From contig NZ_CP080492.1 in assembly GCF_019464495.1 (NCBI RefSeq), positions 3,162,001 through 3,226,000 of the forward strand: a DNA stretch of 64,000 bases. Direction: 5' to 3'. Source of the stretch: Leucobacter luti. Lineage in GTDB: Bacteria; Actinomycetota; Actinomycetes; Actinomycetales; Microbacteriaceae. The notes under the pieces are model-generated. The model searched no databases. It was given only the letters and a program-made list of their open reading frames with translations, and was not told the origin of the DNA. Below, one piece after another: positions 1-64,000 of the stretch; within the stretch, counting starts at the first letter, position 1, and each line of letters opens with the position of its first letter. A program made the translations under genes and the position numbers.

Positions 1-1
1 T

Positions 2-736
2 CTCGAGAGCGGCCAGCTGCACACCGCCCCGCAGATCACCGATGTGGGAGACGCCGAAATTGTCGGGCACGATCTCTTCGCGACACTCGGCCACACGAGC
101 GCCCGAGTGGCGCAGAGCGTGCGGGAAGGCAACGTCCCGATCCTGCTTGGAGGCGACGATTGCTTCCTGTTCGCAGGCACGCAGGGCCTGCACGACGCAA
201 CGAGTGGCAGCGTCGCAGTGATTCACTTCGACGCGCACCTTGACGTGATGGATGTGAACGTGCAACAGGGCACGCACAGCCAGTCGAGCGGCATGCGGCG
301 CTCCATGGAGCTCGATCGGGCGAGCACCGCGCACAGCATCCAAGTCGGCCTTCGCCACTTCAACTTCCCCGCCTCACACGACTACCTGCGAGACTCTGGC
401 CTCGCGCGCATCACGGCGGCTGAGTTCGAGCAGATCGGCGCGCAGGCGGCGATCGCCCGAATCCTGGAGCGGATCGACGGTGCCGATCACGTGCATCTCT
501 CCTTCGACATCGACGCCATTGATCCTGCGCACGCTCCCGGCGCGGGCGCGCTGGAGCCGGGCGGGATCACCTCACGGCAGGCGATCGAAACGGTCTCGGC
601 GCTGGCTCCGTACTGTGACTCGTTTGCCGTCACCGAGGTGAACCCGATGACGGATCACCAAGACATGACCGCGACACTCGCGGCCTACCTCTGCTACTAC
701 TTCGCGGTGTTCGGCCAGGAGCCTGCGGCGCGCTAG
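2..736 (+). CDS. Ureohydrolase (agmatinase/arginase family), 5'-truncated
   Basis: The gene enters from the left edge in frame 2 and its start lies outside the window. Agmatinase/arginase-fold enzymes hydrolyse guanidino compounds to urea and an amine using two Mn ions. Visible family motifs are HFDAHLDV and SFDIDAIDPAHAPGAG followed by EPGG, plus a late EVNP. The usual first metal-ligand motif GGDHS reads GGDDC here, so a ligand His is Asp. Together with the decarboxylase and transporters just downstream, a role in polyamine or guanidino-compound breakdown is likely, but agmatine as substrate is inference. The array position of the MFS gene 67 bases downstream on the same strand suggests cotranscription. 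Confidence 0.85.
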   Translation, partial: LESGQLHTAPQITDVGDAEIVGHDLFATLGHTSARVAQSVREGNVPILLGGDDCFLFAGTQGLHDATSGSVAVIHFDAHLDVMDVNVQQGTHSQSSGMRRSMELDRASTAHSIQVGLRHFNFPASHDYLRDSGLARITAAEFEQIGAQAAIARILERIDGADHVHLSFDIDAIDPAHAPGAGALEPGGITSRQAIETVSALAPYCDSFAVTEVNPMTDHQDMTATLAAYLCYYFAVFGQEPAAR

Positions 737-803
737 TTTTCCCGGCCGCCGTCGCAGCGCAGCAGCGGCGGCCACTACGATCCAACAACAAAGGAGTTAT
801 TCG

Positions 804-2219
804 ATGACAGAGCAAGGTGCCGGGGTCGCCCAGCGGCTCGACACGGGAACTGTGAACGTGGTTCGCAAACGTGACCTGCGAAAGGCCGTCCGCGGTACCT
901 TCGTCGGCAACGTGATGGAGTGGTACGACGTCGGTGTCTTCGGATACCTCATCGTGACGCTGGGCCCGGTATTCCTGCCGGATGCGGATCAAGCAACGCA
1001 GGTGATCTTCATGCTCGGCACCTTCGCGAGCACGTACCTGTTCCGGCCACTCGGTGGATTGTTCTTTGGGTGGCTCGGCGACAAGATCGGCCGCAAGCGC
1101 GTGCTCTTCATGACGCTCACACTCGTCGCGGTCGCTACATTCCTCATCGGCCTTCTGCCGGGCCATGCCACGCTTGGTGCCGGGGCCGCCGCGCTGCTCG
1201 TCGCCCTCAAGATCCTGCAGGGCTTCTCCGCGGGAGGCGAATTCACTGGTGCACTGACTTTCATCAGCGAGTCTGCTCCGGATCGCCGCCGAGGCTTCTA
1301 CGCCGCGTTCCTCGATTCAGGCAGCTACCTCGGCTTCGTGCTCGGCGCCGCCATCGTCACGGCCATGCAGATCATGTTCGGTCAGCAGGCCATGGAGGAC
1401 GGGCTGTGGCGGATTCCGTTCCTGATCGCCGGCCCGCTCGGGTTGATCGCGGTGTACCTCCGGATGCGCGTCGAGGAGACGCCCCACTTCGCGGCACTCG
1501 TTGCGCAGCAGCAGGAGAGCGGGCGGGCGAGCCTGCGCGTGAACCCGCTGCGGGTATTCGCATCGAATTGGAAGCCCATGCTGCTCGTGATCCTGCTCGT
1601 CGCAGCCGCGAACTCCGCGGGGTACGCGTTCACCTCGTACATGCCGACCTATCTCTCCACGGTGCTCGAGCACGACGCGATCCAAGGCAACCTGTTCTCG
1701 CTCCCGTTGATGCTGCTGATGGCATGCCTGATGCCGTTTGTGGGGCTGCTCTCGGATCGGGTGGGTCGCAAGCCGGTACTCACGGCTGCGGCGATCTGGA
1801 TCATTCTGCTGAGCTTCCCAGCCTTCGCGTTGATCGGCTCAGACTCGTCCGTCGCAATCGTCGCCGGACTCGCGCTGATCGGGATCCCGGTCGCGCTGTA
1901 CATGGGAACCCTTGCCTCGACCTACCCTGCAATGTTCCCAACCGCGTCGCGTAACACGAGTCTCGGGGTCTCCTACAACATCTCGATCGCACTGTTCGGC
2001 GGCACCGCCCCGCTCGTGATCGATTCGCTGGTGCGTGCAACTGGCACTCCGTCAGCTGCGGCGTTCTATCTCATGGGGATGTCTGTGATCGGTCTGATCG
2101 CCATCTGCTTCCTCCCGGAAACTGCGGGGAAGCCGCTCTCAGGGTCCGAGCCGAACGTGGAAACCGAACGCGAGGCGCATGAGATCCACACAGCGCGCCA
2201 AGCAACCGTCTCAGCCTAA
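804..2219 (+). CDS. MFS transporter, metabolite:H+ symporter (MHS) family
   Basis: A 471-residue 12-helix major facilitator. The N-terminal GNVMEWYDVGVFGYLI stretch is the hallmark of the MHS branch (ProP, KgtP, ShiA relatives), and the loop motif GDKIGRKRVL follows helix 2, with a second GLLSDRVGRKP in the C-terminal half. Length is normal for the family. The ATG is preceded by AAAGGAG with good spacing. It follows the ureohydrolase on the same strand and could import its substrate; dicarboxylates, betaine or aromatic acids are equally possible for this family. Its stop codon lies inside a 10-base tandem repeat. Confidence 0.88.
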   Translation: MTEQGAGVAQRLDTGTVNVVRKRDLRKAVRGTFVGNVMEWYDVGVFGYLIVTLGPVFLPDADQATQVIFMLGTFASTYLFRPLGGLFFGWLGDKIGRKRVLFMTLTLVAVATFLIGLLPGHATLGAGAAALLVALKILQGFSAGGEFTGALTFISESAPDRRRGFYAAFLDSGSYLGFVLGAAIVTAMQIMFGQQAMEDGLWRIPFLIAGPLGLIAVYLRMRVEETPHFAALVAQQQESGRASLRVNPLRVFASNWKPMLLVILLVAAANSAGYAFTSYMPTYLSTVLEHDAIQGNLFSLPLMLLMACLMPFVGLLSDRVGRKPVLTAAAIWIILLSFPAFALIGSDSSVAIVAGLALIGIPVALYMGTLASTYPAMFPTASRNTSLGVSYNISIALFGGTAPLVIDSLVRATGTPSAAAFYLMGMSVIGLIAICFLPETAGKPLSGSEPNVETEREAHEIHTARQATVSA

Positions 2220-2273
2220 CTCGGCCTAACTCAGCCTAATTCGGCCCTACCCGGCCTCACTCGGCCCAGCACG
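2214..2273 (+). repeat. 10-base tandem repeat on the stop codon, six decaying copies
   Basis: Units GCCTAACTCG, starting at 2214, 2224, 2234, 2244, 2254 and 2264, become more degenerate with distance. The first unit contains the TAA stop of the MFS gene, and the next two repeat TAA at 2227 and 2237. Because 10 is not a multiple of three, the three TAA codons fall in three different frames. Confidence 0.85.
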
Positions 2274-2440
2274 GTCTGGTCTGGTCTGGCCCGGGCCTGC
2301 CGGTCACTGCTGAGCCCGTTTGTGCCGAGCCCGGCCCTCGTCGGTCCGGGCTCGGCATGACAGCTCCGCCTGCGCGGGTGACCGCACCCATTCCACGGTG
2401 GGGCCGAGTGCGATCTCCTGAGCCTCACGAAGCAGCGTGG

Positions 2441-3874
2441 CTAGTGGGCGCCGACGTCGGGGAGATCGACCGCGGCAGTAAGTGGCCGGCCATCACGGAT
2501 CAGCTTGCGCTTGGTGGCCTGCCACATCACGGCGAGCGCGATGAACCAGAGCGGCGTGAACATCAGTGGGAGCCGTGTGTCGTCTGCGAGGAACAGTGTG
2601 ACCAGGATGAACGCGAAGAATGCGAGGACGATCCACGGCACAATCCGGGCGAACGGGGTGCGGAACGCTGACGTGCGGTGCCGCTCCGGGTGCTTGCGCA
2701 TGTACTGGATGAAGCTGATGGCAATCATGCTCCAGGTGAACAGGATGAACGTCGAGGCTACTGAGGTGACAAAAGTGAATGCTTCGATCACGCTGTCGCC
2801 GAGGAGCAGGATCGGCACGGAAGACGACACGAACACGGTCGAGAAGAACACGGCCTTGCGCGGCACGCCACGGGAATCCGTGAGCGCGAAACCCTGCGGT
2901 GCATGGCCGTCTCGCGCGAGCGAGTGCATCATGCGGGTGCCGGAGTAGAAGCCTGAGTTCGCACTTGAAGCCGCTGAGGTGAGCACCACGATGTTGATCG
3001 CGAACGCCGCGGCACCGAATCCGGCGTAGGCGAAGGTCGTGACGAAGGGGCTCTGATCTGGATCCAATTTGTCCCAGGGGGTGATCGCCATGATCACGGT
3101 GAGCGCGCCGATGTAAAAGATGAGGACGCGAACGACGATTGAGTTGATCGCGCGCGGCAGATTGCGGTGCGGGTCTTTCGTCTCAGCTGCCGCGGTGCCC
3201 ACAAGTTCAACGCCGATGAACGAGAAGATGCCGAGCTGGAATCCGAGCAGGAACCCGCTCGCGCCGAACGGGAACATGCCACCGTGATCCCAGAGGTGGC
3301 TGAGCTCGGCGCGTGTGCCGGTGTCCGGATTCTCGAAGCCCATGACGAGCAGCACGACGCCGGTGGCGATCAACGCGAGGATCGCCACGATCTTGATGAG
3401 TGAGAACCAGAACTCGAACTCGCCAAAGAACCGTACCGGCTGCAGGTTCAGGATCGTGAGCACCGCGACCGTGATCGCGGCGGGCACCCAGTTGGGGATC
3501 GACGCGTTGATATAGGACACGTAGCTGGTGATCGCGATGATGTCGGCCACGCAGATCACCACCCAGGTGACCCAGTATGTCCAGGACACGAAATACCCGG
3601 CCCACGGGCCAATGAGGTCCTTTGCGATATCGCCGAATGTCTTGTAGTTCAGGTTCGAGAGCAGCAGTTCACCAAGCGCCCGCATCAGCAGGAACATCAT
3701 GCAGCCAATGACGGCGTAAATGAACAGCACTGAGGGGCCGGTGAGGCTGATCACCTTTCCTGAGCCGAGGAAGAGGCCGGTGCCGATGGCGCCGCCGATC
3801 GCGATGAGTTGGAGGTGGCGGTTGCTGAGTCCGCGCTGCAGTTCGTCGTGCGCGCCCGGTGCGGTCGTTGTCAT
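2441..3874 (-). CDS. Amino acid permease, CycA-like (APC superfamily)
   Basis: A 477-residue, about 12-helix proton-coupled amino acid permease. The opening LSNRHLQLIAIGGAIGTGLF and GSGKVISLTGPS, and later GVELVGTAAAETKDP and LTSAASSANSGFYS, closely follow E. coli CycA (D-serine/D-alanine/glycine). The substrate is therefore probably a small neutral or D-amino acid, but paralogues in this family vary. The start at 3874 (MTTTAPG) aligns with the neighbouring paralogue and has a weak GGGA upstream; in-frame ATGs at 3880 and 3886 are alternatives. It sits downstream of the second permease, separated from it by a strong terminator, so it probably has its own promoter. Confidence 0.88.
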   Translation of the reverse strand: MTTTAPGAHDELQRGLSNRHLQLIAIGGAIGTGLFLGSGKVISLTGPSVLFIYAVIGCMMFLLMRALGELLLSNLNYKTFGDIAKDLIGPWAGYFVSWTYWVTWVVICVADIIAITSYVSYINASIPNWVPAAITVAVLTILNLQPVRFFGEFEFWFSLIKIVAILALIATGVVLLVMGFENPDTGTRAELSHLWDHGGMFPFGASGFLLGFQLGIFSFIGVELVGTAAAETKDPHRNLPRAINSIVVRVLIFYIGALTVIMAITPWDKLDPDQSPFVTTFAYAGFGAAAFAINIVVLTSAASSANSGFYSGTRMMHSLARDGHAPQGFALTDSRGVPRKAVFFSTVFVSSSVPILLLGDSVIEAFTFVTSVASTFILFTWSMIAISFIQYMRKHPERHRTSAFRTPFARIVPWIVLAFFAFILVTLFLADDTRLPLMFTPLWFIALAVMWQATKRKLIRDGRPLTAAVDLPDVGAH

Positions 3875-4065
3875 GTTCATTCCCATCCCACGAGTTATTC
3901 CCGAGTGTACCCACGCCAGGGCGCACAGACGTGCTGCGCGCGAAGAGACGCGTGCCCGCCGCCCCACGCTGGTGCGAGACGCCGGGCATGTGCGTGCGTG
4001 GGATCGTGAGCGAGAGTGTCCGAGCAGCGCAAGGAAGCTCGACTCGCGCGTCGGCCCCAAAACGA

Positions 4066-4095
4066 CTGTTGGCCCCGACTCGGCGGGGCCAACAG
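4066..4095 (-). terminator. Intrinsic terminator of the second CycA-like permease
   Basis: Perfect 12-base stem CTGTTGGCCCCG / CGGGGCCAACAG with a 6-base loop, 14 bases after the stop of the minus-strand permease. Read on the minus strand it is followed by TCGTTTT. Confidence 0.85.
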
Positions 4096-4109
4096 TGAGG
4101 ACAGGGTGC

Positions 4110-5540
4110 TTAGTCCTGGGTGTCCGGGAGGGGGATCGCTGCCGTCAGGGGCCGCCCCTCGCGCTGGAGTTTCCGTTTGCGCAGTTGCCACAGGATGGCA
4201 AGCAGGACGAACCAGAACGGCGTCGCGAGAAACGGCGGACGAGTGTCTTCACCGTAGAGCAGTGTGCCTGCGATGAACACGAAGAACGCGAGCACGAGCC
4301 AGGGGGCGAATCGCGCCAGCGGCAGCTTGAACTTGGACTCAGCGTGCCGTTCTGGGTAGCGCTTCAAGTAGACGATGTAGCTCACGACGATCGAGCCCCA
4401 GGTGAACAGGATCATCGTGGCGCACATCGATGAGACGAAGGTGAACGCGGCCACGACGCCGTCCCCTGCGAACAGCAGCGGAATCGCGGCGAAGAGGAAG
4501 ACACTGGTGAAGAATACGGCTCGCTTGGGGACGCCGCGGGAATCCGTGAGCGAGAAGGATTTCGGCGCGTGCCCGTCTTTCGAGAGGCCGAAGAGCATAC
4601 GCGTGCCCGAATACAGGCCACCGTTGGCGCTCGATGCAGCGGAGGTGAGGACCACGAGCTGGATCGCGGCAGCCGCGAGCCCAAAGCCGGCGAGCGCGAG
4701 CGTCGTCACGAAGGGGCTCTTGTCCGCGTCGATCATGTTCCACGGAGTGACGCTCATAATGATCGCGAGTGCGCCCACATAGAAAATGAGGATGCGAAGC
4801 ACGATTGAGTTGATCGCCTTTGGCAGGGTCTTCCGCGGGTTCTCGGTTTCGGCGGCGGCCGTGCCGACCATCTCAACGCCGATAAACGAGAAGATACCCA
4901 TCTGGAACCCGAGTACGAAGCCGCTTGCGCCCATGGGGAACATGCCGCCGTGCTCCCAGAGGTTCGAGAACGAAGCCTGCGTGCCGTCGGGGCTGGTGAA
5001 GCCGGTGAGCACCAGGATGACACCGACTGCGATGAGCCCGAGGATCGCGACGATCTTCAGAATTGCAAACCAGAACTCGGTCTCACCGAAGTACTTCACC
5101 GGCTGCAAGTTCAGCACGAGCAGCACGCCTGCGGTGATCAGCGCAGGCAGCCAGTTGGGGATTTCAGGGTTGAACCACTGCACATACGCGGTGATCGCGA
5201 TGATGTCGGCCACACACGCGATCACCCAGGAGAACCAGTAGTTCCAAGACACGAAAAACCCGGCCCAGGGGCCGAGCATGTCTTTGGCGATGTCTCCGAA
5301 GGTGTGGTAATTCAGGTTCGACAGCAGCAACTCGCCGAGAGCGCGCATGATGAAGAACACGAAGAACCCGATGACCATGTACACGAAGATGATGGCGGGC
5401 CCGGAAACGCTGATGAGTTTGCCCGATCCGAGGAACAACCCCGTGCCGATCGCACCCCCGATCGCAATGAGCTGCAGGTGGCGGTTTTTCAGACCGCGCT
5501 GCATCTCGCCGGTGGGCGAGGCTGTGGCTGTCGTGGACAT
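4110..5540 (-). CDS. Amino acid permease, CycA-like, paralogue of the adjacent gene
   Basis: A 476-residue APC-superfamily permease of almost the same length as its downstream neighbour, with the same motifs: LKNRHLQLIAIGGAIGTGLF, GVEMVGTAAAETENP, LTSAASSANGGLYS. The start at 5540 (MSTTATAS) has GGGAG a few bases upstream. Tandem duplication followed by divergence is the simplest explanation for the pair. It lies downstream of a PLP amino acid decarboxylase on the same strand with a 142-base gap, so it may supply that enzyme's substrate or handle another amino acid. CycA-like transport of D-Ser, D-Ala or Gly is the nearest known function. Confidence 0.88.
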   Translation of the reverse strand: MSTTATASPTGEMQRGLKNRHLQLIAIGGAIGTGLFLGSGKLISVSGPAIIFVYMVIGFFVFFIMRALGELLLSNLNYHTFGDIAKDMLGPWAGFFVSWNYWFSWVIACVADIIAITAYVQWFNPEIPNWLPALITAGVLLVLNLQPVKYFGETEFWFAILKIVAILGLIAVGVILVLTGFTSPDGTQASFSNLWEHGGMFPMGASGFVLGFQMGIFSFIGVEMVGTAAAETENPRKTLPKAINSIVLRILIFYVGALAIIMSVTPWNMIDADKSPFVTTLALAGFGLAAAAIQLVVLTSAASSANGGLYSGTRMLFGLSKDGHAPKSFSLTDSRGVPKRAVFFTSVFLFAAIPLLFAGDGVVAAFTFVSSMCATMILFTWGSIVVSYIVYLKRYPERHAESKFKLPLARFAPWLVLAFFVFIAGTLLYGEDTRPPFLATPFWFVLLAILWQLRKRKLQREGRPLTAAIPLPDTQD

Positions 5541-5682
5541 GACACTCCCTTGTGAGGAAACTGGTGCGCCAGTGTGCGGCGCGGGATTGAGGGTGACCAG
5601 GCGATTGTAGTGTGAGCTGAGGAACTGTGCGGTGTGAGTGGCCGTGCGTGCGGTGCGCGTGGCACTGCGAGCGAAGCGCGTG

Positions 5683-7248
5683 CTACGCGACGACCCGGAA
5701 CGTCGCGAGTTCTGGATCTGCTGCTCCGCGCACGTACCCGGCTGGTGCGGCTGCGGTGGCGCGGAGGAACGCGACGACCTCGGCACTCAAGACCTCGCCA
5801 GGGAGCACGTTGGGGACCCCAGGCGGGTATGCGGCAAGGGAGTCTGCGGAGACACGGCCAACGGCCTCGACGCACGAGACCATTTCAGTGGGACTGTAGA
5901 ACGCCTCGGCGAGTCCCATCGACCGCTCGCACGGGGAAGGCAAAACAATTGGCCGGTCTGGCTCGATCGCGGCCTCCGGCAACGACTGGAGTGCGTTCCA
6001 GAACCGATCGACGTCAACCGGAGAGACCGCGCCGACCAGCAGCAGTAGTGCGGACGGCGTGGAGAGCTCAGCGTAGACGCGGTGATCCCGCAGCAGCTGA
6101 TAGTGCGCGTCAGTGCCGGTGATCCCAGCGCCGCGGGTGTCGATCGCGATCTTGAACGGGTCGTTTGCCACGGCGTCTGGACTCGCGAGGATGTCGGGGG
6201 TGGCATCGCGGAAGCGACGGTCGGCGCGAACGCGGGCGCGGATCTCCTGTGCAGAGGCGAGCGCACGCTCTACGAGTTCGGGACGGGTGACGATATTCAT
6301 GCGCGCCTCGTCGAGTGACGCGAGGAGGAGCGCGCTGCAACTGGTCGACTGATGGGATCGAACGACCCGGTCCACGAGCGTCTCGAGCGCTGCCGCGTGT
6401 GGTCCGTTGCCGAGCTGGATCATGGCGGACTGCGTCAGCGATCCGACTGCTTTGTGGGTGCTCGAGACGACCAGATCGGCGCCCAAGCGTGCAGCATTCA
6501 CGGGGAGCTGCGGGTGCAGGCCGAAGTGGGAGCCCCATGACTCGTCGACGATGAGCGGCACACCGCCATCGTGTGCGACCTTCGCGATGGCCGCGATGTC
6601 GGCGACGGCGCCGAAATAGCTGGGGGAGACGATGTAGACGGCGGCGCTCTCCGGGTTCTCCGAGAGCACTGCCTCAACCTGCTCAGCTGTCACGCCGTGG
6701 GCCGAACCCAGGCCGGTGTCGACGTGGCCGGTCACGAAGTGCGGGGTGAGCCCCACGTGTGTGATGCCATCGATGACGCTCGAGTGGACACTGCGCTGTA
6801 CGACCAGTTCAGTGCCGAGTGCGCGGACCGCCGTGGTGGCGATGTGGTTGCCGCCCGATGCGCCGTTCGTGATGAACCAGGTGCGGCTCGCACCCCACGC
6901 TTCGGCTGCGAGCTCTTGTGCGCGCATGAGCGGGGTGACCCTCCCGGGGGTGACCAGCCGCCAGGTTTCCTGATCGACACCGCTGAACAGCATGGGGAAG
7001 TCGATGGAGAGGGCGGCCTCTCCCACGAGGCTCGCAACCCCGGGAGCGTTCGTGGGGCCCGCTTGGTGGCCGGGAACGTGCAGCCGCTGCCAGTCGTGTC
7101 CGGCGAGCGAGCGGAGCGCGTCGGAGTACGGAGTCTCGAACTGGTGTGCCGGAATACCTGCACGGGGGCGGGCCTGCACCGCTGCGGCGTCTGCCGGAGC
7201 GGCGTTCGCTGGTGCGGGAAGGGGGGAGACGGGAGAAGCGGTCTGCAT
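5683..7248 (-). CDS. Orn/Lys/Arg decarboxylase family PLP enzyme
   Basis: A 521-residue fold-type I PLP enzyme of the Gram-positive Orn/Lys/Arg decarboxylase group (SpeA/YaaO-like, typically about 480 residues). Visible are HVPGHQAG near residue 60, the aspartate strand LIVDESWGSHFG, the PLP-lysine motif SSTHKAVGSLTQ, and a C-terminal domain with PPGVPNVLPGE. It should decarboxylate a basic amino acid to a polyamine precursor; which one cannot be read from the sequence. The N-terminal 30 residues are a Pro/Ala-rich extension. The LysR gene is divergent 73 bases away and is the obvious regulator. A ureohydrolase at the left edge would fit an arginine-agmatine-putrescine route. Confidence 0.85.
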   Translation of the reverse strand: MQTASPVSPLPAPANAAPADAAAVQARPRAGIPAHQFETPYSDALRSLAGHDWQRLHVPGHQAGPTNAPGVASLVGEAALSIDFPMLFSGVDQETWRLVTPGRVTPLMRAQELAAEAWGASRTWFITNGASGGNHIATTAVRALGTELVVQRSVHSSVIDGITHVGLTPHFVTGHVDTGLGSAHGVTAEQVEAVLSENPESAAVYIVSPSYFGAVADIAAIAKVAHDGGVPLIVDESWGSHFGLHPQLPVNAARLGADLVVSSTHKAVGSLTQSAMIQLGNGPHAAALETLVDRVVRSHQSTSCSALLLASLDEARMNIVTRPELVERALASAQEIRARVRADRRFRDATPDILASPDAVANDPFKIAIDTRGAGITGTDAHYQLLRDHRVYAELSTPSALLLLVGAVSPVDVDRFWNALQSLPEAAIEPDRPIVLPSPCERSMGLAEAFYSPTEMVSCVEAVGRVSADSLAAYPPGVPNVLPGEVLSAEVVAFLRATAAAPAGYVRGAADPELATFRVVA

Positions 7249-7321
7249 GCCTTAAGGCTAGGAACTTTGGCACTCATGCGGAATATCAGGTTTTCGCGCG
7301 TGGTGACATACTGGATATACC

Positions 7322-8227
7322 ATGATGACACTTCAGCAGTTCCGCGTGCTGCTCGCAATTCGTGAGCATGGCAGCCTCACACAAGCCGCCGAGGCGCTGC
7401 AATACGGCGTGCCGACCGTGACTCACCATCTCCGCACGCTTGAGGCGCACTTACGGGTGCGTCTCGTCGATCGCGATCGCCGAGGTGCTCACCTGACCCC
7501 GCTTGGCGCGGCGTTCGCCGAAGACATTGCTCCAGTGCTCGTGCGCATCGACCGGGCCGAGCGTGCGGTCGCGGATCAGCGCGACGCTGGAGTGGTGACG
7601 CTCCGAATCGGAACATTCTCGTCGATCGGCTCGCGGTTGATTCCCGCGGCGATCGCGCAGTTGCAGCAGCGGACTTCGGTGCGCGTCGAGGTCGTTGAGG
7701 CTGAGCCGACCGAGGTGATGCGCCAGCTCCAGGCGGGTGAGGTGCACGCGGGCCTGGTCTACGACGTGTCTGATGAGCTCGCGCTTGCGGCGCCGGGCAT
7801 CGAGCGGACCACGCTGCTCTCTGAACCGTATCGGGTGATGGTCGCGAAGAGTGGACCGCTCGCTGAGGCTGCAGTGCTCGACTTTGCGGCGCTCGCCGAG
7901 GTGGCATGGGTGTGCAGCCGAAACCCGGATGAGGCGTCTGATCGAGTGCTGCGCCGTGTCTGCCATTCGCTGGGGTACCCGGTGCGAGAGGTGATGCGGA
8001 CCGATGACCTCACGATGATTCACGGTCTGGTTGCCGAAGGGCTGGGGTGTGCGCTCACGACCGCGGCGGCGGTCGATGCTGACTTCGACGTCGTGCTGCG
8101 TCCTGCAGTGCAGGATCTCGGAGAGCGCCGAGTCTCGTTCGTGACGAGGCGCGGGCAGGTGCCCCCCGCGGTGCGCTGGCTCGAGGAGATCCTGCGCAGA
8201 CTCGCGGTCGAGCGCGCAGCCAAGTAG
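7322..8227 (+). CDS. LysR-family transcriptional regulator
   Basis: A 301-residue LTTR: N-terminal winged helix (LQQFRVLLAIREHGSLTQAA, then YGVPTVTHHLRTLE) and a periplasmic-binding-protein-like effector domain from about residue 90. It is divergent from the decarboxylase, the classical LTTR layout, so that gene is its likely target, probably with an amino acid as coinducer. There is no Shine-Dalgarno before the start, and an AT-rich GATATAC ends right at the ATGATG, so the mRNA may be leaderless. Confidence 0.88.
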   Translation: MMTLQQFRVLLAIREHGSLTQAAEALQYGVPTVTHHLRTLEAHLRVRLVDRDRRGAHLTPLGAAFAEDIAPVLVRIDRAERAVADQRDAGVVTLRIGTFSSIGSRLIPAAIAQLQQRTSVRVEVVEAEPTEVMRQLQAGEVHAGLVYDVSDELALAAPGIERTTLLSEPYRVMVAKSGPLAEAAVLDFAALAEVAWVCSRNPDEASDRVLRRVCHSLGYPVREVMRTDDLTMIHGLVAEGLGCALTTAAAVDADFDVVLRPAVQDLGERRVSFVTRRGQVPPAVRWLEEILRRLAVERAAK

Positions 8228-8231
8228 CGCG

Positions 8232-8269
8232 CCCCCTCCGTGCCGAGCCTGTTGAGCACGGGGTGGGGG
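8232..8269. terminator. Imperfect hairpin between convergent LysR and TetR genes
   Basis: CCCCC and CCGTGC pair with GCACGG and GGGGG around a 12-base loop, with small bulges. It lies in the 67-base gap between two convergent stop codons and could serve both directions. Confidence 0.5.
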
Positions 8270-8294
8270 AGTCGCAGGCTGACTGGGGCCTGGC

Positions 8295-8870
8295 CTACGC
8301 CGTGGTCGGAGCGAGCTCGAGGCTGGTGAGCGCCCCGCGCACCGCAGACTGCGCCTCGGCCGCGGTGACCTGGCCGGTGAGCCAGCGACCCGACAGGCCC
8401 TCGACGAGAGCGGTGAGTGCGAGCGCGGCGGCGGCAACGGCTGCGGCCTCCCGCTCCGGATCCGCTGCTGCGATGAGCGTCTCCACTTGGCGCTGCCAGT
8501 GGCCGGTCGATCGGGCAACGGCGCCCGCGCGCTCCGTGTCAAAGACGGCGGCCGCGCGCAGCTCATTCCACGCGGTTGACCCCGCGCGGATCCCAGGCTC
8601 GTCGCCAAACTCCGAGCACAGCAGCGCCGCGAGCTGCCCGGCTGGAGTGTGTGCCTCGGGGACGCTGGCCGCGCGGCGTGTGGCGCTTGCAGTCACCTCG
8701 TCGAGCGCGGATTGGAGCAGGCCGTCTCGATCGCCGAAGTGGTAGGCAAGGAGTCCGATTGAGACCTCGGCGTCGCGTGCAACGTCGATCATGCGGAATT
8801 TGGCGAGCCCGGAGCGCGCGATCACGGCAGCGCAGGACGTCAGGATCCGCTCTCGGGTGTCCTCGGCCAT
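8295..8870 (-). CDS. TetR/AcrR-family regulator
   Basis: A 191-residue TetR protein. The helix-turn-helix spans about residues 8-55 (TRERILTSCAAVIARSG, then VARDAEVSIGLLAYHFGDRD), followed by an alpha-helical ligand domain. GGGAG lies six bases before the ATG. It is divergent from the amidase, and the 101-base intergenic region holds a CTGAAA-CTGA-TTTCAG inverted repeat that would suit a TetR dimer, so it most likely represses the amidase and itself. Confidence 0.85.
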   Translation of the reverse strand: MAEDTRERILTSCAAVIARSGLAKFRMIDVARDAEVSIGLLAYHFGDRDGLLQSALDEVTASATRRAASVPEAHTPAGQLAALLCSEFGDEPGIRAGSTAWNELRAAAVFDTERAGAVARSTGHWQRQVETLIAAADPEREAAAVAAAALALTALVEGLSGRWLTGQVTAAEAQSAVRGALTSLELAPTTA

Positions 8871-8923
8871 TGCTGCTCCCTCTGTGTGGGGGCGCGTCGC
8901 ACTTGACAGGGCGGCGCGCAGAA

Positions 8924-8939
8924 CTGAAACTGATTTCAG
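8924..8939. promoter_or_regulatory. Candidate TetR operator upstream of the amidase
   Basis: Perfect inverted repeat CTGAAA / TTTCAG with a 4-base spacer. A TTGACA (-35 like) begins at 8903, about 16 bases before it. Placement between divergent TetR and amidase genes supports an operator. Confidence 0.5.
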
Positions 8940-8971
8940 GATACCGGTTCAAGAGTGAAACGAGGAAGCGA

Positions 8972-10672
8972 ATGGGCGAGTCCGCCGCACAGTTCGAACT
9001 GATGGAAACGAGCATCGAGCGTGTGCTCGACGCGTTCCGCAGTGGCGCCATCACGAGCGTCTGGCTCACCGAGCGCTACCTCGCTCGCGCCGCAGCCTAC
9101 GACCAGGGCACCGACGGGCTCCACGCGATTATCGTGCCGAACCCCGGCGCGCTCGCCGCAGCAGCCGAGTCGGATCGGCGCTGGGCAGCTGGCGAAGCCC
9201 GCCCGCTCGAGGGGGTGCCGTTCACGGTCAAAGACTCGTACATGGTCAAGGGGCTCACCGTTGCATCGGGATCGCCGGCGTTCCAGACTCTCGTCGCGCA
9301 GTGGGATGCGTTCTCGGTGGAGCAACTGCTCGAGGCCGGTGCGGTGCTCGTGGGCAAGACGAATATGCCCCCGATGGCGGATGGGGGCATGCAGCGCGGC
9401 GTGTATGGTCGGGCTGAAAGTCCGTACAATCGTGACTACCTCGCCGCCGCGTATGCATCAGGCTCCTCGAACGGCTCCGGCGTTTCCACCGCCGCCAACT
9501 TTGCCGTGTTCGGCATGGGGGAGGAGACGGTGTCTTCTGGCCGGAGCCCCGCCTCGAACAACGGGCTCTGTGCCTATACGCCCAGCTGGGGTATTCTCTC
9601 GATCCGCGGGAACTGGCCGCTGTTCCCTGCCCGAGACGTCGTAGTGCCCCACACCCGCTCCATGCCGGATATGCTCCGCCTGCTCGACGTGCTCGTGCAA
9701 GACGACGCCAACACCCGCGGCGATTTCTGGCGCAACCAAGACACAGTTACGCTGCCCTTGCCGAGCGCACACCGGCCTGCCAGCTACCTTGATGTGCAGG
9801 ATGCTGACGCCCTGCGTGGCAAGCGCTTCGCAGTTCCCGCGATGTATCTCGGAGAGGATCCGAACTTCCCGATCGAGGTGCGGCAGACGGTCTTGGATCG
9901 CTTCGCGGAGGCGCGAACCAGGCTGCAGGCCCTCGGCGCCGAGGTTGTCGTGACCGGTTTCCCGCTCATTGAGCAGTACGAGGGCGACCGGCCGGGCCAG
10001 GAAAACGTTGGCGAACTTGGCGTGCTCCCCGAAGGGTGGATGGACACTGAATTCACTGACTTCCTCGCGTTCGGCTGGGATGACTTCCTGCGAGCCAACG
10101 CGGATCCTGCGATCCCGAATCTCGGCGGAGTTGATCCCGATCAGATTTTCCCGCAGCCCCCTGGCACGTTGCCCGACCGCTACGAGGAGGTTGAGGACTA
10201 CCCGAATCGCTATCGTGCAACAGTCGCCCTCGCGCAAACCCCCGGAGGAGTTCCAGATCCGCGCCAGCGCGCTGACTTCGCTGACGGATTGCGCGCGCTC
10301 GTGCGGCTGCGCGAGGATCTTTTCGAGCAGTGGTTGCGTGAGGAAGGCTTCGATGGCGTTGTATTCCCCGCGAACGCTGATGTGGCGCGCGAGGATGCTG
10401 AACGCGACCAGGCAGCTGCCGACCACGCGTGGTCGAACGGGGTGTTCTTCTCCAATGGGAACTACGCGCTCCGCCACCTGGGGATCCCGACGGTCACGGT
10501 TCCGATGGGACTGATGGCGGACATCGGCATGCCGATCGGGCTGACGTTTGCGGGAGCCGCGTACTCAGATCCGGAGCTGCTGGGGTACGCCGCGGCATTT
10601 GAAGCTGCCGGGTCGCTGCGCGTGGCGCCTCCGACCACGCCCGCGCTGCCGGAGGATCACCCCGCTGGGTAG
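8972..10672 (+). CDS. Amidase (amidase-signature family)
   Basis: A 566-residue amidase-signature hydrolase with the Ser-cisSer-Lys triad in place: the lysine in FTVKDSYMVKG, the Gly/Ser-rich signature YASGSSNGSGVSTAANFAVF, and the nucleophile in TVSSGRSPASNNG. It should hydrolyse a carboxamide to acid plus ammonia. The start at 8972 has GAGGAAG seven bases upstream; the reading frame is open further upstream but without family similarity. An insertion of about 100 residues in the second half makes it longer than the usual 450-500. Divergent TetR suggests substrate induction. The stop codon is inside a 17-base tandem repeat. Confidence 0.87.
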   Translation: MGESAAQFELMETSIERVLDAFRSGAITSVWLTERYLARAAAYDQGTDGLHAIIVPNPGALAAAAESDRRWAAGEARPLEGVPFTVKDSYMVKGLTVASGSPAFQTLVAQWDAFSVEQLLEAGAVLVGKTNMPPMADGGMQRGVYGRAESPYNRDYLAAAYASGSSNGSGVSTAANFAVFGMGEETVSSGRSPASNNGLCAYTPSWGILSIRGNWPLFPARDVVVPHTRSMPDMLRLLDVLVQDDANTRGDFWRNQDTVTLPLPSAHRPASYLDVQDADALRGKRFAVPAMYLGEDPNFPIEVRQTVLDRFAEARTRLQALGAEVVVTGFPLIEQYEGDRPGQENVGELGVLPEGWMDTEFTDFLAFGWDDFLRANADPAIPNLGGVDPDQIFPQPPGTLPDRYEEVEDYPNRYRATVALAQTPGGVPDPRQRADFADGLRALVRLREDLFEQWLREEGFDGVVFPANADVAREDAERDQAAADHAWSNGVFFSNGNYALRHLGIPTVTVPMGLMADIGMPIGLTFAGAAYSDPELLGYAAAFEAAGSLRVAPPTTPALPEDHPAG

Positions 10673-10734
10673 TCGGCTGCGCCGGGTAGTCGGCTGCGCG
10701 GGGTAGTCGGCTGCGCGGGGTAGCCGGCTGCGCC
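10667..10734 (+). repeat. 17-base tandem repeat on the amidase stop codon, four copies
   Basis: Units beginning GGGTAGTCGGCTGCGC start at 10667, 10684, 10701 and 10718. Each carries TAG (10670, 10687, 10704; the last is TAG with a changed following base). The first is the amidase stop, and the 17-base period puts the stops in all three frames. Confidence 0.9.
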
Positions 10735-10858
10735 GCCGCGGGGTGCACACCCTGCCTCACACACCAGTACATCCGATCTTGTTTAGGTGACCCTTAGCTA
10801 GATAGGATGAACTGTTTTTGCCGCAGTGGGTGCGGCGACGTGAGGAGCGGGAGCGCAG

Positions 10859-12829
10859 ATGAATCCGACCACTTGGGGTGCCTCCCGCACGAAATACGGG
10901 GTCGCGCGGCGGCGAGCGATCACCCTGGGGTGCGCGCTCGCCGTGCTGCTCGGCGCGATCGTTGCGGTTCCTGCTCCGGCTATGGCCGCGGCCCAGCAGC
11001 GCGTGACCGTTGAGGCGACCGTTGGCACAGACCGGCAGGTGACTGTCACCCTCGCGTGTGCGGCGGCGAAGACCTGCTCCGGGAAACTCGCGCTGAAGTT
11101 GAGCACTGGTGGCACCGCAACCCTCGCCTACTCCGTAAAAGCACGGGGGTCGCAGACCCTGAACTGGAAGATCTCGACCGCTCACTATCGCGCCTTCACG
11201 AAACGGGGCACGGCCACCCTTTCGATCGCAGGCACCGCGACGAAGCCGAACACCGCAAAGTTCACCCACCGCGCAACAGTGAAGCCGGCTCAGCCGCAGT
11301 TCGCCCTCGCGCGGACGAACTACACGATCGAGGCGAATCGCTCCCTCCCGTTGCAGCTGACGTGCGCCGCAGCCGCGGGCTGCGCTGGGACCGTTCAGCT
11401 GAAACTCGGCAGCTCGGTGCTCACCCAAGCGAACGCACGGGGCAAGAAGGGCACTCATACCGTGCAGCTCACGCTCAGCACCGCACAGGTAGCCGCCCTG
11501 AAGACGACCGCGACGAAGTACACCGCCGTCGTCACCGAGACGAAGCCGGACGCGGTGCAGCACGCCACAACGCTGCAGCTGAAGAAAGCGGCGCCGAAAC
11601 CGGATCCCGAACCCGAGCCACCCGTACGCGGGGCCTCGAAAGCCTATGCGGAGCGCAATTGGACGCCGACCGCCTATGACAGCTGCCCCGCTGCCCTCCA
11701 CGCGAGCTTCCAGACGATCGGGCCGGACGGCAAGATCTACCCCACCTGGCACCCTGCACAGGTCACGAACCCGGCGACCGGTGAGCTCTGCACCTTCGGT
11801 CACGAACACGGAGCCGATCCACGCAGCTCCCAGCTCTTCGATTGGGTCGCCGCGTTCTACGCTCCTGATGATCTCGTCGCAGGAGAGCCTGTCGGCCTGC
11901 CGTTCGGCTACACCAGCGAGGAACTCGAAAACTACGGGCACGAGCACGGCGGCATGGCTATGCGCCACGAAGACAACGGCGGTCACAAAGTGTTCGTCGC
12001 CAACGACGTGAAAATGCTCGACGCACACCGGAGTTGGCTCCGCCTCAGCGACGGAAGCCAACTGGTATGCAGTTTTTTGATCAAGCAGCACCAGGGGAGT
12101 TGGTCGCCCGACGCCACGTCGAACAACGCGCACGAGAGCCTCTACGCGGCACGCTGCAACGACGGCACGGAGATCATCACCTCAATTCTCACCCGCTTCG
12201 GCAACGCGAATGAGATGTTTGGCACCTGCGCGCCAGACACGGCGATCCCGACCGTTGGCAGTGTCCTGCCAGCGGGCGATGGCGGTCGCAGGATCATCCC
12301 AACCACCGACTGCGTGCGCGCGAACCCCACCGATTGGACTCTCTACGAGCTGTGGGAGAGCGACAGCAAAATCACTGCGCCCGACGGCACGGTCCTCGCT
12401 GCCTTCGACCCGTGGTTCGGGATCAGAAACCCGAGCAGAATGTACGATGCCTCGGCCAGCACCGCAACCACGAATGGGATCAGCCGCCCGCTCGATCTTG
12501 CCTGGTACGCAGAGAATCCGGCCGCTGACTACCTCTGGGCCGGGCTGAACCACGTCGAACGATTCGACTACACCGACCCACGCTCGCCGTTCACCGGCGC
12601 TCAACGCGACTTCTATCTGGGGGAGCTCCAGCTCGCCCCGACGCCGGACCCCACGGGGATTGTGTACAGCGACCCCTACGGCGGAGCCGCGAAAACCAAG
12701 CGTACGGTCGGTGCGATTCAACAGCTCATTCGTCCGGGAAGCGTGCTCGGCACCGTGCAGCTCAGCCGCCAGAAGTTTGATGCGAAAGCGGACTACGGCA
12801 GTAACAACGGCGTCCACGCGCCGAACTGA
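10859..12829 (+). CDS. Large secreted protein with paired HEHG motifs, function unknown
   Basis: A 656-residue exported protein. A signal peptide spans about residues 18-44 (RRRAITLGCALAVLLGAIVA, cleavage near AMA-AA). Two beta-rich repeats of about 90 residues follow (45-135 and 145-235), each with a CAAA-C cysteine pair (LACAAAKTCSG; LTCAAAAGCAG). A Pro/Asp/Glu linker near 250 leads to a C-terminal domain of about 390 residues with CTFGHEHGADP and NYGHEHGGMAMRHE, histidine clusters suited to metal binding. No family I can name. It is followed 90 bases later by another secreted protein, so a cell-surface or wall role is likely. The C-terminal domain looks enzymatic, but no activity can be assigned. 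Confidence 0.75.
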   Translation: MNPTTWGASRTKYGVARRRAITLGCALAVLLGAIVAVPAPAMAAAQQRVTVEATVGTDRQVTVTLACAAAKTCSGKLALKLSTGGTATLAYSVKARGSQTLNWKISTAHYRAFTKRGTATLSIAGTATKPNTAKFTHRATVKPAQPQFALARTNYTIEANRSLPLQLTCAAAAGCAGTVQLKLGSSVLTQANARGKKGTHTVQLTLSTAQVAALKTTATKYTAVVTETKPDAVQHATTLQLKKAAPKPDPEPEPPVRGASKAYAERNWTPTAYDSCPAALHASFQTIGPDGKIYPTWHPAQVTNPATGELCTFGHEHGADPRSSQLFDWVAAFYAPDDLVAGEPVGLPFGYTSEELENYGHEHGGMAMRHEDNGGHKVFVANDVKMLDAHRSWLRLSDGSQLVCSFLIKQHQGSWSPDATSNNAHESLYAARCNDGTEIITSILTRFGNANEMFGTCAPDTAIPTVGSVLPAGDGGRRIIPTTDCVRANPTDWTLYELWESDSKITAPDGTVLAAFDPWFGIRNPSRMYDASASTATTNGISRPLDLAWYAENPAADYLWAGLNHVERFDYTDPRSPFTGAQRDFYLGELQLAPTPDPTGIVYSDPYGGAAKTKRTVGAIQQLIRPGSVLGTVQLSRQKFDAKADYGSNNGVHAPN

Positions 12830-12919
12830 ACCGAGTGAGCGGCCTGCGAACCTTGGCGCAGCAGCGGCTCAGCGGGGACATCCCCGAGTATTTCCATCCC
12901 TTCAGAGAACAGGACCACC

Positions 12920-15742
12920 GTGAACTTTTCCTTCCGACCCGCGCGAGCGGCGGTGAGCGTCGTCGCCGCTGCTGCGCTCGTGACGAGCGCGCTTATCGCC
13001 ACTCCAGCATTCGCCATCGCGGCCCCGCCGAGCCCAGCTGGGCCCTCCGTTTCAGGTGCTCCGGCAGTCTCTGAGATTCGCTGGACCGGCGAGGCCGGAG
13101 GTGACCTCGGATTTGCGGCCAGTCGCAGTTCCTGCGACGTGAACGGCGATGGTTTCCTAGACACCATCGTTGGCGATTGGTGGTGGAAACGTGGCAACAC
13201 GGCAAACGCTGGCGCAGCTTACGTGTTGCTGGGTGGCGCTGAGCCAGTCGGTGGTCCGATCGGGCGCGGCACCGCGGTCGGCGCGGTGCGGATCGACGGC
13301 CCGAACAGCGCGAATGCGTTCGCCGGGCTCAGCGTGTCGTGCCTGGGCGATGTCAACGGGGATGGCCTCGACGACGTGATTCTGGGTTCAAACCGGACGC
13401 AGCGCACGTGGGTAGTGCTGGGCGCGAAAGACTTCGAACCTGTCGACGTTGACACGATCGGTGGGCGCGGGTTTGAAGTGACGAATTCTGCTGCAGTGGC
13501 TGAGAACGCTGCCCCTGGTGGGAGTGCAAACTTCGGGTACGCGGTGAGTGGGCTGGGCGATGTCAACGGAGACGGGCTCGCAGACTTCGCGATCACCGAT
13601 AACCTGTACGACCGGCCAGCGAACCCTGAGACCGGCGCTGCCGCCGCGTCGAACATCGGACGGGTCTGGGTCATCGCAGGGTCCGGAGACGTGACCACGA
13701 TCGACGTCGCGGCCGATGCACATGCCTCCCGGGTGCTCTTCACGATCGACGGCAGCGGTGGCCAGATCATCTCGGCGGAGGACGCAGGAGACGTAAACGG
13801 AGATGGGCTCGCCGATATTGTGCTCGGGAGCTACGGGGCCACACCGTGGGGCCCGTCCGCTCCAGTTGCCGGTGCCGCATATGCCGTGTTCGGGGCCACG
13901 ACACGCCAGAGTGTCGACGTTGCACACCTGGGGACACAGGGCTTCGCCGTCTACGGTCCACAGCGTGGCCGAGACCGAATCGGGACCTCCATTGCTGCGA
14001 TTGGCGATATCAACGGGGACGGAAAAGCTGACTTCGTGGTCGGCGGCGACGGCGTGCCCAACGCAGCGACCGGGCCGCGCGCAGGCGGCGCAGCCGTCGT
14101 CCTCGGATCCGAATCAACTCAGACCGTGTTCACCACGCCCGGTGCGTCCGAGAACGCTGTCTACCACTGCGCAGAGGAGACCACGAATGCATCGGGCGCG
14201 TGCGCTGGGGCAACCGTGCCGCGTGGGTACTGGATCGACGGTGCAGTCGACAACGACAAGTTCGGCTGGTCAGCCGCAGGAGTCGAAGATCTCAATGGCG
14301 ACGGCGTTCCCGAGATCGTGCTCGGTGCCTGGGGGCAGGACTCCGGTGGGACGAACGCCGGCGCACTGTACGTCGTGTACGGCACGCCGGGATTCTCCGG
14401 CACCATCGCCACCGCCGCACTCGATTCCGCGGCTGGCTTCCGGATCGACGGGGCAGCTGCGGGCGCGCAGCTGGGCCGCTCAGTTGGCGGAATAGGTGAC
14501 TTTGACGGGAATGGCGTTCCGGATCTCGTCGGCGGGGCAAATGGCACGGACTACGCGTCGGTGTACCTGCTCGGTGCCACCGCTACTGAGGCCACGCTTG
14601 AAACGGCGGGTCTCACCGTTGCCACTGGAGGAACGCTGACCGCGCGGATCGCTGGAGCTCGAGCGGGGGCGGGGGTGCCGAGCGGCACCGTGTCGTTCGC
14701 GCAGGCAGGCGTCCTCGTGCCAGGGTGCGAAGCGATCCCCGTCGCCGAGGGGGTCGCACACTGTAACGTGACGAGCCTCCCTCGCGGAGGAGCGCAGACG
14801 TTCAGCGCGGCATTTGAAGACTCGAGCATGCGGTTCTCTGCGTCGACAGCTGAGCTCACGAGTGACGTGGAAAAGCTCGTGTCGTCGACGGTGCTCAGCG
14901 GGGACGCGGTCGCGACCGCACAGGATGAACTGGAATTCATCGCGACGGTGCCGTCTGACGCTACAGGCGAAGTCGTGTTCACCGCCGGCTCCACCGCGCT
15001 GGGAACCGCGCCGATCCAGAACGGCACCGCGACTCTCGCGTACAGCTCGCCGGTTGCCACGACGTTCCAGCTCAGCGTGCGATACGCCGGTGATGCTCGC
15101 TACGGTGAATCCTCGTCGAAACCACGCCGGATCACGATCGGGCTCGTGCCCGTCACGCTCTCTGCCGTGACCGTTGACGCCACGAAAGCCGTCTACGGGG
15201 TGCGCCCGAGTGCCGCGGTGCGCGTGTCAGGCGCGGCGAGCGGGACGGTGCTCTTTACCGCAGGCTCACGCGAACTCGGCACCGCCACAGTGAACAGTGC
15301 CGGACGGGCAACCCTGCGACTGCCGACGCTCCCGGTCGGGAGCTACCGAGTCGCCGCAGAGTACATCGGGGATGACACCTTCGCTGACACTGCGAAGCGG
15401 TACTCGACGGGAACGCTCCAGATCTCGAAGGCGTCAGTGCGCTCCGCGAAGGTGACCACGAAGGCTGCGAAGTACGGCACCCGTCCGACCGTGACGGTCA
15501 CCCTCGGCAAGCTCAACAGCGGGGCCTATCCCACCGGCCGCGTCGTTATCAGTTTCGGGGCCGCGAAAAAGACGGTGACGCTCACTGCCGCGAACAAGGG
15601 CGTCATTCGCGTGCAGGCTCCGAAAGCACTGAAAGCAACCGTGAAGGTCACCGCACAGTTTCAAGGCAGCAAGAACATCACGGCAACATCTGCGAGCGCC
15701 ACTCAGCAGGTGGCCGCGAAACCCCTGAAGCGGAAGCCGTAG
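12920..15742 (+). CDS. Secreted FG-GAP beta-propeller with C-terminal Ig-like domains
   Basis: A 940-residue exported protein starting at GTG with AGGA six bases before it. Signal peptide about 1-32. Seven calcium-loop motifs of the FG-GAP/integrin-alpha type are visible in order (DVNGDGFLD, DVNGDGLDD, DVNGDGLAD, DVNGDGLAD, DINGDGKAD, DLNGDGVPE, DFDGNGVPD), enough for one seven-bladed propeller over about residues 60-555. Four Ig-like domains of about 90 residues follow, separated by VSSTVLSGDA, LSAVTVDATKAVYG and SVRSAKVTTKAAKYG. No LPXTG or membrane anchor, and the end is basic (KPLKRKP), which could hold it to the wall electrostatically. Adhesion or wall-associated binding is likely; an enzyme is unlikely. 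Confidence 0.85.
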   Translation: MNFSFRPARAAVSVVAAAALVTSALIATPAFAIAAPPSPAGPSVSGAPAVSEIRWTGEAGGDLGFAASRSSCDVNGDGFLDTIVGDWWWKRGNTANAGAAYVLLGGAEPVGGPIGRGTAVGAVRIDGPNSANAFAGLSVSCLGDVNGDGLDDVILGSNRTQRTWVVLGAKDFEPVDVDTIGGRGFEVTNSAAVAENAAPGGSANFGYAVSGLGDVNGDGLADFAITDNLYDRPANPETGAAAASNIGRVWVIAGSGDVTTIDVAADAHASRVLFTIDGSGGQIISAEDAGDVNGDGLADIVLGSYGATPWGPSAPVAGAAYAVFGATTRQSVDVAHLGTQGFAVYGPQRGRDRIGTSIAAIGDINGDGKADFVVGGDGVPNAATGPRAGGAAVVLGSESTQTVFTTPGASENAVYHCAEETTNASGACAGATVPRGYWIDGAVDNDKFGWSAAGVEDLNGDGVPEIVLGAWGQDSGGTNAGALYVVYGTPGFSGTIATAALDSAAGFRIDGAAAGAQLGRSVGGIGDFDGNGVPDLVGGANGTDYASVYLLGATATEATLETAGLTVATGGTLTARIAGARAGAGVPSGTVSFAQAGVLVPGCEAIPVAEGVAHCNVTSLPRGGAQTFSAAFEDSSMRFSASTAELTSDVEKLVSSTVLSGDAVATAQDELEFIATVPSDATGEVVFTAGSTALGTAPIQNGTATLAYSSPVATTFQLSVRYAGDARYGESSSKPRRITIGLVPVTLSAVTVDATKAVYGVRPSAAVRVSGAASGTVLFTAGSRELGTATVNSAGRATLRLPTLPVGSYRVAAEYIGDDTFADTAKRYSTGTLQISKASVRSAKVTTKAAKYGTRPTVTVTLGKLNSGAYPTGRVVISFGAAKKTVTLTAANKGVIRVQAPKALKATVKVTAQFQGSKNITATSASATQQVAAKPLKRKP

Positions 15743-15777
15743 CGCGGAACCGGATCTCCGCCCCCGTGACTCCTCGG

Positions 15778-16305
15778 CTATTCGCCGTCGAGGGGGAGGG
15801 GATCCGGTTCGAAGCGGTCAACGCTGAGTGCCAGGCGTCTCAGCAACACTGAGAGCCGTTCACGCTCTGAGCGGGGGATCCCTCCCAGGAGACGTTCCTC
15901 AGAATCGCTGAGGCGAGTCATTGCTGCGTCGACGAGCGTGAGACCCAGTGGGGTCATCTCCACGAGCACGCCACGCCCATCGTTGGGATCGGTGAGCCGA
16001 CGCACAAGCCCGCGATCAACCATCCGGTCGATTCGGTTCGTCATCGTTCCACTGGAGACCATCGTCTGTTGCACGAGCACCTTGGGGCTCTGCAAAAATG
16101 GCTCACCGCCGCGGCGCAAGACCGCGAGCACGTCAAATTCCCACGAAGCAAGACCCGAACGGTCGAACGCATGCGAACGCGCCCGGTCCAGGTGTTTCGT
16201 GATGCGCCACAGTCGAGAAAAGATCGCGAGTGGCGCGAGATCCAGGTCGGGCCTCGCGCTGGTCCAGTCCGCGATGATCCGATCGACCTCGTCCTCGTTC
16301 TTCAT
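15778..16305 (-). CDS. MarR-family transcriptional regulator
   Basis: A 175-residue MarR protein: winged helix with WEFDVLAVLRRGGEPFLQSP, the recognition region TMVSSGTMTNRIDRMVDRG and wing RLTDPNDGRGVLVEMT. The start at 16305 (MKNEDEVDRI) excludes an upstream extension that would run through the tRNA. It converges on the FG-GAP gene and is divergent from tRNA-Gln and glmU, a neighbourhood seen in related actinomycetes. Target unknown; a perfect palindrome AGTCTGGCAGACT at 16371-16383 could be its operator. Confidence 0.88.
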   Translation of the reverse strand: MKNEDEVDRIIADWTSARPDLDLAPLAIFSRLWRITKHLDRARSHAFDRSGLASWEFDVLAVLRRGGEPFLQSPKVLVQQTMVSSGTMTNRIDRMVDRGLVRRLTDPNDGRGVLVEMTPLGLTLVDAAMTRLSDSEERLLGGIPRSERERLSVLLRRLALSVDRFEPDPLPLDGE

Positions 16306-16370
16306 TTCACTATTATCCAACCTGCCCCGATATCGAGCGAACTCCCGCGCGGGTACACGAGAGCTCCCGG

Positions 16371-16383
16371 AGTCTGGCAGACT
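16371..16383. promoter_or_regulatory. 13-base palindrome between marR-type gene and tRNA-Gln
   Basis: AGTCTG-G-CAGACT is a perfect palindrome about 65 bases upstream of the MarR start and 24 bases before the tRNA. MarR operators are often of this size. It could instead be part of the tRNA promoter. Confidence 0.35.
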
Positions 16384-16406
16384 GTATCCGTGCTGTTTCG
16401 GCACGG

Positions 16407-16478
16407 TCCGCCTTGGTGTAATGGCAGCACGACAGCCTTTGGAGCTGTTAGGTCTAGGTTCGAATCCTGGAGGCGGAA
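16407..16478 (+). tRNA. tRNA-Gln (anticodon TTG)
   Basis: Acceptor TCCGCCT pairs with AGGCGGA; the anticodon stem ACAGC/GCTGT encloses loop CTTTGGA with anticodon TTG; the T arm carries GGTTCGAATCC. Discriminator is A and CCA is not encoded. It reads CAA, and CAG by wobble. It lies 75 bases upstream of glmU. Confidence 0.97.
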
Positions 16479-16553
16479 CGACGCGCGTGTGTGGGAGAGG
16501 CCTCTCACGCGGCGCTGATGGGGGCATCTCGCGTCCGGAGAAAGGATAAGCAC

Positions 16554-17990
16554 ATGGCAGAACGTTCGCTTGCGGTCGTGATCCTCGCTGCAGGGCAGGG
16601 CACTCGCATGAAGTCCGCGCTCCCCAAGGTGCTGCACCGGATCGGTGGTCGCTCACTCATCGCCCACGTGCTCGACACGGCTGCTGGGCTCGCGCCTTCG
16701 CAAGTTATTGCCGTGGTGCGACACGACCGAGACCGCGTCGCCGCGGCAGTGCTTGAGCACGCGCCCGAGACCGTGATCGTGGATCAGGACGCCACGCCGG
16801 GGACGGGCCGCGCGGTGGAACAGGCGTTGCAGGCGTTGCCTGATGAGTTTGACGGCACCGTCGTGGTGCTCTCCGGAGACGTACCCCTCGTTGACACCGT
16901 CACGCTCGATCGGCTCGTGCGAGGCCACCTTGAGGGCGGGCGCGCAATGACCTTGCTCTCGGCCATTTTCGACAACCCGACTGGCCTCGGTCGCATCCTG
17001 CGCTCAGCTGACGGCGCCGTCACCGGGATCGTCGAGGAGAAAGATGCGAGCGACGCGCAACGCCGTATCACCGAGATCAACGGCGGCATCTATGTCTTCG
17101 CTCGCCACGCAGTGCAAGACGCGCTCGCGCAGATTGACACGAACAATGCGCAGGGTGAGAAGTATCTGACTGATGCCGCGGCCCGGATTTTGACCGGTGG
17201 CGGAGCCGTCGAAGCCGTTGCTACCGACGACCCGTGGCTGATTGCTGGGGTCAACGATCGCGCGCAACTGGCCGAGGCTGGCCGGGAGCTCAACTCCCGC
17301 ATCGTGCGGGCGCATCAGCGTGCGGGGGTCACGATTCAGGATCCCACCACCACGTGGATTGACGCTGATGTGTCGATCGAGGCCGACGTAGAGATCCTGC
17401 CCGGTACGTTCCTGCACGGGGCGACCTCGATCGCGGCGGACGCGGTTGTTGGCCCTGATACCACGCTCGTCGACTGCGAAGTGGGTGCTGGGGTGCGGAT
17501 CCGGCGCAGCGAAGCAACCCTTGCGGTCTTTGCAGCTGGCGCTGAGGTCGGCCCCTTCGCCTTCATCCGCCCCGGCACCGAACTCGGGGAGCACGGCAAG
17601 ATTGGCGCCTTTGTCGAGACGAAGAACGCGAAAATCGGCGATGGCAGCAAAGTGCCGCACCTGAGCTACGTGGGCGATGCCCACATTGGCACCGGCACAA
17701 ACATCGGTGCTGGCACGATCTTCGCGAACTATGACGGGGTGCAGAAGCACCAGTCAACGGTCGGAGACGGCGTTCGGGTTGGTTCAAAGAATGTACTCAT
17801 CGCGCCGGTTACCATTGAAGATGGAACGTACACGGCAGCGGGTACGGTCGTCCGGAAAAACGTCCCTTCCGGGGCATTGGCGCTGAACGTAGCGCCGCAG
17901 CGCAACATTGAAGGATGGGTGGCCGAGAACCGTCCTGGTACGAGCACCGCGGAAGCGGCAGCGCGCGCCACGGGTGACTCGGCCCAGTGA
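16554..17990 (+). CDS. glmU: Bifunctional GlmU (GlcNAc-1-P uridyltransferase / GlcN-1-P acetyltransferase)
   Basis: A 478-residue GlmU that makes UDP-N-acetylglucosamine for peptidoglycan in the cytoplasm. The N-terminal pyrophosphorylase opens with LAAGQGTRMKSALPKVLH; the C-terminal left-handed beta-helix carries hexapeptide repeats and the acetyltransferase residues around FVETKNAKIGDGSKVPHLSY and GAGTIFANYDG. Full family length. The ATG at 16554 has AAAGGA at good spacing; upstream in-frame codons lie in the tRNA 3' region. It is followed 39 bases later by prs, the usual glmU-prs pair. Confidence 0.97.
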   Translation: MAERSLAVVILAAGQGTRMKSALPKVLHRIGGRSLIAHVLDTAAGLAPSQVIAVVRHDRDRVAAAVLEHAPETVIVDQDATPGTGRAVEQALQALPDEFDGTVVVLSGDVPLVDTVTLDRLVRGHLEGGRAMTLLSAIFDNPTGLGRILRSADGAVTGIVEEKDASDAQRRITEINGGIYVFARHAVQDALAQIDTNNAQGEKYLTDAAARILTGGGAVEAVATDDPWLIAGVNDRAQLAEAGRELNSRIVRAHQRAGVTIQDPTTTWIDADVSIEADVEILPGTFLHGATSIAADAVVGPDTTLVDCEVGAGVRIRRSEATLAVFAAGAEVGPFAFIRPGTELGEHGKIGAFVETKNAKIGDGSKVPHLSYVGDAHIGTGTNIGAGTIFANYDGVQKHQSTVGDGVRVGSKNVLIAPVTIEDGTYTAAGTVVRKNVPSGALALNVAPQRNIEGWVAENRPGTSTAEAAARATGDSAQ

Positions 17991-18029
17991 GCAAGCGGGA
18001 ATTCAACAAGTGAGGACGTATCAGCACCG

Positions 18030-19007
18030 ATGAGTACGATCGAGATGGCGGGGCAGAAGAAGCTCGTCTTGATTTCGGGCCGGGCATACCCCGAGCTCGC
18101 CGAGCAGGTGGCCGCCGAACTTGGCGCCGAACTCGTCCCAACTGACGCACGTACGTTTGCCAACGGTGAGCTGTACGCGCGCTTCGATGAGAGCGTCCGC
18201 GGCTCCGACGCGTTTGTCATCCAGTCGCACACGAACCCGATCAATGAGTGGCTCATGGAGCAACTCATTATCGTTGACGCACTGAAGCGAGCTTCGGCGA
18301 AGCGCATAACCGTCGTAGCGCCGTTCTACCCCTATTCGCGCCAGGACAAGAAGGGCCGCGGGCGCGAGCCGATTTCGGCCCGACTGGTGGCTGACCTGTT
18401 CAAGACCGCTGGCGCCGACCGCATCATGTCGGTGGATCTGCACGCCCCGCAGATCCAGGGGTTCTTCGATGGTCCGCTCGACCACCTGTTCGCCATGCCG
18501 GTGTTGCTGGCACACTTCCAGAAGCATCTCACCCGTGACGACCTCACAGTCGTATCTCCGGATATGGGCCGCGTGCGCGTCGCCGATGTGTGGAGCGATC
18601 GCCTCGGGGCTCCGCTTGCGATTATTCACAAGCGCCGCGACCCCTCGGTCGCAAACCAGGCGTCCGTGCACGGCATCGTCGGAGATGTGAAGGATCGCTG
18701 GTGCCTCATGGTCGACGACATGATCGACACGGGTGGCACGATCTCGAAGGCTGCTGAAGCTTTGAAAGAAGCAGGGGCGCGTGGTGTCACGATTGCGGCG
18801 ACGCACGCGATCTTCTCGGGCAAGGCTGTCGAGTACCTGTCAGCCGACTTCATCGACCAGGTCGTCGTCACGGACACGCTGCCCGTGCCAGAGGAGAAGC
18901 GCTTTGACAAGCTGACCGTGCTGTCAATTGCCCCGCTGCTCGCCAAGGCGATCCACGAGGTCTTCGAAGACGGTTCCGTCACCAGTATGTTCGAGGGCGC
19001 TGCCTAA
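18030..19007 (+). CDS. prs: Ribose-phosphate pyrophosphokinase
   Basis: A 325-residue PRPP synthetase (ribose-5-phosphate + ATP to PRPP + AMP), feeding nucleotide, histidine and tryptophan synthesis. The ATP/regulatory segment YPYSRQDKKGRGREPISA and the PRPP loop VDDMIDTGGTISKAA are intact. Probably cotranscribed with glmU and ended by a strong hairpin. The ribosome site before the ATG is weak (GAGGA about 15 bases away); an ATG five codons in (MAGQKK) is a possible alternative start. Confidence 0.96.
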   Translation: MSTIEMAGQKKLVLISGRAYPELAEQVAAELGAELVPTDARTFANGELYARFDESVRGSDAFVIQSHTNPINEWLMEQLIIVDALKRASAKRITVVAPFYPYSRQDKKGRGREPISARLVADLFKTAGADRIMSVDLHAPQIQGFFDGPLDHLFAMPVLLAHFQKHLTRDDLTVVSPDMGRVRVADVWSDRLGAPLAIIHKRRDPSVANQASVHGIVGDVKDRWCLMVDDMIDTGGTISKAAEALKEAGARGVTIAATHAIFSGKAVEYLSADFIDQVVVTDTLPVPEEKRFDKLTVLSIAPLLAKAIHEVFEDGSVTSMFEGAA

Positions 19008-19024
19008 GCTCCGCTCGCACGCCC

Positions 19025-19062
19025 GCAGAACGCCCGCCTCCCCAGGGAGGCGGGCGTTCTGC
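19025..19062 (+). terminator. Terminator of prs
   Basis: Near-perfect 17-18 base stem (GCAGAACGCCCGCCTCC pairing with its complement) with a tiny loop, 18 bases after the prs stop. No U tract. Confidence 0.85.
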
Positions 19063-19185
19063 ATGTGCGCTGTGGATCGCCACCGCCTACGGGAGCGATG
19101 CGGCTTCTGCGGCGCAGCGAGGCAATGTCAGCCTCGGTACGTTCCGCTGAAATCCTGGCGGCAATGATACGTTCCGGCGTCACGG

Positions 19186-19350
19186 GTGCTCGTGGCCCTG
19201 GCGGTGCTGGCGCTGGTGCTGGTGGTGCTGGTGCTGGTGCTGGTGATGGTGATGGTGATGGTGCTGGTGGTGGTGGTGCTGGCGGTGCTGGCGGTGCTGG
19301 TGCTGCTGGCGCTCGTGCTCGCGGTGCTGGTGCTGGTGCTGGTGGTGCTG
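19186..19350. repeat. GGTGCT/GGTGAT microsatellite in the gap between prs and an APC permease
   Basis: About 165 bases built from GGTGCT, GGTGAT, GGTGGT and GGCGCT hexamers. It fills the only gap longer than 300 bases (19,008-19,424) and is bracketed by the terminators of the two convergent genes. All three plus frames stay open as (GA)n, (LV)n-type strings and the minus strand as His/Gln strings; none has a family match or a ribosome site, so no gene is called. Frequent GG pairs could support weak two-tier G-quadruplexes. Confidence 0.9.
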
Positions 19351-19361
19351 GGAACAGCTGA

Positions 19362-19394
19362 CCCCCGGGCGACGTGGGTACGTCGCGCCGGGGG
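19362..19394 (-). terminator. Terminator of the 19.4 kb APC permease
   Basis: CCCCCGGGCGACGT pairs with ACGTCGC-CCGGGGG (one bulged G) around GGGT, 30 bases after the minus-strand stop. Confidence 0.8.
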
Positions 19395-19424
19395 CCAAGG
19401 CGTCGGGCAGGGGCAGCGTGGCAG

Positions 19425-20963
19425 TTAGTGCCCGGCCTCCACCACGTCGACGAGCTCCGTGCCGTACGCGCCCGGCTCCGTTCCGTGGCCGATCTGGCGA
19501 TAGATCTCCGGTCGCTTGGCCTTGATGATCAGCGCCCAGACGATACCGATGATGCCGGCTGCGAAGATCATGCCAGGCAACACGAATGTCGATGCATCCG
19601 GCTCCGTCTGCCCCAGCATGAGCTGGAAGTTCATGAGGATCATCACGAATACCCAGAGCAACGCGATTCCGGAGACCACGGGGGCCACCATGCGCGTCCA
19701 CGCGCTGACCCCGCGGGGATCCTTGCGGAAGAATCCGATCACCGCGGCAGCAATCACGGCCATGAGGAGCACGAGGCCCATGGCCCCGGTGTTCGTCAGC
19801 CAGGTGAACATGGTGAGCACTGGGTAGAGGAACGCCGAATCGCCAAGCGCAGCGGCCCCACCGAACGCGTCACCAGCGAGCGCGAAACCGATCACCACGA
19901 CAAGCGCGATGATCGTCTGTGCGACTGAGCCTGCCCAGGGCGCGCCCGCGCGAGAGGTGCGCGAAAACCAGGTGGGCAGCACTCCCTCGCGGCCGAGCGA
20001 GAAGAAGTACCGGGCGACCGCATTGTGAAATGACTGTTGTGCGGCGAACAGGCTCGTGAGGAAGAGCAGCGTCATGATGTCGGCAAACAGCACGCCAACC
20101 TGGTCGGTCATGAACACGAACATCAGGTCGGGGCCAGCTTCTTGTGAGGCGGCCACGATCTGGGACGGCCCGATGCCGACGGAGAATGCCCAGGCGCTGA
20201 ACGCGTAGAACACGCCGATGATGGCGACCGCAGCGTAGGTCGCGCGAGGTACCGTTCGTTTCGGATCCTTTGCTTCCTCGCCGTAGATTGCTGCACCTTC
20301 GAAGCCCATGAACGCGGCGACTCCGAACACGAGGATGATGCCGAGCGCTGGCCCAAAGAGCGCAGTGGGATTGAGTGCTGCGGTCGAGACACCTTCGGGA
20401 GCTGCGCCGATCGCGACAATGTCGAAGATGATCACGACGAGGAACTCAAGCCCAACGAGGGCGCCGAGGACTTTCGCCGAGAGATCAACGCGGTTGACTC
20501 CGAGTACACCAACGAGCACGATGCACAGAAGGATCCAGAGCCACCATGGGGAGCTGATACCGAGCTTGGCTTCGAGGAACATGGACAGTTGGAAACCGAA
20601 CAGTCCGTAAATGCCGATCTGCATGGCGTTGTACGAGACGAGTGCGATGAGCGAAGCTCCGACGCCGAGCGGGCGACTCAGCCCCTGCGAGATGTACGCG
20701 TAGAAGGCTCCCGCATTCGTAATGTGACGGCCCATCGCCGTGAAGCCGACGGCGAATACGGTGAGGATCACGGCAATCAGAAGAAAGCCCAGAGGCACGC
20801 CGAGAGACTCGGTGACCGCAAACGACGTCGTCACGCCGCCTGCGACGACGGTCAGCGGCGCGGAGGCGGCGATGATCATCAGGGTGATCGCAGGGACGCC
20901 CAGCGTGCGGCGACTGAGGCCCGGATCCTGTGACGCGCGTGGCGTCTGTGAAGTGGTGGTCAT
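19425..20963 (-). CDS. APC-family amino acid/amine permease
   Basis: A 512-residue, 12-14 helix APC permease of the group often annotated as amino acid or putrescine-type permease. The opening IIAASAPLTVVAGGVTTSFA and FMGFEGAAIYGEEAKDPKRT are typical. GGGAGGGA stands upstream of the ATG at 20963. It has a similar fold and near-identical motif set to the permease at 22.5 kb (SAAAPLTVVVSGAATSF; GFESTAIYAEEAKRPERT), so the two are paralogues flanking a P1 peptidase. Substrate unknown; amino acids released by the peptidase are a natural guess. Confidence 0.85.
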   Translation of the reverse strand: MTTTSQTPRASQDPGLSRRTLGVPAITLMIIAASAPLTVVAGGVTTSFAVTESLGVPLGFLLIAVILTVFAVGFTAMGRHITNAGAFYAYISQGLSRPLGVGASLIALVSYNAMQIGIYGLFGFQLSMFLEAKLGISSPWWLWILLCIVLVGVLGVNRVDLSAKVLGALVGLEFLVVIIFDIVAIGAAPEGVSTAALNPTALFGPALGIILVFGVAAFMGFEGAAIYGEEAKDPKRTVPRATYAAVAIIGVFYAFSAWAFSVGIGPSQIVAASQEAGPDLMFVFMTDQVGVLFADIMTLLFLTSLFAAQQSFHNAVARYFFSLGREGVLPTWFSRTSRAGAPWAGSVAQTIIALVVVIGFALAGDAFGGAAALGDSAFLYPVLTMFTWLTNTGAMGLVLLMAVIAAAVIGFFRKDPRGVSAWTRMVAPVVSGIALLWVFVMILMNFQLMLGQTEPDASTFVLPGMIFAAGIIGIVWALIIKAKRPEIYRQIGHGTEPGAYGTELVDVVEAGH

Positions 20964-21098
20964 GTGGTTTCCCTCCCGGTCTTGCAGCGTTGCCGACCTG
21001 TGCCAGCTTCGGCGCTGACGGCACATGACGTTGAGTCTAAGTTCGGGTGCGAGGGAGGAGAAGCTCGAAGCTGTGCCGTGCGCGCACGGGCCATGACT

Positions 21099-21138
21099 CC
21101 CCGCGCAGGGCTATCCAAATGGATAACTCTGCGCGGGG
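21099..21138 (-). terminator. Terminator of the P1 peptidase gene
   Basis: CCCCGCGCAG pairs with CTGCGCGGGG, with an inner TATCC/GGATA stem and AAAT loop, 25 bases after the minus-strand stop. Confidence 0.75.
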
Positions 21139-21163
21139 ATTCGTCACAGTGAGGTGCAGCGCC

Positions 21164-22429
21164 CTAGGGGGTGAACGCCGCGCGGACTTCTTCGTGGGGG
21201 AGCGCAAAACTCTCATGGCCATCTCGTCCGATGGTGTCGCGCGCAGCTACGAGCGCGTTGACCACGGCTTCCTCGGTGGCCTCCACGACCGCCGCGAAGA
21301 AGGGATCAATGCTGCCCCACGCAACGTGTTCGAGCTTCTCGGTGACGACCGTATCGCCGCCCATTCGTGAGCTCATCCCGCCGCTGTTGGCGGTCGAGAA
21401 TGCCAGGAAGATGTCGCCGGAAAAATGACTCCCCGTCGTTCCAGTCCGCGCGAGGCCGAGTGGAACGCGACGAGCGAGCGCGCGGCATTGATCTGGGAGC
21501 AGCGGCGCATCAGTGGCAACAATCACGATCACACTTCCTGCGCCGGGGGTGGCGCGACTGTGGGATCCTGCACCTGAGGTGGATCCAGCACCTGAGGTGG
21601 ATCCTGCACCTGAGGTGGATCCAGCCCTGGCGTGAGAACTGGGCTCTGCGAGGGTGTTCGTCCCGCCGCCTGAGCTGCCGCCGTCCGCGCCCGCCGCGAG
21701 GTCCCGCTGGAACCAGTCATCCGTTTCCATGGTGTTCGGTGCCTGTGACTCGCGGCCGAGTGGACGGCCGAGGACCCGAAGCTCATTCCGAGAGCCGAAG
21801 TTCGCCTGCAGCAGCACGCCAACGGTCCACGACTGCTCGCCGGATCCCACCACCCGAGACGCCGTGCCGGTTCCGCCCTTGAAGCCGTAGCAGTTCATGC
21901 CGGTGCCGCCGCCAACGTTGCCCTCGGGCACGGGCCCCGTTGCCGCGCCGTCAAGTGCGCGAGCGGCATGTTCTGGCTGCACAATGTCTGCGTTGATCGA
22001 GTTGAGATAGCCGTCCCAGGTTTCGCCAACAACCGGGAGCATCCAAGCTGCTGCAGTGGCGGCGTGGTGCGCGGCCATCCACTCATCGATGCCACGGTGT
22101 ACGGCACCCACAGCGTGTGAGTTCGTGATGGCGATCGGGGCCTGCAGCTGCCCGGACTCCTCAATCCAGCTGCGGCCGGTGAGCTCACCATTTCCGTTGA
22201 GCACTGCGATTCCCGCCGCGCATGGCGACCCTGCGCCTGCTTTGCCTCGCGGCAGAATCGCAGTGACGCCGGTGCGTGCAACGACGGGGGCGTCGCTCGC
22301 GAGTGTGAGCAGGCCAACTTCGAGGCCGGGCACATCAGTGATCGCGTTCCAGGCTCCGGGGGTCCCATCGAAGGGAACTCCAAGATCCCGCGCTCGCGGA
22401 CCGTGGCCTGATTGCTCAACATTGAACAT
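21164..22429 (-). CDS. P1-family (S58, DmpA-like) autoproteolytic aminopeptidase
   Basis: A 421-residue Ntn-fold-like peptidase of the DmpA/BapA family, which cleaves D-amino acid or beta-peptide N-termini and activates itself by Gly-Ser cleavage. Family motifs: TDVPGLEVGLLTL, GNVGGGTGMNCYGFKGGTGT, and the nucleophile segment GAG-S-VIVIVATDAPLLPDQ (Ser near residue 299; DmpA uses Ser250). A low-complexity insertion of about 50 residues lies immediately before the cleavage site and includes in-frame SGAGST repeats. The ATG at 22429 is preferred over a TTG four codons upstream. Divergent from an APC permease, with a palindrome overlapping its own start codon. Confidence 0.87.
   Translation of the reverse strand: MFNVEQSGHGPRARDLGVPFDGTPGAWNAITDVPGLEVGLLTLASDAPVVARTGVTAILPRGKAGAGSPCAAGIAVLNGNGELTGRSWIEESGQLQAPIAITNSHAVGAVHRGIDEWMAAHHAATAAAWMLPVVGETWDGYLNSINADIVQPEHAARALDGAATGPVPEGNVGGGTGMNCYGFKGGTGTASRVVGSGEQSWTVGVLLQANFGSRNELRVLGRPLGRESQAPNTMETDDWFQRDLAAGADGGSSGGGTNTLAEPSSHARAGSTSGAGSTSGAGSTSGAGSHSRATPGAGSVIVIVATDAPLLPDQCRALARRVPLGLARTGTTGSHFSGDIFLAFSTANSGGMSSRMGGDTVVTEKLEHVAWGSIDPFFAAVVEATEEAVVNALVAARDTIGRDGHESFALPHEEVRAAFTP
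21563..21626 (-). repeat. 18-base in-frame tandem repeat in the P1 peptidase gene
   Basis: Units GGATCC(T/A)GCACCTGAGGT start at 21563, 21581 and 21599, with a partial fourth at 21617. On the coding strand each encodes Thr-Ser-Gly-Ala-Gly-Ser. The last unit ends ten residues before the predicted autocleavage site, itself Gly-Ala-Gly-Ser. Confidence 0.9.
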
Positions 22430-22436
22430 TGTTCTA
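22422..22436. promoter_or_regulatory. Palindromic operator candidate over the P1 peptidase start codon
   Basis: TTGAACATTGTTCTA contains the perfect 11-base palindrome GAACA-T-TGTTC and covers the start codon of the minus-strand gene. A related copy lies 54 bases away. Confidence 0.5.
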
Positions 22437-22475
22437 TCCAATCACTTATGTCTAGACTACGAAACGCAGCCTGTA

Positions 22476-22490
22476 TTGAACGCTGTTTGA
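22476..22490. promoter_or_regulatory. Second operator candidate in the 22.4 kb divergent promoter
   Basis: TTGAACGCTGTTTGA matches the first site at 11 of 15 positions, and a TGTTCA half-site follows at about 22495. The arrangement suggests one repressor controlling the peptidase and the divergent permease; the TetR gene at 24.1 kb is the nearest candidate. Confidence 0.45.
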
Positions 22491-22539
22491 CTAGTGTTCA
22501 CGATCCTATCGGATTGTTTCCCCAGACAAAGGAGTCACC

Positions 22540-24051
22540 ATGTCCGCCCAACCCAGCACGAGTGCCGCGGCACGAGGCTCGGACTCTTCCAAACTCGCAG
22601 CCGGCCGTCTCGGTACCTGGGACATTATCTTCTTCGTGGTATCGGCAGCGGCGCCACTCACTGTCGTCGTCAGTGGTGCCGCAACCTCGTTCCGTCTCGG
22701 AGGTCTGGGTGCTCCCGGCGCGCTCCTGTTCAGCGGCGTCGTGCTCATCTTCTTCGCGCTTGGCTTCACCGCAATGTCGCGGAGCGTGCGCAACGCTGGA
22801 GCATTTTACGCATATGTCTCCCGCGGCCTCGGCAAGCCCGTCGGCCTGGGCGTTTCTTCCGTCACGGTGTTCGCCTACATCGCACTGGTGATCTCGTTTT
22901 ACGGATTCATCGGGTTCTTCGCGCAGTTCACGTTTGCCGAGCTGCTCGGGATCGACCTGCCCTGGGGAGTGTGGTCACTGCTGGCGGTCGCGATCGTCGC
23001 ATTCCTGGGGTATCGGAAGATCGACGTGGGAGCGAAAGTGCTTGCGGTGCTCCTGACGCTCGAAGTCGCGATCTTGCTCGTGCTCGCCGCCGCCACGATC
23101 ATCAACGGCGGTCCCGAGCCCTGGAGCGCGGCGCCGTTCAGCCCGGCGAACGTCTTCTTTGCTCCCACAGCCGGCGCACTGTTCGTGGTCGGCTTCGGCG
23201 CGTACCTTGGTTTTGAAAGCACGGCGATCTACGCCGAGGAAGCGAAACGCCCTGAGCGCACCATTCCGCGGGCCACCATCATCGCCGTCGTCTTCCTCGC
23301 GCTGTTCTATGCGTTCTCGTTCTGGATCCTTACCGTAGCGTTCGGTGTCGACGGAGTCATTGCACTTGCGCAGGGCGACTCGTTCGAGACGATGGTTATT
23401 GACGGCACCGAGCAACTCGCAGGGTATTGGGCTGGGTACGTGATGAAGATTCTGATTGTGACGAGCTTTTTCGCGTGTGTCCTGTCGTTTCACAACGCGT
23501 GCACTCGCTACCTGTTCGCGCTCGGGCGCGAGGGCCTGCTGCCGCGCGTTCTGGGGCGTACAACGGCGAAGGAGCAGTCGCCGGCCGTCGCGAGCCTGAC
23601 GCTCTCCGTGTGCTCCGCACTCGGCGTGGTGATTGCGATCGTCGTCGGCGCCGACCCATTCCTGGGCCTCGCGCTCTGGACGTACGCGACGGGGGTCCAG
23701 GGACTGGTGTTCGCACAAGCACTCGCCGCCATCGCTGTGGTCTGGTACTTCCTGCGTGATCGGCGCGGGCACGGCGTCTTCCGTGTGGTGGTGGCCCCGA
23801 TTATCGGTGCCATTGGCCTGGCCACCGGCTACACGCTGATCGTCACGAACTTCGAGGTCGTGACGGGTCTCCAGGGTCCCATCAACCAGGTGTTACTCCT
23901 GCCAACTCCGATCTTGTTCTTCGGGGGCATCATCGTCGGACTCATCCTCAAGTCACGCAAACCGGAGTACTACGCCGGACTCACCGAATCGGTCCAGGTG
24001 CAGCAGGTGGCGGCGGCGGACGAACCTCGGTCCGGCTCTCGGGCAGAGTGA
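22540..24051 (+). CDS. APC-family amino acid/amine permease
   Basis: A 503-residue APC permease, paralogous to the one at 19.4 kb: shared opening SAAAPLTVVVSGAATSF, NAGAFYAYVSRGLGKPVGLG, GFESTAIYAEEAKRPERT and LSFHNACTRYLFALGREGLLP. AAAGGAG sits six bases before the ATG. It is divergent from the P1 peptidase and followed 34 bases later by a TetR gene, so uptake and peptide hydrolysis are probably co-regulated. Substrate not readable from sequence. Confidence 0.86.
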   Translation: MSAQPSTSAAARGSDSSKLAAGRLGTWDIIFFVVSAAAPLTVVVSGAATSFRLGGLGAPGALLFSGVVLIFFALGFTAMSRSVRNAGAFYAYVSRGLGKPVGLGVSSVTVFAYIALVISFYGFIGFFAQFTFAELLGIDLPWGVWSLLAVAIVAFLGYRKIDVGAKVLAVLLTLEVAILLVLAAATIINGGPEPWSAAPFSPANVFFAPTAGALFVVGFGAYLGFESTAIYAEEAKRPERTIPRATIIAVVFLALFYAFSFWILTVAFGVDGVIALAQGDSFETMVIDGTEQLAGYWAGYVMKILIVTSFFACVLSFHNACTRYLFALGREGLLPRVLGRTTAKEQSPAVASLTLSVCSALGVVIAIVVGADPFLGLALWTYATGVQGLVFAQALAAIAVVWYFLRDRRGHGVFRVVVAPIIGAIGLATGYTLIVTNFEVVTGLQGPINQVLLLPTPILFFGGIIVGLILKSRKPEYYAGLTESVQVQQVAAADEPRSGSRAE

Positions 24052-24085
24052 TCCTGACGAGACGCAATGCCATAGGCTGGGCCAC

Positions 24086-24733
24086 ATGAATGCGACCGCG
24101 CGGCGCCGCCTGGAACGCCGGGATGAGATCATCCGGGCGTTCTGGCGGGTCGCGCGAACGCGGCCACGCGGCGGCGTGAACGTCCGGGCCGTCGCTGCCG
24201 AGGCGGCTATGAGCCCGGCCAACGTGCTGCACTACTTCTCGAGCCTGAATGAGCTTCAGATGACCGCACTGGCCGGTGCGATGGAACAGTTCGCCGATCG
24301 CAGGCAGGCAATTCTTGACGCCCAGGAATCCGCAAGCTGGCGGATCGCAGCCATGATCCAGGCCGGCGTGCCCGACACTATTAGCGACGAATTGCGGCAC
24401 GTCTATGAAAGCGTTCCGATCCTTGCCGACCACCCGGAGTATCTGCCAGCACACCGCGCACTCGTCGAGCGGCAGATCATGCTTTATCGCGCCCTCATCG
24501 AAATTGGGGCAGGCCTGGGGGAGTTCGCGCTCGCCTCGCCGCCTGGCATGATTGCGCGCAACTTGGTTGCGCTCGAGGACGCATACGATTTATACCCGCT
24601 GATCGGAGACCGTACCCCGCGAGAGGAATGCCGCGCCGCTGTGCGGAGCTACGCCGAACTCGCGCTCGGGCTCGCTCCGGGCGCACTCGCCGCGGTCGCT
24701 GCGCCTCCGCAGCCCCTCAGTCCTGGCGAGTAG
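24086..24733 (+). CDS. TetR-family regulator
   Basis: A 215-residue TetR protein: HTH over about residues 10-60 (RRDEIIRAFWRVARTRPRGG, then AVAAEAAMSPANVLHYFSSL), helical C-terminal domain typical of the BetI/YcdC-type group. It follows the APC permease on the same strand and probably controls it, the TTGAAC-type operators upstream being the natural binding sites. Confidence 0.83.
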   Translation: MNATARRRLERRDEIIRAFWRVARTRPRGGVNVRAVAAEAAMSPANVLHYFSSLNELQMTALAGAMEQFADRRQAILDAQESASWRIAAMIQAGVPDTISDELRHVYESVPILADHPEYLPAHRALVERQIMLYRALIEIGAGLGEFALASPPGMIARNLVALEDAYDLYPLIGDRTPREECRAAVRSYAELALGLAPGALAAVAAPPQPLSPGE

Positions 24734-24751
24734 GCCCGATACCCGCGTCGA

Positions 24752-24802
24752 AACAACACACATCGGGGCTTCAGTATGCCTGAAACCCCGATGTGCGTTG
24801 TT
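24752..24802. terminator. Bidirectional terminator between TetR and hpaD
   Basis: Long hairpin: AACAAC, CACATCGGGG and TTCAG pair with CTGAA, CCCCGATGTG and GTTGTT, with two single-base interruptions. It ends both the plus-strand TetR gene and the minus-strand hpa operon. Confidence 0.85.
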
Positions 24803-24853
24803 CTGGTGAGACCGCTCGCGCTGGCAGTGCCTGCGCGGAAGGCGGTGCGCGAG

Positions 24854-25996
24854 TTACAGCGTGTTGCCGAGTTTGAAACCCTTGTCGCCATCGGCGTCGC
24901 GCGTGTAGGAGAACCCGTCGGCGCCGATGGTCACGGCCATCTCCGAGGTGTCAGTGCGGGCGATCACCGGCTGGGGGTTGCCGTCCAGATCGAGCACGAG
25001 TGAAGCTTCCGTGTACCAGGACGGGACGACGGGGTTGCCCCACCAGTCCCGGCGCTGGTTGTCGTGCACATCCCACGTCACCACCGGGTTGTCAGGGTCG
25101 CCCGTGTAGTAGTCCTGCGTGTAGATCTCGACGCGGTGGCCGTCCGGATCCAGGATGTACAGGTAGAACGCATTCGAGACGCCGTGGCGGCCCGGGCCCC
25201 GCTCGATGCGATCCGACATGCGGAGCGCGCCGAGCTTGTCGCAGATCGCGAGGATGTTGTGCTTCTCGTGTGTGGAGAACGCGACGTGGTGCATGCGCGG
25301 GCCATCGCCGCCCGTCGCTGCCGTGTCGTGCACGGTCGGCTTGCGGCGGAGCCAGGCCGCGTACACGGTACCCTCGTCGTCCTGGATGTCCTCCGTCACG
25401 CGGAAACCGAGATCCTGGTAGTGGCGCACGGCGCGCGGCACGTCAGGGGTGACCTGGTTGAAGTGATCGAGACGCACCAGCGCGCCGGGAGTGTAGAGAT
25501 CGTAGCGCCACGCGAGCCGCTCGACGTGCTCGACGTCGTAGAAGAACTCATACGGGAAACCGAGGGGATCCTCCACGCGCACCGAGTCGCCGATGCCCTT
25601 GGTGAAGCCGTCGACCTTGCGCTCAACGCGGCAGCCGAGCTCAGTGTAGAAGGCGACGGCCTTGTCGAGATCCTCTGGCGTGCGCACACGGTAGGAGAAC
25701 ACAGCGACCGCGGCGACGGGACCCTTGCGGAGCACGAGATTGTGGTGGATGAACTCCTCGAGCGAGCGGAGGTAGATCGCGTTCTCGTCTTCTTCTGTCA
25801 CGGTGAGTCCGAGCACATCGACGTAGAACGCGCGCGAGGCGGCAAGATCGGTGACCACGAGCTCCATGTACGCGCAGCGCAGGATGTCAGGAGCCTCGAC
25901 CGACGGAGTCGGGATCGGGTTCGTGGCATTGATGGGGGCTTCTTTGGTGACGTAGAAGCCGGAAGAAGTCTTCTGGCGACCTGCAAGTTCAGACAT
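24854..25996 (-). CDS. hpaD: Homoprotocatechuate (3,4-dihydroxyphenylacetate) 2,3-dioxygenase
   Basis: A 380-residue extradiol dioxygenase of the vicinal-oxygen-chelate type that opens the homoprotocatechuate ring to 5-carboxymethyl-2-hydroxymuconate semialdehyde. It closely follows the Brevibacterium fuscum enzyme (about 365 residues) with about 23 extra N-terminal residues. That enzyme's metal ligands H155, H214 and E267 match the His in VRLDHFNQVTPD, the His in GPRMHHVAFST and the Glu in GHRVEIYTQDYYTG; the second-sphere His is in TVHDTA. It is the last gene of the hpaG-GntR-hpaE-hpaD unit. The hydroxylase that makes its substrate (HpaBC) is not in the window. Confidence 0.95.
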   Translation of the reverse strand: MSELAGRQKTSSGFYVTKEAPINATNPIPTPSVEAPDILRCAYMELVVTDLAASRAFYVDVLGLTVTEEDENAIYLRSLEEFIHHNLVLRKGPVAAVAVFSYRVRTPEDLDKAVAFYTELGCRVERKVDGFTKGIGDSVRVEDPLGFPYEFFYDVEHVERLAWRYDLYTPGALVRLDHFNQVTPDVPRAVRHYQDLGFRVTEDIQDDEGTVYAAWLRRKPTVHDTAATGGDGPRMHHVAFSTHEKHNILAICDKLGALRMSDRIERGPGRHGVSNAFYLYILDPDGHRVEIYTQDYYTGDPDNPVVTWDVHDNQRRDWWGNPVVPSWYTEASLVLDLDGNPQPVIARTDTSEMAVTIGADGFSYTRDADGDKGFKLGNTL

Positions 25997-26111
25997 ATCT
26001 GAGTCCTAACAATCAATCTTGGGGTGGACCCGTGCGACGGAGCACGGGGTGAAAGGGCCTGCGAGTGGTTCGGGGCTACGGCCTCATCCGGTGCTGGATC
26101 AGGCTCAGAGC

Positions 26112-26146
26112 GCGGGATCCGGGAGCGCTGTGGCCCCGGATCCCGC
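26112..26146 (-). terminator. Hairpin after hpaE
   Basis: Perfect 12-base stem GCGGGATCCGGG / CCCGGATCCCGC with an 11-base loop, 5 bases after the hpaE stop. No U tract, so it may attenuate or protect the upstream mRNA rather than fully stop transcription into hpaD. Confidence 0.65.
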
Positions 26147-26151
26147 TTCGA

Positions 26152-27648
26152 TTATTTGCCTGCGCCGAATCGCGGCGAGTGCGCTTCGTTCAGCGTGATC
26201 TGCACCGACTGCTGTGTGGTGTAGAAATCGACCGAGCGGTAGCCGCCCTCGCGGCCGAGGCCGGAAGCCTTGACGCCGCCGAAGGGGGTGCGCAAATCGC
26301 GCACGTTGTTCGAGTTCAGCCACACCATTCCCGACTCGATCCCGTTCGCGAAGTTGTGCGCGCGCTTCAGGTTCGAGGTCCAGACGTAGGCTGCGAGGCC
26401 GTACTTGGTGTTGTTGGCGAGTTCGAGCGCCTCCTCGTCCGTGTCGAACGGGGTGATGGCAACGACGGGCCCGAAGATCTCCTCCTGGAAGATCCGCGCA
26501 TCTGGCTTCACATCGGCGAACACCGTAGGAGCGACATAGTTGCCCTCGGGGAAGCCCTCTGGGCGGCCACCGCCTGCAACCAGTCGGCCCTCGCTCTTTC
26601 CGATCTCGACATAGCTCATGACCTTTTCGAAGTGGCTCGGGTGCACGAGTGCGCCCACCTCGGTTGCCGGATCCGAGGGGTTGCCCACGATGATGTTCTT
26701 CGCGCGCTCGGCGTAACGCTCCACGAAATCGTCGTAGATATCGCGCTGCACGAGTACGCGGCTGCCAGCGGTGCAGCGCTCACCGTTCAGGCTGAACACG
26801 CTGAACACGGTGGCGTCAAGCGCTTCTTCGAGATCCGCATCGGCGAACACCACTGAGGGGCTCTTGCCGCCGAGCTCGAGCGAGAGGCTCTTCAGCAGGG
26901 GAGCGGCGTTCGTGGAGATCATGGCGCCGGTTGAGCTGTCACCGGTGAAGGAGATCAGCGGGACGTCGACGTGCTTGACCAGCGCGTCGCCCGCAACGCC
27001 GCCCGAGCCGAGGATGAGGTTGAAGACGCCCTCAGGCAGGCCTGCCTCGCGGAAGATCTCGGGCCACAGCGCCGCGGAGAGCGGCGTGTAGCTGGCGGGC
27101 TTGAGCACGACCGTGTTGCCCGTCGCGATTGCCGGGGCGAGCTTCCATGACTCCTGCATGAAGGGCACGTTCCACGGCGTGATGAGTCCCGCAACGCCGA
27201 TCGGCTTGCGGTTCACGTAGTTGATCTGGCGCCCGGGCACCTTGGTGACGTTGTCGTGCTGGGCAACGATCAGGTCGGCGAAGAACCGGAAGTTCTCGGC
27301 CGCACGGCGAGCCTGGCCCTTGGCCTGCGTGATCGGGAGACCGGAGTCCCAGCTCTCGAGGAGCGCCAGCTGCTCGTCGCGTGACTCAACGATGTCGGCC
27401 ACTTTGTGCAGGATCCGCGAGCGTTCGCGGGGGAGCATCTTCGGCCAGGGGCCCTCATCGAACGCGCGCTTTGCCGCGGCAACGGCCAAGTCGACGTCTT
27501 CCTGTTGCGCCGAAGCTGAGGTGATGTAGACCTCGTTGGATACGGGCTCGATTACGTCGAACTCCGCACCGCCGATCGAATCGACGAACTTGCCGTCGAT
27601 GAAGTGGCGGATCTTGTCTGGGAGCCCTGCGGGCTTGGACTGAGTCAT
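26152..27648 (-). CDS. hpaE: 5-carboxymethyl-2-hydroxymuconate semialdehyde dehydrogenase
   Basis: A 498-residue NAD-dependent aldehyde dehydrogenase of the HpaE branch, oxidising the HpaD ring-cleavage product to the dicarboxylate. Catalytic Glu in [13 protein letters not shown] and Cys in [13 protein letters not shown] are present, and the substrate-loop [19 protein letters not shown] is typical. It sits between the GntR regulator (87-base gap) and hpaD (155-base gap with a hairpin) on the same strand. Confidence 0.93.
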
Positions 27649-27735
27649 GCTGTCGCCTCCGTTGGTGTGGTGAATCTGTCAGTGAAATATGTTGAGCTTG
27701 CGTGGGCGCAGCCGGTCGATATGCCGGCCGGCGTC

Positions 27736-28407
27736 CTAGGGTGCCGGGGGTGGGAGCCGGTGTTCTCCGGTGTGCGAGAGCACCGCGTCGAGCGTCGCCG
27801 TGCGGTGCGCACGTGCTGCGAGTTCGATATCAAGGGCTGATGCGCCGCTCTCGATGAGCTTCAGGAGGCGCTCGTGCTCCTCAACGGACTCGCTCGCACG
27901 TCCGGGGACGAAACTGAACGACGAGTTGCGCAGCACCTTCATCCGGTTCCAGCCCCGGTGCACGAGGTCGAGGATGTGCGGGTTGGGGCAGGTCTCGAAC
28001 AGCACGCTGTGGAACTCGAGGTTGAGTTCGGTGAAGCGCTGCGGATCAAACGCAGTGAGCGATTCGCGCATTGTCTGGTTGACGGCGCGGGCTCGTGCAA
28101 TCTGATCCGGCGTGATGAACGGTGCGGCGAGCCCTGTCGCCGACCCCTCGACGAGGGCGAGCGTCTGCATCGTGTGCAGATACTCCGTCTCCTTGATGAG
28201 GGCGACCTGCGCACCGACGTTCCGCTCAAATGTGACAAGCTGCTCGGCCTCGAGGCGACGGATCGCCTCGCGCACCGGCACGACCGACATGTCGAGCTCC
28301 ACCGCGATCGGAGCAAGCACGAGCCGGTATCCCGGCACGTATTGGCCGCTGTCGATCCGCTCCCGGATCAGGCGGTACGCTCGCTCAGACTTGGACTCTG
28401 CCGCCAT
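27736..28407 (-). CDS. GntR-family (FadR/FCD) regulator of the hpa genes
   Basis: A 223-residue GntR protein: winged helix at the N-terminus (SERAYRLIRERIDSGQYVPG, then LDMSVVPVREAIRRLEAEQLV) and an FCD ligand domain with the metal-binding His set (LNLEFHSVLF, VEEHERLL, HRTATLDAVL). It lies two bases after the stop of the hpaG fusion gene. FCD regulators typically bind GTATAC-centred palindromes, and two ATCGTATACGAT sites precede the two hpa units here, so it is most likely the pathway repressor. Confidence 0.9.
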   Translation of the reverse strand: MAAESKSERAYRLIRERIDSGQYVPGYRLVLAPIAVELDMSVVPVREAIRRLEAEQLVTFERNVGAQVALIKETEYLHTMQTLALVEGSATGLAAPFITPDQIARARAVNQTMRESLTAFDPQRFTELNLEFHSVLFETCPNPHILDLVHRGWNRMKVLRNSSFSFVPGRASESVEEHERLLKLIESGASALDIELAARAHRTATLDAVLSHTGEHRLPPPAP

Positions 28408-28409
28408 GA

Positions 28410-29933
28410 CTACGCCTGCGTTCCTGCCGCGTCGTCCGCCGCGAGGTACGCGTCATACTTCGCGCGCCACTCGGCGTTCATTGGGAACAGGCCGTCGACA
28501 GCGTTGCCCTCGGCCACGCGATCCGCCACCCATGCGTCAGCCCGCTCCTGCGCCGCGGCCTCAGCTGCGACCTCTGCGAGCAGGAATGGTGGGATCACGA
28601 GCACACCGTCGCGATCACCCATGATGATGTCGCCCGGCTGCACTGCGGCGCCGCCGCAGGCAATCGTGACGTCGATCTCCCACGGGACGTGGCGTCGGCC
28701 GAGCACGCTCGGGTGCGCGCCCTGTGAGAACACGGGGATGTCAAACTCCTGCACCGCGGCGAAGTCGCGCACACCGCCGTCGGTGACGATCCCAGCTGCT
28801 CCGCGGACCTGCGCGCGCAGGGCGAGCACATCACCAACGGTGCCCGTCGACGGAATCCCGCGAGCATCGACCACCAGCACCTCGCCAGCGTTCACAGTGT
28901 CGAACGCGCGCTTCTGCGCGTTGAAGCCGCCAGCGTGCTCCTTGAAGAGATCGGGGCGGAACGGGATGAAGCGCAGAGTCTTCGCGGTGCCGAGGATTCG
29001 ATCGCCCTCGTGGTTTGGGTGCACACCGTCGATAAAGATGTCGACATAGCCGCGCTTACGCAATGCGGCGGAGACGGTTGCGACCGCGACGCCGTCGAGC
29101 AGTGCGCGGATCTCGTCGGTGAGCGGGCCTGTGGTGACTTCGCCCTCCAGTGGCGTTGCGCGGCCGGCCGCGACGGCTGCCGCGTGCTCAGCCTCGCTGC
29201 CCCACGCCTCGACGCGCTGCAGATCATCGGCCTGTGGAGTGTTGCCGAACGCGCCGAACTCGTGAGTGCCCTGTGTGACCGTGGTGACGAGACGGCCGGT
29301 GCTCGGGGCGCCTGGGGCGTTCGGAGCGTCGACCTCGACCTCGACGACGTCGCCCGGCAGCACGACAGATGAGCCAGCTGGCGTGCCGGTGAGGATCACG
29401 TCGCCCGGTTCCAGCGTCATGTGCTGGGAAAGATCTGCGACGAGCTGGCCGAACGGGAACTTGAGGGTGTCGCTCGTGTCGTCCTGCACCAGCTCGCCGT
29501 TGACCCAGGTGCGCACGCGCCAGGCGTCCTGATCGATGCCGTCGGTGGGGATCGCGGCCGGGCCGACCGGGGTGAAGCCGTCGCCGCCCTTGTTGCGGAC
29601 GTTCGAGCCCTTGTCTGCCGCGCGGAGGTCGTAGAGACCGAAGTCGTTGGCAGCGGTGACCGCCTCGACGTGCTTCCAGCCGTCTTCGGGGGAGACCCAG
29701 CGAGCCTCCTTGCCGATCACGAGCGCGATCTCGCCCTCGAAGGCAAGCAGTTCAGTGCCAGCGGGCCGCTCGATAGTGCCGCCGGTGCCGGCGAGCGACG
29801 AGGCTGGCTTGAAGAAGTAGGACGGGAACGCGGGGGTGCGGCCCCGCTGCGCGATCCTCGACGGGTAGTTGAGGTGCACGGCAATGATCTTGCCGGGGGA
29901 ATCGATTCCGTACGTCATGGCGACCTCGCTCAT
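28410..29933 (-). CDS. hpaG: FAH-domain / RraA-like fusion (HpaG-type decarboxylase plus putative aldolase)
   Basis: A 507-residue two-domain protein. Residues about 10-240 form a fumarylacetoacetate-hydrolase domain with metal-binding FEGEIALVIGKEA and VILTGTPAGSSVVLPGD, as in HpaG (5-oxopent-3-ene-1,2,5-tricarboxylate decarboxylase/isomerase). Residues about 270-490 form an RraA-like domain with GDVLALRAQVRGAAGIV and DGGVRD, the Gly-(X)n-Arg-Asp arrangement of class II pyruvate aldolases (HMG/CHA type). E. coli HpaG is instead two FAH domains. The second domain could duplicate or replace the aldolase step, notable since hpaI is frameshifted here. First gene of its unit, with an operator 17 bases upstream. 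Confidence 0.85.
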   Translation of the reverse strand: MSEVAMTYGIDSPGKIIAVHLNYPSRIAQRGRTPAFPSYFFKPASSLAGTGGTIERPAGTELLAFEGEIALVIGKEARWVSPEDGWKHVEAVTAANDFGLYDLRAADKGSNVRNKGGDGFTPVGPAAIPTDGIDQDAWRVRTWVNGELVQDDTSDTLKFPFGQLVADLSQHMTLEPGDVILTGTPAGSSVVLPGDVVEVEVDAPNAPGAPSTGRLVTTVTQGTHEFGAFGNTPQADDLQRVEAWGSEAEHAAAVAAGRATPLEGEVTTGPLTDEIRALLDGVAVATVSAALRKRGYVDIFIDGVHPNHEGDRILGTAKTLRFIPFRPDLFKEHAGGFNAQKRAFDTVNAGEVLVVDARGIPSTGTVGDVLALRAQVRGAAGIVTDGGVRDFAAVQEFDIPVFSQGAHPSVLGRRHVPWEIDVTIACGGAAVQPGDIIMGDRDGVLVIPPFLLAEVAAEAAAQERADAWVADRVAEGNAVDGLFPMNAEWRAKYDAYLAADDAAGTQA

Positions 29934-29949
29934 CTCGTTTGTATTTCTT

Positions 29950-29961
29950 ATCGTATACGAT
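29950..29961. promoter_or_regulatory. GntR operator candidate upstream of hpaG
   Basis: Perfect palindrome ATCGTATACGAT, 17 bases before the hpaG start on the minus strand. The same 12 bases occur before hpaH. Confidence 0.75.
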
Positions 29962-30070
29962 CTGGGTGGATTTGGAAAGTGGTCCCTGGATCAGGGTGTG
30001 GCGTGCGGTCTTGCTGCTGCCTCTCGCCCGTCCCTGAGAGGCGTGCGTGCCGCAAGGGAGTGGTGGCCTG

Positions 30071-30146
30071 CGAGAGCGCTGGCATCCCCCGAAAGCACTG
30101 GCCTCCCACGAGAGCAGGGGTGCCTCACGAGAGCAGGGGCGATGCG
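30071..30146. repeat. 19-base periodic array between hpaI and hpaG, four copies
   Basis: CGAGAGC (CGAAAGC once) recurs at 30071, 30090, 30109 and 30128, exactly 19 bases apart. Inverted CTCGTG/CTCGTC follow at 30165 and 30184, again 19 apart. The region separates the 3' end of hpaI from the hpaG promoter. Confidence 0.75.
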
Positions 30147-30201
30147 CGGTAATTTCCACATTCCCTCGTGAGCACCGCATTCTCTCGTCGCACTCCCCGC
30201 C

Positions 30202-31052
30202 CTAGTAGCTAGCGCGCGGCGCGGTTGTGCCTTCGGTGATTTCAGTACCGCCGGTGTCTGCCTGTGGGATGAAGCGTTCGACGAGCGCTTCGGTCTGCCT
30301 GGCGAGGATCGCGACGTCGGCGCCTACCGCTACGAACGAGGCGCCAGCGGCGATATAGCGTTCAGCATCAGCGGGAACGAAGGCGTTCACGCCCACGGGC
30401 TTGCCCGCCGCAACGCCAGCGGCGATCGCGCGCAGCACACCAGCCACCACGTCCGGGTGGCTTTGCTGCCCAGGAGCCCCATCGACGCCGCAAGATCGGA
30501 CGGCCCAATGAAGATAGCGTCCACGCCGTCAACTGCAACGATGTGCTCCACGTCGGAGACGGCCGCCGCGGACTCGATCTGCACGGTGAGGCTGATCGTC
30601 TCGTTCGCGCGGCCGAGGTAGCCCTCGACGCGGTTCCAGCGCGCCGAGCGCGCGAGCGCGGAGCCCACGCCTCGTACGCCGCCGCCGGGGGTCCCATCCG
30701 GGTAGCGCACCGCGCGCACGATCTGCTCTGCTTGACCAGCGGAGTCCACCATCGGGATGAGGAGATTCTGCGCGCCAAGATCGAGGTACTGCTTGATCGT
30801 GACCGTGTCGCCAGATGGGGGGCGCACGAGTGGTGCGACCGGGTAGGCAGACATCGCGTACAGCTGGGCGAGCACTGACTCGAGACCATTGGGGGAGTGC
30901 TCCGCATCGAGGAGCACCCAGTCGCATCCGCTCCCGGCAACGATCTCGGCCGTGATGGGGCTGCCCGCGCACGCCCAGAGGCCGATGAGTGGGCGCTCGC
31001 TCGTATCTAGGCGATGGCGCAGGGTGGTGGGGAGATCTACACGAATCGGCAC
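30202..31052 (-). pseudogene. hpaI: 4-hydroxy-2-oxoheptanedioate aldolase, frameshifted
   Basis: HpaI splits 4-hydroxy-2-oxoheptane-1,7-dioate into pyruvate and succinate semialdehyde. From the GTG at 31052 (VPIRVDLPTT) the frame carries family motifs LLDAEHSPNG, SAYPVAPLVRPP, QNLLIPMVDSA and IFIGPSDLAASMG, then goes out of frame near 30470; the rest (VVAGVLRAIAAGVAAGKPVG, ASFVAVGADVAILARQ) continues in another frame to 30202. One extra G in the GGG run (CCC at 30469-30471 on the plus strand) restores a 283-residue protein of normal length. Either a real inactivation or a homopolymer sequencing error. It overlaps the end of hpaH by 16 bases. Confidence 0.88.
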
Positions 31053-31822
31053 GTGACGGACCCCAGCTCGTTGTAATCTGCGTGGATCGTATCGCCGCGC
31101 TCCACCCACATGGGCTTCGTGAACGAGCCCGCGAGGATGATCTCGCCGGCTTCGAGCGTCTGGCCGTGCTGCGCGAGCTTGTTCGCGAGCCAGGCGACGC
31201 CCATGGCGGGGTGGCCGAGCACGGCGCCAGCCACACCGGAGTCTTCGATCGTCTCGTTGCGGTACAGCAGTGCGGGCACCCAGCTGAGATCTACCTCGTC
31301 GACTTTCACCGGACGGCCGCCGAGGACCATAGCCCCCATCGCAGCGTTGTCGCTGATCGTGTCTACGATGGTGCGCCCCTCGAGTTCGAGGTGGGAGTTC
31401 AAGACCTCGAGTGCAGGGACCACGTAGGCGGTGGCGTCGAGTACGTCAAAGATGGTGACGCCGGGCCCGGAGAGCGGCTTGTCGAGTACGAAGGCGAGTT
31501 CAACCTCGATCCGGACATTGGAGAATCGGTCGAATTCGAGCACGGAGCCGGATTCAATGACCATGTCGTCGTGGATCACTCCATAGTCGGGCTCGGAGAT
31601 CCCGGTCGCGAGCTGCATGACCTTGGAGGTGAGCCCAATCTTGTGGCCGACGAGGCGAGCGCCAGCTGCGATGCGGCGGTCGGACCACACTTTCTGGATG
31701 GCGTACGAATCCTCGATCACCATGTCGGGATAGCGGCTGGTGAGCTTCGGCAGAATGGTGCGGTCGCGGTCCGCTTGCACCAGTTCCTCGGCGATGGCAT
31801 CAATCTGTGTCTGGTCGAGCAC
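31037..31822 (-). CDS. hpaH: 2-oxo-hept-4-ene-1,7-dioate hydratase
   Basis: A 261-residue hydratase of the HpaH/MhpD family that adds water to 2-oxohept-4-ene-1,7-dioate before aldol cleavage. Motifs: GHKIGLTSKVMQ, DYGVIHDDM, RIEVELAFVL, VVPALEVLNSH and GVAWLANKLAQHG. First gene of the hpaH-hpaI unit, with AGGAGG before the start and the GTATAC palindrome 23 bases upstream. HpaF, the isomerase acting two steps earlier, is not in the window. Confidence 0.93.
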   Translation of the reverse strand: MLDQTQIDAIAEELVQADRDRTILPKLTSRYPDMVIEDSYAIQKVWSDRRIAAGARLVGHKIGLTSKVMQLATGISEPDYGVIHDDMVIESGSVLEFDRFSNVRIEVELAFVLDKPLSGPGVTIFDVLDATAYVVPALEVLNSHLELEGRTIVDTISDNAAMGAMVLGGRPVKVDEVDLSWVPALLYRNETIEDSGVAGAVLGHPAMGVAWLANKLAQHGQTLEAGEIILAGSFTKPMWVERGDTIHADYNELGSVTCRFV

Positions 31823-31845
31823 GTGGCCTCCTTTGGTCGTGCTCA

Positions 31846-31859
31846 GATCGTATACGATC
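31846..31859. promoter_or_regulatory. GntR operator candidate upstream of hpaH
   Basis: Perfect 14-base palindrome GATCGTATACGATC, sharing its central 12 bases with the site before hpaG. Both hpa transcription units would then answer to the same FCD-type regulator. Confidence 0.75.
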
Positions 31860-31928
31860 CCGCCGGGCGAGTGCCACCCGGAAGGGTGTCGGAATCGTTA
31901 TTCTCGGACCGTAGACGAAAGTTTGCTT

Positions 31929-31954
31929 TTTTAGTCAACCTTCGTAGAATAAAA
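31929..31954. promoter_or_regulatory. AT-rich operator/promoter candidate upstream of the Dpp-type importer
   Basis: The right half TAGAATAAAA, after a 6-base spacer, resembles the motif found at four promoters between 47 and 56 kb. GTAGAATAAAAC (31944-31955) is identical to a 12-mer at 47851-47862 in reverse. A weaker copy with GTAGACGAAA stands at 31911. TTGCTT-N16-TAGAAT also fits a promoter, so -10 element and operator may overlap. Confidence 0.45.
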
Positions 31955-32078
31955 CCCGACGGCACACCGAAGTGACGTCCATCACATCCCGGGGGACACT
32001 CGTTCCAGGCGGTCATGCGGTGGAAAAGCAACGGAGCCTCACCCCTACACACATGTCCGAAAACCGAGAGAAGTAGAC

Positions 32079-33620
32079 ATGATGAAGAGATCACTCACGG
32101 CAGTCGCAGTCCTCGCGGCAGCGACGCTCGCCCTGACCGCCTGCTCTGGCGCCAGCGGTGCCACCGATGACGGCGACGGCGCCGGCGCAACGGTGAAGCC
32201 GCTCAGTATCGGCAACTTTCTAGACGTCACCTCATGGGATCCCTCGCTCGCTGACGTTGGCTTCGATGGTCCCTACCTGTCCGCACTGTACGACCCGCTG
32301 CTCGCGATCGACGGCACGGGCGAGCCGCAGCCGGCGCTCGCAACGGACTGGGAAGTGTCCGAAGACTTCAAGACCATCACGATGAATCTCCGCACCGACG
32401 CGAAGTTCTCCGATGGTGAGGCGTTCGATGCTGACGCCGCAGTGAAGAGCCTCGAATACCTGAAAGCCGGTGCACGCTCGCAGGAGGCGTACCAGAAAGT
32501 CGAGAGCTTCGAGGCCGTTGACGAGGATACGATCGCGATCCATCTCACTCAGCGTGACGACACGATCCTGTATTTCATGGGCCTCGGCCGGAGTTACATG
32601 ATGGCGCCCGACGCGATCGACGCTGGATCACTCGCGGAAACGCCGGTCGGATCCGGCCCCTACACACTGGGCGCCGACTCGGTGCCCGGCGCTGAGTACC
32701 GCTTCGAGAAGGTGGCGGATCACTGGGCCGCGGCAGACTTCCCGTTCGATCCACTCAGCGTGAGCCCGCTTTCTGACGCCACCGCCATGCTCAACGGAAT
32801 GGAGAGCGGCCAGTTCAACCTGATCTACGGCGATAAGACCGCCATGGATATGGCCGCCGACAACAACTGGAACGTGGCTACCGGCCTGTCAATGTGGGTG
32901 GGCCTGCAGTTCAGCGATCGCGCTGGCGAGACTGAGATGGGGAAGCCGCTCGGAGACCTCAAGGTGCGCGAGGCGCTCAACGTCGCATTTAACGGTCCTG
33001 AGATGGTTGAGACGATTGCGCAGGGCGTTGGTGAAGCAACGAATCAGGTCTTCCCCGTGGATACTCCCGGCTACGTATCTGCGCTGGTTGGCACCGAGAA
33101 GCCGAGCATCGAGACCGCGAAGAAACTGCTCGCCGAAGCCGGCTATGCCGATGGATTTGACGTCACCATGCCAATGGCACCGCCGTTCCAGCCCTACCAG
33201 GCGATCGTTGAGCAGACCTTCACCGAGCTCGGGATCACGCTGACCTGGAAGGAGACCGACTTCATGCAGTACATGTCGGTTGCCCCGGAGTACCCGATGT
33301 TCGTTGGCGTGATCGCAATGGACTCGAATCCGATTGCCACGGTCGAGCGTCAGATTTCCAAGCCGCAGTGGTACAACCCGAACCCTGGTCTCGACGCATT
33401 CCCCGAGGTCAAAGCGCAGGTCGAGAAGGTGTTCACCGCTGAGCCTGGTGACACTCAGATCGCGGAGGTCGAGAAGCTCAATACGCTCGTCACCGAGAAC
33501 GCATTCTTCTCCGTGTGGGCCCAGTCCACCAACACCTACATCTCCGTTGCGGACTTCGAGGTGACCCCGGTCACCGGCATGATGTTCCCCACGCTGCGGC
33601 AGATCGCGGTCACAGGATAA
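32079..33620 (+). CDS. ABC importer substrate-binding lipoprotein (family 5, Dpp/Opp type)
   Basis: A 513-residue extracytoplasmic binding protein. Signal peptide with lipobox LTAC gives a lipid-anchored Cys at about residue 22. SBP family 5 features: an N-terminal SIGNFLDVTSWDPSLADVGF, NLRTDAKFSDGEAFDADAAV, and the C-terminal VWAQSTNTYISV. Such proteins bind peptides, nickel complexes or other small organics. GAGAAG precedes the ATGATG. It is divergent from hpaH and heads a four-gene importer; a shared motif links its promoter to the 47-56 kb catabolic block, so its ligand may not be a peptide. Confidence 0.88.
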   Translation: MMKRSLTAVAVLAAATLALTACSGASGATDDGDGAGATVKPLSIGNFLDVTSWDPSLADVGFDGPYLSALYDPLLAIDGTGEPQPALATDWEVSEDFKTITMNLRTDAKFSDGEAFDADAAVKSLEYLKAGARSQEAYQKVESFEAVDEDTIAIHLTQRDDTILYFMGLGRSYMMAPDAIDAGSLAETPVGSGPYTLGADSVPGAEYRFEKVADHWAAADFPFDPLSVSPLSDATAMLNGMESGQFNLIYGDKTAMDMAADNNWNVATGLSMWVGLQFSDRAGETEMGKPLGDLKVREALNVAFNGPEMVETIAQGVGEATNQVFPVDTPGYVSALVGTEKPSIETAKKLLAEAGYADGFDVTMPMAPPFQPYQAIVEQTFTELGITLTWKETDFMQYMSVAPEYPMFVGVIAMDSNPIATVERQISKPQWYNPNPGLDAFPEVKAQVEKVFTAEPGDTQIAEVEKLNTLVTENAFFSVWAQSTNTYISVADFEVTPVTGMMFPTLRQIAVTG

Positions 33621-33625
33621 TCGCG

Positions 33626-33661
33626 CCTGGGTGGGATCGCGTCAGCGCGACCCCACCCAGG
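33626..33661 (+). terminator. Hairpin between binding-protein and permease genes
   Basis: CCTGGGTGGG pairs with CCCACCCAGG, with an inner TCGCG/CGCGA stem. It starts 5 bases after the stop. Such a hairpin commonly gives partial termination and 3' protection so that more binding protein than permease is made. Confidence 0.75.
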
Positions 33662-33707
33662 TCTTCCTCCTTCAGTTTCACCCCGATCCCGTATTCGGAG
33701 ACCTCCC

Positions 33708-34649
33708 ATGCTCACCTTCACGCTTAAGCGCCTGCTTTCTGGTGTGATCTTGCTGATCGCAGTTGCGACCGGTACGTTCTTCCTCGCGCACGCGGCGATT
33801 CCAGATCCCACTCTCGGTCTGCTCGGCAGTGCTGCAACTCCTGAAGCCCAGGCAGTGCTCGCGGAGAAAATTGGGACGGATCGCCCGATCCTTGTGCAAT
33901 TTGGTGAGTGGATCGGGGGCCTGCTCCGCGGCGACTTCGGTGTCTCCTGGAAGAACTTCCAGTCCGTTGGCGCGCAGCTCGCGATCAAGCTTCCGGTCAC
34001 GCTTTCGGTGGTGACGGTATCGATTCTGCTTTCGGCGATTCTGGGCGCCCTGCTGGGCGTCGCGGCCGGCTTGCGCCCCAACACCTGGATCGACAAGGTC
34101 GTGAAGGCAGCGTCAGTGATCCTGTTTGCGCTCCCCGGGTTCTGGGTCGCCCTCGTCCTGGTGATGACGTTCGCGGTCAATTTGCGATGGTTCCCCGCCG
34201 TCGGCTACGTAGCTCCCGGTGAGTCCGTCGGTGGCTGGATCCAGTCCATCACGCTTCCCGCCATCGCGCTTGCGCTGGGGGCCGTGGTGATGATTGCCGA
34301 GCAACTGCGCAACGCAATCATTCAGGCGGACACCCAGGACTACGTGCGGACGCTGCGCAGCCGCGGTCTCCCGGCCAGTCGCGTCGTCATGCACCTGCTG
34401 CGCAATGCGGCCCCGGCCTCGCTCACGATCCTCGCCCTGATGTTCGTCGGCCTGCTATCCGGTGCGATCATCGTGGAACAGATCTTCGCACTGCCAGGCA
34501 TCGGCCCGCTGACACAGTCCTCCTCGCAAAACGGCGATATCCCGATGCTGCTCGGGATCACGGTCATCACCGTGGTGTTCGTCGTTATCGTCAACTTCCT
34601 GCTCGACATTCTGCTCGGCTGGATCAACCCGAAGGCGCGTGTGAAATGA
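33708..34649 (+). CDS. ABC importer permease (DppB type)
   Basis: A 313-residue membrane protein with six predicted helices and the EAA-loop region ADTQDYVRTLRSRGLPASRV characteristic of DppB/OppB permeases, plus the terminal GIGPLTQSSSQNGDIPML. It overlaps the next gene by four bases (ATGA), so translation is coupled. Confidence 0.9.
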   Translation: MLTFTLKRLLSGVILLIAVATGTFFLAHAAIPDPTLGLLGSAATPEAQAVLAEKIGTDRPILVQFGEWIGGLLRGDFGVSWKNFQSVGAQLAIKLPVTLSVVTVSILLSAILGALLGVAAGLRPNTWIDKVVKAASVILFALPGFWVALVLVMTFAVNLRWFPAVGYVAPGESVGGWIQSITLPAIALALGAVVMIAEQLRNAIIQADTQDYVRTLRSRGLPASRVVMHLLRNAAPASLTILALMFVGLLSGAIIVEQIFALPGIGPLTQSSSQNGDIPMLLGITVITVVFVVIVNFLLDILLGWINPKARVK

Positions 34650-36457
34650 CCACTCCGCTCACTGACACCATTGACACTCGCGGGGGCCGACGCGGATCGC
34701 TGCTCGCACGTCTCGTGCGCCGACCAGCAGGTGCGATCGCGCTCGGCGTGCTCGCCCTCATCGTGCTGGTCGGTGTGTTCGCTCCGTGGCTCTCGCCATA
34801 CGATCCGAATCTCGTTGACCTTTCCATCACGCGCGCGCTCCCGAGCGCCGAGCACTGGCTCGGGGGAGACACCACCGGCCGCGACGTCGCGAGTCGGCTC
34901 ATCTGGGGCACTCAGATCACACTGTGGGGGGCGCTCGTCGCGATCCTCACCGCGCTCGTGATCGGCGTCCCAGCAGGCCTGGCGGCTGGATACTATGGCG
35001 GCGCCACCGATCGCATCGCAACCTGGATCAGTGACGGCCTGCAGTCCATTCCCGGCATGGTGATTTTGCTGATCGTCGGTGCAAACACGGGCAACAACTT
35101 CAACATCCTGATGGTGACCGTGGGTATCTTTATGGCCCCCGGCTACTTCCGTCTGACCCGCTCGACAGTGCTGTCGGTGCGCGGCGAGGCGTATGTCGAC
35201 GCGGCGCGGGTCGCAGGCCTCTCTGATGTCCGAATCATGGGACGGCACATCATTACGCAGGTCACCGCGCCCATCGTGATCCAGTCTGCGCTCACCGCCG
35301 GAATGGCAATGGGCATGCAGGCCGGACTGCAGTTCCTCGGCATTGGCGGCGGCACCACTCCGGGGTGGGGCGCCTCAATGAATGAGGGCTTTCGGGTGAT
35401 GCGCACCGATCCCATGCTTCTGCTGTGGCCGTCGCTCGCGCTGGGCATCACGATCGCTGCGCTCGCGATACTTGGCTCGACTCTCGCCGATGTCATCAGT
35501 GTGAAGACTCCGACGCTCTCGCCTCGCGCACGAAAGAAAATCGCGGCGCAGAACGCTGAGAAGCGTCCAGCAGGCGCCACAACGACGACGACCGGCTCGA
35601 TTTCCGTCGCCGCTGTGGACTCAGCGATCCGGCTCGAGAATCTGCGCGTAAACTACGAGACCCCCGAAGGCCCCGTAGAAGTCGTGCACGGAATCACACT
35701 CGACGTTGCGCCAGGTGAGGTGCTCGGCATCGTGGGTGAATCCGGTTCGGGAAAATCGCAGACCGTCTTCTCGGTGCTCGACCTGCTCCCCAAATCGGGC
35801 TACTACACTGCCGACGCGATCTGGATCAGTGGCGAAGACGTCACCATGCTTTCCAAGCGTGACCGGGCGCAACTGCTCGGACACGAGATCGGGTACATTC
35901 CGCAAGAGCCGATGACGAATCTCGATCCGTCCTACACAATCGGGTATCAGCTCACTGAACCGCTCCGTGCCGTACACGGCATGACTCGGCCGGAGGCGCG
36001 AGAACGTGCCCTCGCCGTGCTTGCCCGTGTCGGTATCGTCGATCCTGAGCGAGTGCTCCGCAGCTACCCGCACGAGCTCTCCGGAGGAATGGCGCAGCGG
36101 GTGCTCATCGCAGGCGCAATCGCGGGCAAGCCGTCCGTGCTGGTGGCAGACGAGCCGACCACCGCCCTCGACGTTACGGTGCAGGCGGAAGTGCTTGAAC
36201 TGCTGCGAGAACTGCAACAGGAGTACCAGATGGCGCTCGTGATCGTGACCCACAACTTCGGTGTCGTCGCGGACATCTGTGATCGTGTCGTCGTGATGCG
36301 GTCCGGCTCCATTGTCGAAATCGATGATGTGGGCCCGATCTTCGCCCACGCAGAACACCCGTACACGCGTCAGCTCATCGCGGCCTCTCTCGACGGAGCC
36401 GCGAGTCGCGCGGAACTCGACGCCCACACCGCGACCACCCAGGAGGCACCCCGATGA
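34646..36457 (+). CDS. ABC importer permease-ATPase fusion (DppC-DppD)
   Basis: A 603-residue fusion. Residues about 1-285 are a DppC-type permease (LGGDTTGRDVASRLIWG; EAA loop EAYVDAARVAGLSDVRIM). A Thr-rich linker (about 300-325) joins a DppD-type ATPase with Walker A GESGSGKSQ, Q loop YIPQEPMTNLDPS, signature LSGGMAQR and Walker B VLVADEPTTALD, ending with the oligopeptide-transporter tail HAEHPYTRQL. Most Dpp/Opp systems encode the two separately; fusions are known in actinomycetes. It overlaps both neighbours by four bases. Confidence 0.92.
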   Translation: MTTPLTDTIDTRGGRRGSLLARLVRRPAGAIALGVLALIVLVGVFAPWLSPYDPNLVDLSITRALPSAEHWLGGDTTGRDVASRLIWGTQITLWGALVAILTALVIGVPAGLAAGYYGGATDRIATWISDGLQSIPGMVILLIVGANTGNNFNILMVTVGIFMAPGYFRLTRSTVLSVRGEAYVDAARVAGLSDVRIMGRHIITQVTAPIVIQSALTAGMAMGMQAGLQFLGIGGGTTPGWGASMNEGFRVMRTDPMLLLWPSLALGITIAALAILGSTLADVISVKTPTLSPRARKKIAAQNAEKRPAGATTTTTGSISVAAVDSAIRLENLRVNYETPEGPVEVVHGITLDVAPGEVLGIVGESGSGKSQTVFSVLDLLPKSGYYTADAIWISGEDVTMLSKRDRAQLLGHEIGYIPQEPMTNLDPSYTIGYQLTEPLRAVHGMTRPEARERALAVLARVGIVDPERVLRSYPHELSGGMAQRVLIAGAIAGKPSVLVADEPTTALDVTVQAEVLELLRELQQEYQMALVIVTHNFGVVADICDRVVVMRSGSIVEIDDVGPIFAHAEHPYTRQLIAASLDGAASRAELDAHTATTQEAPR

Positions 36458-37287
36458 CTGGTTTCCCGCCGTTGCTGACCGCAGAGAACGTGGTCGTCGA
36501 CTACGGCACGAGGCGCCACCCCAACCGCGTGCTGCACGAGGTCTCGCTCGACGTCGGAGCGGGGGAGTGCGTCGGCCTGGTGGGTGAGTCCGGATCGGGG
36601 AAGTCGACGCTGGGGAAGGCAATCCTCGGCCTTGTGCCCGTTGCGTCTGGCCGCATCACGTTCGACGGCCGCGACATTACGCACCTGTCGCGCACTGAGC
36701 GACGTGCGCTCGCCTCAGATATTCAAGTCGTGTTCCAGGATCCCTACGGCTCACTCAACCCGATGCTCACGATCGGGGGCATCCTCGCTGAGCCCCTCTC
36801 GACCGCCGGTGTTGACCGGGCCGCGGCGCGCCGCACGGTTTCGGAGATGCTGGAACGAGTAAACCTCCCAGCGAACGTGATCGATCGTTTCCCGAGTGAA
36901 TTCTCAGGTGGGCAGCGGCAACGGATTGCGATTGCGCGTGCGCTCGTGCGGCGGCCACGGCTCATCATTTGTGATGAGCCGGTGAGCGCGCTCGACCTCA
37001 CCACACAGTCCACGGTGCTCGATCTCCTCATCGACCTGCAGCGCGATACCGGGGTGTCCTACCTCTTCGTATCGCATGATCTCGGGGTTGTGCGGCGCAT
37101 TTGTCACCGTGTTGCGGTGCTGTATCGAGGCAATCTGGTCGAGGTTGGCGACGGTGAACGCGTGACCCGAGACCCCCAGCATCCCTACAGTCAGCGGCTC
37201 CTCGCAGCGTCTCCTGTGGCGGATCCAGCGCTCCAGGCGGGGCGACGCGAAGCTTGGCTTGCGCTGCGAGAGGAGCACTCGGGGTAA
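36454..37287 (+). CDS. ABC importer ATP-binding protein (DppF type)
   Basis: A 277-residue ATPase, second nucleotide-binding subunit of the importer. Walker A GESGSGKSTLGKA, Q loop VFQDPYGSLNP, signature FSGGQRQRIA, Walker B LIICDEPVSALD, C-terminal PQHPYSQRLLAA. Four-base overlap with the fusion gene. The helicase promoter follows within 40 bases with no clear hairpin between. Confidence 0.92.
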   Translation: MTGFPPLLTAENVVVDYGTRRHPNRVLHEVSLDVGAGECVGLVGESGSGKSTLGKAILGLVPVASGRITFDGRDITHLSRTERRALASDIQVVFQDPYGSLNPMLTIGGILAEPLSTAGVDRAAARRTVSEMLERVNLPANVIDRFPSEFSGGQRQRIAIARALVRRPRLIICDEPVSALDLTTQSTVLDLLIDLQRDTGVSYLFVSHDLGVVRRICHRVAVLYRGNLVEVGDGERVTRDPQHPYSQRLLAASPVADPALQAGRREAWLALREEHSG

Positions 37288-37318
37288 CATTGCGGTCACC
37301 ATGTGCGCTGCGGCGGGG

Positions 37319-37324
37319 TAGAAT
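37319..37324 (+). promoter_or_regulatory. -10 element for a probable leaderless helicase mRNA
   Basis: TAGAAT ends three bases before the ATGATG start. Transcription would begin at or next to the second ATG (37331), leaving no room for a ribosome-binding site, and none is visible. Confidence 0.5.
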
Positions 37325-37327
37325 ACT

Positions 37328-39442
37328 ATGATGACCTCTTCTGAGACCGCCGCGTCTAACGCCGGCGAGAACGCAACCCCCGTAGAACCCGAGGGCGAGC
37401 GCATCACCTTCGCCGAGCTGGGCCTCGCGCCTGACGTGCTCCGCGCTGTGACCGAAGTTGGCTACGAAACGCCGTCGGCCATTCAGGCCGCGACGATCCC
37501 TGTTCTGCTCGAAGGCCGCGACGTCGTCGGCCTCGCACAGACCGGAACCGGCAAAACCGCAGCCTTCGCGCTTCCTATCCTTTCCCGTATCGAGCCCGGC
37601 AAGGGCGTCCCGCAGGCCCTCGTGCTCGCACCGACTCGTGAGCTCGCGCTCCAGGTCTGCGAAGCATTCGAGAGCTACGCAGCGCACCTCCCCGGAGTGC
37701 ACCTCCTCCCCATCTACGGTGGTCAGGCCTACGGCCAGCAGCTTTCCGCGCTGCGCCGTGGCGTTGACATCGTGGTGGGCACCCCAGGCCGCATCATGGA
37801 CCACCTCAAGCGCGGCTCGCTTGACCTGACGCAGATCAAGTACCTTGTGCTTGATGAAGCTGATGAGATGCTCAAGATGGGCTTCGCCGAGGACGTAGAG
37901 ACGATCCTCGCCGACACCCCGACCGACAAGCAGGTCGCCCTCTTTTCCGCAACGATGCCGGCACAGATCCGGCGAATCTCGCAGAAGCACCTGCGCGATC
38001 CGCAGGAAATCAAGATTGCTGGCAAGACGCAGACGAGTTCGACGATCACGCAGCGTTACAACGTGGTCTCCTACACGCAGAAGCTCGATGCGCTCACCCG
38101 TATCCTCGAGGTCGAGCCGTTTGATGGCCTGATCGTCTTCACGCGTACCCGAGGCGATTCCGAGCAGGTCGCTGAGAAGCTCCGCGCTCGCGGATACTCG
38201 GCAGCTGCCATTAACGGCGACATCGCGCAGAACATGCGCGAGCGCACCGTTCAGGCATTGAAAGACGGCACGCTGGACATCCTGGTCGCCACTGACGTTG
38301 CGGCCCGTGGCCTCGATGTTGAGCGCATCAGCCACGTCATCAACTATGACTTGCCGATCGACACCGAGTCGTACGTGCACCGCATCGGCCGCACGGGCCG
38401 CGCGGGTCGTAAGGGCGACGCGATTAGCTTCGTGACGCCGCGCGAACGTCGTCTGCTTACGGCGATCGAGAAGGCAACAAAGCAGCCGCTCACGCAGATG
38501 CCGCTTCCCGGGGTCGACGAGGTCAACGCGACTCGTCTGTCCCGCTTCGATGATGCGATTACCACCGCGCTGGGGGAGACCGCCCGCGTCGATCGTTTCC
38601 GCGACATCATTGCTCACTACGTGCGCAACCACGATGTGCCCGAGACGGACGTTGCTGCGGCACTTGCCGTAGTCGCGCAGGGGGACACCCCACTGCTGCT
38701 CACCGAAGACGACGACCGCAAGTTCGAGCGCGATCGCAAGCAGGCTCGTGCCTTCCTCGAAGAGGATCCGCGCGGCGGCCGTGATCGTCCGGCACGTGAG
38801 GATCGCGGACCGCGCGAGCGTCGCAGCGATCTCAAGATGTACCGCATCGAGGTTGGCCACCGCCAGAAGATCAACCCCGGCCAGATCATTGGCGCCATCG
38901 CCAATGAGGGTGGGCTGACTCGCGACGATTTCGGTCGCATCCAGGTGCGCGACGACTTCTCGCTGGTTGAGCTCCCGGCGCAGCTTCCTGGCGGGGCCCT
39001 CGACAAGCTCTCGCAGACGCGGATCGGCGGCAAGCTGATCGAGCTCACTGAGGATCGTGGTGGCTCCGGCTCACGCGGTGGCTCCAGCTATGACCGCGGC
39101 GGCGATCGTGGCGGCGACCGCGGAGGCCGTGGCGGTTATGACCGCGGTGGCGATCGTGGTGGCCGTGGCGGCTATGACCGCGGCGGCGATCGTGGTGGCC
39201 GTGGTGGCTACAGCAACGACCGCGGCGGCAACGATCGCGGTGGCTATGGCGGAGACCGCGGTGGCGATCGTGGTGGCCGTGGCGGCTACGGCAACGATCG
39301 CGGCGGCAGCTCCTACGGCAACGACCGTGGCAATGGCGGAGGGTTCTCCGGCGGCCGTAGCAACGGTGGCGGATTCTCGGGCGGCAATAGCCGTGATGAG
39401 GGCCCGAACCGTTCGGACGGCAAGCGCAAGCCCCGCTGGTAA
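37328..39442 (+). CDS. deaD: DEAD-box RNA helicase with DbpA-type domain and RGG tail
   Basis: A 704-residue cytoplasmic RNA helicase. All core motifs are present: [11 protein letters not shown] (Q), [11 protein letters not shown] (I), PTRELALQV (Ia), TPGR (Ib), DEADEM (II), FSATMP (III), [10 protein letters not shown] (V) and [10 protein letters not shown] (VI). A DbpA/CsdA-type RNA-binding domain lies near residues 500-575 ([20 protein letters not shown]), and the last 120 residues are [20 protein letters not shown] repeats. Proteins of this type remodel ribosome precursors and structured mRNAs, often in the cold. No Shine-Dalgarno precedes the start. The Gly-rich tail is encoded by a GC-rich repeat of about 300 bases. 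Confidence 0.95.
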
Positions 39443-39459
39443 CAGCCCGCATGATCTGA

Positions 39460-39495
39460 CTGCACCCTTCGCCCTCGGGCGGAGGGTGCAGTTTT
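39460..39495 (+). terminator. Terminator of the helicase gene
   Basis: CTGCACCCTTCGCCC pairs with GGGCGGAGGGTGCAG (one G-U pair) and is followed by TTTTGT. It begins 17 bases after the stop. Confidence 0.92.
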
Positions 39496-39498
39496 GTG

Positions 39499-40581
39499 TC
39501 ACTCGGGGAGCGCGCCAAGCACGCGCGCAGCGTCTGCGCCGAACCGTCGCGTCGGCCGCGTCTGCGCCGGGATCCTCACCCCGAACGCTCGCAGCCTGCG
39601 AGCGAAGAGCGCTCCGGTGCCAACATGTGCGGCGCCCCAGCGCACCCCGCGTCGCCCAGTCGTCGCAGTGACCCAGTCCTGTCGGAGCTTCTCTCGATAC
39701 ACCACCTGCTCCGCGCTCTGGCCACCGCGCAACCGGGAGTCGGTGTACTTGACTTTGCCGTCGCACTCACCGAAGAACGGCTGGTTCAGCAACCAGAAGT
39801 CAAGGAAGTACGAGCTGCCGCGCTCCGAGCGGACCGGATGCTGGGGCTCGACATCGATGCCGTTCTGGAGGAAGCGGAGCCTGCTCACCGTTTCGAGCGG
39901 GGAGTCTGCTCGCGGGTCTGCGAGTGCCACGAGCGCCCGTGCGCGGCCGACCCCGCGGCTTCCCGCCAGCGGAGTGATTCGCGTGAGCATCTGCGCCCGC
40001 CACTCGCTCCAGCTCTCGAAATCCACCTGTGTGCCAACGCGCACGGTTTCGTGCAGGTACTGATCCGCGCAGCTGAGGGCGAGCTCAAACGGTTCGCTTC
40101 GTGCGAGGTCGATCAGCGTACGCTCGGCCGAGGTGACGCGGAGCCCACCGAGCTCCACGATGTCCGCGTGCGGGACCGTCCCGTGAGCGTAGCGCACGCC
40201 TGCGGTTCGAGAGCTCCGGTGGCCAGGCGGAACGGTCTGGTGCGTGGTGAGCGGGTCGACCCGCTGACTCGCCGCACCGCCGACGGTGCGGAGCCAGTTC
40301 GACCACACGGGGAAGCCATGCACGGTAGCTGCAGATCGGTGACTCAACAGGGGTGTCCTGCGCGCGTCCTGATGGGTGACCAGCATCACAGCGTGCTGTT
40401 TGACGCTGTCGGAAGCGTGTTCCAGCGCCTTCGGATCGATGTACCAGCCCTGGCGCAGTCGCAGCAGGGAGCCGGATGCGACACGTTGCCTGAGGCTGAA
40501 TGCTGTGTGCCCTGCGCGTCTCAGCTCACGCGTGGGAATACAGAGTGCGCGTGCTTGAGCGTCGGTATCGTGCGCGGCCAT
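39499..40581 (-). CDS. AbiEi-like winged-helix protein with Vsr/DUF559-like nuclease motif
   Basis: A 360-residue protein of a type common but uncharacterised in actinomycetes. The N-terminal segment (about 10-55: LRRAGHTAFSLRQRVASGSL, then GWYID) resembles the winged helix of AbiEi antitoxins. The C-terminal part resembles a Vsr-like PD-(D/E)XK fold: SPLETVSRLRF with E230, D261 in FLDFWLL, and E272-x-D274-G-K276 in GECDGKVKY. No partner toxin gene is adjacent. It is convergent with the helicase. The start at 40581 is chosen because family similarity begins there; the frame is open another 34 codons upstream. Function unknown. Confidence 0.75.
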   Translation of the reverse strand: MAAHDTDAQARALCIPTRELRRAGHTAFSLRQRVASGSLLRLRQGWYIDPKALEHASDSVKQHAVMLVTHQDARRTPLLSHRSAATVHGFPVWSNWLRTVGGAASQRVDPLTTHQTVPPGHRSSRTAGVRYAHGTVPHADIVELGGLRVTSAERTLIDLARSEPFELALSCADQYLHETVRVGTQVDFESWSEWRAQMLTRITPLAGSRGVGRARALVALADPRADSPLETVSRLRFLQNGIDVEPQHPVRSERGSSYFLDFWLLNQPFFGECDGKVKYTDSRLRGGQSAEQVVYREKLRQDWVTATTGRRGVRWGAAHVGTGALFARRLRAFGVRIPAQTRPTRRFGADAARVLGALPE

Positions 40582-40686
40582 GATCCCAGATTCACGCAGA
40601 TCCTGCTGGAATAGGGGCCTTCGCGGAATCTGGGGATAACTCTCGCGAGCGTGCCATCCGCTGGATGCGGCGCCCGAACGCAACAG

Positions 40687-40765
40687 TGACCCTCGAGTGA
40701 ACAGCTGACCCCCGAATGAAGCGGAATTCGCTTATATTGAGGGTCAGCTGTTCACTCGAGGGTCA
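40687..40765. terminator. Long 25-base inverted repeat downstream of the aldehyde dehydrogenase
   Basis: Arms 40687-40711 and 40741-40765 are perfect complements (each contains the core CTCGAGTGAACAGCTGAC or its complement) around a 29-base spacer that holds an inner AAGCG/CGCTT stem. It lies 53 bases after the minus-strand stop, so termination is its likely role, but the arms are unusually long. Confidence 0.7.
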
Positions 40766-40818
40766 GTTCTGGCGCGGCCTGGGGTGCGGCCTGGCGCGCA
40801 GCCTGGACGCGCCCCGCG

Positions 40819-42231
40819 CTAGCCGCTGATGACGTGCGGCTCGGCGACGGCCTTGAGCCCTTCGACGCCGAATTCACGCCCGTACCCGGAATGCTTGGCA
40901 CCGCCGAACGGGATCATCGGGTGAAGCCCACCGTGCGAGTTGATCCACGTGGTGCCGGCCTGCAACCGAGCGGCAACGGCGAGCGCCTGGGAACGGTCAC
41001 TCGACCACACCGACGAGCCGAGGCCGACCTCGAGCTCATTCGCGAGGCGCACGGCCTCGTCAAGGTCGGTGTAGCGAATGATCGGCAGCGCTGGTCCGAA
41101 CTGCTCTTCCAGCACGAGCTCCTGGTGCGGATCGATGTCCGCAATCAACGTCGTCGGATAGAAATTCCCGACGGCCTCTCGGTCGGGATTGCCGCCGAAC
41201 ACGACGCGTGCGCCGGACGCCTTCGCGGACTCGACGAGCTTGTCAACCACATCGAATTGGGCGCGGTTCTGCAGCGGCCCGAGCACGTTCTGCTCGTCGA
41301 GCCCGACGCCCATGGGGACCCCTGCTGCAACTTTCGCGAGCTCGTCCACGACCGCGTCGTAAATCGAATCGTGCACATAGAGCCGCTTGAGCGCGGCGCA
41401 GGTTTGCCCGGTGTTGATGAACGCGCCCCAGAACAGATCCTCGGCAATCGCTGCCGGATCTGCGTCAGGAAGCACGATCCCGGCGTCGTTGCCGCCGAGC
41501 TCGAGCGTGAGCCGCGTAATGTTGGGTGCGGATGCCTCGATGATGCGCTTGCCGACCGGCGTCGAACCGGTGAACATGATCTTGCCGATCTTCGGGCTGC
41601 GCGTCAGCGCGTCACCAATGGTGCTACCGGGGCCAGGGACGATGTTGAGCACGCCCTCCGGGAGCACCTGGTTCATCACGGTGATGAGCGCGAGCACGGA
41701 GAGCGTGGTGGTCTCTGCTGGTTTCATGACGACTGTGTTGCCCATGCGCAGGGCAGGAACGATCTGCCAGATCGAGATCATCATCGGCCAGTTCCACGGC
41801 GAGATTGCTCCGACGACACCGATGGGGCGGTAGTGCATCTCGGCGTAGCCCGAGTCGTCGTCCACGAGCACTTCGACCGGCATCGGAGTGTCGGCTGGGG
41901 TGCGGGTCCACGCGACGCAGCCCCCGACTTCGAAGCGGGCGTTCGGCCCGTTGAGCGGCTTGCCCTGCTCGCGCGAGAGCAGCTCGGCGAGCGCCTCAGC
42001 TGAGGCTTCGATCGCGTCGGCCGCCTTGTGGAGGTATGCGCTCCGCTCGGCATCAGGCAGCGCTGCCCACGCCACCTGCGCAGCTGCGGCCTTGTCGATC
42101 GCCGCGTTGAGGGCGGCGACGTCCTGCACCGGGGCGGTGCCGATGAGCTCGCCCGTTGCCGGGTCGAACACGTCTTGCGTGTTGCCACTCTTCGGTGTGA
42201 TCGCCGCAAGCAGGCTTTCGTAGGTTTCCAT
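40819..42231 (-). CDS. Aldehyde dehydrogenase family protein
   Basis: A 470-residue NAD(P)-dependent aldehyde dehydrogenase. Catalytic Glu is in TLELGGNDAGIV, Cys in NTGQTCAALKRLYV, and the fold signatures SPWNWPMMISIWQIVPAL and PFGGAKHSGYGREFG are present. GGAGG precedes the ATG at 42231. It follows the exporter gene by 121 bases on the same strand and may be the last gene of the operon starting with the Zn-alcohol dehydrogenase, oxidising the aldehydes that enzyme would make. Substrate unknown. Confidence 0.88.
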   Translation of the reverse strand: METYESLLAAITPKSGNTQDVFDPATGELIGTAPVQDVAALNAAIDKAAAAQVAWAALPDAERSAYLHKAADAIEASAEALAELLSREQGKPLNGPNARFEVGGCVAWTRTPADTPMPVEVLVDDDSGYAEMHYRPIGVVGAISPWNWPMMISIWQIVPALRMGNTVVMKPAETTTLSVLALITVMNQVLPEGVLNIVPGPGSTIGDALTRSPKIGKIMFTGSTPVGKRIIEASAPNITRLTLELGGNDAGIVLPDADPAAIAEDLFWGAFINTGQTCAALKRLYVHDSIYDAVVDELAKVAAGVPMGVGLDEQNVLGPLQNRAQFDVVDKLVESAKASGARVVFGGNPDREAVGNFYPTTLIADIDPHQELVLEEQFGPALPIIRYTDLDEAVRLANELEVGLGSSVWSSDRSQALAVAARLQAGTTWINSHGGLHPMIPFGGAKHSGYGREFGVEGLKAVAEPHVISG

Positions 42232-42352
42232 GGATCCTCCACTTCGAGTCCGGTCAGTAGTTTCAGCGTAAGTGGTCACCACAGCTCTTGGCTTGTCTGC
42301 TGCGGTAGCCCGGTTGTGTTTGCGCGACCAGAAGTCCTGATCATGCGACGCC

Positions 42353-43564
42353 TCAAGCATCATTGCGGGGCGCGAGGCGGCGGATCACGAGAACTGCGAC
42401 CGTTGCCGCTGCGCCGGACCCAACGGCGATGGTCGACACCATCGTGATTGCAGAGGTGCCGGCGAGCGCCGAGACCACTGGTGCCGCAACGGCCCCTGCC
42501 GTGAACATCGCCATGCCGAGCAGCGCGGACGCGGTCCCGGCACGCGTGCCGTGTCCGCCGAGCGCCAGCGTCGTTCCATTCGGGCCGCCGAGCCCGTTCG
42601 CTCCCAGGAACAGGGCGAGCAGCACAATCACGACGATGGCCGGTGCGCCAGCAAGCGTCGCGCCGAGCAGCACGACTGCGGCGGTTGCTCCGGCGAGCTG
42701 CCCGACCAGGTACATTCGTGTCGTGCCCATGCGAGCGACAAACAGCCTGCTCAGTTGTGCGCCCCCGAGCTGCGCGAGTGCATTCGTGGCGAACACCACG
42801 CTGAACAATTGTGGGGACAGCCCGAACTGGTCCTGCAACACGAAACTCGACATTGACAGGTACGAGAAGAAGGCAGCCCCACCCAGGCACGCCGCAATCA
42901 TGAGCGCGACAAACAGCGGATCGCGGAGGATAACGCTGATGTGGGATGCCGTGGTGCCGAGCACGCTCCCTGCGTGTCTGCCATCGGTCAGAGTTTCGCG
43001 CAGCCCGAATTGCGCGACGAACACGAGCACGGTGCCGATTCCCGCGAGCACGAGGAAGATGCCTCGCCAGTCCATCACGCGCGCGAGCTGACCGCCGATC
43101 ACTGGCGCAATGATCGGCGTGAGCGAGGTCACGAGTGCGAGCAACGAGAGCATGCGGGAGAGCTGGATGCCTGAGAACAGGTCGCGCGCGACCGCCATAC
43201 TGATCACCACGCCGGCAGAGCCTGCAAGCCCCTGCAGGAATCGCGCACCGAGCAGCACTTCGATGGTGGGCGAGACGGCGCAGACAGCTGAGAGGAGAGC
43301 GAACAGGATTACCCCGATCACAAGCGGGCGTTTCCGCCCGAAGCGATCCGAGAGGGGACCTGCAATGAGCTGCCCCAGCCCCAGGCCGATCATGCACACG
43401 GACATGGTGGCCTGCGCGAGTGCGTCAGAGGTGTCGAGTGTGCGGGCGAGCTGGGGGAGCTGCGGGAGATACAGATCCATCGAGAGCGGGCCGAACGCTT
43501 CTAACGCTCCGAGCACCAGGGTGATGCGCAGGAGTCCCATGGGGCGAGCAGGTGTCCCCGTCAT
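42353..43564 (-). CDS. MFS efflux transporter, Bcr/CflA type
   Basis: A 403-residue 12-helix drug/metabolite exporter: LGALEAFGPLSMDLYLPQLP in helix 1, GQLIAGPLSDRFGRKRPL, and the motif LLGARFLQGLAGSAGVV typical of the DHA1 Bcr/CflA group. The ATG overlaps the stop of the upstream hydrolase gene (ATGA), so it is translationally coupled to it. It probably exports the substrate or a toxic intermediate of the surrounding catabolic genes. Confidence 0.9.
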   Translation of the reverse strand: MTGTPARPMGLLRITLVLGALEAFGPLSMDLYLPQLPQLARTLDTSDALAQATMSVCMIGLGLGQLIAGPLSDRFGRKRPLVIGVILFALLSAVCAVSPTIEVLLGARFLQGLAGSAGVVISMAVARDLFSGIQLSRMLSLLALVTSLTPIIAPVIGGQLARVMDWRGIFLVLAGIGTVLVFVAQFGLRETLTDGRHAGSVLGTTASHISVILRDPLFVALMIAACLGGAAFFSYLSMSSFVLQDQFGLSPQLFSVVFATNALAQLGGAQLSRLFVARMGTTRMYLVGQLAGATAAVVLLGATLAGAPAIVVIVLLALFLGANGLGGPNGTTLALGGHGTRAGTASALLGMAMFTAGAVAAPVVSALAGTSAITMVSTIAVGSGAAATVAVLVIRRLAPRNDA

Positions 43565-44622
43565 CGGCTGAGGATCCGGCGCCACCAGCTGTCACGCGCA
43601 GCGTTGGCAGCTTGCGAGACGATCGCGTCCGGCGAGAATCCGCTGAAGCCGTGGTAAGCGCCCGACCACACGTGAAGCTCGGCCTCCCCGCCCGCTGCCC
43701 AGATCCGGCGCGCGTACGCGATGGTTTCGTCGCGGAAGATCTCAGCGGATCCGACTTCGAGGAACGCCGGGGGAAGCTGTGCGAGGTCAGCGGCCCGCGC
43801 CGGTGCCTGATACGGGTGTACCCGCTCGGTCCCACGATCGGCCCCCAGCATTGCGTCCCACCCAGTGTCGTTGTTGTTGCGATCCCACGCTCCGAGTCCG
43901 TCATATTGCCAGGACGAGACGGTGTCGTTGCGATCGTCAATCATGGGCGTGTTGACCAGCTGCCCGGCAAGTGCCGGTCCGCTGCGATCTCGCGCCATGA
44001 GTGCAATGGCGGCGGTGAGTCCGCCGCCAGCGGACGCACCGGAAACAACGATGCGATCCGGATCGGCACCCAGTTCTGCGGCGTGCGCCGCGAGCCACAC
44101 GAGCGCCGCATAGCAATCTTCAGCGCCCGCGGGCGCTGGATGCTCTGGGGCGAGCCGGTACTCGACGGCGACACCGATCGTGCCGTGGGTCTCAGCCAGG
44201 TCAATGAGCTCGCCAGTGCCGAAGAACCGGGTTCCGAGGACATAGCCGCCGCCGTGGATTCCAAGCACGGCGGGGCGGAGAGCCCCGGCTGGGGCCCCGG
44301 ATCCTTCCCTGCCAGGACACGTGGGAGCCGGATCCAGTGGGCGCACGATCGTCACCTCGATGTCCGGTGCGCCCTGCGGGCCGGGGATCAGGCGATCCTC
44401 CCAGGTGACGGCTCGGCCCTCTGCCTGGCTCGCCATCGCGGGAATCACCGTGCGGAAGTGGTCCCGGTTTGCCAAGATCGTGTGTGCGCGGAGGGGGATG
44501 GACTCCACGAGATCCATGAAGTGTGCGAGCCCCTGCTCCAGCTCAGGGTCGTAGGGCACGGGCACCGGGCGCAGCTCAGGGGCGGCGGCGCGGAAGGGCA
44601 GCGCGTGCGAACGCTCAGTCAT
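43561..44622 (-). CDS. Alpha/beta hydrolase (HSL family), copy 1
   Basis: A 353-residue carboxylesterase of the hormone-sensitive-lipase family: oxyanion HGGGYVLG, nucleophile GASAGGGL, acid residue in FRDETIAYARRIW and His in GAYHGFSGF. The start at 44622 (MTERSHALPF) lies 8 bases inside the preceding gene, so the two overlap. It is a diverged duplicate of the upstream gene; both end with ARDSWxRRI. Short-chain ester or lactone substrates are likely. Confidence 0.9.
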   Translation of the reverse strand: MTERSHALPFRAAAPELRPVPVPYDPELEQGLAHFMDLVESIPLRAHTILANRDHFRTVIPAMASQAEGRAVTWEDRLIPGPQGAPDIEVTIVRPLDPAPTCPGREGSGAPAGALRPAVLGIHGGGYVLGTRFFGTGELIDLAETHGTIGVAVEYRLAPEHPAPAGAEDCYAALVWLAAHAAELGADPDRIVVSGASAGGGLTAAIALMARDRSGPALAGQLVNTPMIDDRNDTVSSWQYDGLGAWDRNNNDTGWDAMLGADRGTERVHPYQAPARAADLAQLPPAFLEVGSAEIFRDETIAYARRIWAAGGEAELHVWSGAYHGFSGFSPDAIVSQAANAARDSWWRRILSR

Positions 44623-45640
44623 GGCTCCCGCCTCCGATGATCCGGCGCAGCCAGGAATCGCGAGCTGCCAGGGCCGCCGTAGTGATCTCGGCAGTTGGAG
44701 CGTACATGTCGAAGCCGTGGCACCCGCCAGCCCAAACGTGGAGCTCCGCCTGTCCTCCAGCGGCCCAGATGCGGCTCGCGTAGTCCGTGTCCTCGTCTCG
44801 GAACATTTCGGCGGCCCCCACCTCGATGAAGGCGGGTGGGAGTCCCGAGAGGTCGTTCGCCCTGCTGGGTGCGGCGTACTCAGGTGCCTGCTCGGAATAC
44901 GCAAGATCTGCACCAAGCACGCAGCGCCACGCCAGGAGGTTCGCGTCACGCTGCCAGGTGCCAATACCGTCGTATTGCAGGCTCGACACCGTCGAATTCG
45001 TGTTGTCGAGCATGGGGCAGAGCAGCAGTTGACCAGCGAGCGTGGGGCCGCCCCGATCCCGCGCCATGAGGGACACTGCGGCAGCAAATCCGCCGCCGGC
45101 ACTGCCGCCCATCACGACGAGGCGTGTGGGGTCACCGCCGATTTCGGCAGCGTGCTCGGCCACCCAGCAGGTGGCTGCATAGTTGTCTTCAACACCGGCT
45201 GGAAATGGATCCTCTGGCGCGAGGCGATACTCGACATTGACGCCGATCACTCCGTGGCGCGCAACGAGATCTGCAACGCGGTCATGCTCCCAGCTGCGGT
45301 GGCCGACGATCATCCCGCCGCCGTGGAAGTTCACGAGGATCGGCAGGGCGACGGGGCTTGATTGCGCGGGCCGGAAGACGGTGAGCTCGAGCTCGGGTGC
45401 GCCGGCCGGACCGGGAATGCGCAGTTCCTCTGCGGTGAGTGCGTGCTGCCGTGCGATCGTGTCGGAGTCAGGGAAGACCGGCCCGCCGCTCCGCATGAGC
45501 GCAAGCGTGTCCTCGCTGAGCGGAGGCTGCGCACTTGCGGCCAGTGCCTCGAGTGCTGGCACCACGTCAGGGTCGAAGGGCGACGGGGGGAGTGCTGGCC
45601 TGCCGAGCGCGACGGGAGGCGTAGGGAGTTGGGTGGGCAT
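44615..45640 (-). CDS. Alpha/beta hydrolase (HSL family), copy 2
   Basis: A 341-residue HSL-type esterase: HGGGMIVG, GGSAGGGF, FRDEDTDYASRIWAAGG, and GGCHGFDMYAP carry the oxyanion hole and Ser-Asp-His triad. Its neighbour downstream is a paralogue of similar layout. It starts 5 bases after the aldo/keto reductase stop, in the same operon. Two esterases with distinct nucleophile surroundings suggest two different ester bonds in the substrate. Confidence 0.9.
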   Translation of the reverse strand: MPTQLPTPPVALGRPALPPSPFDPDVVPALEALAASAQPPLSEDTLALMRSGGPVFPDSDTIARQHALTAEELRIPGPAGAPELELTVFRPAQSSPVALPILVNFHGGGMIVGHRSWEHDRVADLVARHGVIGVNVEYRLAPEDPFPAGVEDNYAATCWVAEHAAEIGGDPTRLVVMGGSAGGGFAAAVSLMARDRGGPTLAGQLLLCPMLDNTNSTVSSLQYDGIGTWQRDANLLAWRCVLGADLAYSEQAPEYAAPSRANDLSGLPPAFIEVGAAEMFRDEDTDYASRIWAAGGQAELHVWAGGCHGFDMYAPTAEITTAALAARDSWLRRIIGGGSHD

Positions 45641-45645
45641 TGTGG

Positions 45646-46611
45646 TTAGGGTCCTTCCGGGTCAACGACGTCACGGTCTGCCCAGAAGGGCTCGACACGC
45701 GCCCGAATCTCGGCAGCGCCCACGCGATTGAGGAGTTCGAGGCTGCCGAGATTCGTCTCCAGCTGCGCCACACTCGACGCGCCAAACAGTGTGGTGGCGG
45801 TTGCCGGGTGGGTGAGCGTAAAGGCAATCGCGAGCTGCGCAGGTGTGCCGCCGAGCTGCTCGGCGAGACTGACGAACCCTGGGACATCATCGATGATGCG
45901 TTGGCGGATCCCCCCTGGATCTCGTCCGACTTCGCGTTCGGTAGAGATCTTTCCGGCGAGATAGCCGCCCTCCATAACGTCAGAAGCCTGCATCGACATG
46001 CCGCGCTCCCAGAGCCTCGCGAACGGGAGCCCGTCGGGGATCGAGCGCCGCGACACGCTGTACTTGAGCTGTGCGATCTCGGGCCCGGGGACTCCCTCTG
46101 ACGCGGCGATATCGAGCAACTCCTGCACGCTCGACGCCGACCAGTTGTTGACTCCCCAGGCTCGGATCAGGCCGTCAGCGCTGAGCTCGGCGAGATTGAG
46201 CACGATGTCCCGGAGCGCGACATCGTCGCGGCGCAAGTCTCCGAGCACCACGAGGTCGGCGTGTTCGGCGCCGACGCGGAACAGTGCGCCGTTGAGCTGG
46301 GAGCGGAACCCGGTGTGCTCATCCCAGCCCTCGAGCCAGAGTTTCTCGGAGAGGAGATACTCATCGCGTGCAACGCCAGCGGCCCGGACGATGGCGGAGA
46401 ACAGGACGTCAGTGAAGGCGGGCGGCGAGCCTGGCATCGCATAGACGCCAACGTCGAACAGGGTGATGCCGCGATCGATCGCGGTGCGCACGAGCTGCAC
46501 GGCGTCTTCGAAGTGCATGCGGTCGTAGATGTGCCAGGACCCGAGCGCGAAGACGGAAGTCTCCAACTCACTGGTGCCGATGCGGCGGCGGGGGACTGGT
46601 GGGTGCGTCAT
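45646..46611 (-). CDS. Divergent aldo/keto reductase, copy 1
   Basis: A 321-residue AKR barrel protein: N-terminal IGTSELETSVFALGSWHIYD, active-site Asp/Tyr in FDVGVYAMP, Lys in LSEKLWLEGW, and late cofactor segment LFGASSVAQLETNLG. The position of the catalytic His (HWPD in most AKRs) reads VVLGDLRRDD, so His is Gly. The same change occurs in the second copy at 50.3 kb. AAAGGA precedes the ATG at 46611. It lies in the Zn-ADH to exporter operon. NAD(P)-dependent redox of a carbonyl or sugar-like substrate is expected. Confidence 0.83.
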   Translation of the reverse strand: MTHPPVPRRRIGTSELETSVFALGSWHIYDRMHFEDAVQLVRTAIDRGITLFDVGVYAMPGSPPAFTDVLFSAIVRAAGVARDEYLLSEKLWLEGWDEHTGFRSQLNGALFRVGAEHADLVVLGDLRRDDVALRDIVLNLAELSADGLIRAWGVNNWSASSVQELLDIAASEGVPGPEIAQLKYSVSRRSIPDGLPFARLWERGMSMQASDVMEGGYLAGKISTEREVGRDPGGIRQRIIDDVPGFVSLAEQLGGTPAQLAIAFTLTHPATATTLFGASSVAQLETNLGSLELLNRVGAAEIRARVEPFWADRDVVDPEGP

Positions 46612-46674
46612 AGGGTGTCCTTTCGGGGTAACACGGGACAACTGGTGGTGAGAGCGAGCGCGGCCGCTGCCGGA

Positions 46675-47790
46675 TTAGCGCCGGGTGAGGCGCGGATCGA
46701 TCACGGCTTTGACCTCGTTGAGCTCGTGCATGTTCATGATCCGGTCCGAGGCGTCGTCCAGACCGCAGGGGGCCGAGAACAACTCGTCCCACGGGAATCG
46801 CTCCGCGAAGGTGCGGAAGAACTCGATGGAGCGGTAGTAGTCGGAGACATCGCCATTGAGTGATCCGACAACGGTGAGCTCTTTGCCCATGATCGCTGAG
46901 AGCGGGAACGGATCGCCGGCCGGTCCGGTCGAGCCAACGATGGCGATTGTGCCGCGTTGCGCAGCCATCGCGACTGCCTCGGGTCCGATGCTTGGGGTGC
47001 CAGCGACGTCGAGCACGAGATCCGCGCCGTGGCCGTCAGTGAGTTCCAGAACGCTGGCGATGGTGGCCTCTGATCCTTCGGTGATGTCGACGGTGTGCGT
47101 CGCGCCGAAGCGCCGCGCGAGATCCAGCCGGACTGCAGGCGCGCCAGCGGTGATGACAGTGCCGGCACCAGAGATACTCGCAACTGCAGTAGCAAAGAGC
47201 CCCAGCGCGCCCGATCCCTGAATCACGACTCGGGATCCAGGCCGTACGCCGCCAGCGCGGTCGAATGCGCGTAGGACGGTTTTTGCCGCGCAGCCTGCTG
47301 CTGACGCCCACGTGTCTGTGACCTCGTCCGGTAGGCGCAGCTTTTGCGCGCCGGGCGTGACATAGGCGTACTCGGAGAGCCCGGCTGTTGCGAACGGGGC
47401 GACATCGGAGCGCTGCAGGAAGCCGTAGCCGCGCTGCGCGCAGGCGACGGGCTGGCGCAGCACGGTGCAGCCGAAGCACTTTCCGCAGACGGACTCAGAC
47501 CAGCCGATCCGGTCGCCGATATTGAGTGGGGAGCCGAGCGCGTCGACCGCACCATCGCCCAGGGCGACGACTTCACCGACCATTTCGTGGCCGAGCACCA
47601 TGGGGAGCATTCCGGGGAACGTCATTTTGCCCGCCCAGATCTCGATGTCGGTGCCGCAGAGGGTCGTGCACGTGATCTGTACGAGCGCGGCACCCGGCTC
47701 AATCTGCTCAGGGAGTGGCAGTTCTTGAAGTTCGAGCGCTGCGCCGTGTTCGGTCAGCACGGCCGCGAGAGTTGAAGTGGGAATCGTCAT
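46675..47790 (-). CDS. Zinc-dependent alcohol dehydrogenase (MDR family)
   Basis: A 371-residue medium-chain dehydrogenase. Catalytic-zinc residues in TTLCGTDIEIW and LGHEMVGEV, four structural-zinc cysteines in ESVCGKCFGC and QPVAC, and cofactor motif GSGALGLFATAVA. First gene of a minus-strand operon (ADH, AKR, two hydrolases, exporter, perhaps ALDH), divergent from an amidohydrolase across a shared operator-like site. With the ALDH it could oxidise an alcohol through aldehyde to acid. Confidence 0.9.
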   Translation of the reverse strand: MTIPTSTLAAVLTEHGAALELQELPLPEQIEPGAALVQITCTTLCGTDIEIWAGKMTFPGMLPMVLGHEMVGEVVALGDGAVDALGSPLNIGDRIGWSESVCGKCFGCTVLRQPVACAQRGYGFLQRSDVAPFATAGLSEYAYVTPGAQKLRLPDEVTDTWASAAGCAAKTVLRAFDRAGGVRPGSRVVIQGSGALGLFATAVASISGAGTVITAGAPAVRLDLARRFGATHTVDITEGSEATIASVLELTDGHGADLVLDVAGTPSIGPEAVAMAAQRGTIAIVGSTGPAGDPFPLSAIMGKELTVVGSLNGDVSDYYRSIEFFRTFAERFPWDELFSAPCGLDDASDRIMNMHELNEVKAVIDPRLTRR

Positions 47791-47851
47791 TGAGTACTCC
47801 GTTCCGAGGGGAATCGGCGCGGCCTCGTTGCCCGGGGCGCCGATCGTGTAG

Positions 47852-47877
47852 TTTTATTCTACATACGTTGACCATAA
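47852..47877. promoter_or_regulatory. TCTA-N6-TAGA-type operator candidate, ADH/amidohydrolase promoter
   Basis: Left half TTTTATTCTA, spacer CATACG, right half TTGACCATAA, compared with the perfect palindrome at 52.2 kb (TTATTTTCTA/TAGAAAATAA). Lies centrally in a 140-base divergent promoter. On the minus strand TAGAAT could also be the -10 of the alcohol dehydrogenase gene. Confidence 0.55.
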
Positions 47878-47930
47878 GCGTGAAGCTCCAGTCCGGGAGC
47901 CGCCGGTCAGAGGTCCCAACGGAGGGGAAG

Positions 47931-49337
47931 ATGACGGATCCTAAGGTGCACGAGGCGCGCGGCCATGCCGATCTCATCCTGCGCGGAGGTACCGTGCTGA
48001 CAATGGATGACGATGCACGTCGGGCCGAGGGTGTCGCGATCACCGCCGGTCGTATTGTCGCAGTCGGCGACAGCGCCGAGCTGGAACTGTGGTGCGGGCC
48101 GACCACGCGGGTGATCGAGCTTTCGGGGCGAGCAGTGCTCCCCGGCATCAACGACTCGCATCTGCACGGGTCCTGGCTCGGCGCGCGGTGGCCGCACACC
48201 TTCTTCGGGGCGGCAGATCCCGAGGCTGCCGCACAAGTCAGTGGCACGCTCGTGTCGAGCACGGCCGAGCGCCGCGCCGCGATCCAGCGCGCAGGGAAGC
48301 TCCTGACTGAACTCGGAATCACAAGTTACACCGAGCCCGGCCTCGGGCCGGGCGAGGACAGCGGTGAGACCGGCAGTTTCCACAGCGAAGTGATCGAGAT
48401 CTATCGCGAGCTCGCTGCCGCGGGCGAGTTGTCGCAGCGGATCACCGTGCTCGCACTCCACGGCATCCTCGATGGGCCGAGCGACGTCGCAACGGTGGTC
48501 GCCGGGATCCAGAACCATGCCGCTCTCGCCGGTGAAAGCGATCCCGCGTGGCTCGCGATCCCCGGAGTCAAGATATTTGGGGACCTGATTCCGCTCTCGC
48601 GGCAGGCGTGGACCGATCACAGCTACGACGACGGCACACACGGAGACCTGCTCGTTGAAGGGGCAACCATTGCGGAGAAAGCCGAGGGCCTCGCACAGAT
48701 GCTCCGCGCCGCGCACCTCGCGGGGCTGCAAGTGGGAATTCACGCGACCGGAGATCGAACGGTCGAACTCGCCCTCGAGGCATTTGCCGCCGCCGCTGCA
48801 CTGCCTGGCGCCCCCAGCGTTCGCGAGCTGGGGCACGTCATTATTCACGGTGACCTGGCAACGCCCGCCCAGGTAGCGCGCATGGCCGAGATGGGGATCT
48901 GGCTGAATACACAGTCCGGCATTGCGGCGTACGCTGGCGAGTGGCTCACCGGCATGCTCGGGCCGGAGGTGGCGACCAGCGCGTGGCCACTCGGCGCTGC
49001 GCTCGCCGCCGGAGTGCTCGTGCTGTCGTCGGATGCGCCGGTGCTCGACTTCGACTGGCGGCGCGGGATCGCAGCTGCTGAGGCGAGAATCGTGGCGACA
49101 GGTGGTTCAGTTGCTCCCGAAGACATGCGCGCCAGGCTCGAGCAGTTGCTCCGAGCGTACACCTCACTTCCGGCTGCCCAGGATCGGGCGGCCGACTGGA
49201 AGGGGACCGTCACTGCTGGGAAGGTGGCCGATCTCGTCGTACTTGCGCGAGACCCCTTTGAGGTCGGTGCTGCTGGCCTACCTGATGTTGCTGTCGACCT
49301 GACCGTGCTCGACGGACACGTGGTGTTCGAGCGCTAG
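47931..49337 (+). CDS. Amidohydrolase (YtcJ/imidazolonepropionase-like branch)
   Basis: A 468-residue metal-dependent amidohydrolase: N-terminal LILRGGTVLTMDDDARRAEG, metal HxH in PGINDSHLHGSW, the metal-bridging Lys in PGVKIFGDLI, His in VGIHATGDRTV and VIIHGDLA, Asp in LSSDAPVLDFD, and the closing GKVADLVVLARDPFEV. GGAGGGGAAG precedes the ATG at 47931. Enzymes of this branch hydrolyse amides, lactams or esters. It is the only plus-strand gene from this promoter, ended by a hairpin. Confidence 0.88.
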   Translation: MTDPKVHEARGHADLILRGGTVLTMDDDARRAEGVAITAGRIVAVGDSAELELWCGPTTRVIELSGRAVLPGINDSHLHGSWLGARWPHTFFGAADPEAAAQVSGTLVSSTAERRAAIQRAGKLLTELGITSYTEPGLGPGEDSGETGSFHSEVIEIYRELAAAGELSQRITVLALHGILDGPSDVATVVAGIQNHAALAGESDPAWLAIPGVKIFGDLIPLSRQAWTDHSYDDGTHGDLLVEGATIAEKAEGLAQMLRAAHLAGLQVGIHATGDRTVELALEAFAAAAALPGAPSVRELGHVIIHGDLATPAQVARMAEMGIWLNTQSGIAAYAGEWLTGMLGPEVATSAWPLGAALAAGVLVLSSDAPVLDFDWRRGIAAAEARIVATGGSVAPEDMRARLEQLLRAYTSLPAAQDRAADWKGTVTAGKVADLVVLARDPFEVGAAGLPDVAVDLTVLDGHVVFER

Positions 49338-49358
49338 CACGTGCTCGTGAGGGTGAGT

Positions 49359-49391
49359 GCAGTGGGCCAGCGCGCGGCGCCGGCCCACTGC
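49359..49391. terminator. Bidirectional terminator between amidohydrolase and SDR genes
   Basis: 15-base stem GCAGTGGGCCAGCGC / GCGCCGGCCCACTGC with one mismatch and a 3-base loop, in the 70-base gap between convergent stops. Confidence 0.85.
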
Positions 49392-49407
49392 GGGGATTGG
49401 CGGCGGG

Positions 49408-50145
49408 CTACGTGAGAAGCTGGCCTCCGTCGACGGGGAGGCTCACGCCCGTGATGTGTGCGGCTCCCGCACCCGCGAGATAGGCGACCGCGGGGGCGAT
49501 GTCATCGACCCGTGCGAGGCTGCCGAGTGGGATCCGGCTTGCCCACGCTGCGCGCGCGGGGGAACCCTCTGGCATGCCCTGCTCAAGCATTGGGGTGAGC
49601 ACCGGCCCTGGCGCGACGGCGTTCACGCGGATTCCGTGCGGTGCGAGCTCGATCGCTGCCCAGCGGGTCACTGAGTCAACCGCGGCTTTGCTGGACTCGT
49701 ATGCGCCCATGCCGGGCGTCGGCTGGCGCCCCCCGATTGATGAAATATTGACGATCGCGCCGCCGCCGCCTGCCGCGATTCGGTGCCGCGCAAACGCCTG
49801 AATCATCACGAAGGTGCCGAGCACGTTGACCTCGAGGATTGACCGGTAGTCGGCGGGGTCGAGTTCAGTCACTGCGCCGTGTACGGAGAGGATCCCGGCG
49901 TTGTTGACGAGCACATCGACGCCACCGGCTCCCGAGAAGTGGTCGAACGCCGCGGCCACGGCCGCCGGGTCGGTGATGTCGAGCGCTCGTGCCTCTGCGC
50001 CGAGGGCGGTGGCAGCGGCGTTGACTGCGGTTGCGTCACGATCCGCGAGAATAACGTGCTCGCCAGCGGCGATGAATTCGCGGGCGATGCCCTGGCCGAT
50101 ACCGCCGGCCCCGCCGGTGATCAGTACGGTGCGTGGAGTGGTCAC
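49408..50145 (-). CDS. Short-chain dehydrogenase/reductase
   Basis: A 245-residue classical SDR: cofactor motif TGGAGGIGQG, VNNAG, catalytic Ser in VNISSIGG and Tyr/Lys in GAYESSKAAVD, C-terminal SLPVDGGQ. The GTG at 50145 is chosen because AAAGGAG sits at correct spacing; the frame is open 15 codons further. Divergent from the second AKR across an AT-rich operator-like region. NAD(P)-dependent alcohol/ketone interconversion; substrate unknown. Confidence 0.92.
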   Translation of the reverse strand: MTTPRTVLITGGAGGIGQGIAREFIAAGEHVILADRDATAVNAAATALGAEARALDITDPAAVAAAFDHFSGAGGVDVLVNNAGILSVHGAVTELDPADYRSILEVNVLGTFVMIQAFARHRIAAGGGGAIVNISSIGGRQPTPGMGAYESSKAAVDSVTRWAAIELAPHGIRVNAVAPGPVLTPMLEQGMPEGSPARAAWASRIPLGSLARVDDIAPAVAYLAGAGAAHITGVSLPVDGGQLLT

Positions 50146-50203
50146 GGTGACTCCTTTGTCGAGGGTGAAGTCGACGCGAGGCGCCGACACTGGAGTGAAC
50201 TCT

Positions 50204-50231
50204 TCGTATATTATACGATTGTAGAAAATAA
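50204..50231. promoter_or_regulatory. Operator candidate, SDR/AKR divergent promoter
   Basis: Contains the perfect 15-base palindrome TCGTATA-T-TATACGA (50204-50218) and, overlapping it, GTATATTATA-N6-TAGAAAATAA, whose right half is identical to the right arm of the 52.2 kb palindrome. Confidence 0.6.
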
Positions 50232-50285
50232 ACGAGCACGCGTGTGTCGCGGCGCAATGCGTGCGGCGCCTGCAAGGAGGCAGAC

Positions 50286-51278
50286 ATGACGTTCACCGGC
50301 CACATCCCCCAGCGACAACTCGGTCCGGGCGGTCCCGAAGTGCCGGTGTTCGCGCTCGGGTCCTGGAACATCTGGGACCGGATGGAGGCGCGCGATCGGC
50401 GCGCGCTCATGGAGCGGGCGGTCGAGACTGGATCTGCATTCTTCGACGTGGCCTACTACAACATGGGGCCGCACGCGGAGGCCTCGCGCACAGATCTGCT
50501 GTTCGGGGAGACGCTCCGAGAGCTGGGGCTTGCGCGCAGCGACTATCAACTCTGCGGCAAGCTCTGGTTGTGGGAGTACCCGGCGACAGGCTTCGCGGAT
50601 CAGATGCGCGTCTCGCTCGACCGCATTGGAGCTGGCCGCGGCGGTCCAGAGTCCTTCGAGACCGTTGTGGTCGGGGATTTCATGGGAGAAGTGGATATCG
50701 CGCAGGTCGTGCGAGATGTGCAAGCCGAAATCACTCGCGGCAGTTTCGCAAGCTGGGGGGTCAATAACTGGCCAGCCGCTGCGCTGCGGCTCGCCCTCGA
50801 CACTGCTGCGGAGGAGGGGCTCACTCCGCCCAGCTTTGCGCAGCTCAAGTACGGCCTCGTGCGGCGAAGTATGGCCGAGGGGGAGTTCTACGGCAAGTGG
50901 TTCGCCGATGGCACGCTCGCACTCCAGGCATCGGACGCATTCGAGGGCGGGATTCTTGTGGGCAAGCTCGCCCCCCAGCGCAAGATCGGCGCGGATGTCG
51001 GGGGGATTCGCGAGCGGATCGTCGCGGCGTATCCGGAGGTGCTGCGCATTGCCGAGGAATTCGGGGCGACCCCCGCTCAGCTCGGGATCGCGTTCTGTCT
51101 CGCACACCCGGCAACCGCAAACGTCCTCTTCGGGGCCTCGAGCGTCACTCAACTCGAAGATAATCTCGGGGCGATTGCACTCCTGGAGCGAATCGGCGCC
51201 GACGCGATCCGCACGGCGACCGCCGGGCTCTGGCTGGACCGCGAAGTGCGGGCCGACGGAGTGTGGGCTCCGGAGTAG
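50286..51278 (+). CDS. Divergent aldo/keto reductase, copy 2
   Basis: A 330-residue AKR barrel related to the one at 45.6 kb: VFALGSWNIWDRME, FFDVAYYNMG, CGKLWLWEYP and LFGASSVTQLEDNLG. The catalytic-His position reads VVVGDFMGEVD, again Gly instead of His, so both copies belong to one unusual subfamily. CAAGGAGGC precedes the ATG at 50286; an in-frame GTG 14 codons upstream has no such site. Its promoter is shared with the SDR. Confidence 0.83.
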   Translation: MTFTGHIPQRQLGPGGPEVPVFALGSWNIWDRMEARDRRALMERAVETGSAFFDVAYYNMGPHAEASRTDLLFGETLRELGLARSDYQLCGKLWLWEYPATGFADQMRVSLDRIGAGRGGPESFETVVVGDFMGEVDIAQVVRDVQAEITRGSFASWGVNNWPAAALRLALDTAAEEGLTPPSFAQLKYGLVRRSMAEGEFYGKWFADGTLALQASDAFEGGILVGKLAPQRKIGADVGGIRERIVAAYPEVLRIAEEFGATPAQLGIAFCLAHPATANVLFGASSVTQLEDNLGAIALLERIGADAIRTATAGLWLDREVRADGVWAPE

Positions 51279-51316
51279 GCGCTCGCTCGGGTGCGCGCTC
51301 CGGCGTGCGCTTGGGC

Positions 51317-51391
51317 TCACGCAGGAAATCCGAGCTCGTGCAGGATGAAATCCACGATTCCATCCTGCACGAGCTCGGATTTCCTGCGTGA
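51317..51391. terminator. 31-base perfect inverted repeat between convergent genes
   Basis: Arms 51317-51347 and 51361-51391 are perfect complements with a 13-base loop. The core of each arm is GAAATCCGAGCTCGTGCAGG or its complement. It fills most of the gap between the convergent AKR and hydrolase genes and would end both transcripts; neither side has a U tract. Confidence 0.8.
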
Positions 51392-51407
51392 ACTCGGCGG
51401 CTGTGCG

Positions 51408-52127
51408 CTACGCGGCGAGATAGTCGATTGCGCAGGATCGGAATTCGGCGCTGTCAAGGGCGCCGCGGTGATCTCCTGGCACGTGGGTCAGTGAGCCGTG
51501 CGGGAGCGCGGCGAGCAGCGCCTCGATGCCCTGCGTCATTGGGTCTGAGCTGCCGGCAACGAGCAGTGTCGGCACACGAGGTGCCTGTTGCTCTGGCGCA
51601 AACGGCTCGGATGCGAGGCCGGGGATCAGTCGCGCGAGCGACGCGGTGTCCCTGCCTGGTGCGGAGATCATGCCTGCCATCATGCCGGCGAGCGGGTGTG
51701 CGGGGGTGCCGCCGCGCAGTGCCTCGGCGAGCTCGGTGGCATCTACGGCGGCAAACGGCTCGAACGGGCTCGCACCGCCCAGTACGAGTCGATGCACGCG
51801 GTCGCTGTGCCGCGGGAGGTCCCATGCCAGTCTGGCGCCGAGCGAGTATCCCACGACGTCGATGGGTCCCGCGGGGGTGATGGTGTCAATCGCAGACGCA
51901 ATTGCATCGAGCACCGCGCTCGTGGTGGCCTCGGCTGCGCTGGTGAGTGCCGGGCTCTCGCCGTGGCCCGGCAGATCGAGTGCGATGACTTCGCGCCCGG
52001 CCCGGTGCAGTGATTCGATCCAGCCGGTGGCGATGAAGTCTTCCGCCGCGGAGGAGGCGAAGCCGTGCAGGAGGATGACCGGAGGAGCTGTCGTGTCGGT
52101 GGGGAAGTGGTGTGTGGCGAGTGGCAT
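51408..52127 (-). CDS. Alpha/beta-fold hydrolase
   Basis: A 239-residue hydrolase of the lid-containing alpha/beta family: VILLHGFASSA (oxyanion), nucleophile VGYSLGARLAW, acid VAGSSDPMT and His in HVPGDHRGAL. Esterase, lactonase or C-C hydrolase activity are all possible. Divergent from the methyltransferase-like gene across the best operator of the regulon. AGGAGG precedes the ATG. Confidence 0.87.
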   Translation of the reverse strand: MPLATHHFPTDTTAPPVILLHGFASSAAEDFIATGWIESLHRAGREVIALDLPGHGESPALTSAAEATTSAVLDAIASAIDTITPAGPIDVVGYSLGARLAWDLPRHSDRVHRLVLGGASPFEPFAAVDATELAEALRGGTPAHPLAGMMAGMISAPGRDTASLARLIPGLASEPFAPEQQAPRVPTLLVAGSSDPMTQGIEALLAALPHGSLTHVPGDHRGALDSAEFRSCAIDYLAA

Positions 52128-52184
52128 GAGGAGGACCTTTCGGCAGTGAAATGGTGTGTTCTCGGGGCTGGATCGATCCCGAAT

Positions 52185-52210
52185 TTATTTTCTATGCTAG
52201 TAGAAAATAA
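52185..52210. promoter_or_regulatory. Perfect TetR-type operator candidate
   Basis: TTATTTTCTA - TGCTAG - TAGAAAATAA: perfect 10-base arms with a 6-base spacer, strikingly AT-rich in this genome, in the divergent promoter of the hydrolase and methyltransferase-like genes. It is the reference copy of the shared motif. Confidence 0.75.
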
Positions 52211-52229
52211 GCGTGGCACGGCTGGACAT

Positions 52230-52255
52230 TATTTGTCTACGTCTGTAGAGTTTCG
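52230..52255. promoter_or_regulatory. Second TCTA-N6-TAGA site, methyltransferase-like gene promoter
   Basis: TATTTGTCTA - CGTCTG - TAGAGTTTCG keeps the TCTA-N6-TAGA core and spacing, 45 bases from the perfect copy and about 65 bases before the methyltransferase-like start. Confidence 0.55.
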
Positions 52256-52320
52256 ACAGGCCACACCCGGACACCGCCGTCCCGAGCCTCGCGGACGGCC
52301 CACACGCAAAGGATCAGTTC

Positions 52321-53295
52321 ATGACCGCAACTCCCGACCGCATCGTCGATATCGCTATCGGATTCATGGGGGCCAAGCAGCTCGCAGCAGCAAGCCGGAT
52401 CGGCCTGTTCGCCGCGCTTGCGGGCGGACCGCAGACGGCCGCCGAGCTCGCGGCCAAGACCGCACACGCAGAGCGCCAGGTGCGCACCCTTGCCGACGCA
52501 ATGAACGCGCTTGGCTTGCTGGAGCGCGAAGCAGGCCGCTACTCGCTCGCCGCGGACTCCGCGAAGTACCTCGCCGGCACCGGCGACATCGACCTGACCC
52601 CGTTCCTTTCCTTCCTCGGCGATATTAGCTACCGCCAGTGGCTCGGCTACGACCACACCGTCGACTCCGACGCGGCCGGCACACTCGAACTCGACGAGGC
52701 CGGCTGGGCGGATTTCATGGCCGGTGTCATGACCTACAATGCACTGCACGCAGAGCAGTTCGGGGCCGCATTCGACTTCTCAGGATTCCGCAACGCCCTC
52801 GATTTCGGGGGTCTTGCCGCTGGCTTCTCGCTCGCTGCGATGCAGCAGAATGACGAGCTCACCACGCGCTTCGTCTACGCGCCAGGCTTCGCAGACTCGA
52901 TCGCGGAGGCAGCCTCGGCCGCCGGGCTCGCGGACCGCGTGAGCGTCGAAGAGGGAGACACTGAATCCACCGCGCCGGGCGGGGAGCACGACCTTGTCTT
53001 GCTGACTCACGTGCTGCACCGCTTCGATGCGGAGCAGAATCGCGCCATTCTTTCCGCCTCGCGGGGAGCCGCTGCTCCCGGCGCCACCCTGATGCTGCTT
53101 GATTTCTTCCTCGATCAGGACGGCACGCAGCGCGCAATTGACGCGCTGCACGCCGGTGAATACTTCAATATCGACGGCACTGTGGTGTACCCGATTGAAG
53201 AGGTCGAGGGCTGGCTTGCGGAGACTGGCTGGGCGGTTGATCGCCTCGTCGAGCTGCCCGGCAGCCCGCGTGTGCTCGTTGCCACCGCAGTGTAA
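52321..53295 (+). CDS. O-methyltransferase homologue with degraded SAM-binding site
   Basis: A 324-residue relative of the hydroxyindole/small-molecule O-methyltransferases. The N-terminal dimerisation winged helix (about 15-95, QTAAELAAKT, LERAGRYSLA-like) and the late VLHRFDAEQNRAIL with the catalytic-type His are present. The SAM loop, normally DVGGGxG, reads DFGGLAAG, and the acidic ribose-binding strand (normally LDLP) reads FVYAPGF. Methyl transfer is therefore doubtful. It heads a three-gene plus-strand unit with two phosphotriesterase homologues. It could be a scaffold, a ligand-binding protein, or an enzyme using another chemistry. Confidence 0.78.
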   Translation: MTATPDRIVDIAIGFMGAKQLAAASRIGLFAALAGGPQTAAELAAKTAHAERQVRTLADAMNALGLLEREAGRYSLAADSAKYLAGTGDIDLTPFLSFLGDISYRQWLGYDHTVDSDAAGTLELDEAGWADFMAGVMTYNALHAEQFGAAFDFSGFRNALDFGGLAAGFSLAAMQQNDELTTRFVYAPGFADSIAEAASAAGLADRVSVEEGDTESTAPGGEHDLVLLTHVLHRFDAEQNRAILSASRGAAAPGATLMLLDFFLDQDGTQRAIDALHAGEYFNIDGTVVYPIEEVEGWLAETGWAVDRLVELPGSPRVLVATAV

Positions 53296-53336
53296 CTGCG
53301 ACACGCGAGTCGAGCGGTCGAGGAGGGGTGGAGCGA

Positions 53337-54371
53337 GTGAGTGAGCGCGCGTCGGTGATCGAGACGGTGACCGGACCCCTCCCAGTCACCGCGGCGGGGC
53401 CGGTACTTGCGGCGGAGGTGCTGCTGCAGGCGGCACCTCCGCTCGCCGGGAACACTGGGCGGCCAGCGAGCGAGGTCGCGTTCGCGCGCGAGCCGGTCGC
53501 GATTGGCAACCTGGGCCGTCTCCTGCTCGGAGCGCCCAACCGTGATGATCGCACGCTCGCCGAGGCGGACGCTGCTCACGCCTTGGGGGTCTACGCCGCC
53601 GCGGTGCACGCGTCATCTGAATCTGGTCCGCACGCTGAGAGTGCCGCGCAGCGCGCGCAACCGGTGGTCGTGGTGCTCGATGCCGCGACCGTGGAGGCGC
53701 AAGATCCCACTCGCACCTCTGCAGCACTGCGGCGCCTGAGCGCTGCCTCCGGCGTCGCGATTGTGCGCCGGACTGCGATCCGAGTAAGTGCCACCCCAGC
53801 CGACTTCAGGGCCGCAGCCCGGGCGGCAAGACTCGCAGGCGAGGGCCTCATGCTCTCGCCTGGAGCGGAGCTCGCGGAGGCCGCAGCAGCCGTGGCGCGA
53901 TTGGAGGCCGAGGGCCTTCCCGGAAAACGCATCACGCTGACGGGGGCCCAGCGACTCATCGGCAGGCGCCGCGAGGGGGCACCCAACGCGGGCTTCGGCA
54001 CGGGAGACGGCGCAGGCGTGGATCCGGATCGACTTGAGGGGCTGATCGCCCTGGCACAGAGCTCGGGGATCACGCTCTGCTTTGACGAGCTCGGCCGGAT
54101 ACCGACGGTGCGCACGGTGGTCTCCGACCACGATATTGCCGTCGCGATCCTCCGCTGTGCTGCGCGTGGCCTCGGCGAGCATGTCACGCTCAGCTGCGGC
54201 ATCCGCGCAAAACACCAGCTCACTGCCTTTGGGGGTAATGGACTCGAGTTCATCACTCAGCAGTTCCTGCCGTACCTTGGCATGCTCGGCGCCGACGCCG
54301 CGCTGCGCGCCGCAATCGGTGGGGAGACGGCGCTGCGCTTTCTGCAGCGCAGTGAAGGGAAGGCAGTATGA
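53337..54371 (+). CDS. Phosphotriesterase-family pseudoenzyme (metal ligands lost)
   Basis: A 344-residue protein that aligns along its length with phosphotriesterase-like lactonases: IETVTGPLPVTAAGPVLAAE matches the usual start, and FGGNGLEFITQQFLPYLGML the usual end. Every expected ligand is replaced: HxH reads AAEVLL, the third His GLMLSPG, the fourth ITLTGAQ, the Asp strand LSCGIRAK. No catalysis by the normal mechanism is possible. GTG at 53337 is preferred (AGGAGG ten bases upstream); a GTG at 53328 is too close to it. It overlaps the intact homologue by four bases (ATGA), suggesting a partner subunit. Confidence 0.8.
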   Translation: MSERASVIETVTGPLPVTAAGPVLAAEVLLQAAPPLAGNTGRPASEVAFAREPVAIGNLGRLLLGAPNRDDRTLAEADAAHALGVYAAAVHASSESGPHAESAAQRAQPVVVVLDAATVEAQDPTRTSAALRRLSAASGVAIVRRTAIRVSATPADFRAAARAARLAGEGLMLSPGAELAEAAAAVARLEAEGLPGKRITLTGAQRLIGRRREGAPNAGFGTGDGAGVDPDRLEGLIALAQSSGITLCFDELGRIPTVRTVVSDHDIAVAILRCAARGLGEHVTLSCGIRAKHQLTAFGGNGLEFITQQFLPYLGMLGADAALRAAIGGETALRFLQRSEGKAV

Positions 54372-55497
54372 CGGTACGGGATGAGCGTGTGGAGCAGGGC
54401 GGGCGTGCGGTGGCGATCCCGCTCGATGAGATCGATATTCCGGATCGCACCGGCGCCGTGCAGACGGTCTGTGGCACGGTGCGGCCTGAAGATCTCGGCA
54501 CGACTCTCATGCACGAGCACGTGTTCCTCGACATTCGCAGGCCGGCCCACTCACCGAACCCGCGCCGGGGCGAGTGGGACCCTCCTGCGCAGGAACCGCT
54601 CAGCCTCACAACGCTCGCGGCAGTGCGGCGGGGAGGCCCAGCGCGGAGAACGACATTCTTGGTGACGAGGCCGTGCTGCTGGACGAGGTGGGGGACTTTG
54701 TGCGGCAGGGCGGCGGCACGATCGTCGAAGTCACGCCGAGCGGCGTGGGGCGCGACGCCGCCGCGCTCGCGAGACTCAGTCGTGCTTCCGGGCTGCGCAT
54801 CGTGATGGGGAGTGGGTGGTACCAGAAAGACCTGCACCCGCTGGGTTTCGCTGAGCGCTCGATCGAAGAACTCACCGCACAGATCGTCACCGATCTTGTT
54901 GTGGGGGTCGACGGCACCGGGATTCGGGCCGGAATTATCGGAGAGGTTGGGGCTGAGGGGGATCCGGTCCACCCGGAGGAGATGCGCAGTGTGCGTGCCG
55001 CCGGACGTGCTGCGGCGCTCACCGGAGCTCCGATCACGCTGCACATGGGCGGCTTCGGGGAGGAGAAGCTGCGCGTGCTCGATGCGCTCGAAGCAGAGGG
55101 GGCTGATCCTGCAGGTGTGGTGTTCGGTCATGCTGGCACGATCGCGGATGATATGTCATTGGCCAGGCGGTTGCTGGCGCGCGGGGTCTCTGTTGAAGCC
55201 GATTTCTTAGGCACAACCGGAAGCCCGTGGGGCACACTGTTCCCGTTCACCGACCGCGAGGTGGCGCGTGGTTTCGCTGAGCTGGTTGCGGACGGCTGGG
55301 GTGAGCAGCTCGTCCTCGGGGGAGATGTGTGCCAGCGTGTGCAGCTGCGGCGCTGGGGCGGGCACGGCTACGGCTATATTGTCGATCACTTCCTGCCGAC
55401 GCTCGCTGAGTTTGGAGTCAGCGCAGCGGAGCTGGATCAGATCATGATCCACACCCCGGCGCGGATCCTCGCGTTTAGAGCTCCGGGCCGACGCTAA
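54368..55497 (+). pseudogene. Phosphotriesterase-like lactonase/hydrolase, frameshifted
   Basis: Binuclear-metal hydrolase with all ligands visible: LMHEHVFLD, Glu bridge in GIIGEVGAEG, His in ITLHMGG and VFGHAGT, Asp in LGGDVCQR, and the ending PARILAF. The frame from ATG 54368 is lost after LTTLAAVRR; similarity resumes one frame over at AENDILGDEAVLLDE. A fifth G in the GGGG run at 54630-54633 would give a continuous 376-residue protein of normal length (VRRGRPSAENDI). Either a real mutation or a homopolymer error. Family members hydrolyse lactones or phosphotriesters. Translationally coupled to the pseudoenzyme. Confidence 0.85.
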
Positions 55498-55579
55498 CGC
55501 GCAGAGCACTCCAGATGATCCGTGTGATCCGACAGTGGTGTGTTGGGTGGGCGGTGGGGCGCCGTGTGGGCAGTGGAAG

Positions 55580-56176
55580 TTAGTGTGCGCTGCGCAGTCG
55601 GGCGATAAAGTCGGTGACCTGCGCATCGAGCACATCGGCGTTCAAGTGATCGGGGCTTACTACTCGCACCACAGTTGCGCCGATATTGAGCATGATGATC
55701 TCGTCGACGAGCTGGTCGTCAGGGGTACTCGTGAGGATATCGCCGTCGGCCCTGCCCTCTGCGAGATACTGCCGGTAGCCGGCCTTCCAAGTGTCGAGGT
55801 GCTCGTCGTAGCCGCCGTGGAGCTCTGTGCTGAACGCGCAACGCTCCCAGAACGAAAGCAGCACGCGCGCCGCAGTAGCGTCTTCCTGCTCGATCGGCAG
55901 GGTGAAGCGCATGAACATTTCCAGCGCTTCGATCCCACGCTTGCCAGCGGTGTGGTTGGCCAGGCGCTCGCCCAGGCTGTTGAGTGAGCGCTCGTACGCA
56001 CCCTTGATGATCTGGTCCTTGCCGGAGAAGTAGTGCTTGAGCGCGCCGTTGGCGAAGCCAGCGCGAGCAGCGATTTCGCGCATCGTTGCGGCCTCGATGC
56101 CTCCCTCAACGATCAGCTGCCAGGTGACATCGACGACTTCTTTGCGTCGCTGATCATGATCTATGACTTTGGGCAT
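55580..56176 (-). CDS. TetR-family regulator, probable controller of the 47-56 kb regulon
   Basis: A 198-residue TetR/BetI-type repressor: HTH over residues about 8-55 (VIDHDQRRKEVVDVTWQLIV, then IAARAGFANGALKHYFSGKD), helical effector domain. The start at 56176 (MPKVIDHD) matches the start of the related TetR at 60 kb (MPKIVDHDERR). Divergent from the GMC oxidoreductase with a TAGA-type motif between, so it is probably autoregulated; the same motif at neighbouring promoters makes it the leading candidate regulator of the block. Confidence 0.88.
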   Translation of the reverse strand: MPKVIDHDQRRKEVVDVTWQLIVEGGIEAATMREIAARAGFANGALKHYFSGKDQIIKGAYERSLNSLGERLANHTAGKRGIEALEMFMRFTLPIEQEDATAARVLLSFWERCAFSTELHGGYDEHLDTWKAGYRQYLAEGRADGDILTSTPDDQLVDEIIMLNIGATVVRVVSPDHLNADVLDAQVTDFIARLRSAH

Positions 56177-56199
56177 CGCACGTCCTTGGGGCCGGAAAT

Positions 56200-56225
56200 C
56201 TATTATCCTCCATTGTAGACGAAAA
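56200..56225. promoter_or_regulatory. TAGA-type operator candidate, TetR/GMC oxidoreductase promoter
   Basis: CTATTATCCT - CCATTG - TAGACGAAAA; GTAGACGAAA is shared exactly with 31911-31920. It lies 24 bases before the TetR start, consistent with autoregulation. The left arm is weak. Confidence 0.5.
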
Positions 56226-56389
56226 ACTCTGGCCCGGTCCAATGGTGCGTGTGAAGCGCGCCCTTGACCGCCGCCGCAGTGCATTTGACTCTCCGAGCAG
56301 AACTCTTGCGAGCGGTGGCCAGGCGCGGGGCGACATGGCAACCTCAGAGTGGAAACGCGTGCGACGGCGCCGCGTCGGAGAGGAGTCCA

Positions 56390-58048
56390 ATGTCGGATCA
56401 GTCGAGCACTCAGCCGCGACCCGAGAGCGTGATTGTGATCGGGGCAGGATCCGCGGGATCAGTCGTAGCACGCCGCCTCGCAGACGCGGGCGTGACGGTC
56501 ACCATCCTCGAAGCGGGTGGTGAAGACACGAACCCCGCGATCCATGACCTCAGCCGTATGGGCGAGCTGTGGCACAGCGCAGATGACTGGGACTACTTCA
56601 CCACGCCGCAGCCGGGAGCCGCTGGCCGCCGTTTGCACCTGCCGCGGGGCAAAGTGCTCGGCGGATCGCACGCGCTGAACGCGATGATCTGGGTGCGTTG
56701 CTCCCCGAAAGACTTCGACCATTGGGCCAGCCTGGGTAACGATGGCTGGGCCTGGGAGGACGTGCTCCCCGTATACCGCGAATTGGAGCGCTACTCCGGA
56801 GGCGCTTCTGCGCTGCGCGGCGGCGACGGACTGCTCGATGTCAGCGACGACTATGCGCTTTCGCCGATCCAGCAGTCGATTCTTGACGCCGGCGTGCAGG
56901 AGGGGCTCGAGCACAACGCCGATTACAACGGCGAGGTGCTCGACGGGATCTCGCAGCAGCAGATTACAGTGCGTGATGGGGAGCGGCTGAGCACCTACCG
57001 CGCGTATCTCAAACCGGTACGGGATCGGGTCACCGTCGAGACCGGCTGCCGGGTGGAGGAGCTGATCTTCGCGAATGCGGATCCCGGTGATCTCGCTGAT
57101 GCAGACAGTGCCGGTGATCCCGCTGATGCAGGCGGTGCCGATGGTGCCGCGTCTGACACCGGTGCCGCAGCTGGCACGCCCCGCGTGATCGGCGTGCGAG
57201 TCACGCAGGACGGTGCGACCCGCGAGCTGTTCGCCGACGAGATAGTGCTCGCCGCAGGGGCGATCGACTCACCGAGGGTGCTGCTGCGCTCCGGGATCGG
57301 ACCGGCCGAAGAGCTGCGGGCGGTGGGGATCGAATCTCGGGTTCATCTCCCCGGCGTCGGGAAGAACCTCCACGACCACCTGCTCGCCCCGGTGATCTTT
57401 GCGACAGAGAAGCCGGTCGGTCCGCCACAGTCCGGTGTTTCGGTGACGCAGACACACCTGTTCTGGAAGAGTCGCCCTGAGCTGGACCGCCCGGATACGC
57501 AGCCCATCAACTTCTCGGTGCCGATGTATGGGGACACGCTTGAGCCGCGCGGCGACGATGGCTTCTCGTTCCTCGCAGGCCTCGTAACGCCACGGGCGCG
57601 CGGCGAGATCACGCTATCGGGCCCGGGGGTCGACGATCCGATCCAGATCGATCTTGACGCGCTCGGGCACGATGACGATGTCGCGTCACTTGTGGCTTCG
57701 GTGCGGCAGTGCCGCAGCATTGGGCGGCAGGCCGCGCTCGCTGCGAGCCCGGCTGACGGCGGCTGGGGTGCGACTGAGGTGTACCCCGGCCCAGAAGTGG
57801 GCGACGGCGACGATCCGGTCGACTATGTCCGATCCACGGTCGCGACCTACCACCACCAGGTTGGTACCTGCAAGATGGGGGTGGATGAGCTCGCGGTGGT
57901 CTCACCGCGGCTCGCAGTTCACGGCGTTGACGGCTTGCGGGTGATCGATGCCTCGATCATGCCGCGTGTGACCACTGGAAACACGAACGCGCCCTCCGTG
58001 CTCATCGGCGAGCTCGGCGCACGATTCGTGCTTGCGGGGGAGCGCTAA
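56390..58048 (+). CDS. GMC-family FAD oxidoreductase (choline dehydrogenase-like)
   Basis: A 552-residue flavoprotein: dinucleotide motif VIVIGAGSAGSVVARRLAD, signatures RGKVLGGSHALNAMIWVR and AAGAIDSPRVLLRSGIG, catalytic His in ATYHHQVGTCKMG and Asn in TTGNTNAPSVL. It oxidises an alcohol with FAD. GAGGAG precedes the ATG at 56390. Residues about 230-265 form an Asp/Ala/Gly-rich insertion made of 9-residue repeats in the FAD domain. Its stop overlaps that of the convergent CPBP gene. It fits an alcohol oxidation step in the same regulon. Confidence 0.93.
   Translation: MSDQSSTQPRPESVIVIGAGSAGSVVARRLADAGVTVTILEAGGEDTNPAIHDLSRMGELWHSADDWDYFTTPQPGAAGRRLHLPRGKVLGGSHALNAMIWVRCSPKDFDHWASLGNDGWAWEDVLPVYRELERYSGGASALRGGDGLLDVSDDYALSPIQQSILDAGVQEGLEHNADYNGEVLDGISQQQITVRDGERLSTYRAYLKPVRDRVTVETGCRVEELIFANADPGDLADADSAGDPADAGGADGAASDTGAAAGTPRVIGVRVTQDGATRELFADEIVLAAGAIDSPRVLLRSGIGPAEELRAVGIESRVHLPGVGKNLHDHLLAPVIFATEKPVGPPQSGVSVTQTHLFWKSRPELDRPDTQPINFSVPMYGDTLEPRGDDGFSFLAGLVTPRARGEITLSGPGVDDPIQIDLDALGHDDDVASLVASVRQCRSIGRQAALAASPADGGWGATEVYPGPEVGDGDDPVDYVRSTVATYHHQVGTCKMGVDELAVVSPRLAVHGVDGLRVIDASIMPRVTTGNTNAPSVLIGELGARFVLAGER
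57084..57137 (+). repeat. 27-base tandem repeat in the GMC oxidoreductase gene
   Basis: Two adjacent 27-base units differ at three positions and encode GDLADADSA and GDPADAGGA. A third, more degenerate unit (DGAASDTGA) follows. In frame. Confidence 0.85.
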
Positions 58049-58866
58049 GCTCGCGCGTCGACTCGGCCGGTGAAGTCAACGGCCGAGTCGACGCGACCGC
58101 GGATGAAAATCAGCAGGATGAGGCCCGCGGCGATGACCACAATGTTGCCGAGCGCTGCGATCTCCGAGAGAGAACCGGCTGCCGGGTACTCGCTCTGCAG
58201 GAAGATCGACGGATCGGTGGTTGCGTGCAGCAGGATCGGCCAGATCAGGTTGCCGGTTACGCGGAGTGCCAGGTACATGCAGAGCCCGAAGGCGAAGGTG
58301 TACCCCACCTGGAACAGCGTGGTATTGATGCCCTGCCCGTCGAGCACGTTGCCCGCGTGCATCACGGCGAACAGTGCTGCTGAGACGAGCGCCACGGAGA
58401 TCTCGCGGTAGCCGGCCCTGCGCATGAGGTTCACAACGAAGCCGCGCGTGAGGACCTCCTCTGCGAAGCCGATAAGCAGGCCGGTCGCGAGCCAAGCGAG
58501 GACCATGCTGGAGCCGGCCGTGTGGTAATCAATGGTGGCGAAGCGGAGCACGTTGAATACGACGACCACGGCGACGGCGACCCACATCCACCATGAGCCG
58601 TGAATGGGCTGCCGAGCGAAGAGTTCGCGCAACCAGCCCAGTGATAGGGCGAAGGCGATGAGCAGCGCGCAGCCGATCAGGATCGGCAGCCCTGTCACGA
58701 CAAGCACTTTCAGTGCCGGGTCAGTAATCCCTGGCACGATGGGGCCGACGAGCAGTCCACCCGCTTGGTATAGCACGTAGTAGCCCACCACGAGCGCGAG
58801 TGCGCGCCACCACCCGCCGCGGTTCCAGAATCGGTGCCATCCGGACGGTGCGTCGTGCTCGGCCAT
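58045..58866 (-). CDS. CPBP-family intramembrane metalloprotease
   Basis: A 273-residue protein with about eight membrane helices and the CPBP (Abi/CAAX-like) motifs GFAEEVLTRGF, ALFAVMHAGN and LLHATTDPS, giving the Glu-Glu/His/His metal site. Family members process prenylated or bacteriocin-type peptides, or are of unknown role in bacteria. It converges on the GMC gene with overlapping stop codons and does not belong to that regulon in any obvious way. Confidence 0.9.
   Translation of the reverse strand: MAEHDAPSGWHRFWNRGGWWRALALVVGYYVLYQAGGLLVGPIVPGITDPALKVLVVTGLPILIGCALLIAFALSLGWLRELFARQPIHGSWWMWVAVAVVVVFNVLRFATIDYHTAGSSMVLAWLATGLLIGFAEEVLTRGFVVNLMRRAGYREISVALVSAALFAVMHAGNVLDGQGINTTLFQVGYTFAFGLCMYLALRVTGNLIWPILLHATTDPSIFLQSEYPAAGSLSEIAALGNIVVIAAGLILLIFIRGRVDSAVDFTGRVDARA
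58054..58095. terminator. Terminator hairpin inside the 3' end of the CPBP gene
   Basis: Perfect 15-base stem CGCGTCGACTCGGCC / GGCCGAGTCGACGCG with a 12-base loop, 5 bases after the GMC stop. It also encodes the last residues of the convergent CPBP protein (RVDSAVDFTGRVDA). Confidence 0.8.
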
Positions 58867-58910
58867 GTCGTTCCCCCTTGTGCTCGCGCGTGTAGCGGCA
58901 GGGGAACAAT

Positions 58911-59987
58911 CTATTCGGTGAGGTGCGGCGAGCTCAAGCTCTGGTCCCCGTGTTGCGCCACGGTGCGGAACCCAGCGTTGCCCATCGTCGAGTCACGGGA
59001 ATTCCGGGAGCGGGCGGAATTGCGATATCGATTGCAGTACGACGGATGGCACAGATAGCTGCCGCCACGGAGTACCCGCTCGTGCGTGAGCGCGGGGCCT
59101 CGGGGGTTGTGCGCCGCGTGCTGTTCGTAGGCGCAGGCGTCATATCCGTCCGCGCACCATTCCCAGACGTTGCCGACAGTCTGCCAGAGACCGAAACCAT
59201 TTGGCGCGTAGCTGCGCACGGGCGCAGTGCCGAGCCACCCGTCGCCCGCGGTGTTGTGAGCTGGAAAGCTGCCTTGCCACACGTTGGCGCGCCACACGCC
59301 ATCGCTGCCATCGATCGGCTCGTTGCCCCACGGGTAGCATGCCTCGGAGATCCCGCCACGGGAAGCTCGCTCCCACTCGGCCTCTGTGGGCAGCCGTCTG
59401 CCTGCCCATTCGCAGTAGGCCTGTGCGTCGTCCCAGCTGACATGAACCACAGGGTGATCGCCGTTCCCGGCGGACGCGGTGCCCCGTCCCATGCCACCTG
59501 GCGCGCGCCAGCTGGCCCTCCGGACGCCGATCCACCATGGCGTGCCCTGGATCGGCCCGGTGACGTCCGCGGTTGGTGCGTCGACGAGTAAGTGGAAAAC
59601 TGCGGATACTCCGAGTCGCTCCGCATCGGTCACAAATCCTGTTGCCGTGACGAAGCGCTCGAACTGCGCCACCGTTACAGGGGTCGCGTCGATGGTGAAG
59701 GCGTCGAGCGACACTTCGTGTACTGGCAGTTCACCGTCGGCTGCAAGCCCGTCGCCCGTCGCGTCTCCCATCGTGAAGCTCCCGGCGGGAATCGCGCACT
59801 GTTCCATCGTGTGGCGACCGAGTGCGGTGGTCGTGAATGCGTGCTGAGTCGCCCCGCTCACAGCTGAGGTTCCCGCCCGGTGCAGCTCGAGTCGAGTTGG
59901 TTCGTTGGCGTCTCCCGGAGCCACCGTGCGTGCTGGAGCGCAGCACGGAGAAGTTTCGGCGTTGAGTGCGTGCCGATCCTGACTCAC
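58911..59987 (-). CDS. Formylglycine-generating enzyme (sulfatase-activating)
   Basis: A 358-residue FGE/SUMF1-family protein, which converts the active-site Cys of type I sulfatases to formylglycine. The copper-binding cysteine pair is intact: GGSYLCHPSYCNRYRNSARS with C313 and C318, and GNVWEWCADGYD, GNAGFRTVA are typical. The GTG at 59987 is chosen because GGAG sits five bases upstream and GTGA overlaps the TetR stop; it adds an N-terminal CCAPAR motif at about 15-20. An ATG at 59807 (MEQCAIPAGSFTMG) starts the core domain but lacks a ribosome site. No sulfatase lies in the window. Confidence 0.92.
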   Translation of the reverse strand: MSQDRHALNAETSPCCAPARTVAPGDANEPTRLELHRAGTSAVSGATQHAFTTTALGRHTMEQCAIPAGSFTMGDATGDGLAADGELPVHEVSLDAFTIDATPVTVAQFERFVTATGFVTDAERLGVSAVFHLLVDAPTADVTGPIQGTPWWIGVRRASWRAPGGMGRGTASAGNGDHPVVHVSWDDAQAYCEWAGRRLPTEAEWERASRGGISEACYPWGNEPIDGSDGVWRANVWQGSFPAHNTAGDGWLGTAPVRSYAPNGFGLWQTVGNVWEWCADGYDACAYEQHAAHNPRGPALTHERVLRGGSYLCHPSYCNRYRNSARSRNSRDSTMGNAGFRTVAQHGDQSLSSPHLTE

Positions 59988-60592
59988 AGTGACTCCGGAA
60001 TCGGGGCTCGAAAGCTCCGGATGAGCGCGTCGAGACTCGCGTCGAGCTTTGCGTTCGTTGCTGCCTCTGGCACCAGCACTGCGAGCATTTGCCATCCAGC
60101 GTTTCGAGCCGAGACCTCCTCGACAGCAACTTCAATGTTGACGTGGGCGGCGAGCTCACCGTCTTCCATCGCCTCAGTAAGGAACCGGCGGATGAACTGC
60201 CGGCGACGCATGATGTTCTCGTGGTGGATTTCCCAGAGGCCCTGATCCTGAGCTGCGCGATCCCAAAACGAGAGCACGATGCGCGATTTGTTGATGCCCA
60301 CATCGCTGTAGGGCAGGAGTACGCGAGACATGCGGCGCAGTGCATCGAGGCCGCGCACTCCTTCGATTTCCTGCAGCGTGCGATCGTGGGAGCTGTTGAA
60401 GACTTGGAGGAATGCTGCGGTCAGTAGCGCCTGTTTGTCCGGGAAATAGCGTGCAATCGCACCGTGCGCATATCCGGCCTCCGCGGCGATTTCACGCATC
60501 GTCACGCGGTCGAAGCCATCGCGGATGATGATCTGGGTGACCGCTTCGACAATGTGTGCGCGGCGTTCGTCGTGATCCACGATCTTAGGCAT
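59984..60592 (-). CDS. TetR-family regulator of the FGE/ABC locus
   Basis: A 202-residue TetR/BetI-type protein: VDHDERRAHIVEAVTQIIIR and IAAEAGYAHGAIARYFPDKQ form the HTH. It resembles the TetR at 55.6 kb from the first residue. The ATG at 60592 has AAAGGA at six bases; the ATG at 60598 is too close. It is cotranscribed and coupled (GTGA) with the FGE gene and divergent from the ABC importer across a large palindrome, its probable operator. Confidence 0.9.
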   Translation of the reverse strand: MPKIVDHDERRAHIVEAVTQIIIRDGFDRVTMREIAAEAGYAHGAIARYFPDKQALLTAAFLQVFNSSHDRTLQEIEGVRGLDALRRMSRVLLPYSDVGINKSRIVLSFWDRAAQDQGLWEIHHENIMRRRQFIRRFLTEAMEDGELAAHVNIEVAVEEVSARNAGWQMLAVLVPEAATNAKLDASLDALIRSFRAPIPESL

Positions 60593-60662
60593 CTGCATTC
60601 CTTTCCACGGCTTTGATCCTAGGGGTCTGAGCGGCTGTGGTCGCGAACCTCATTCTATTCGT

Positions 60663-60674
60663 CACCAAGCGGTG
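60663..60674. promoter_or_regulatory. Operator candidate 1 of the FGE/ABC divergent promoter
   Basis: Perfect palindrome CACCAAGCGGTG followed by ATTAATC. The same CACC-A-CGG core occurs 61 bases downstream. Confidence 0.6.
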
Positions 60675-60717
60675 ATTAATCGTTATCTCGCCGTTACCGA
60701 AAGCTGAAGCGCTCCAG

Positions 60718-60753
60718 GTAATCTTTAATCACCAAACGGCGATTAAAGATTAC
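60718..60753. promoter_or_regulatory. Operator candidate 2 of the FGE/ABC divergent promoter
   Basis: 36-base palindrome: perfect 13-base arms GTAATCTTTAATC / GATTAAAGATTAC around ACCAAACGGC. Its centre (CACCAAACGGCG) repeats site 1. It ends 40 bases before the binding-protein start, where a repressor would block transcription. Confidence 0.7.
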
Positions 60754-60793
60754 TTTCTGGCCATAGTGGCCGCTCTCGACGAAGGAGTCGTTC

Positions 60794-61807
60794 ATGTTGA
60801 AAGCCCGTCGCACACTGGCCGTATTGGCCGTGATGCCGGTGGTCGCACTCGCTCTCTCCGCCTGCTCTGCCGCACCGAGCGCGGACAGCCCTGACCAGGG
60901 CCCCTCGTCCACGGGGGAGCTGACCACACTCAACGTCGCCACCATCGGCCTGACCTCCGACGGCAGCTTGCTCACCGGGATCGAGCAGGGCTTCTTCGAG
61001 GAAGAGGGGCTTGAGATCAGCACATCGATCGTTGCGAATCCGCCTGCAGGCTTGGCTGCTGTGCAGGGCGGGCAGGTTGACATCGCGTACTCGCCAAGTA
61101 TTCCGCTGCTCAACGCGCTCAGTCAGCGCGTCCCGATCCAGGTCATCGGTGCGGCAGATGGGTTCCCACCCGCGGGGACCGAAATCAGCGATCCTGCCAG
61201 CTTCGACGACACTGGTCTCTTTGCGAGTGCTGGGAGCGGAGTCACAAAGGTCGCCGACCTCGCAGGAAAGACCATCGCGATCCCCGCGCGGAAAGCGCAG
61301 CTCGAAGTCGTGATCGCCGGTGAGCTCGAGAAAGCCGGAGTCGATCCGGCAACCGGGGTGAACTGGGTGGTGCTTGACTTTACTTCGGCCGTTGCAGCGC
61401 TGAAGAACGGCACCGTCGACGCCGCGGGGCTCGTGAGTCCCTTTACTGCGGAAGCGGTTGACATCGGTGCTACCCAGCTGTCGGCACCGTCAATCGGCTT
61501 CTTCGAGAGCGGGGCGACTGGGCTCTGGACTGCAGGGACGGCCACGATCACGGCAAAGCCCGAAGCGATCGCAGGCTTCCAGCGGGCCATCGTGAAGTCG
61601 AACGAGTACGCGACTGCGCACGAGGATGAGGCGATCCAAGCGGGCTTGGACTACACCAAGTCGACTCTCACCATCGATGAAGTGAAGCGCCCGGTGTGGC
61701 CCATAGAGGTGCTGCCGGAGGACCTGGGGCGCCCGAATACTCAGATGGTTGAGCTCGGCTTCCTGAAAACGCCGGTAGACCTCGACGGCGTAATTTTGGG
61801 CGAGTAA
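60794..61807 (+). CDS. ABC importer substrate-binding lipoprotein (SsuA/TauA/NMT1 type)
   Basis: A 337-residue binding lipoprotein: lipobox LSAC with acylated Cys near residue 24, then the SsuA/NMT1 fold with GIEQGFFEEEGLEIS, GGQVDIAYSPSIPLLNALSQ, DLAGKTIAIPARKAQLEV and AVAALKNGTVDAAGLVSPF. Relatives bind sulfonates, nitrate, taurine, thiamine precursors or aromatic acids. GAAGGAG precedes the ATG. It heads a SsuACB-like operon, and the FGE gene across the promoter favours an organosulfur ligand. Confidence 0.88.
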   Translation: MLKARRTLAVLAVMPVVALALSACSAAPSADSPDQGPSSTGELTTLNVATIGLTSDGSLLTGIEQGFFEEEGLEISTSIVANPPAGLAAVQGGQVDIAYSPSIPLLNALSQRVPIQVIGAADGFPPAGTEISDPASFDDTGLFASAGSGVTKVADLAGKTIAIPARKAQLEVVIAGELEKAGVDPATGVNWVVLDFTSAVAALKNGTVDAAGLVSPFTAEAVDIGATQLSAPSIGFFESGATGLWTAGTATITAKPEAIAGFQRAIVKSNEYATAHEDEAIQAGLDYTKSTLTIDEVKRPVWPIEVLPEDLGRPNTQMVELGFLKTPVDLDGVILGE

Positions 61808-61812
61808 TCCCG

Positions 61813-62589
61813 ATGTCTCGGACCACACTTGTGCCTATCGGCGTCGGCTCGCTGGGTGCAGTCACTGCCCTCGGCCTCTGGCAGTGGGCTGCCGTTGGCC
61901 CGCTCACTGCGTCACCACTTCCCACCGCAATCGAGTCGATCAGTGCCCTGTTCAGACTTGGCTCTGAGCCGGAGATGTGGCGTGCAACCGGGGACACCCT
62001 CTATATGGCGCTCCTCGGACTCCTCCTCGCCGCCGTTGCCGGCATTCTGCTCGGTGTTGGCATCGGGGTCTCGCCGCTCGCGCTGCACGCGACTCGGGTG
62101 CCGCTTGAGTTCTTGAAGCCCATCCCGCCCATCGTGATCCTCCCGATCGTGGCGCTCGTCCTCGGTCCGACGGCCGGAATGGGGGTCTTCCTCGTCTTCT
62201 TCGGCTGCTTCGTTGCGATCGCGGTGCAGACATCAGCTGGGGTGTTCGATACAGATCCGGTGACGCGCGACACGGGTCGCTCGTACAGCATGAACCGCTG
62301 TGAGATCCTCGGCAGAATCGTTCTCCCGAGCGCACTGCCGTACATCGGGACAGCGATCCGCGTCGCCGCTCCCACCGCGCTCATCGTTGCCGTTGTGGCA
62401 GGCCTGCTCGGGGGAGGCCCTGGGCTCGGCCAGAGTCTGCTGCTCGCGCAGATTTCGGGCAATCAGAATGAGCTCTTCGCCTACGTCCTGCTTCTCGGCC
62501 TCCTGGGACTCGCAGTCCAGGGCGTGAGCCAGTGGGGCGAGCGCCGCCTCCTGCACTGGCATCCGCAGTACCGTACGGAGGCAGTGTAA
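61813..62589 (+). CDS. ABC importer permease 1 (SsuC/TauC type)
   Basis: A 258-residue membrane protein with about six helices and the EAA loop RDTGRSYSMNRCEILGRIVL. LKPIPPIVILPIVALVLG is typical of sulfonate/nitrate permeases. Five bases after the binding-protein gene. Its stop overlaps the next start (TAATG). Confidence 0.88.
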   Translation: MSRTTLVPIGVGSLGAVTALGLWQWAAVGPLTASPLPTAIESISALFRLGSEPEMWRATGDTLYMALLGLLLAAVAGILLGVGIGVSPLALHATRVPLEFLKPIPPIVILPIVALVLGPTAGMGVFLVFFGCFVAIAVQTSAGVFDTDPVTRDTGRSYSMNRCEILGRIVLPSALPYIGTAIRVAAPTALIVAVVAGLLGGGPGLGQSLLLAQISGNQNELFAYVLLLGLLGLAVQGVSQWGERRLLHWHPQYRTEAV

Positions 62590-63425
62590 TGACGCTCACC
62601 TCGACCATTCCCACTCGGACCTCCGTCGCTCGACGGCAGCGACGCAGTGGCGTGCCTGGATCGACCCTGATCGCAGCCGAGGTTCTCGTGCCGATTCTCC
62701 TCCTGGTGGTGTGGTGGGTCACCTCTGCGAATTCCACGAACACCTTCTTCCCGCCGTTGCAGACGATCCTCACCAGGCTGATTGAGCTTGCTCAAGTGCC
62801 CGCGTTCTGGACTGACGTCACATCCTCACTCGGCAATCTCGCGCTGTCGTTCGCGTTGGCGAGCGTGCTCGGAGTGCTCCTGGGGGCGGCCCTCGGATTG
62901 ATCCAACCACTCGCGTGGTTCGTCGGGCCCACCCTGCACTTCTTTCGAGCGATTCCTCCGGTTGCACTCGTGCCGATTTTCGTGTCGCTGATCGGATTCG
63001 GAAACGAGACAAGAATCCTGTCGATCACACTCGCTGCGCTGTTTCCGGTGCTGATATCCACAATAGACGGCATCAAAGGGGCGGAACCGACGCTCGAAAT
63101 GGTCAGCAGGGTCTACCGATTCGGTCCAATCGATCGTCTGTTCTCGGTGACTCTCCCTGCGGCGAGTCCTCGGATCCTTTCAGGCATGCAGGTCAGCCTG
63201 ATGACCGCTTTCGTGGTGATGATCGCGAGCGAGATGCTCGGATCCTCGACGGGCCTCGGCGCGGCAACACTGCTGGCGCAGCAGTCCTTTGCCATTGCGG
63301 ATATGTGGGCGGGAATCCTGACCCTCGGGGTGCTCGGATACGCCGCTACCGCGATGTTCGTGCTGTTCCGGCGCCGGGTGCTGCGCTGGTACATCGCTTC
63401 ACAACAACAGGAGAAACGCTCATGA
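62589..63425 (+). CDS. ABC importer permease 2 (SsuC/TauC type)
   Basis: A 278-residue permease of the same family: FFRAIPPVALVPIFVSLIGF and the EAA loop TLEMVSRVYRFGPIDRLFSV. Two distinct permease genes imply a heterodimeric channel, less usual than the single SsuC homodimer. Overlaps the permease 1 stop by one base and the ATPase start by four (ATGA). Confidence 0.88.
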   Translation: MTLTSTIPTRTSVARRQRRSGVPGSTLIAAEVLVPILLLVVWWVTSANSTNTFFPPLQTILTRLIELAQVPAFWTDVTSSLGNLALSFALASVLGVLLGAALGLIQPLAWFVGPTLHFFRAIPPVALVPIFVSLIGFGNETRILSITLAALFPVLISTIDGIKGAEPTLEMVSRVYRFGPIDRLFSVTLPAASPRILSGMQVSLMTAFVVMIASEMLGSSTGLGAATLLAQQSFAIADMWAGILTLGVLGYAATAMFVLFRRRVLRWYIASQQQEKRS

Positions 63426-64000
63426 TTGATCACGAAACTGCACCGCGACTCCGCGTCGCGGGCCTCGCGAAAACCTACAACACCAAGCGTGGCGCTGTGC
63501 CGGTAATCGCTGATCTCACCTTTGACGTCGCCGCTGGCGAGATTGTCTGCATCGTTGGTCCATCCGGGATAGGCAAGACGACACTGCTGAAATGTCTCAC
63601 CGGTTTACAAAGCACGACCTCCGGAATCGCCAGTATCGATGGGAAGGCGATTGACGGGCCACCGGAAGAGATGGCACTCGTGTTTCAGGAATACACGCGC
63701 TCCCTGATGCCATGGCTCACCGTCGAAAAAAACGTACGATTGCCGCTCAAACACCTCCATCTCCCTGCCGCAGAACGGGAAGAGCGCATATCGTCCGCGC
63801 TCGTCGCCGTGGGCCTGATCGGGGCAGAGACGAAATATCCGTGGCAGCTCTCCGGCGGCATGCAACAACGCGTTGCGATCGCGCGCGCGATTGCCTACCG
63901 TCCCGAGGTGCTCGTGATGGATGAGCCGTTCGCCTCGGTCGATGCGCAGACCAGATTCGAGCTCGAAGACCTGTGCCTGCGAGTGCGCGCGCAGTTCGGG
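63422..64000 (+). CDS. ABC importer ATP-binding protein (SsuB/TauB type), 3'-truncated
   Basis: The first 193 codons of an ATPase that runs off the right edge. Start ATG overlaps the permease stop. Walker A GPSGIGKTT (Ile where Cys or Ala is usual), Q loop VFQEYTRSLMPWLTV typical of the nitrate/sulfonate group, signature LSGGMQQRVAIARAI and Walker B VLVMDEPFASVDAQ. Fourth gene of the importer operon. Confidence 0.93.
   Translation, partial: MIDHETAPRLRVAGLAKTYNTKRGAVPVIADLTFDVAAGEIVCIVGPSGIGKTTLLKCLTGLQSTTSGIASIDGKAIDGPPEEMALVFQEYTRSLMPWLTVEKNVRLPLKHLHLPAAEREERISSALVAVGLIGAETKYPWQLSGGMQQRVAIARAIAYRPEVLVMDEPFASVDAQTRFELEDLCLRVRAQFG

Follow-up and report, generated by a model that had tools for sequence, protein, structure and literature searches.

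An imperfect palindrome of 26 bp, approximately TTWTWTTCTAC-N4-GTAGAAWAWAA, occurs in seven copies spread over five divergent intergenic regions within one 25-kb stretch of the Leucobacter luti chromosome (31.9-56.2 kb of the window, the whole 64,000-nucleotide stretch of DNA analyzed, to which the coordinates below refer). Taken as a whole, these operator-like copies are best explained as the predicted operators of a single local TetR-type repressor, referred to as TetR1, a reading in which confidence is high. An earlier note on this DNA had proposed one regulon with a shared operator and a TetR protein as its candidate regulator, a view now supported by pattern scans of the genome and by the promoters of relatives.

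The weaker copy O1 (31896-31921, matrix score 22.9), also present in L052, L141, L142, and L143, lies in the divergent region between HpaH-like and SBP5 genes, and O2 (31929-31954, 36.4) stands upstream of an Opp importer operon. O3 (47852-47877, 34.4) and O4 (50206-50231, 36.2) lie in the ADH/amidohydrolase and SDR/AKR2 divergent promoters, O5 (52185-52210, 34.8) and O6 (52230-52255, 23.4), 45 bp apart, on the AbhC and OMT sides of their shared region, and O7 (56200-56225, 25.9) in the TetR1/GMC divergent promoter. Leave-one-out matrix scoring in the window ranked six of the seven above every non-site, while O6 was outscored by one. A search of the window recovered all of the strings quoted earlier where they had been placed: TAGAAAATAA three times (50222-50231 and 52201-52210 on the plus strand, 52185-52194 on the minus strand), GTAGAATAAAAC twice (31944, plus; 47851-47862, minus), and GTAGACGAAA twice (31911 and 56215). 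O5 is indeed a perfect 10-6-10 palindrome over its full length. The two-arm palindrome proposed for all copies also holds, but an 11-4-11 consensus fits them better than the 10-6-10 layout, and the suggested core TCTA-N6-TAGA was found by strict search in two places only, 52191 and 52236, and not at the other copies.

The block of enzymes first placed at 47-56 kb stands but also reaches 31.9 kb, so the regulon is larger than first thought: an Opp-type importer belongs to it, and perhaps also the promoter of the homoprotocatechuate (HPC) genes. The importer operon (32079-37287, plus strand) encodes a family 5 SBP (SBP5, 32079-33620) and OppB (33708-34649), both from Pfam, the fused permease-ATPase OppC_D (34646-36457, named from sequence and synteny), and OppF (36454-37287, NCBIfam). 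On the minus strand, a presumed operon from ADH to ALDH (40819-47790), inferred from shared strand and close spacing, comprises ADH (46675-47790), AKR1 (45646-46641), AbhB (44615-45640), AbhA (43561 to about 44595), a Bcr/CflA-type MFS protein (42353-43585), and ALDH (40819-42363), all assigned by Pfam/NCBIfam. Pfam likewise identified the Amidohydro_3 amidohydrolase AmidoH (47931-49337, plus), an SDR oxidoreductase (49408-50145, minus), the aldo/keto reductase-like protein AKR2 (50286-51278, plus), the alpha/beta hydrolase AbhC (51408-52127, minus), and an OMT-fold protein (52321-53295, plus) matching Methyltransf_2, whose reduced SAM motif I keeps little beyond LDFGG in an alignment of 33 sequences. 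Downstream (53328-55497, plus; Pfam/NCBIfam searches), PTEa (53328-54371) has no Pfam match and a weak NCBIfam phosphotriesterase-type match, and the ORF of PTEb, of the phosphotriesterase family, starts at 54574 and appears to change frame near 54630-54660; an HpcH-like gene also shows an apparent frame change in the reference genome. The GMC oxidoreductase (56390-58048, plus) was identified by Pfam on the ORF 56264-58048, its ATG at 56390 being read directly.

Pattern scans covered the whole 3.41-Mb chromosome with patterns drawn from these same seven sites; the full matrix was used on regions. A long strict pattern gave four rows in two places, both in the window and corresponding to two of the seven sites (control 0), and since it recovered just these two, shorter patterns were used instead. 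GTAGANNAWAA matched seven times in the chromosome, five of them within the window (reversed control, six). The note's further contention that chance is an unlikely source of the repeats is borne out by WNWTCNACNNNNGTAGANNAWA, which at no more than one mismatch gave ten rows, representing six chromosomal sites, five of them in the window. Exactly two mismatches yielded 13 rows, two being the remaining window sites and 11 lying elsewhere; looser matches outside the window are at the level of the control (14 rows in the chromosome at up to two mismatches). By these pattern scans the motif is essentially absent outside these promoters. The sixth site with at most one mismatch, G000:696959, is not a member, its matrix score being below 13 in its stretch (L177). 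A site-like palindrome of G036:C14 and G037:C7 (score 21.7) and a G017 site scoring 30.3 at L158:9831 were also rejected, no cluster gene adjoining either.

A comparison of promoters among relatives, which had been suggested as a check, showed that the same genes carry the element. With a matrix built from the seven window sites alone and fixed beforehand, 25 Leucobacter regions including the reference window (1.12 Mb) were scanned, and a score of at least 20 was found upstream of SBP5 in 20/20, SDR in 23/23, and AKR2 in 23/23 regions (reference window included in these three counts), and upstream of ADH in 22/22, AmidoH in 20/20, AbhC in 22/22, OMT in 23/23, HpaH in 16/19, and GMC in 10/21. 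The TetR1 promoter itself carries the most degenerate site of the set, reaching at least 20 in 14 of the 25 regions and at least 15 in 21, and falling below 15 in four. None of 14 control genes, most of which are operon-internal, had a site upstream in the 25 regions, and 129 of 132 matches scoring at least 20 lay within 300 bp of the start of a regulon or TetR2-locus gene. The O5-O6 spacing is 45-46 bp in most relatives, whereas in G047 it is 55 bp, longer by roughly one helical turn; just one of the two sites was seen in G012, G024, and G051. Beyond the genus, sites and gene families recur near orthologous TetR genes in other Microbacteriaceae and in Amycolatopsis, Saccharothrix, and Actinokineospora, the TetR1 orthologues of Pseudonocardiales being 40-48% identical. 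In the four Agromyces loci, and in several from Leifsonia, the TetR1 promoter had no site scoring at least 12.

Judged from sequence, TetR1 (55580-56176, minus strand, 198 aa) is the best candidate regulator and very probably reads the sites. Pfam TetR_N and TetR_C_6 are both above cut-off (N-terminal HTH, PF00440, 47.9 against 24 bits; C-terminal domain, PF13977, 38.4 against 27 bits), and the recognition region AGFANGALK[HR]YF was found in 79 distinct TetR1-type N-termini. Across 54 Leucobacter genomes, TetR1 and AKR2 occur together in 24, each alone in one, and neither in 28 (Fisher p 4e-13, uncorrected for ancestry). In G037, TetR1 sits beside HPC genes and AKR2 is absent from the genome; 60 kb of this genome yielded no match for ADH, SDR, AbhC, or OMT, and no site was present upstream of its HpaH. 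In the fragmented genome G043, AKR2 and its sites are present and no TetR1 orthologue was found. The best NCBIfam match of TetR1 is BetI (NF001978, TIGR03384), which it resembles in its "BetI-type" TetR_C_6 domain and in the position of its gene, divergent from a GMC (choline-dehydrogenase-like) gene. Membership of BetI was nevertheless rejected, TetR1 falling well short of both equivalog cut-offs (62.8 against 118 and 58.2 against 201.3 bits), and the GMC protein is also below those for choline dehydrogenase. The closest solved sequence, PDB 2nx4 (E 3.3e-34 over residues 1-192), is listed merely as a TetR family regulator.

Real operators could also be read by another regulator, namely TetR2 (59984-60592), a TetR3-type paralogue, or the GntR of the HPC genes, which is improbable. 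Paralogous TetRs do lie nearby; TetR2 has 32% identity with TetR1, and its operators, one of them at 60723, are laid out like the motif and are the next-best matrix matches in the window. TetR1 can moreover occur without the core cluster, as in G037 and in Klugiella (L155 / L103), where an orthologue 53% identical and with the same helix has no cluster gene or site nearby. However, TetR2 (AGYAHGAIARYF) has its own conserved sites of the TCACC-N4-GGTGA type, eight 20-kb Pseudonocardiales stretches (L159-L166) contain TetR1 orthologues and sites without a TetR2 match, and the genomes G002 and G011, in which the best matches resemble TetR2, gave one and zero pattern rows, respectively. The GntR-associated palindrome ATCGTATACGAT also differs from the operator.

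The assignment to TetR1 agrees with the general scheme of pathway-specific TetR-family repressors, in which a single gene in the target cluster acts through palindromic operators over divergent promoters, including a site at its own promoter; the candidate TetR1 regulon shares the first two features, and in the window a site also lies at the TetR1 promoter, although this site varies in strength among relatives. O3 contains TAGAAT, -10-like for ADH (promoter-like TTCACG-17-TAGAAT), O4 contains TATAAT, -10-like for SDR, with a promoter-like site also towards AKR2, and O6 has the promoter-like TGGACA-17-TAGAGT; each of the four promoter-like sites detected between 47700 and 52400 overlaps an operator. 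The -10-like hexamers occupy a fixed position within the sites, one half-site holding TAGAAT in 22/22 ADH and 18/20 SBP5 promoters and TATAAT in 23/23 SDR promoters. It is this overlap that could suggest a promoter feature only, namely an AT-rich -10/-35 layout recognized by a single sigma factor, and the note had itself allowed that the shared part might be just a -10 box. One half-site is indeed often a -10-like hexamer, but the other, including TCNAC with no evident promoter role, is equally conserved; the element is at background level elsewhere by pattern search and was absent from the remaining upstream regions examined, and a TAGAAT at 37319, before a helicase gene, lacks the palindrome. 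A pure promoter feature is accordingly very unlikely. Less credible still is that the likeness reflects general conservation of syntenic DNA, or chance in intergenic sequence rich in AT: synteny among the Leucobacter regions means that their sites are not independent, but sites hold interspecies identities of 0.78-0.92 (having been chosen by matrix score, which favours them) against 0.30-0.56 for their flanks, and Pseudonocardiales carry the same element between differently arranged genes.

Because the sites overlap -10-like boxes, and on this ground only, TetR1 is likely to act as a local repressor, not an activator, that a pathway ligand displaces. Briefly, TetR1 dimers would bind TCTAC-N4-GTAGA and block RNA polymerase, since a bound site would mask the spacer and -10 at one or both of the divergent promoters, and would weakly control their own promoter. 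A pathway compound might bind the C-terminal domain and release TetR1, whereupon the Opp-type ABC importer and the ADH-AKR-esterase-exporter-ALDH operon would be switched on jointly with the amidohydrolase, SDR, second AKR, alpha/beta hydrolase, the OMT-fold protein with the two phosphotriesterase-like proteins, and the GMC oxidoreductase. The regulon would then constitute an uptake and peripheral breakdown route, which in Leucobacter may feed the adjacent HPC meta-cleavage genes.

The switch is of a known kind and the regulon apparently new, its sites marking a coherent and apparently undescribed importer-plus-enzymes pathway, for which an ester, lactone, or alcohol substrate is a guess. No described regulon with the same operator and targets was found by title or abstract among the matches listed from the open-licence literature, and passages from a study of fly-larva gut microbiomes (PMC13188918) draw no connection between homoprotocatechuate degradation and a regulator in Leucobacter. 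A broader reading is slightly favoured: an undescribed actinobacterial catabolic pathway common to Microbacteriaceae and Pseudonocardiales, with a core of Opp-type importer, ADH, amidohydrolase, SDR, AKR-like protein, alpha/beta hydrolase, and an OMT-fold protein in which much of the SAM motif is gone and which may perform other chemistry, beside paralogous TetRs whose operators (GTAGA, GGTGA, and a hybrid) diverged stepwise as their recognition helices did. About twenty generically annotated genes would become a single unit that can be tested and that brings its own sensor, whose ligand would point to the pathway substrate; comparative support for the operator is unusually strong, and the paralogous repressors, their operators having diverged, offer a natural series for studying the evolution of specificity.

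The HPC genes (24.8-31.8 kb) adjoin the regulon and pass the cut-offs for HpaD (435.3 against 321.4 bits), HpaE (640.8 against 638.35), and HpaH (TIGR02312, 356.4 against 351.5), the HpaH-like hydratase gene (31037-31822, minus strand) being the first of the cluster. Control of this operon by TetR1 is the weakest membership claim, as no site stands upstream of HpaH in three of 19 regions, and the Pseudonocardiales stretches gave no HPC gene match. This meta-cleavage cluster differs in having its own GntR (FCD) gene and palindrome, ATCGTATACGAT, which occurs near GntR genes and has only two perfect matches in the genome, both at HPC genes.

Seven 26-bp copies of one palindrome, aligned on GTAGA at 31896, 31929, 47852, 50206, 52185, 52230, and 56200, all lie between divergent genes and are spread over five intergenic regions. 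Every string quoted in an earlier note on this DNA was found in its place; the strict TCTA-N6-TAGA form proposed there fits two copies but not the other five, and after adding relatives the consensus reads TTWTWTTCTAC-N4-GTAGAAWAWAA. Judged from sequence comparison, the seven sites are most probably operators of a local repressor, TetR1 (55580-56176, minus strand; TetR_N plus TetR_C_6 domains). A local TetR-type regulon is a known kind of system; no paper evidently on this one was found among the open-licence papers listed, and subscription papers or regulatory databases could still hold one.

In a scan of the 3,408,875-base chromosome, of which the window covers 3162001-3226000, the pattern GTAGANNAWAA had seven matches, five of them inside the block, and its reversed control six. 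With at most one mismatch, WNWTCNACNNNNGTAGANNAWA returned 10 rows representing six sites (five in the block), and with exactly two mismatches 13 rows, namely the two remaining window sites and 11 elsewhere; its control gave 14 rows when as many as two mismatches were allowed. The binomial values of 1e-10 and 4e-10 are only descriptive because the patterns were drawn from the sites themselves. Within the window, leave-one-out scoring ranked six of the seven sites above every non-site. The best non-sites by the full matrix, 60723 (18.0; TCACC-N4-GGCGA) and 60656 (11.7; TCACC-N4-GGTGA), share one intergenic region, with a paralogous TetR gene on one side and a gene for an NMT1-type transporter on the other. 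This paralogue, TetR2 (59984-60592), has its own paired operators, TCACC-N4-GG(T/C)GA at 60656-60748, beside the NMT1-type ABC transporter, an arrangement conserved in many Leucobacter. Three identical 22-mers at 640844, 1264838, and 1870773 of contig C1 of the source genome, matched at two mismatches, are perhaps part of a repeated element.

TetR1 orthologues of at least 70% identity are present in 25 of 54 Leucobacter genomes, the source genome counted, with one more at 50% in G046. The 25 regions, window included (1.12 Mb), were scanned with a matrix built from the window only, counting scores of at least 20 within 300 bp upstream of a gene. In this comparison of related promoters, which the earlier note had proposed, the element recurs upstream of orthologous genes: SBP5 (20/20), ADH (22/22), AmidoH (20/20), SDR (23/23), AKR2 (23/23), AbhC (22/22), OMT (23/23), and the HpaH-like gene (16/19), where a divergent pair's common site is counted for both genes, and genomes are omitted if the gene was unmatched, if its match did not pass the cut for identity or start, or if the fetched stretch did not include the sequence upstream of it. 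Upstream of TetR1 the score reached 20 in 14/25 and 15 in 21/25 regions, and upstream of GMC it reached 20 in 10/21. None of 14 control genes, mostly operon-internal so that not all of their upstream regions are promoters, had a score of at least 20 (FAA_RraA 0/17, GntR 0/14, HpaE 0/14, HpaD 0/9, DEAD helicase 0/17, OppB, OppC_D, and OppF 0/20 each, ALDH 0/21, MFS 0/20, AbhA, AbhB, AKR1, and PTEb 0/21 each) or even of at least 15 in the 25 regions. Among 132 matches scoring at least 20, 129 lay within 300 bp of the start of a regulon or TetR2-locus gene. The remaining three have the form TTCTCC-N4-GTAGAA: those in G020 and G049 stand upstream of a third TetR paralogue with helix region AGYAHSAFARYF or AGFTHSAFARYF, and that in G037 sits right where a long ORF containing a 28% amidohydrolase match begins. 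Such a third paralogue with hybrid operators was seen in some relatives.

Mean pairwise identity of the sites was 0.92 for ADH, 0.91 for AKR2, 0.89 for SBP5, 0.80 for OMT, 0.78 for AbhC, and 0.80 for TetR1, against 0.30-0.56 in the flanks, a comparison biased toward the sites, which were chosen by matrix score, with TetR1 entered from only the 21 regions scoring at least 15. The AbhC and OMT sites are 45-46 bp apart in most Leucobacter regions and about one helix turn further apart in G047 (55 bp) and in G180, from another genus (56 bp); in G012, G024, and G051 a single site is present and no second one scoring at least 13 was seen.

Of the 54 Leucobacter genomes, 24 have both TetR1 and AKR2, one (G037) has TetR1 alone, one (G043, in 540 contigs) has AKR2 alone, and 28 have neither (Fisher p 4.3e-13, uncorrected for shared ancestry). 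Tallied by hand and likewise uncorrected, the operator pattern with at most one mismatch gave 127 rows in the 25 genomes that carry TetR1. The 29 that lack it gave 14, seven being single matches in seven genomes and seven coming from the fragmented G043, G045, and G046; its control gave 16 rows across all 54. Among the distinct N-termini that a pattern search of fetched loci found, 68 have the TetR1 recognition region as AGFANGALKHYF and 11 as AGFANGALKRYF; AGYAHGAIARYF (13 N-termini) is that of TetR2, whose operators are GGTGA-type. A diverged TetR of G017 (32% identity) has helix AGYANGALKYYF and is encoded near two GTAGA-type sites, and another in locus L168 (33%) has recognition region AGIAAGALWHSF. 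In G017, two tandem site-like palindromes (L176:9874), flanked by a second SBP5 and an AbhB relative and close to the TetR1-like gene with AGYANGALKYYF, form a possible duplicated sub-regulon.

Among 349 Microbacteriaceae genomes, 10 have a close TetR1 (E at or below 1e-45), seven of them outside Leucobacter, and clusters with sites were found in Agromyces and Leifsonia records as well as in G099, G180, and G276; no site of at least 12 was found at the TetR1 promoters of the four Agromyces and several Leifsonia loci. The Klugiella orthologue (53%) has the same helix as TetR1 and, in L103 and over 20 kb in L155, neither a matched adjoining cluster gene nor a nearby site. Confidence in the TetR1 reading is slightly lowered because Klugiella and G037 have TetR1 but not the core cluster. 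Two cluster layouts were seen in Pseudonocardiales and in two records from Microbacteriaceae. Where TetR1 and AKR2 are close together, a site of at least 24 lies upstream of AKR2 in 11/11 Pseudonocardiales loci and adjoins AmidoH wherever AmidoH was matched. Opp genes followed by TetR1 were found in 23 loci; AbhC was matched in 18, of which 16 have a site of at least 17 between TetR1 and AbhC and two (L115, L118) have one between AbhC and OMT instead, and the five without AbhC had no site of at least 12. Longer stretches from two genomes each of Amycolatopsis and Saccharothrix hold a compact cluster, ADH | AmidoH, SDR | AKR2, OMT, SBP5-OppB-OppC_D-OppF-TetR1-AbhC (AKR2 unmatched in the Saccharothrix clusters L162 and L164), with sites scoring 19-38 before ADH/AmidoH, SDR, OMT, SBP5, and AbhC.

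The right half-site contains TAGAAT at 22/22 ADH and 18/20 SBP5 promoters and TATAAT at 23/23 SDR promoters, its position in the site being constant. A consensus scan of 47700-52400 gave four promoter-like sites against 0.5 expected, all overlapping operators: TTCACG-17-TAGAAT toward ADH at O3 (the 47852 copy), one toward AKR2 at O4 (50206), and, at O6 (52230), TGGACA-17-TAGAGT toward OMT plus a fourth on the opposite strand; none was found at O5 (52185) or for SDR. These hexamers and overlaps suggest that the operator probably covers the spacer and -10, a placement that would fit steric repression. TetR-family repressors generally leave their operators on binding a ligand, and a ligand may likewise release this repressor.

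The predicted regulon comprises the importer SBP5-OppF (32079-37287), ADH to ALDH (47790 down to 40819), AmidoH, SDR, AKR2, AbhC, OMT-PTEa-PTEb, TetR1, and GMC, and perhaps the HpaH-like gene. The genes neighbouring the block are very likely a homoprotocatechuate pathway because HpaD, HpaE, and HpaH all pass curated cut-offs. There, at genes accompanied by a GntR (FCD) gene, lie the only two perfect genome matches of ATCGTATACGAT (29950-29961 and 31847-31858), probably the operator of that GntR and a separate two-site regulon. A reasonable guess, no more, is a substrate that the cell takes up, hydrolyses, and oxidises, going perhaps as far as homoprotocatechuate in Leucobacter. Homoprotocatechuate genes had no match in the two Amycolatopsis and two Saccharothrix stretches, and the Pseudonocardiales clusters argue for a core pathway independent of homoprotocatechuate. 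Across 33 sequences the OMT-fold protein (52321-53295) retains little of SAM motif I beyond LDFGG, so it may not be a methyltransferase. Its HRF and DGT stretches are well conserved. PTEb (~54630-54660) and an HpcH-like aldolase gene (~30470) each show a frame change relative to homologues in G020, G028, and G005, either real or an assembly error. Between the convergent AKR2 and AbhC, a 36-nt inverted repeat (51317-51391; 97% complementary, 3-nt loop) is perhaps a two-way terminator.
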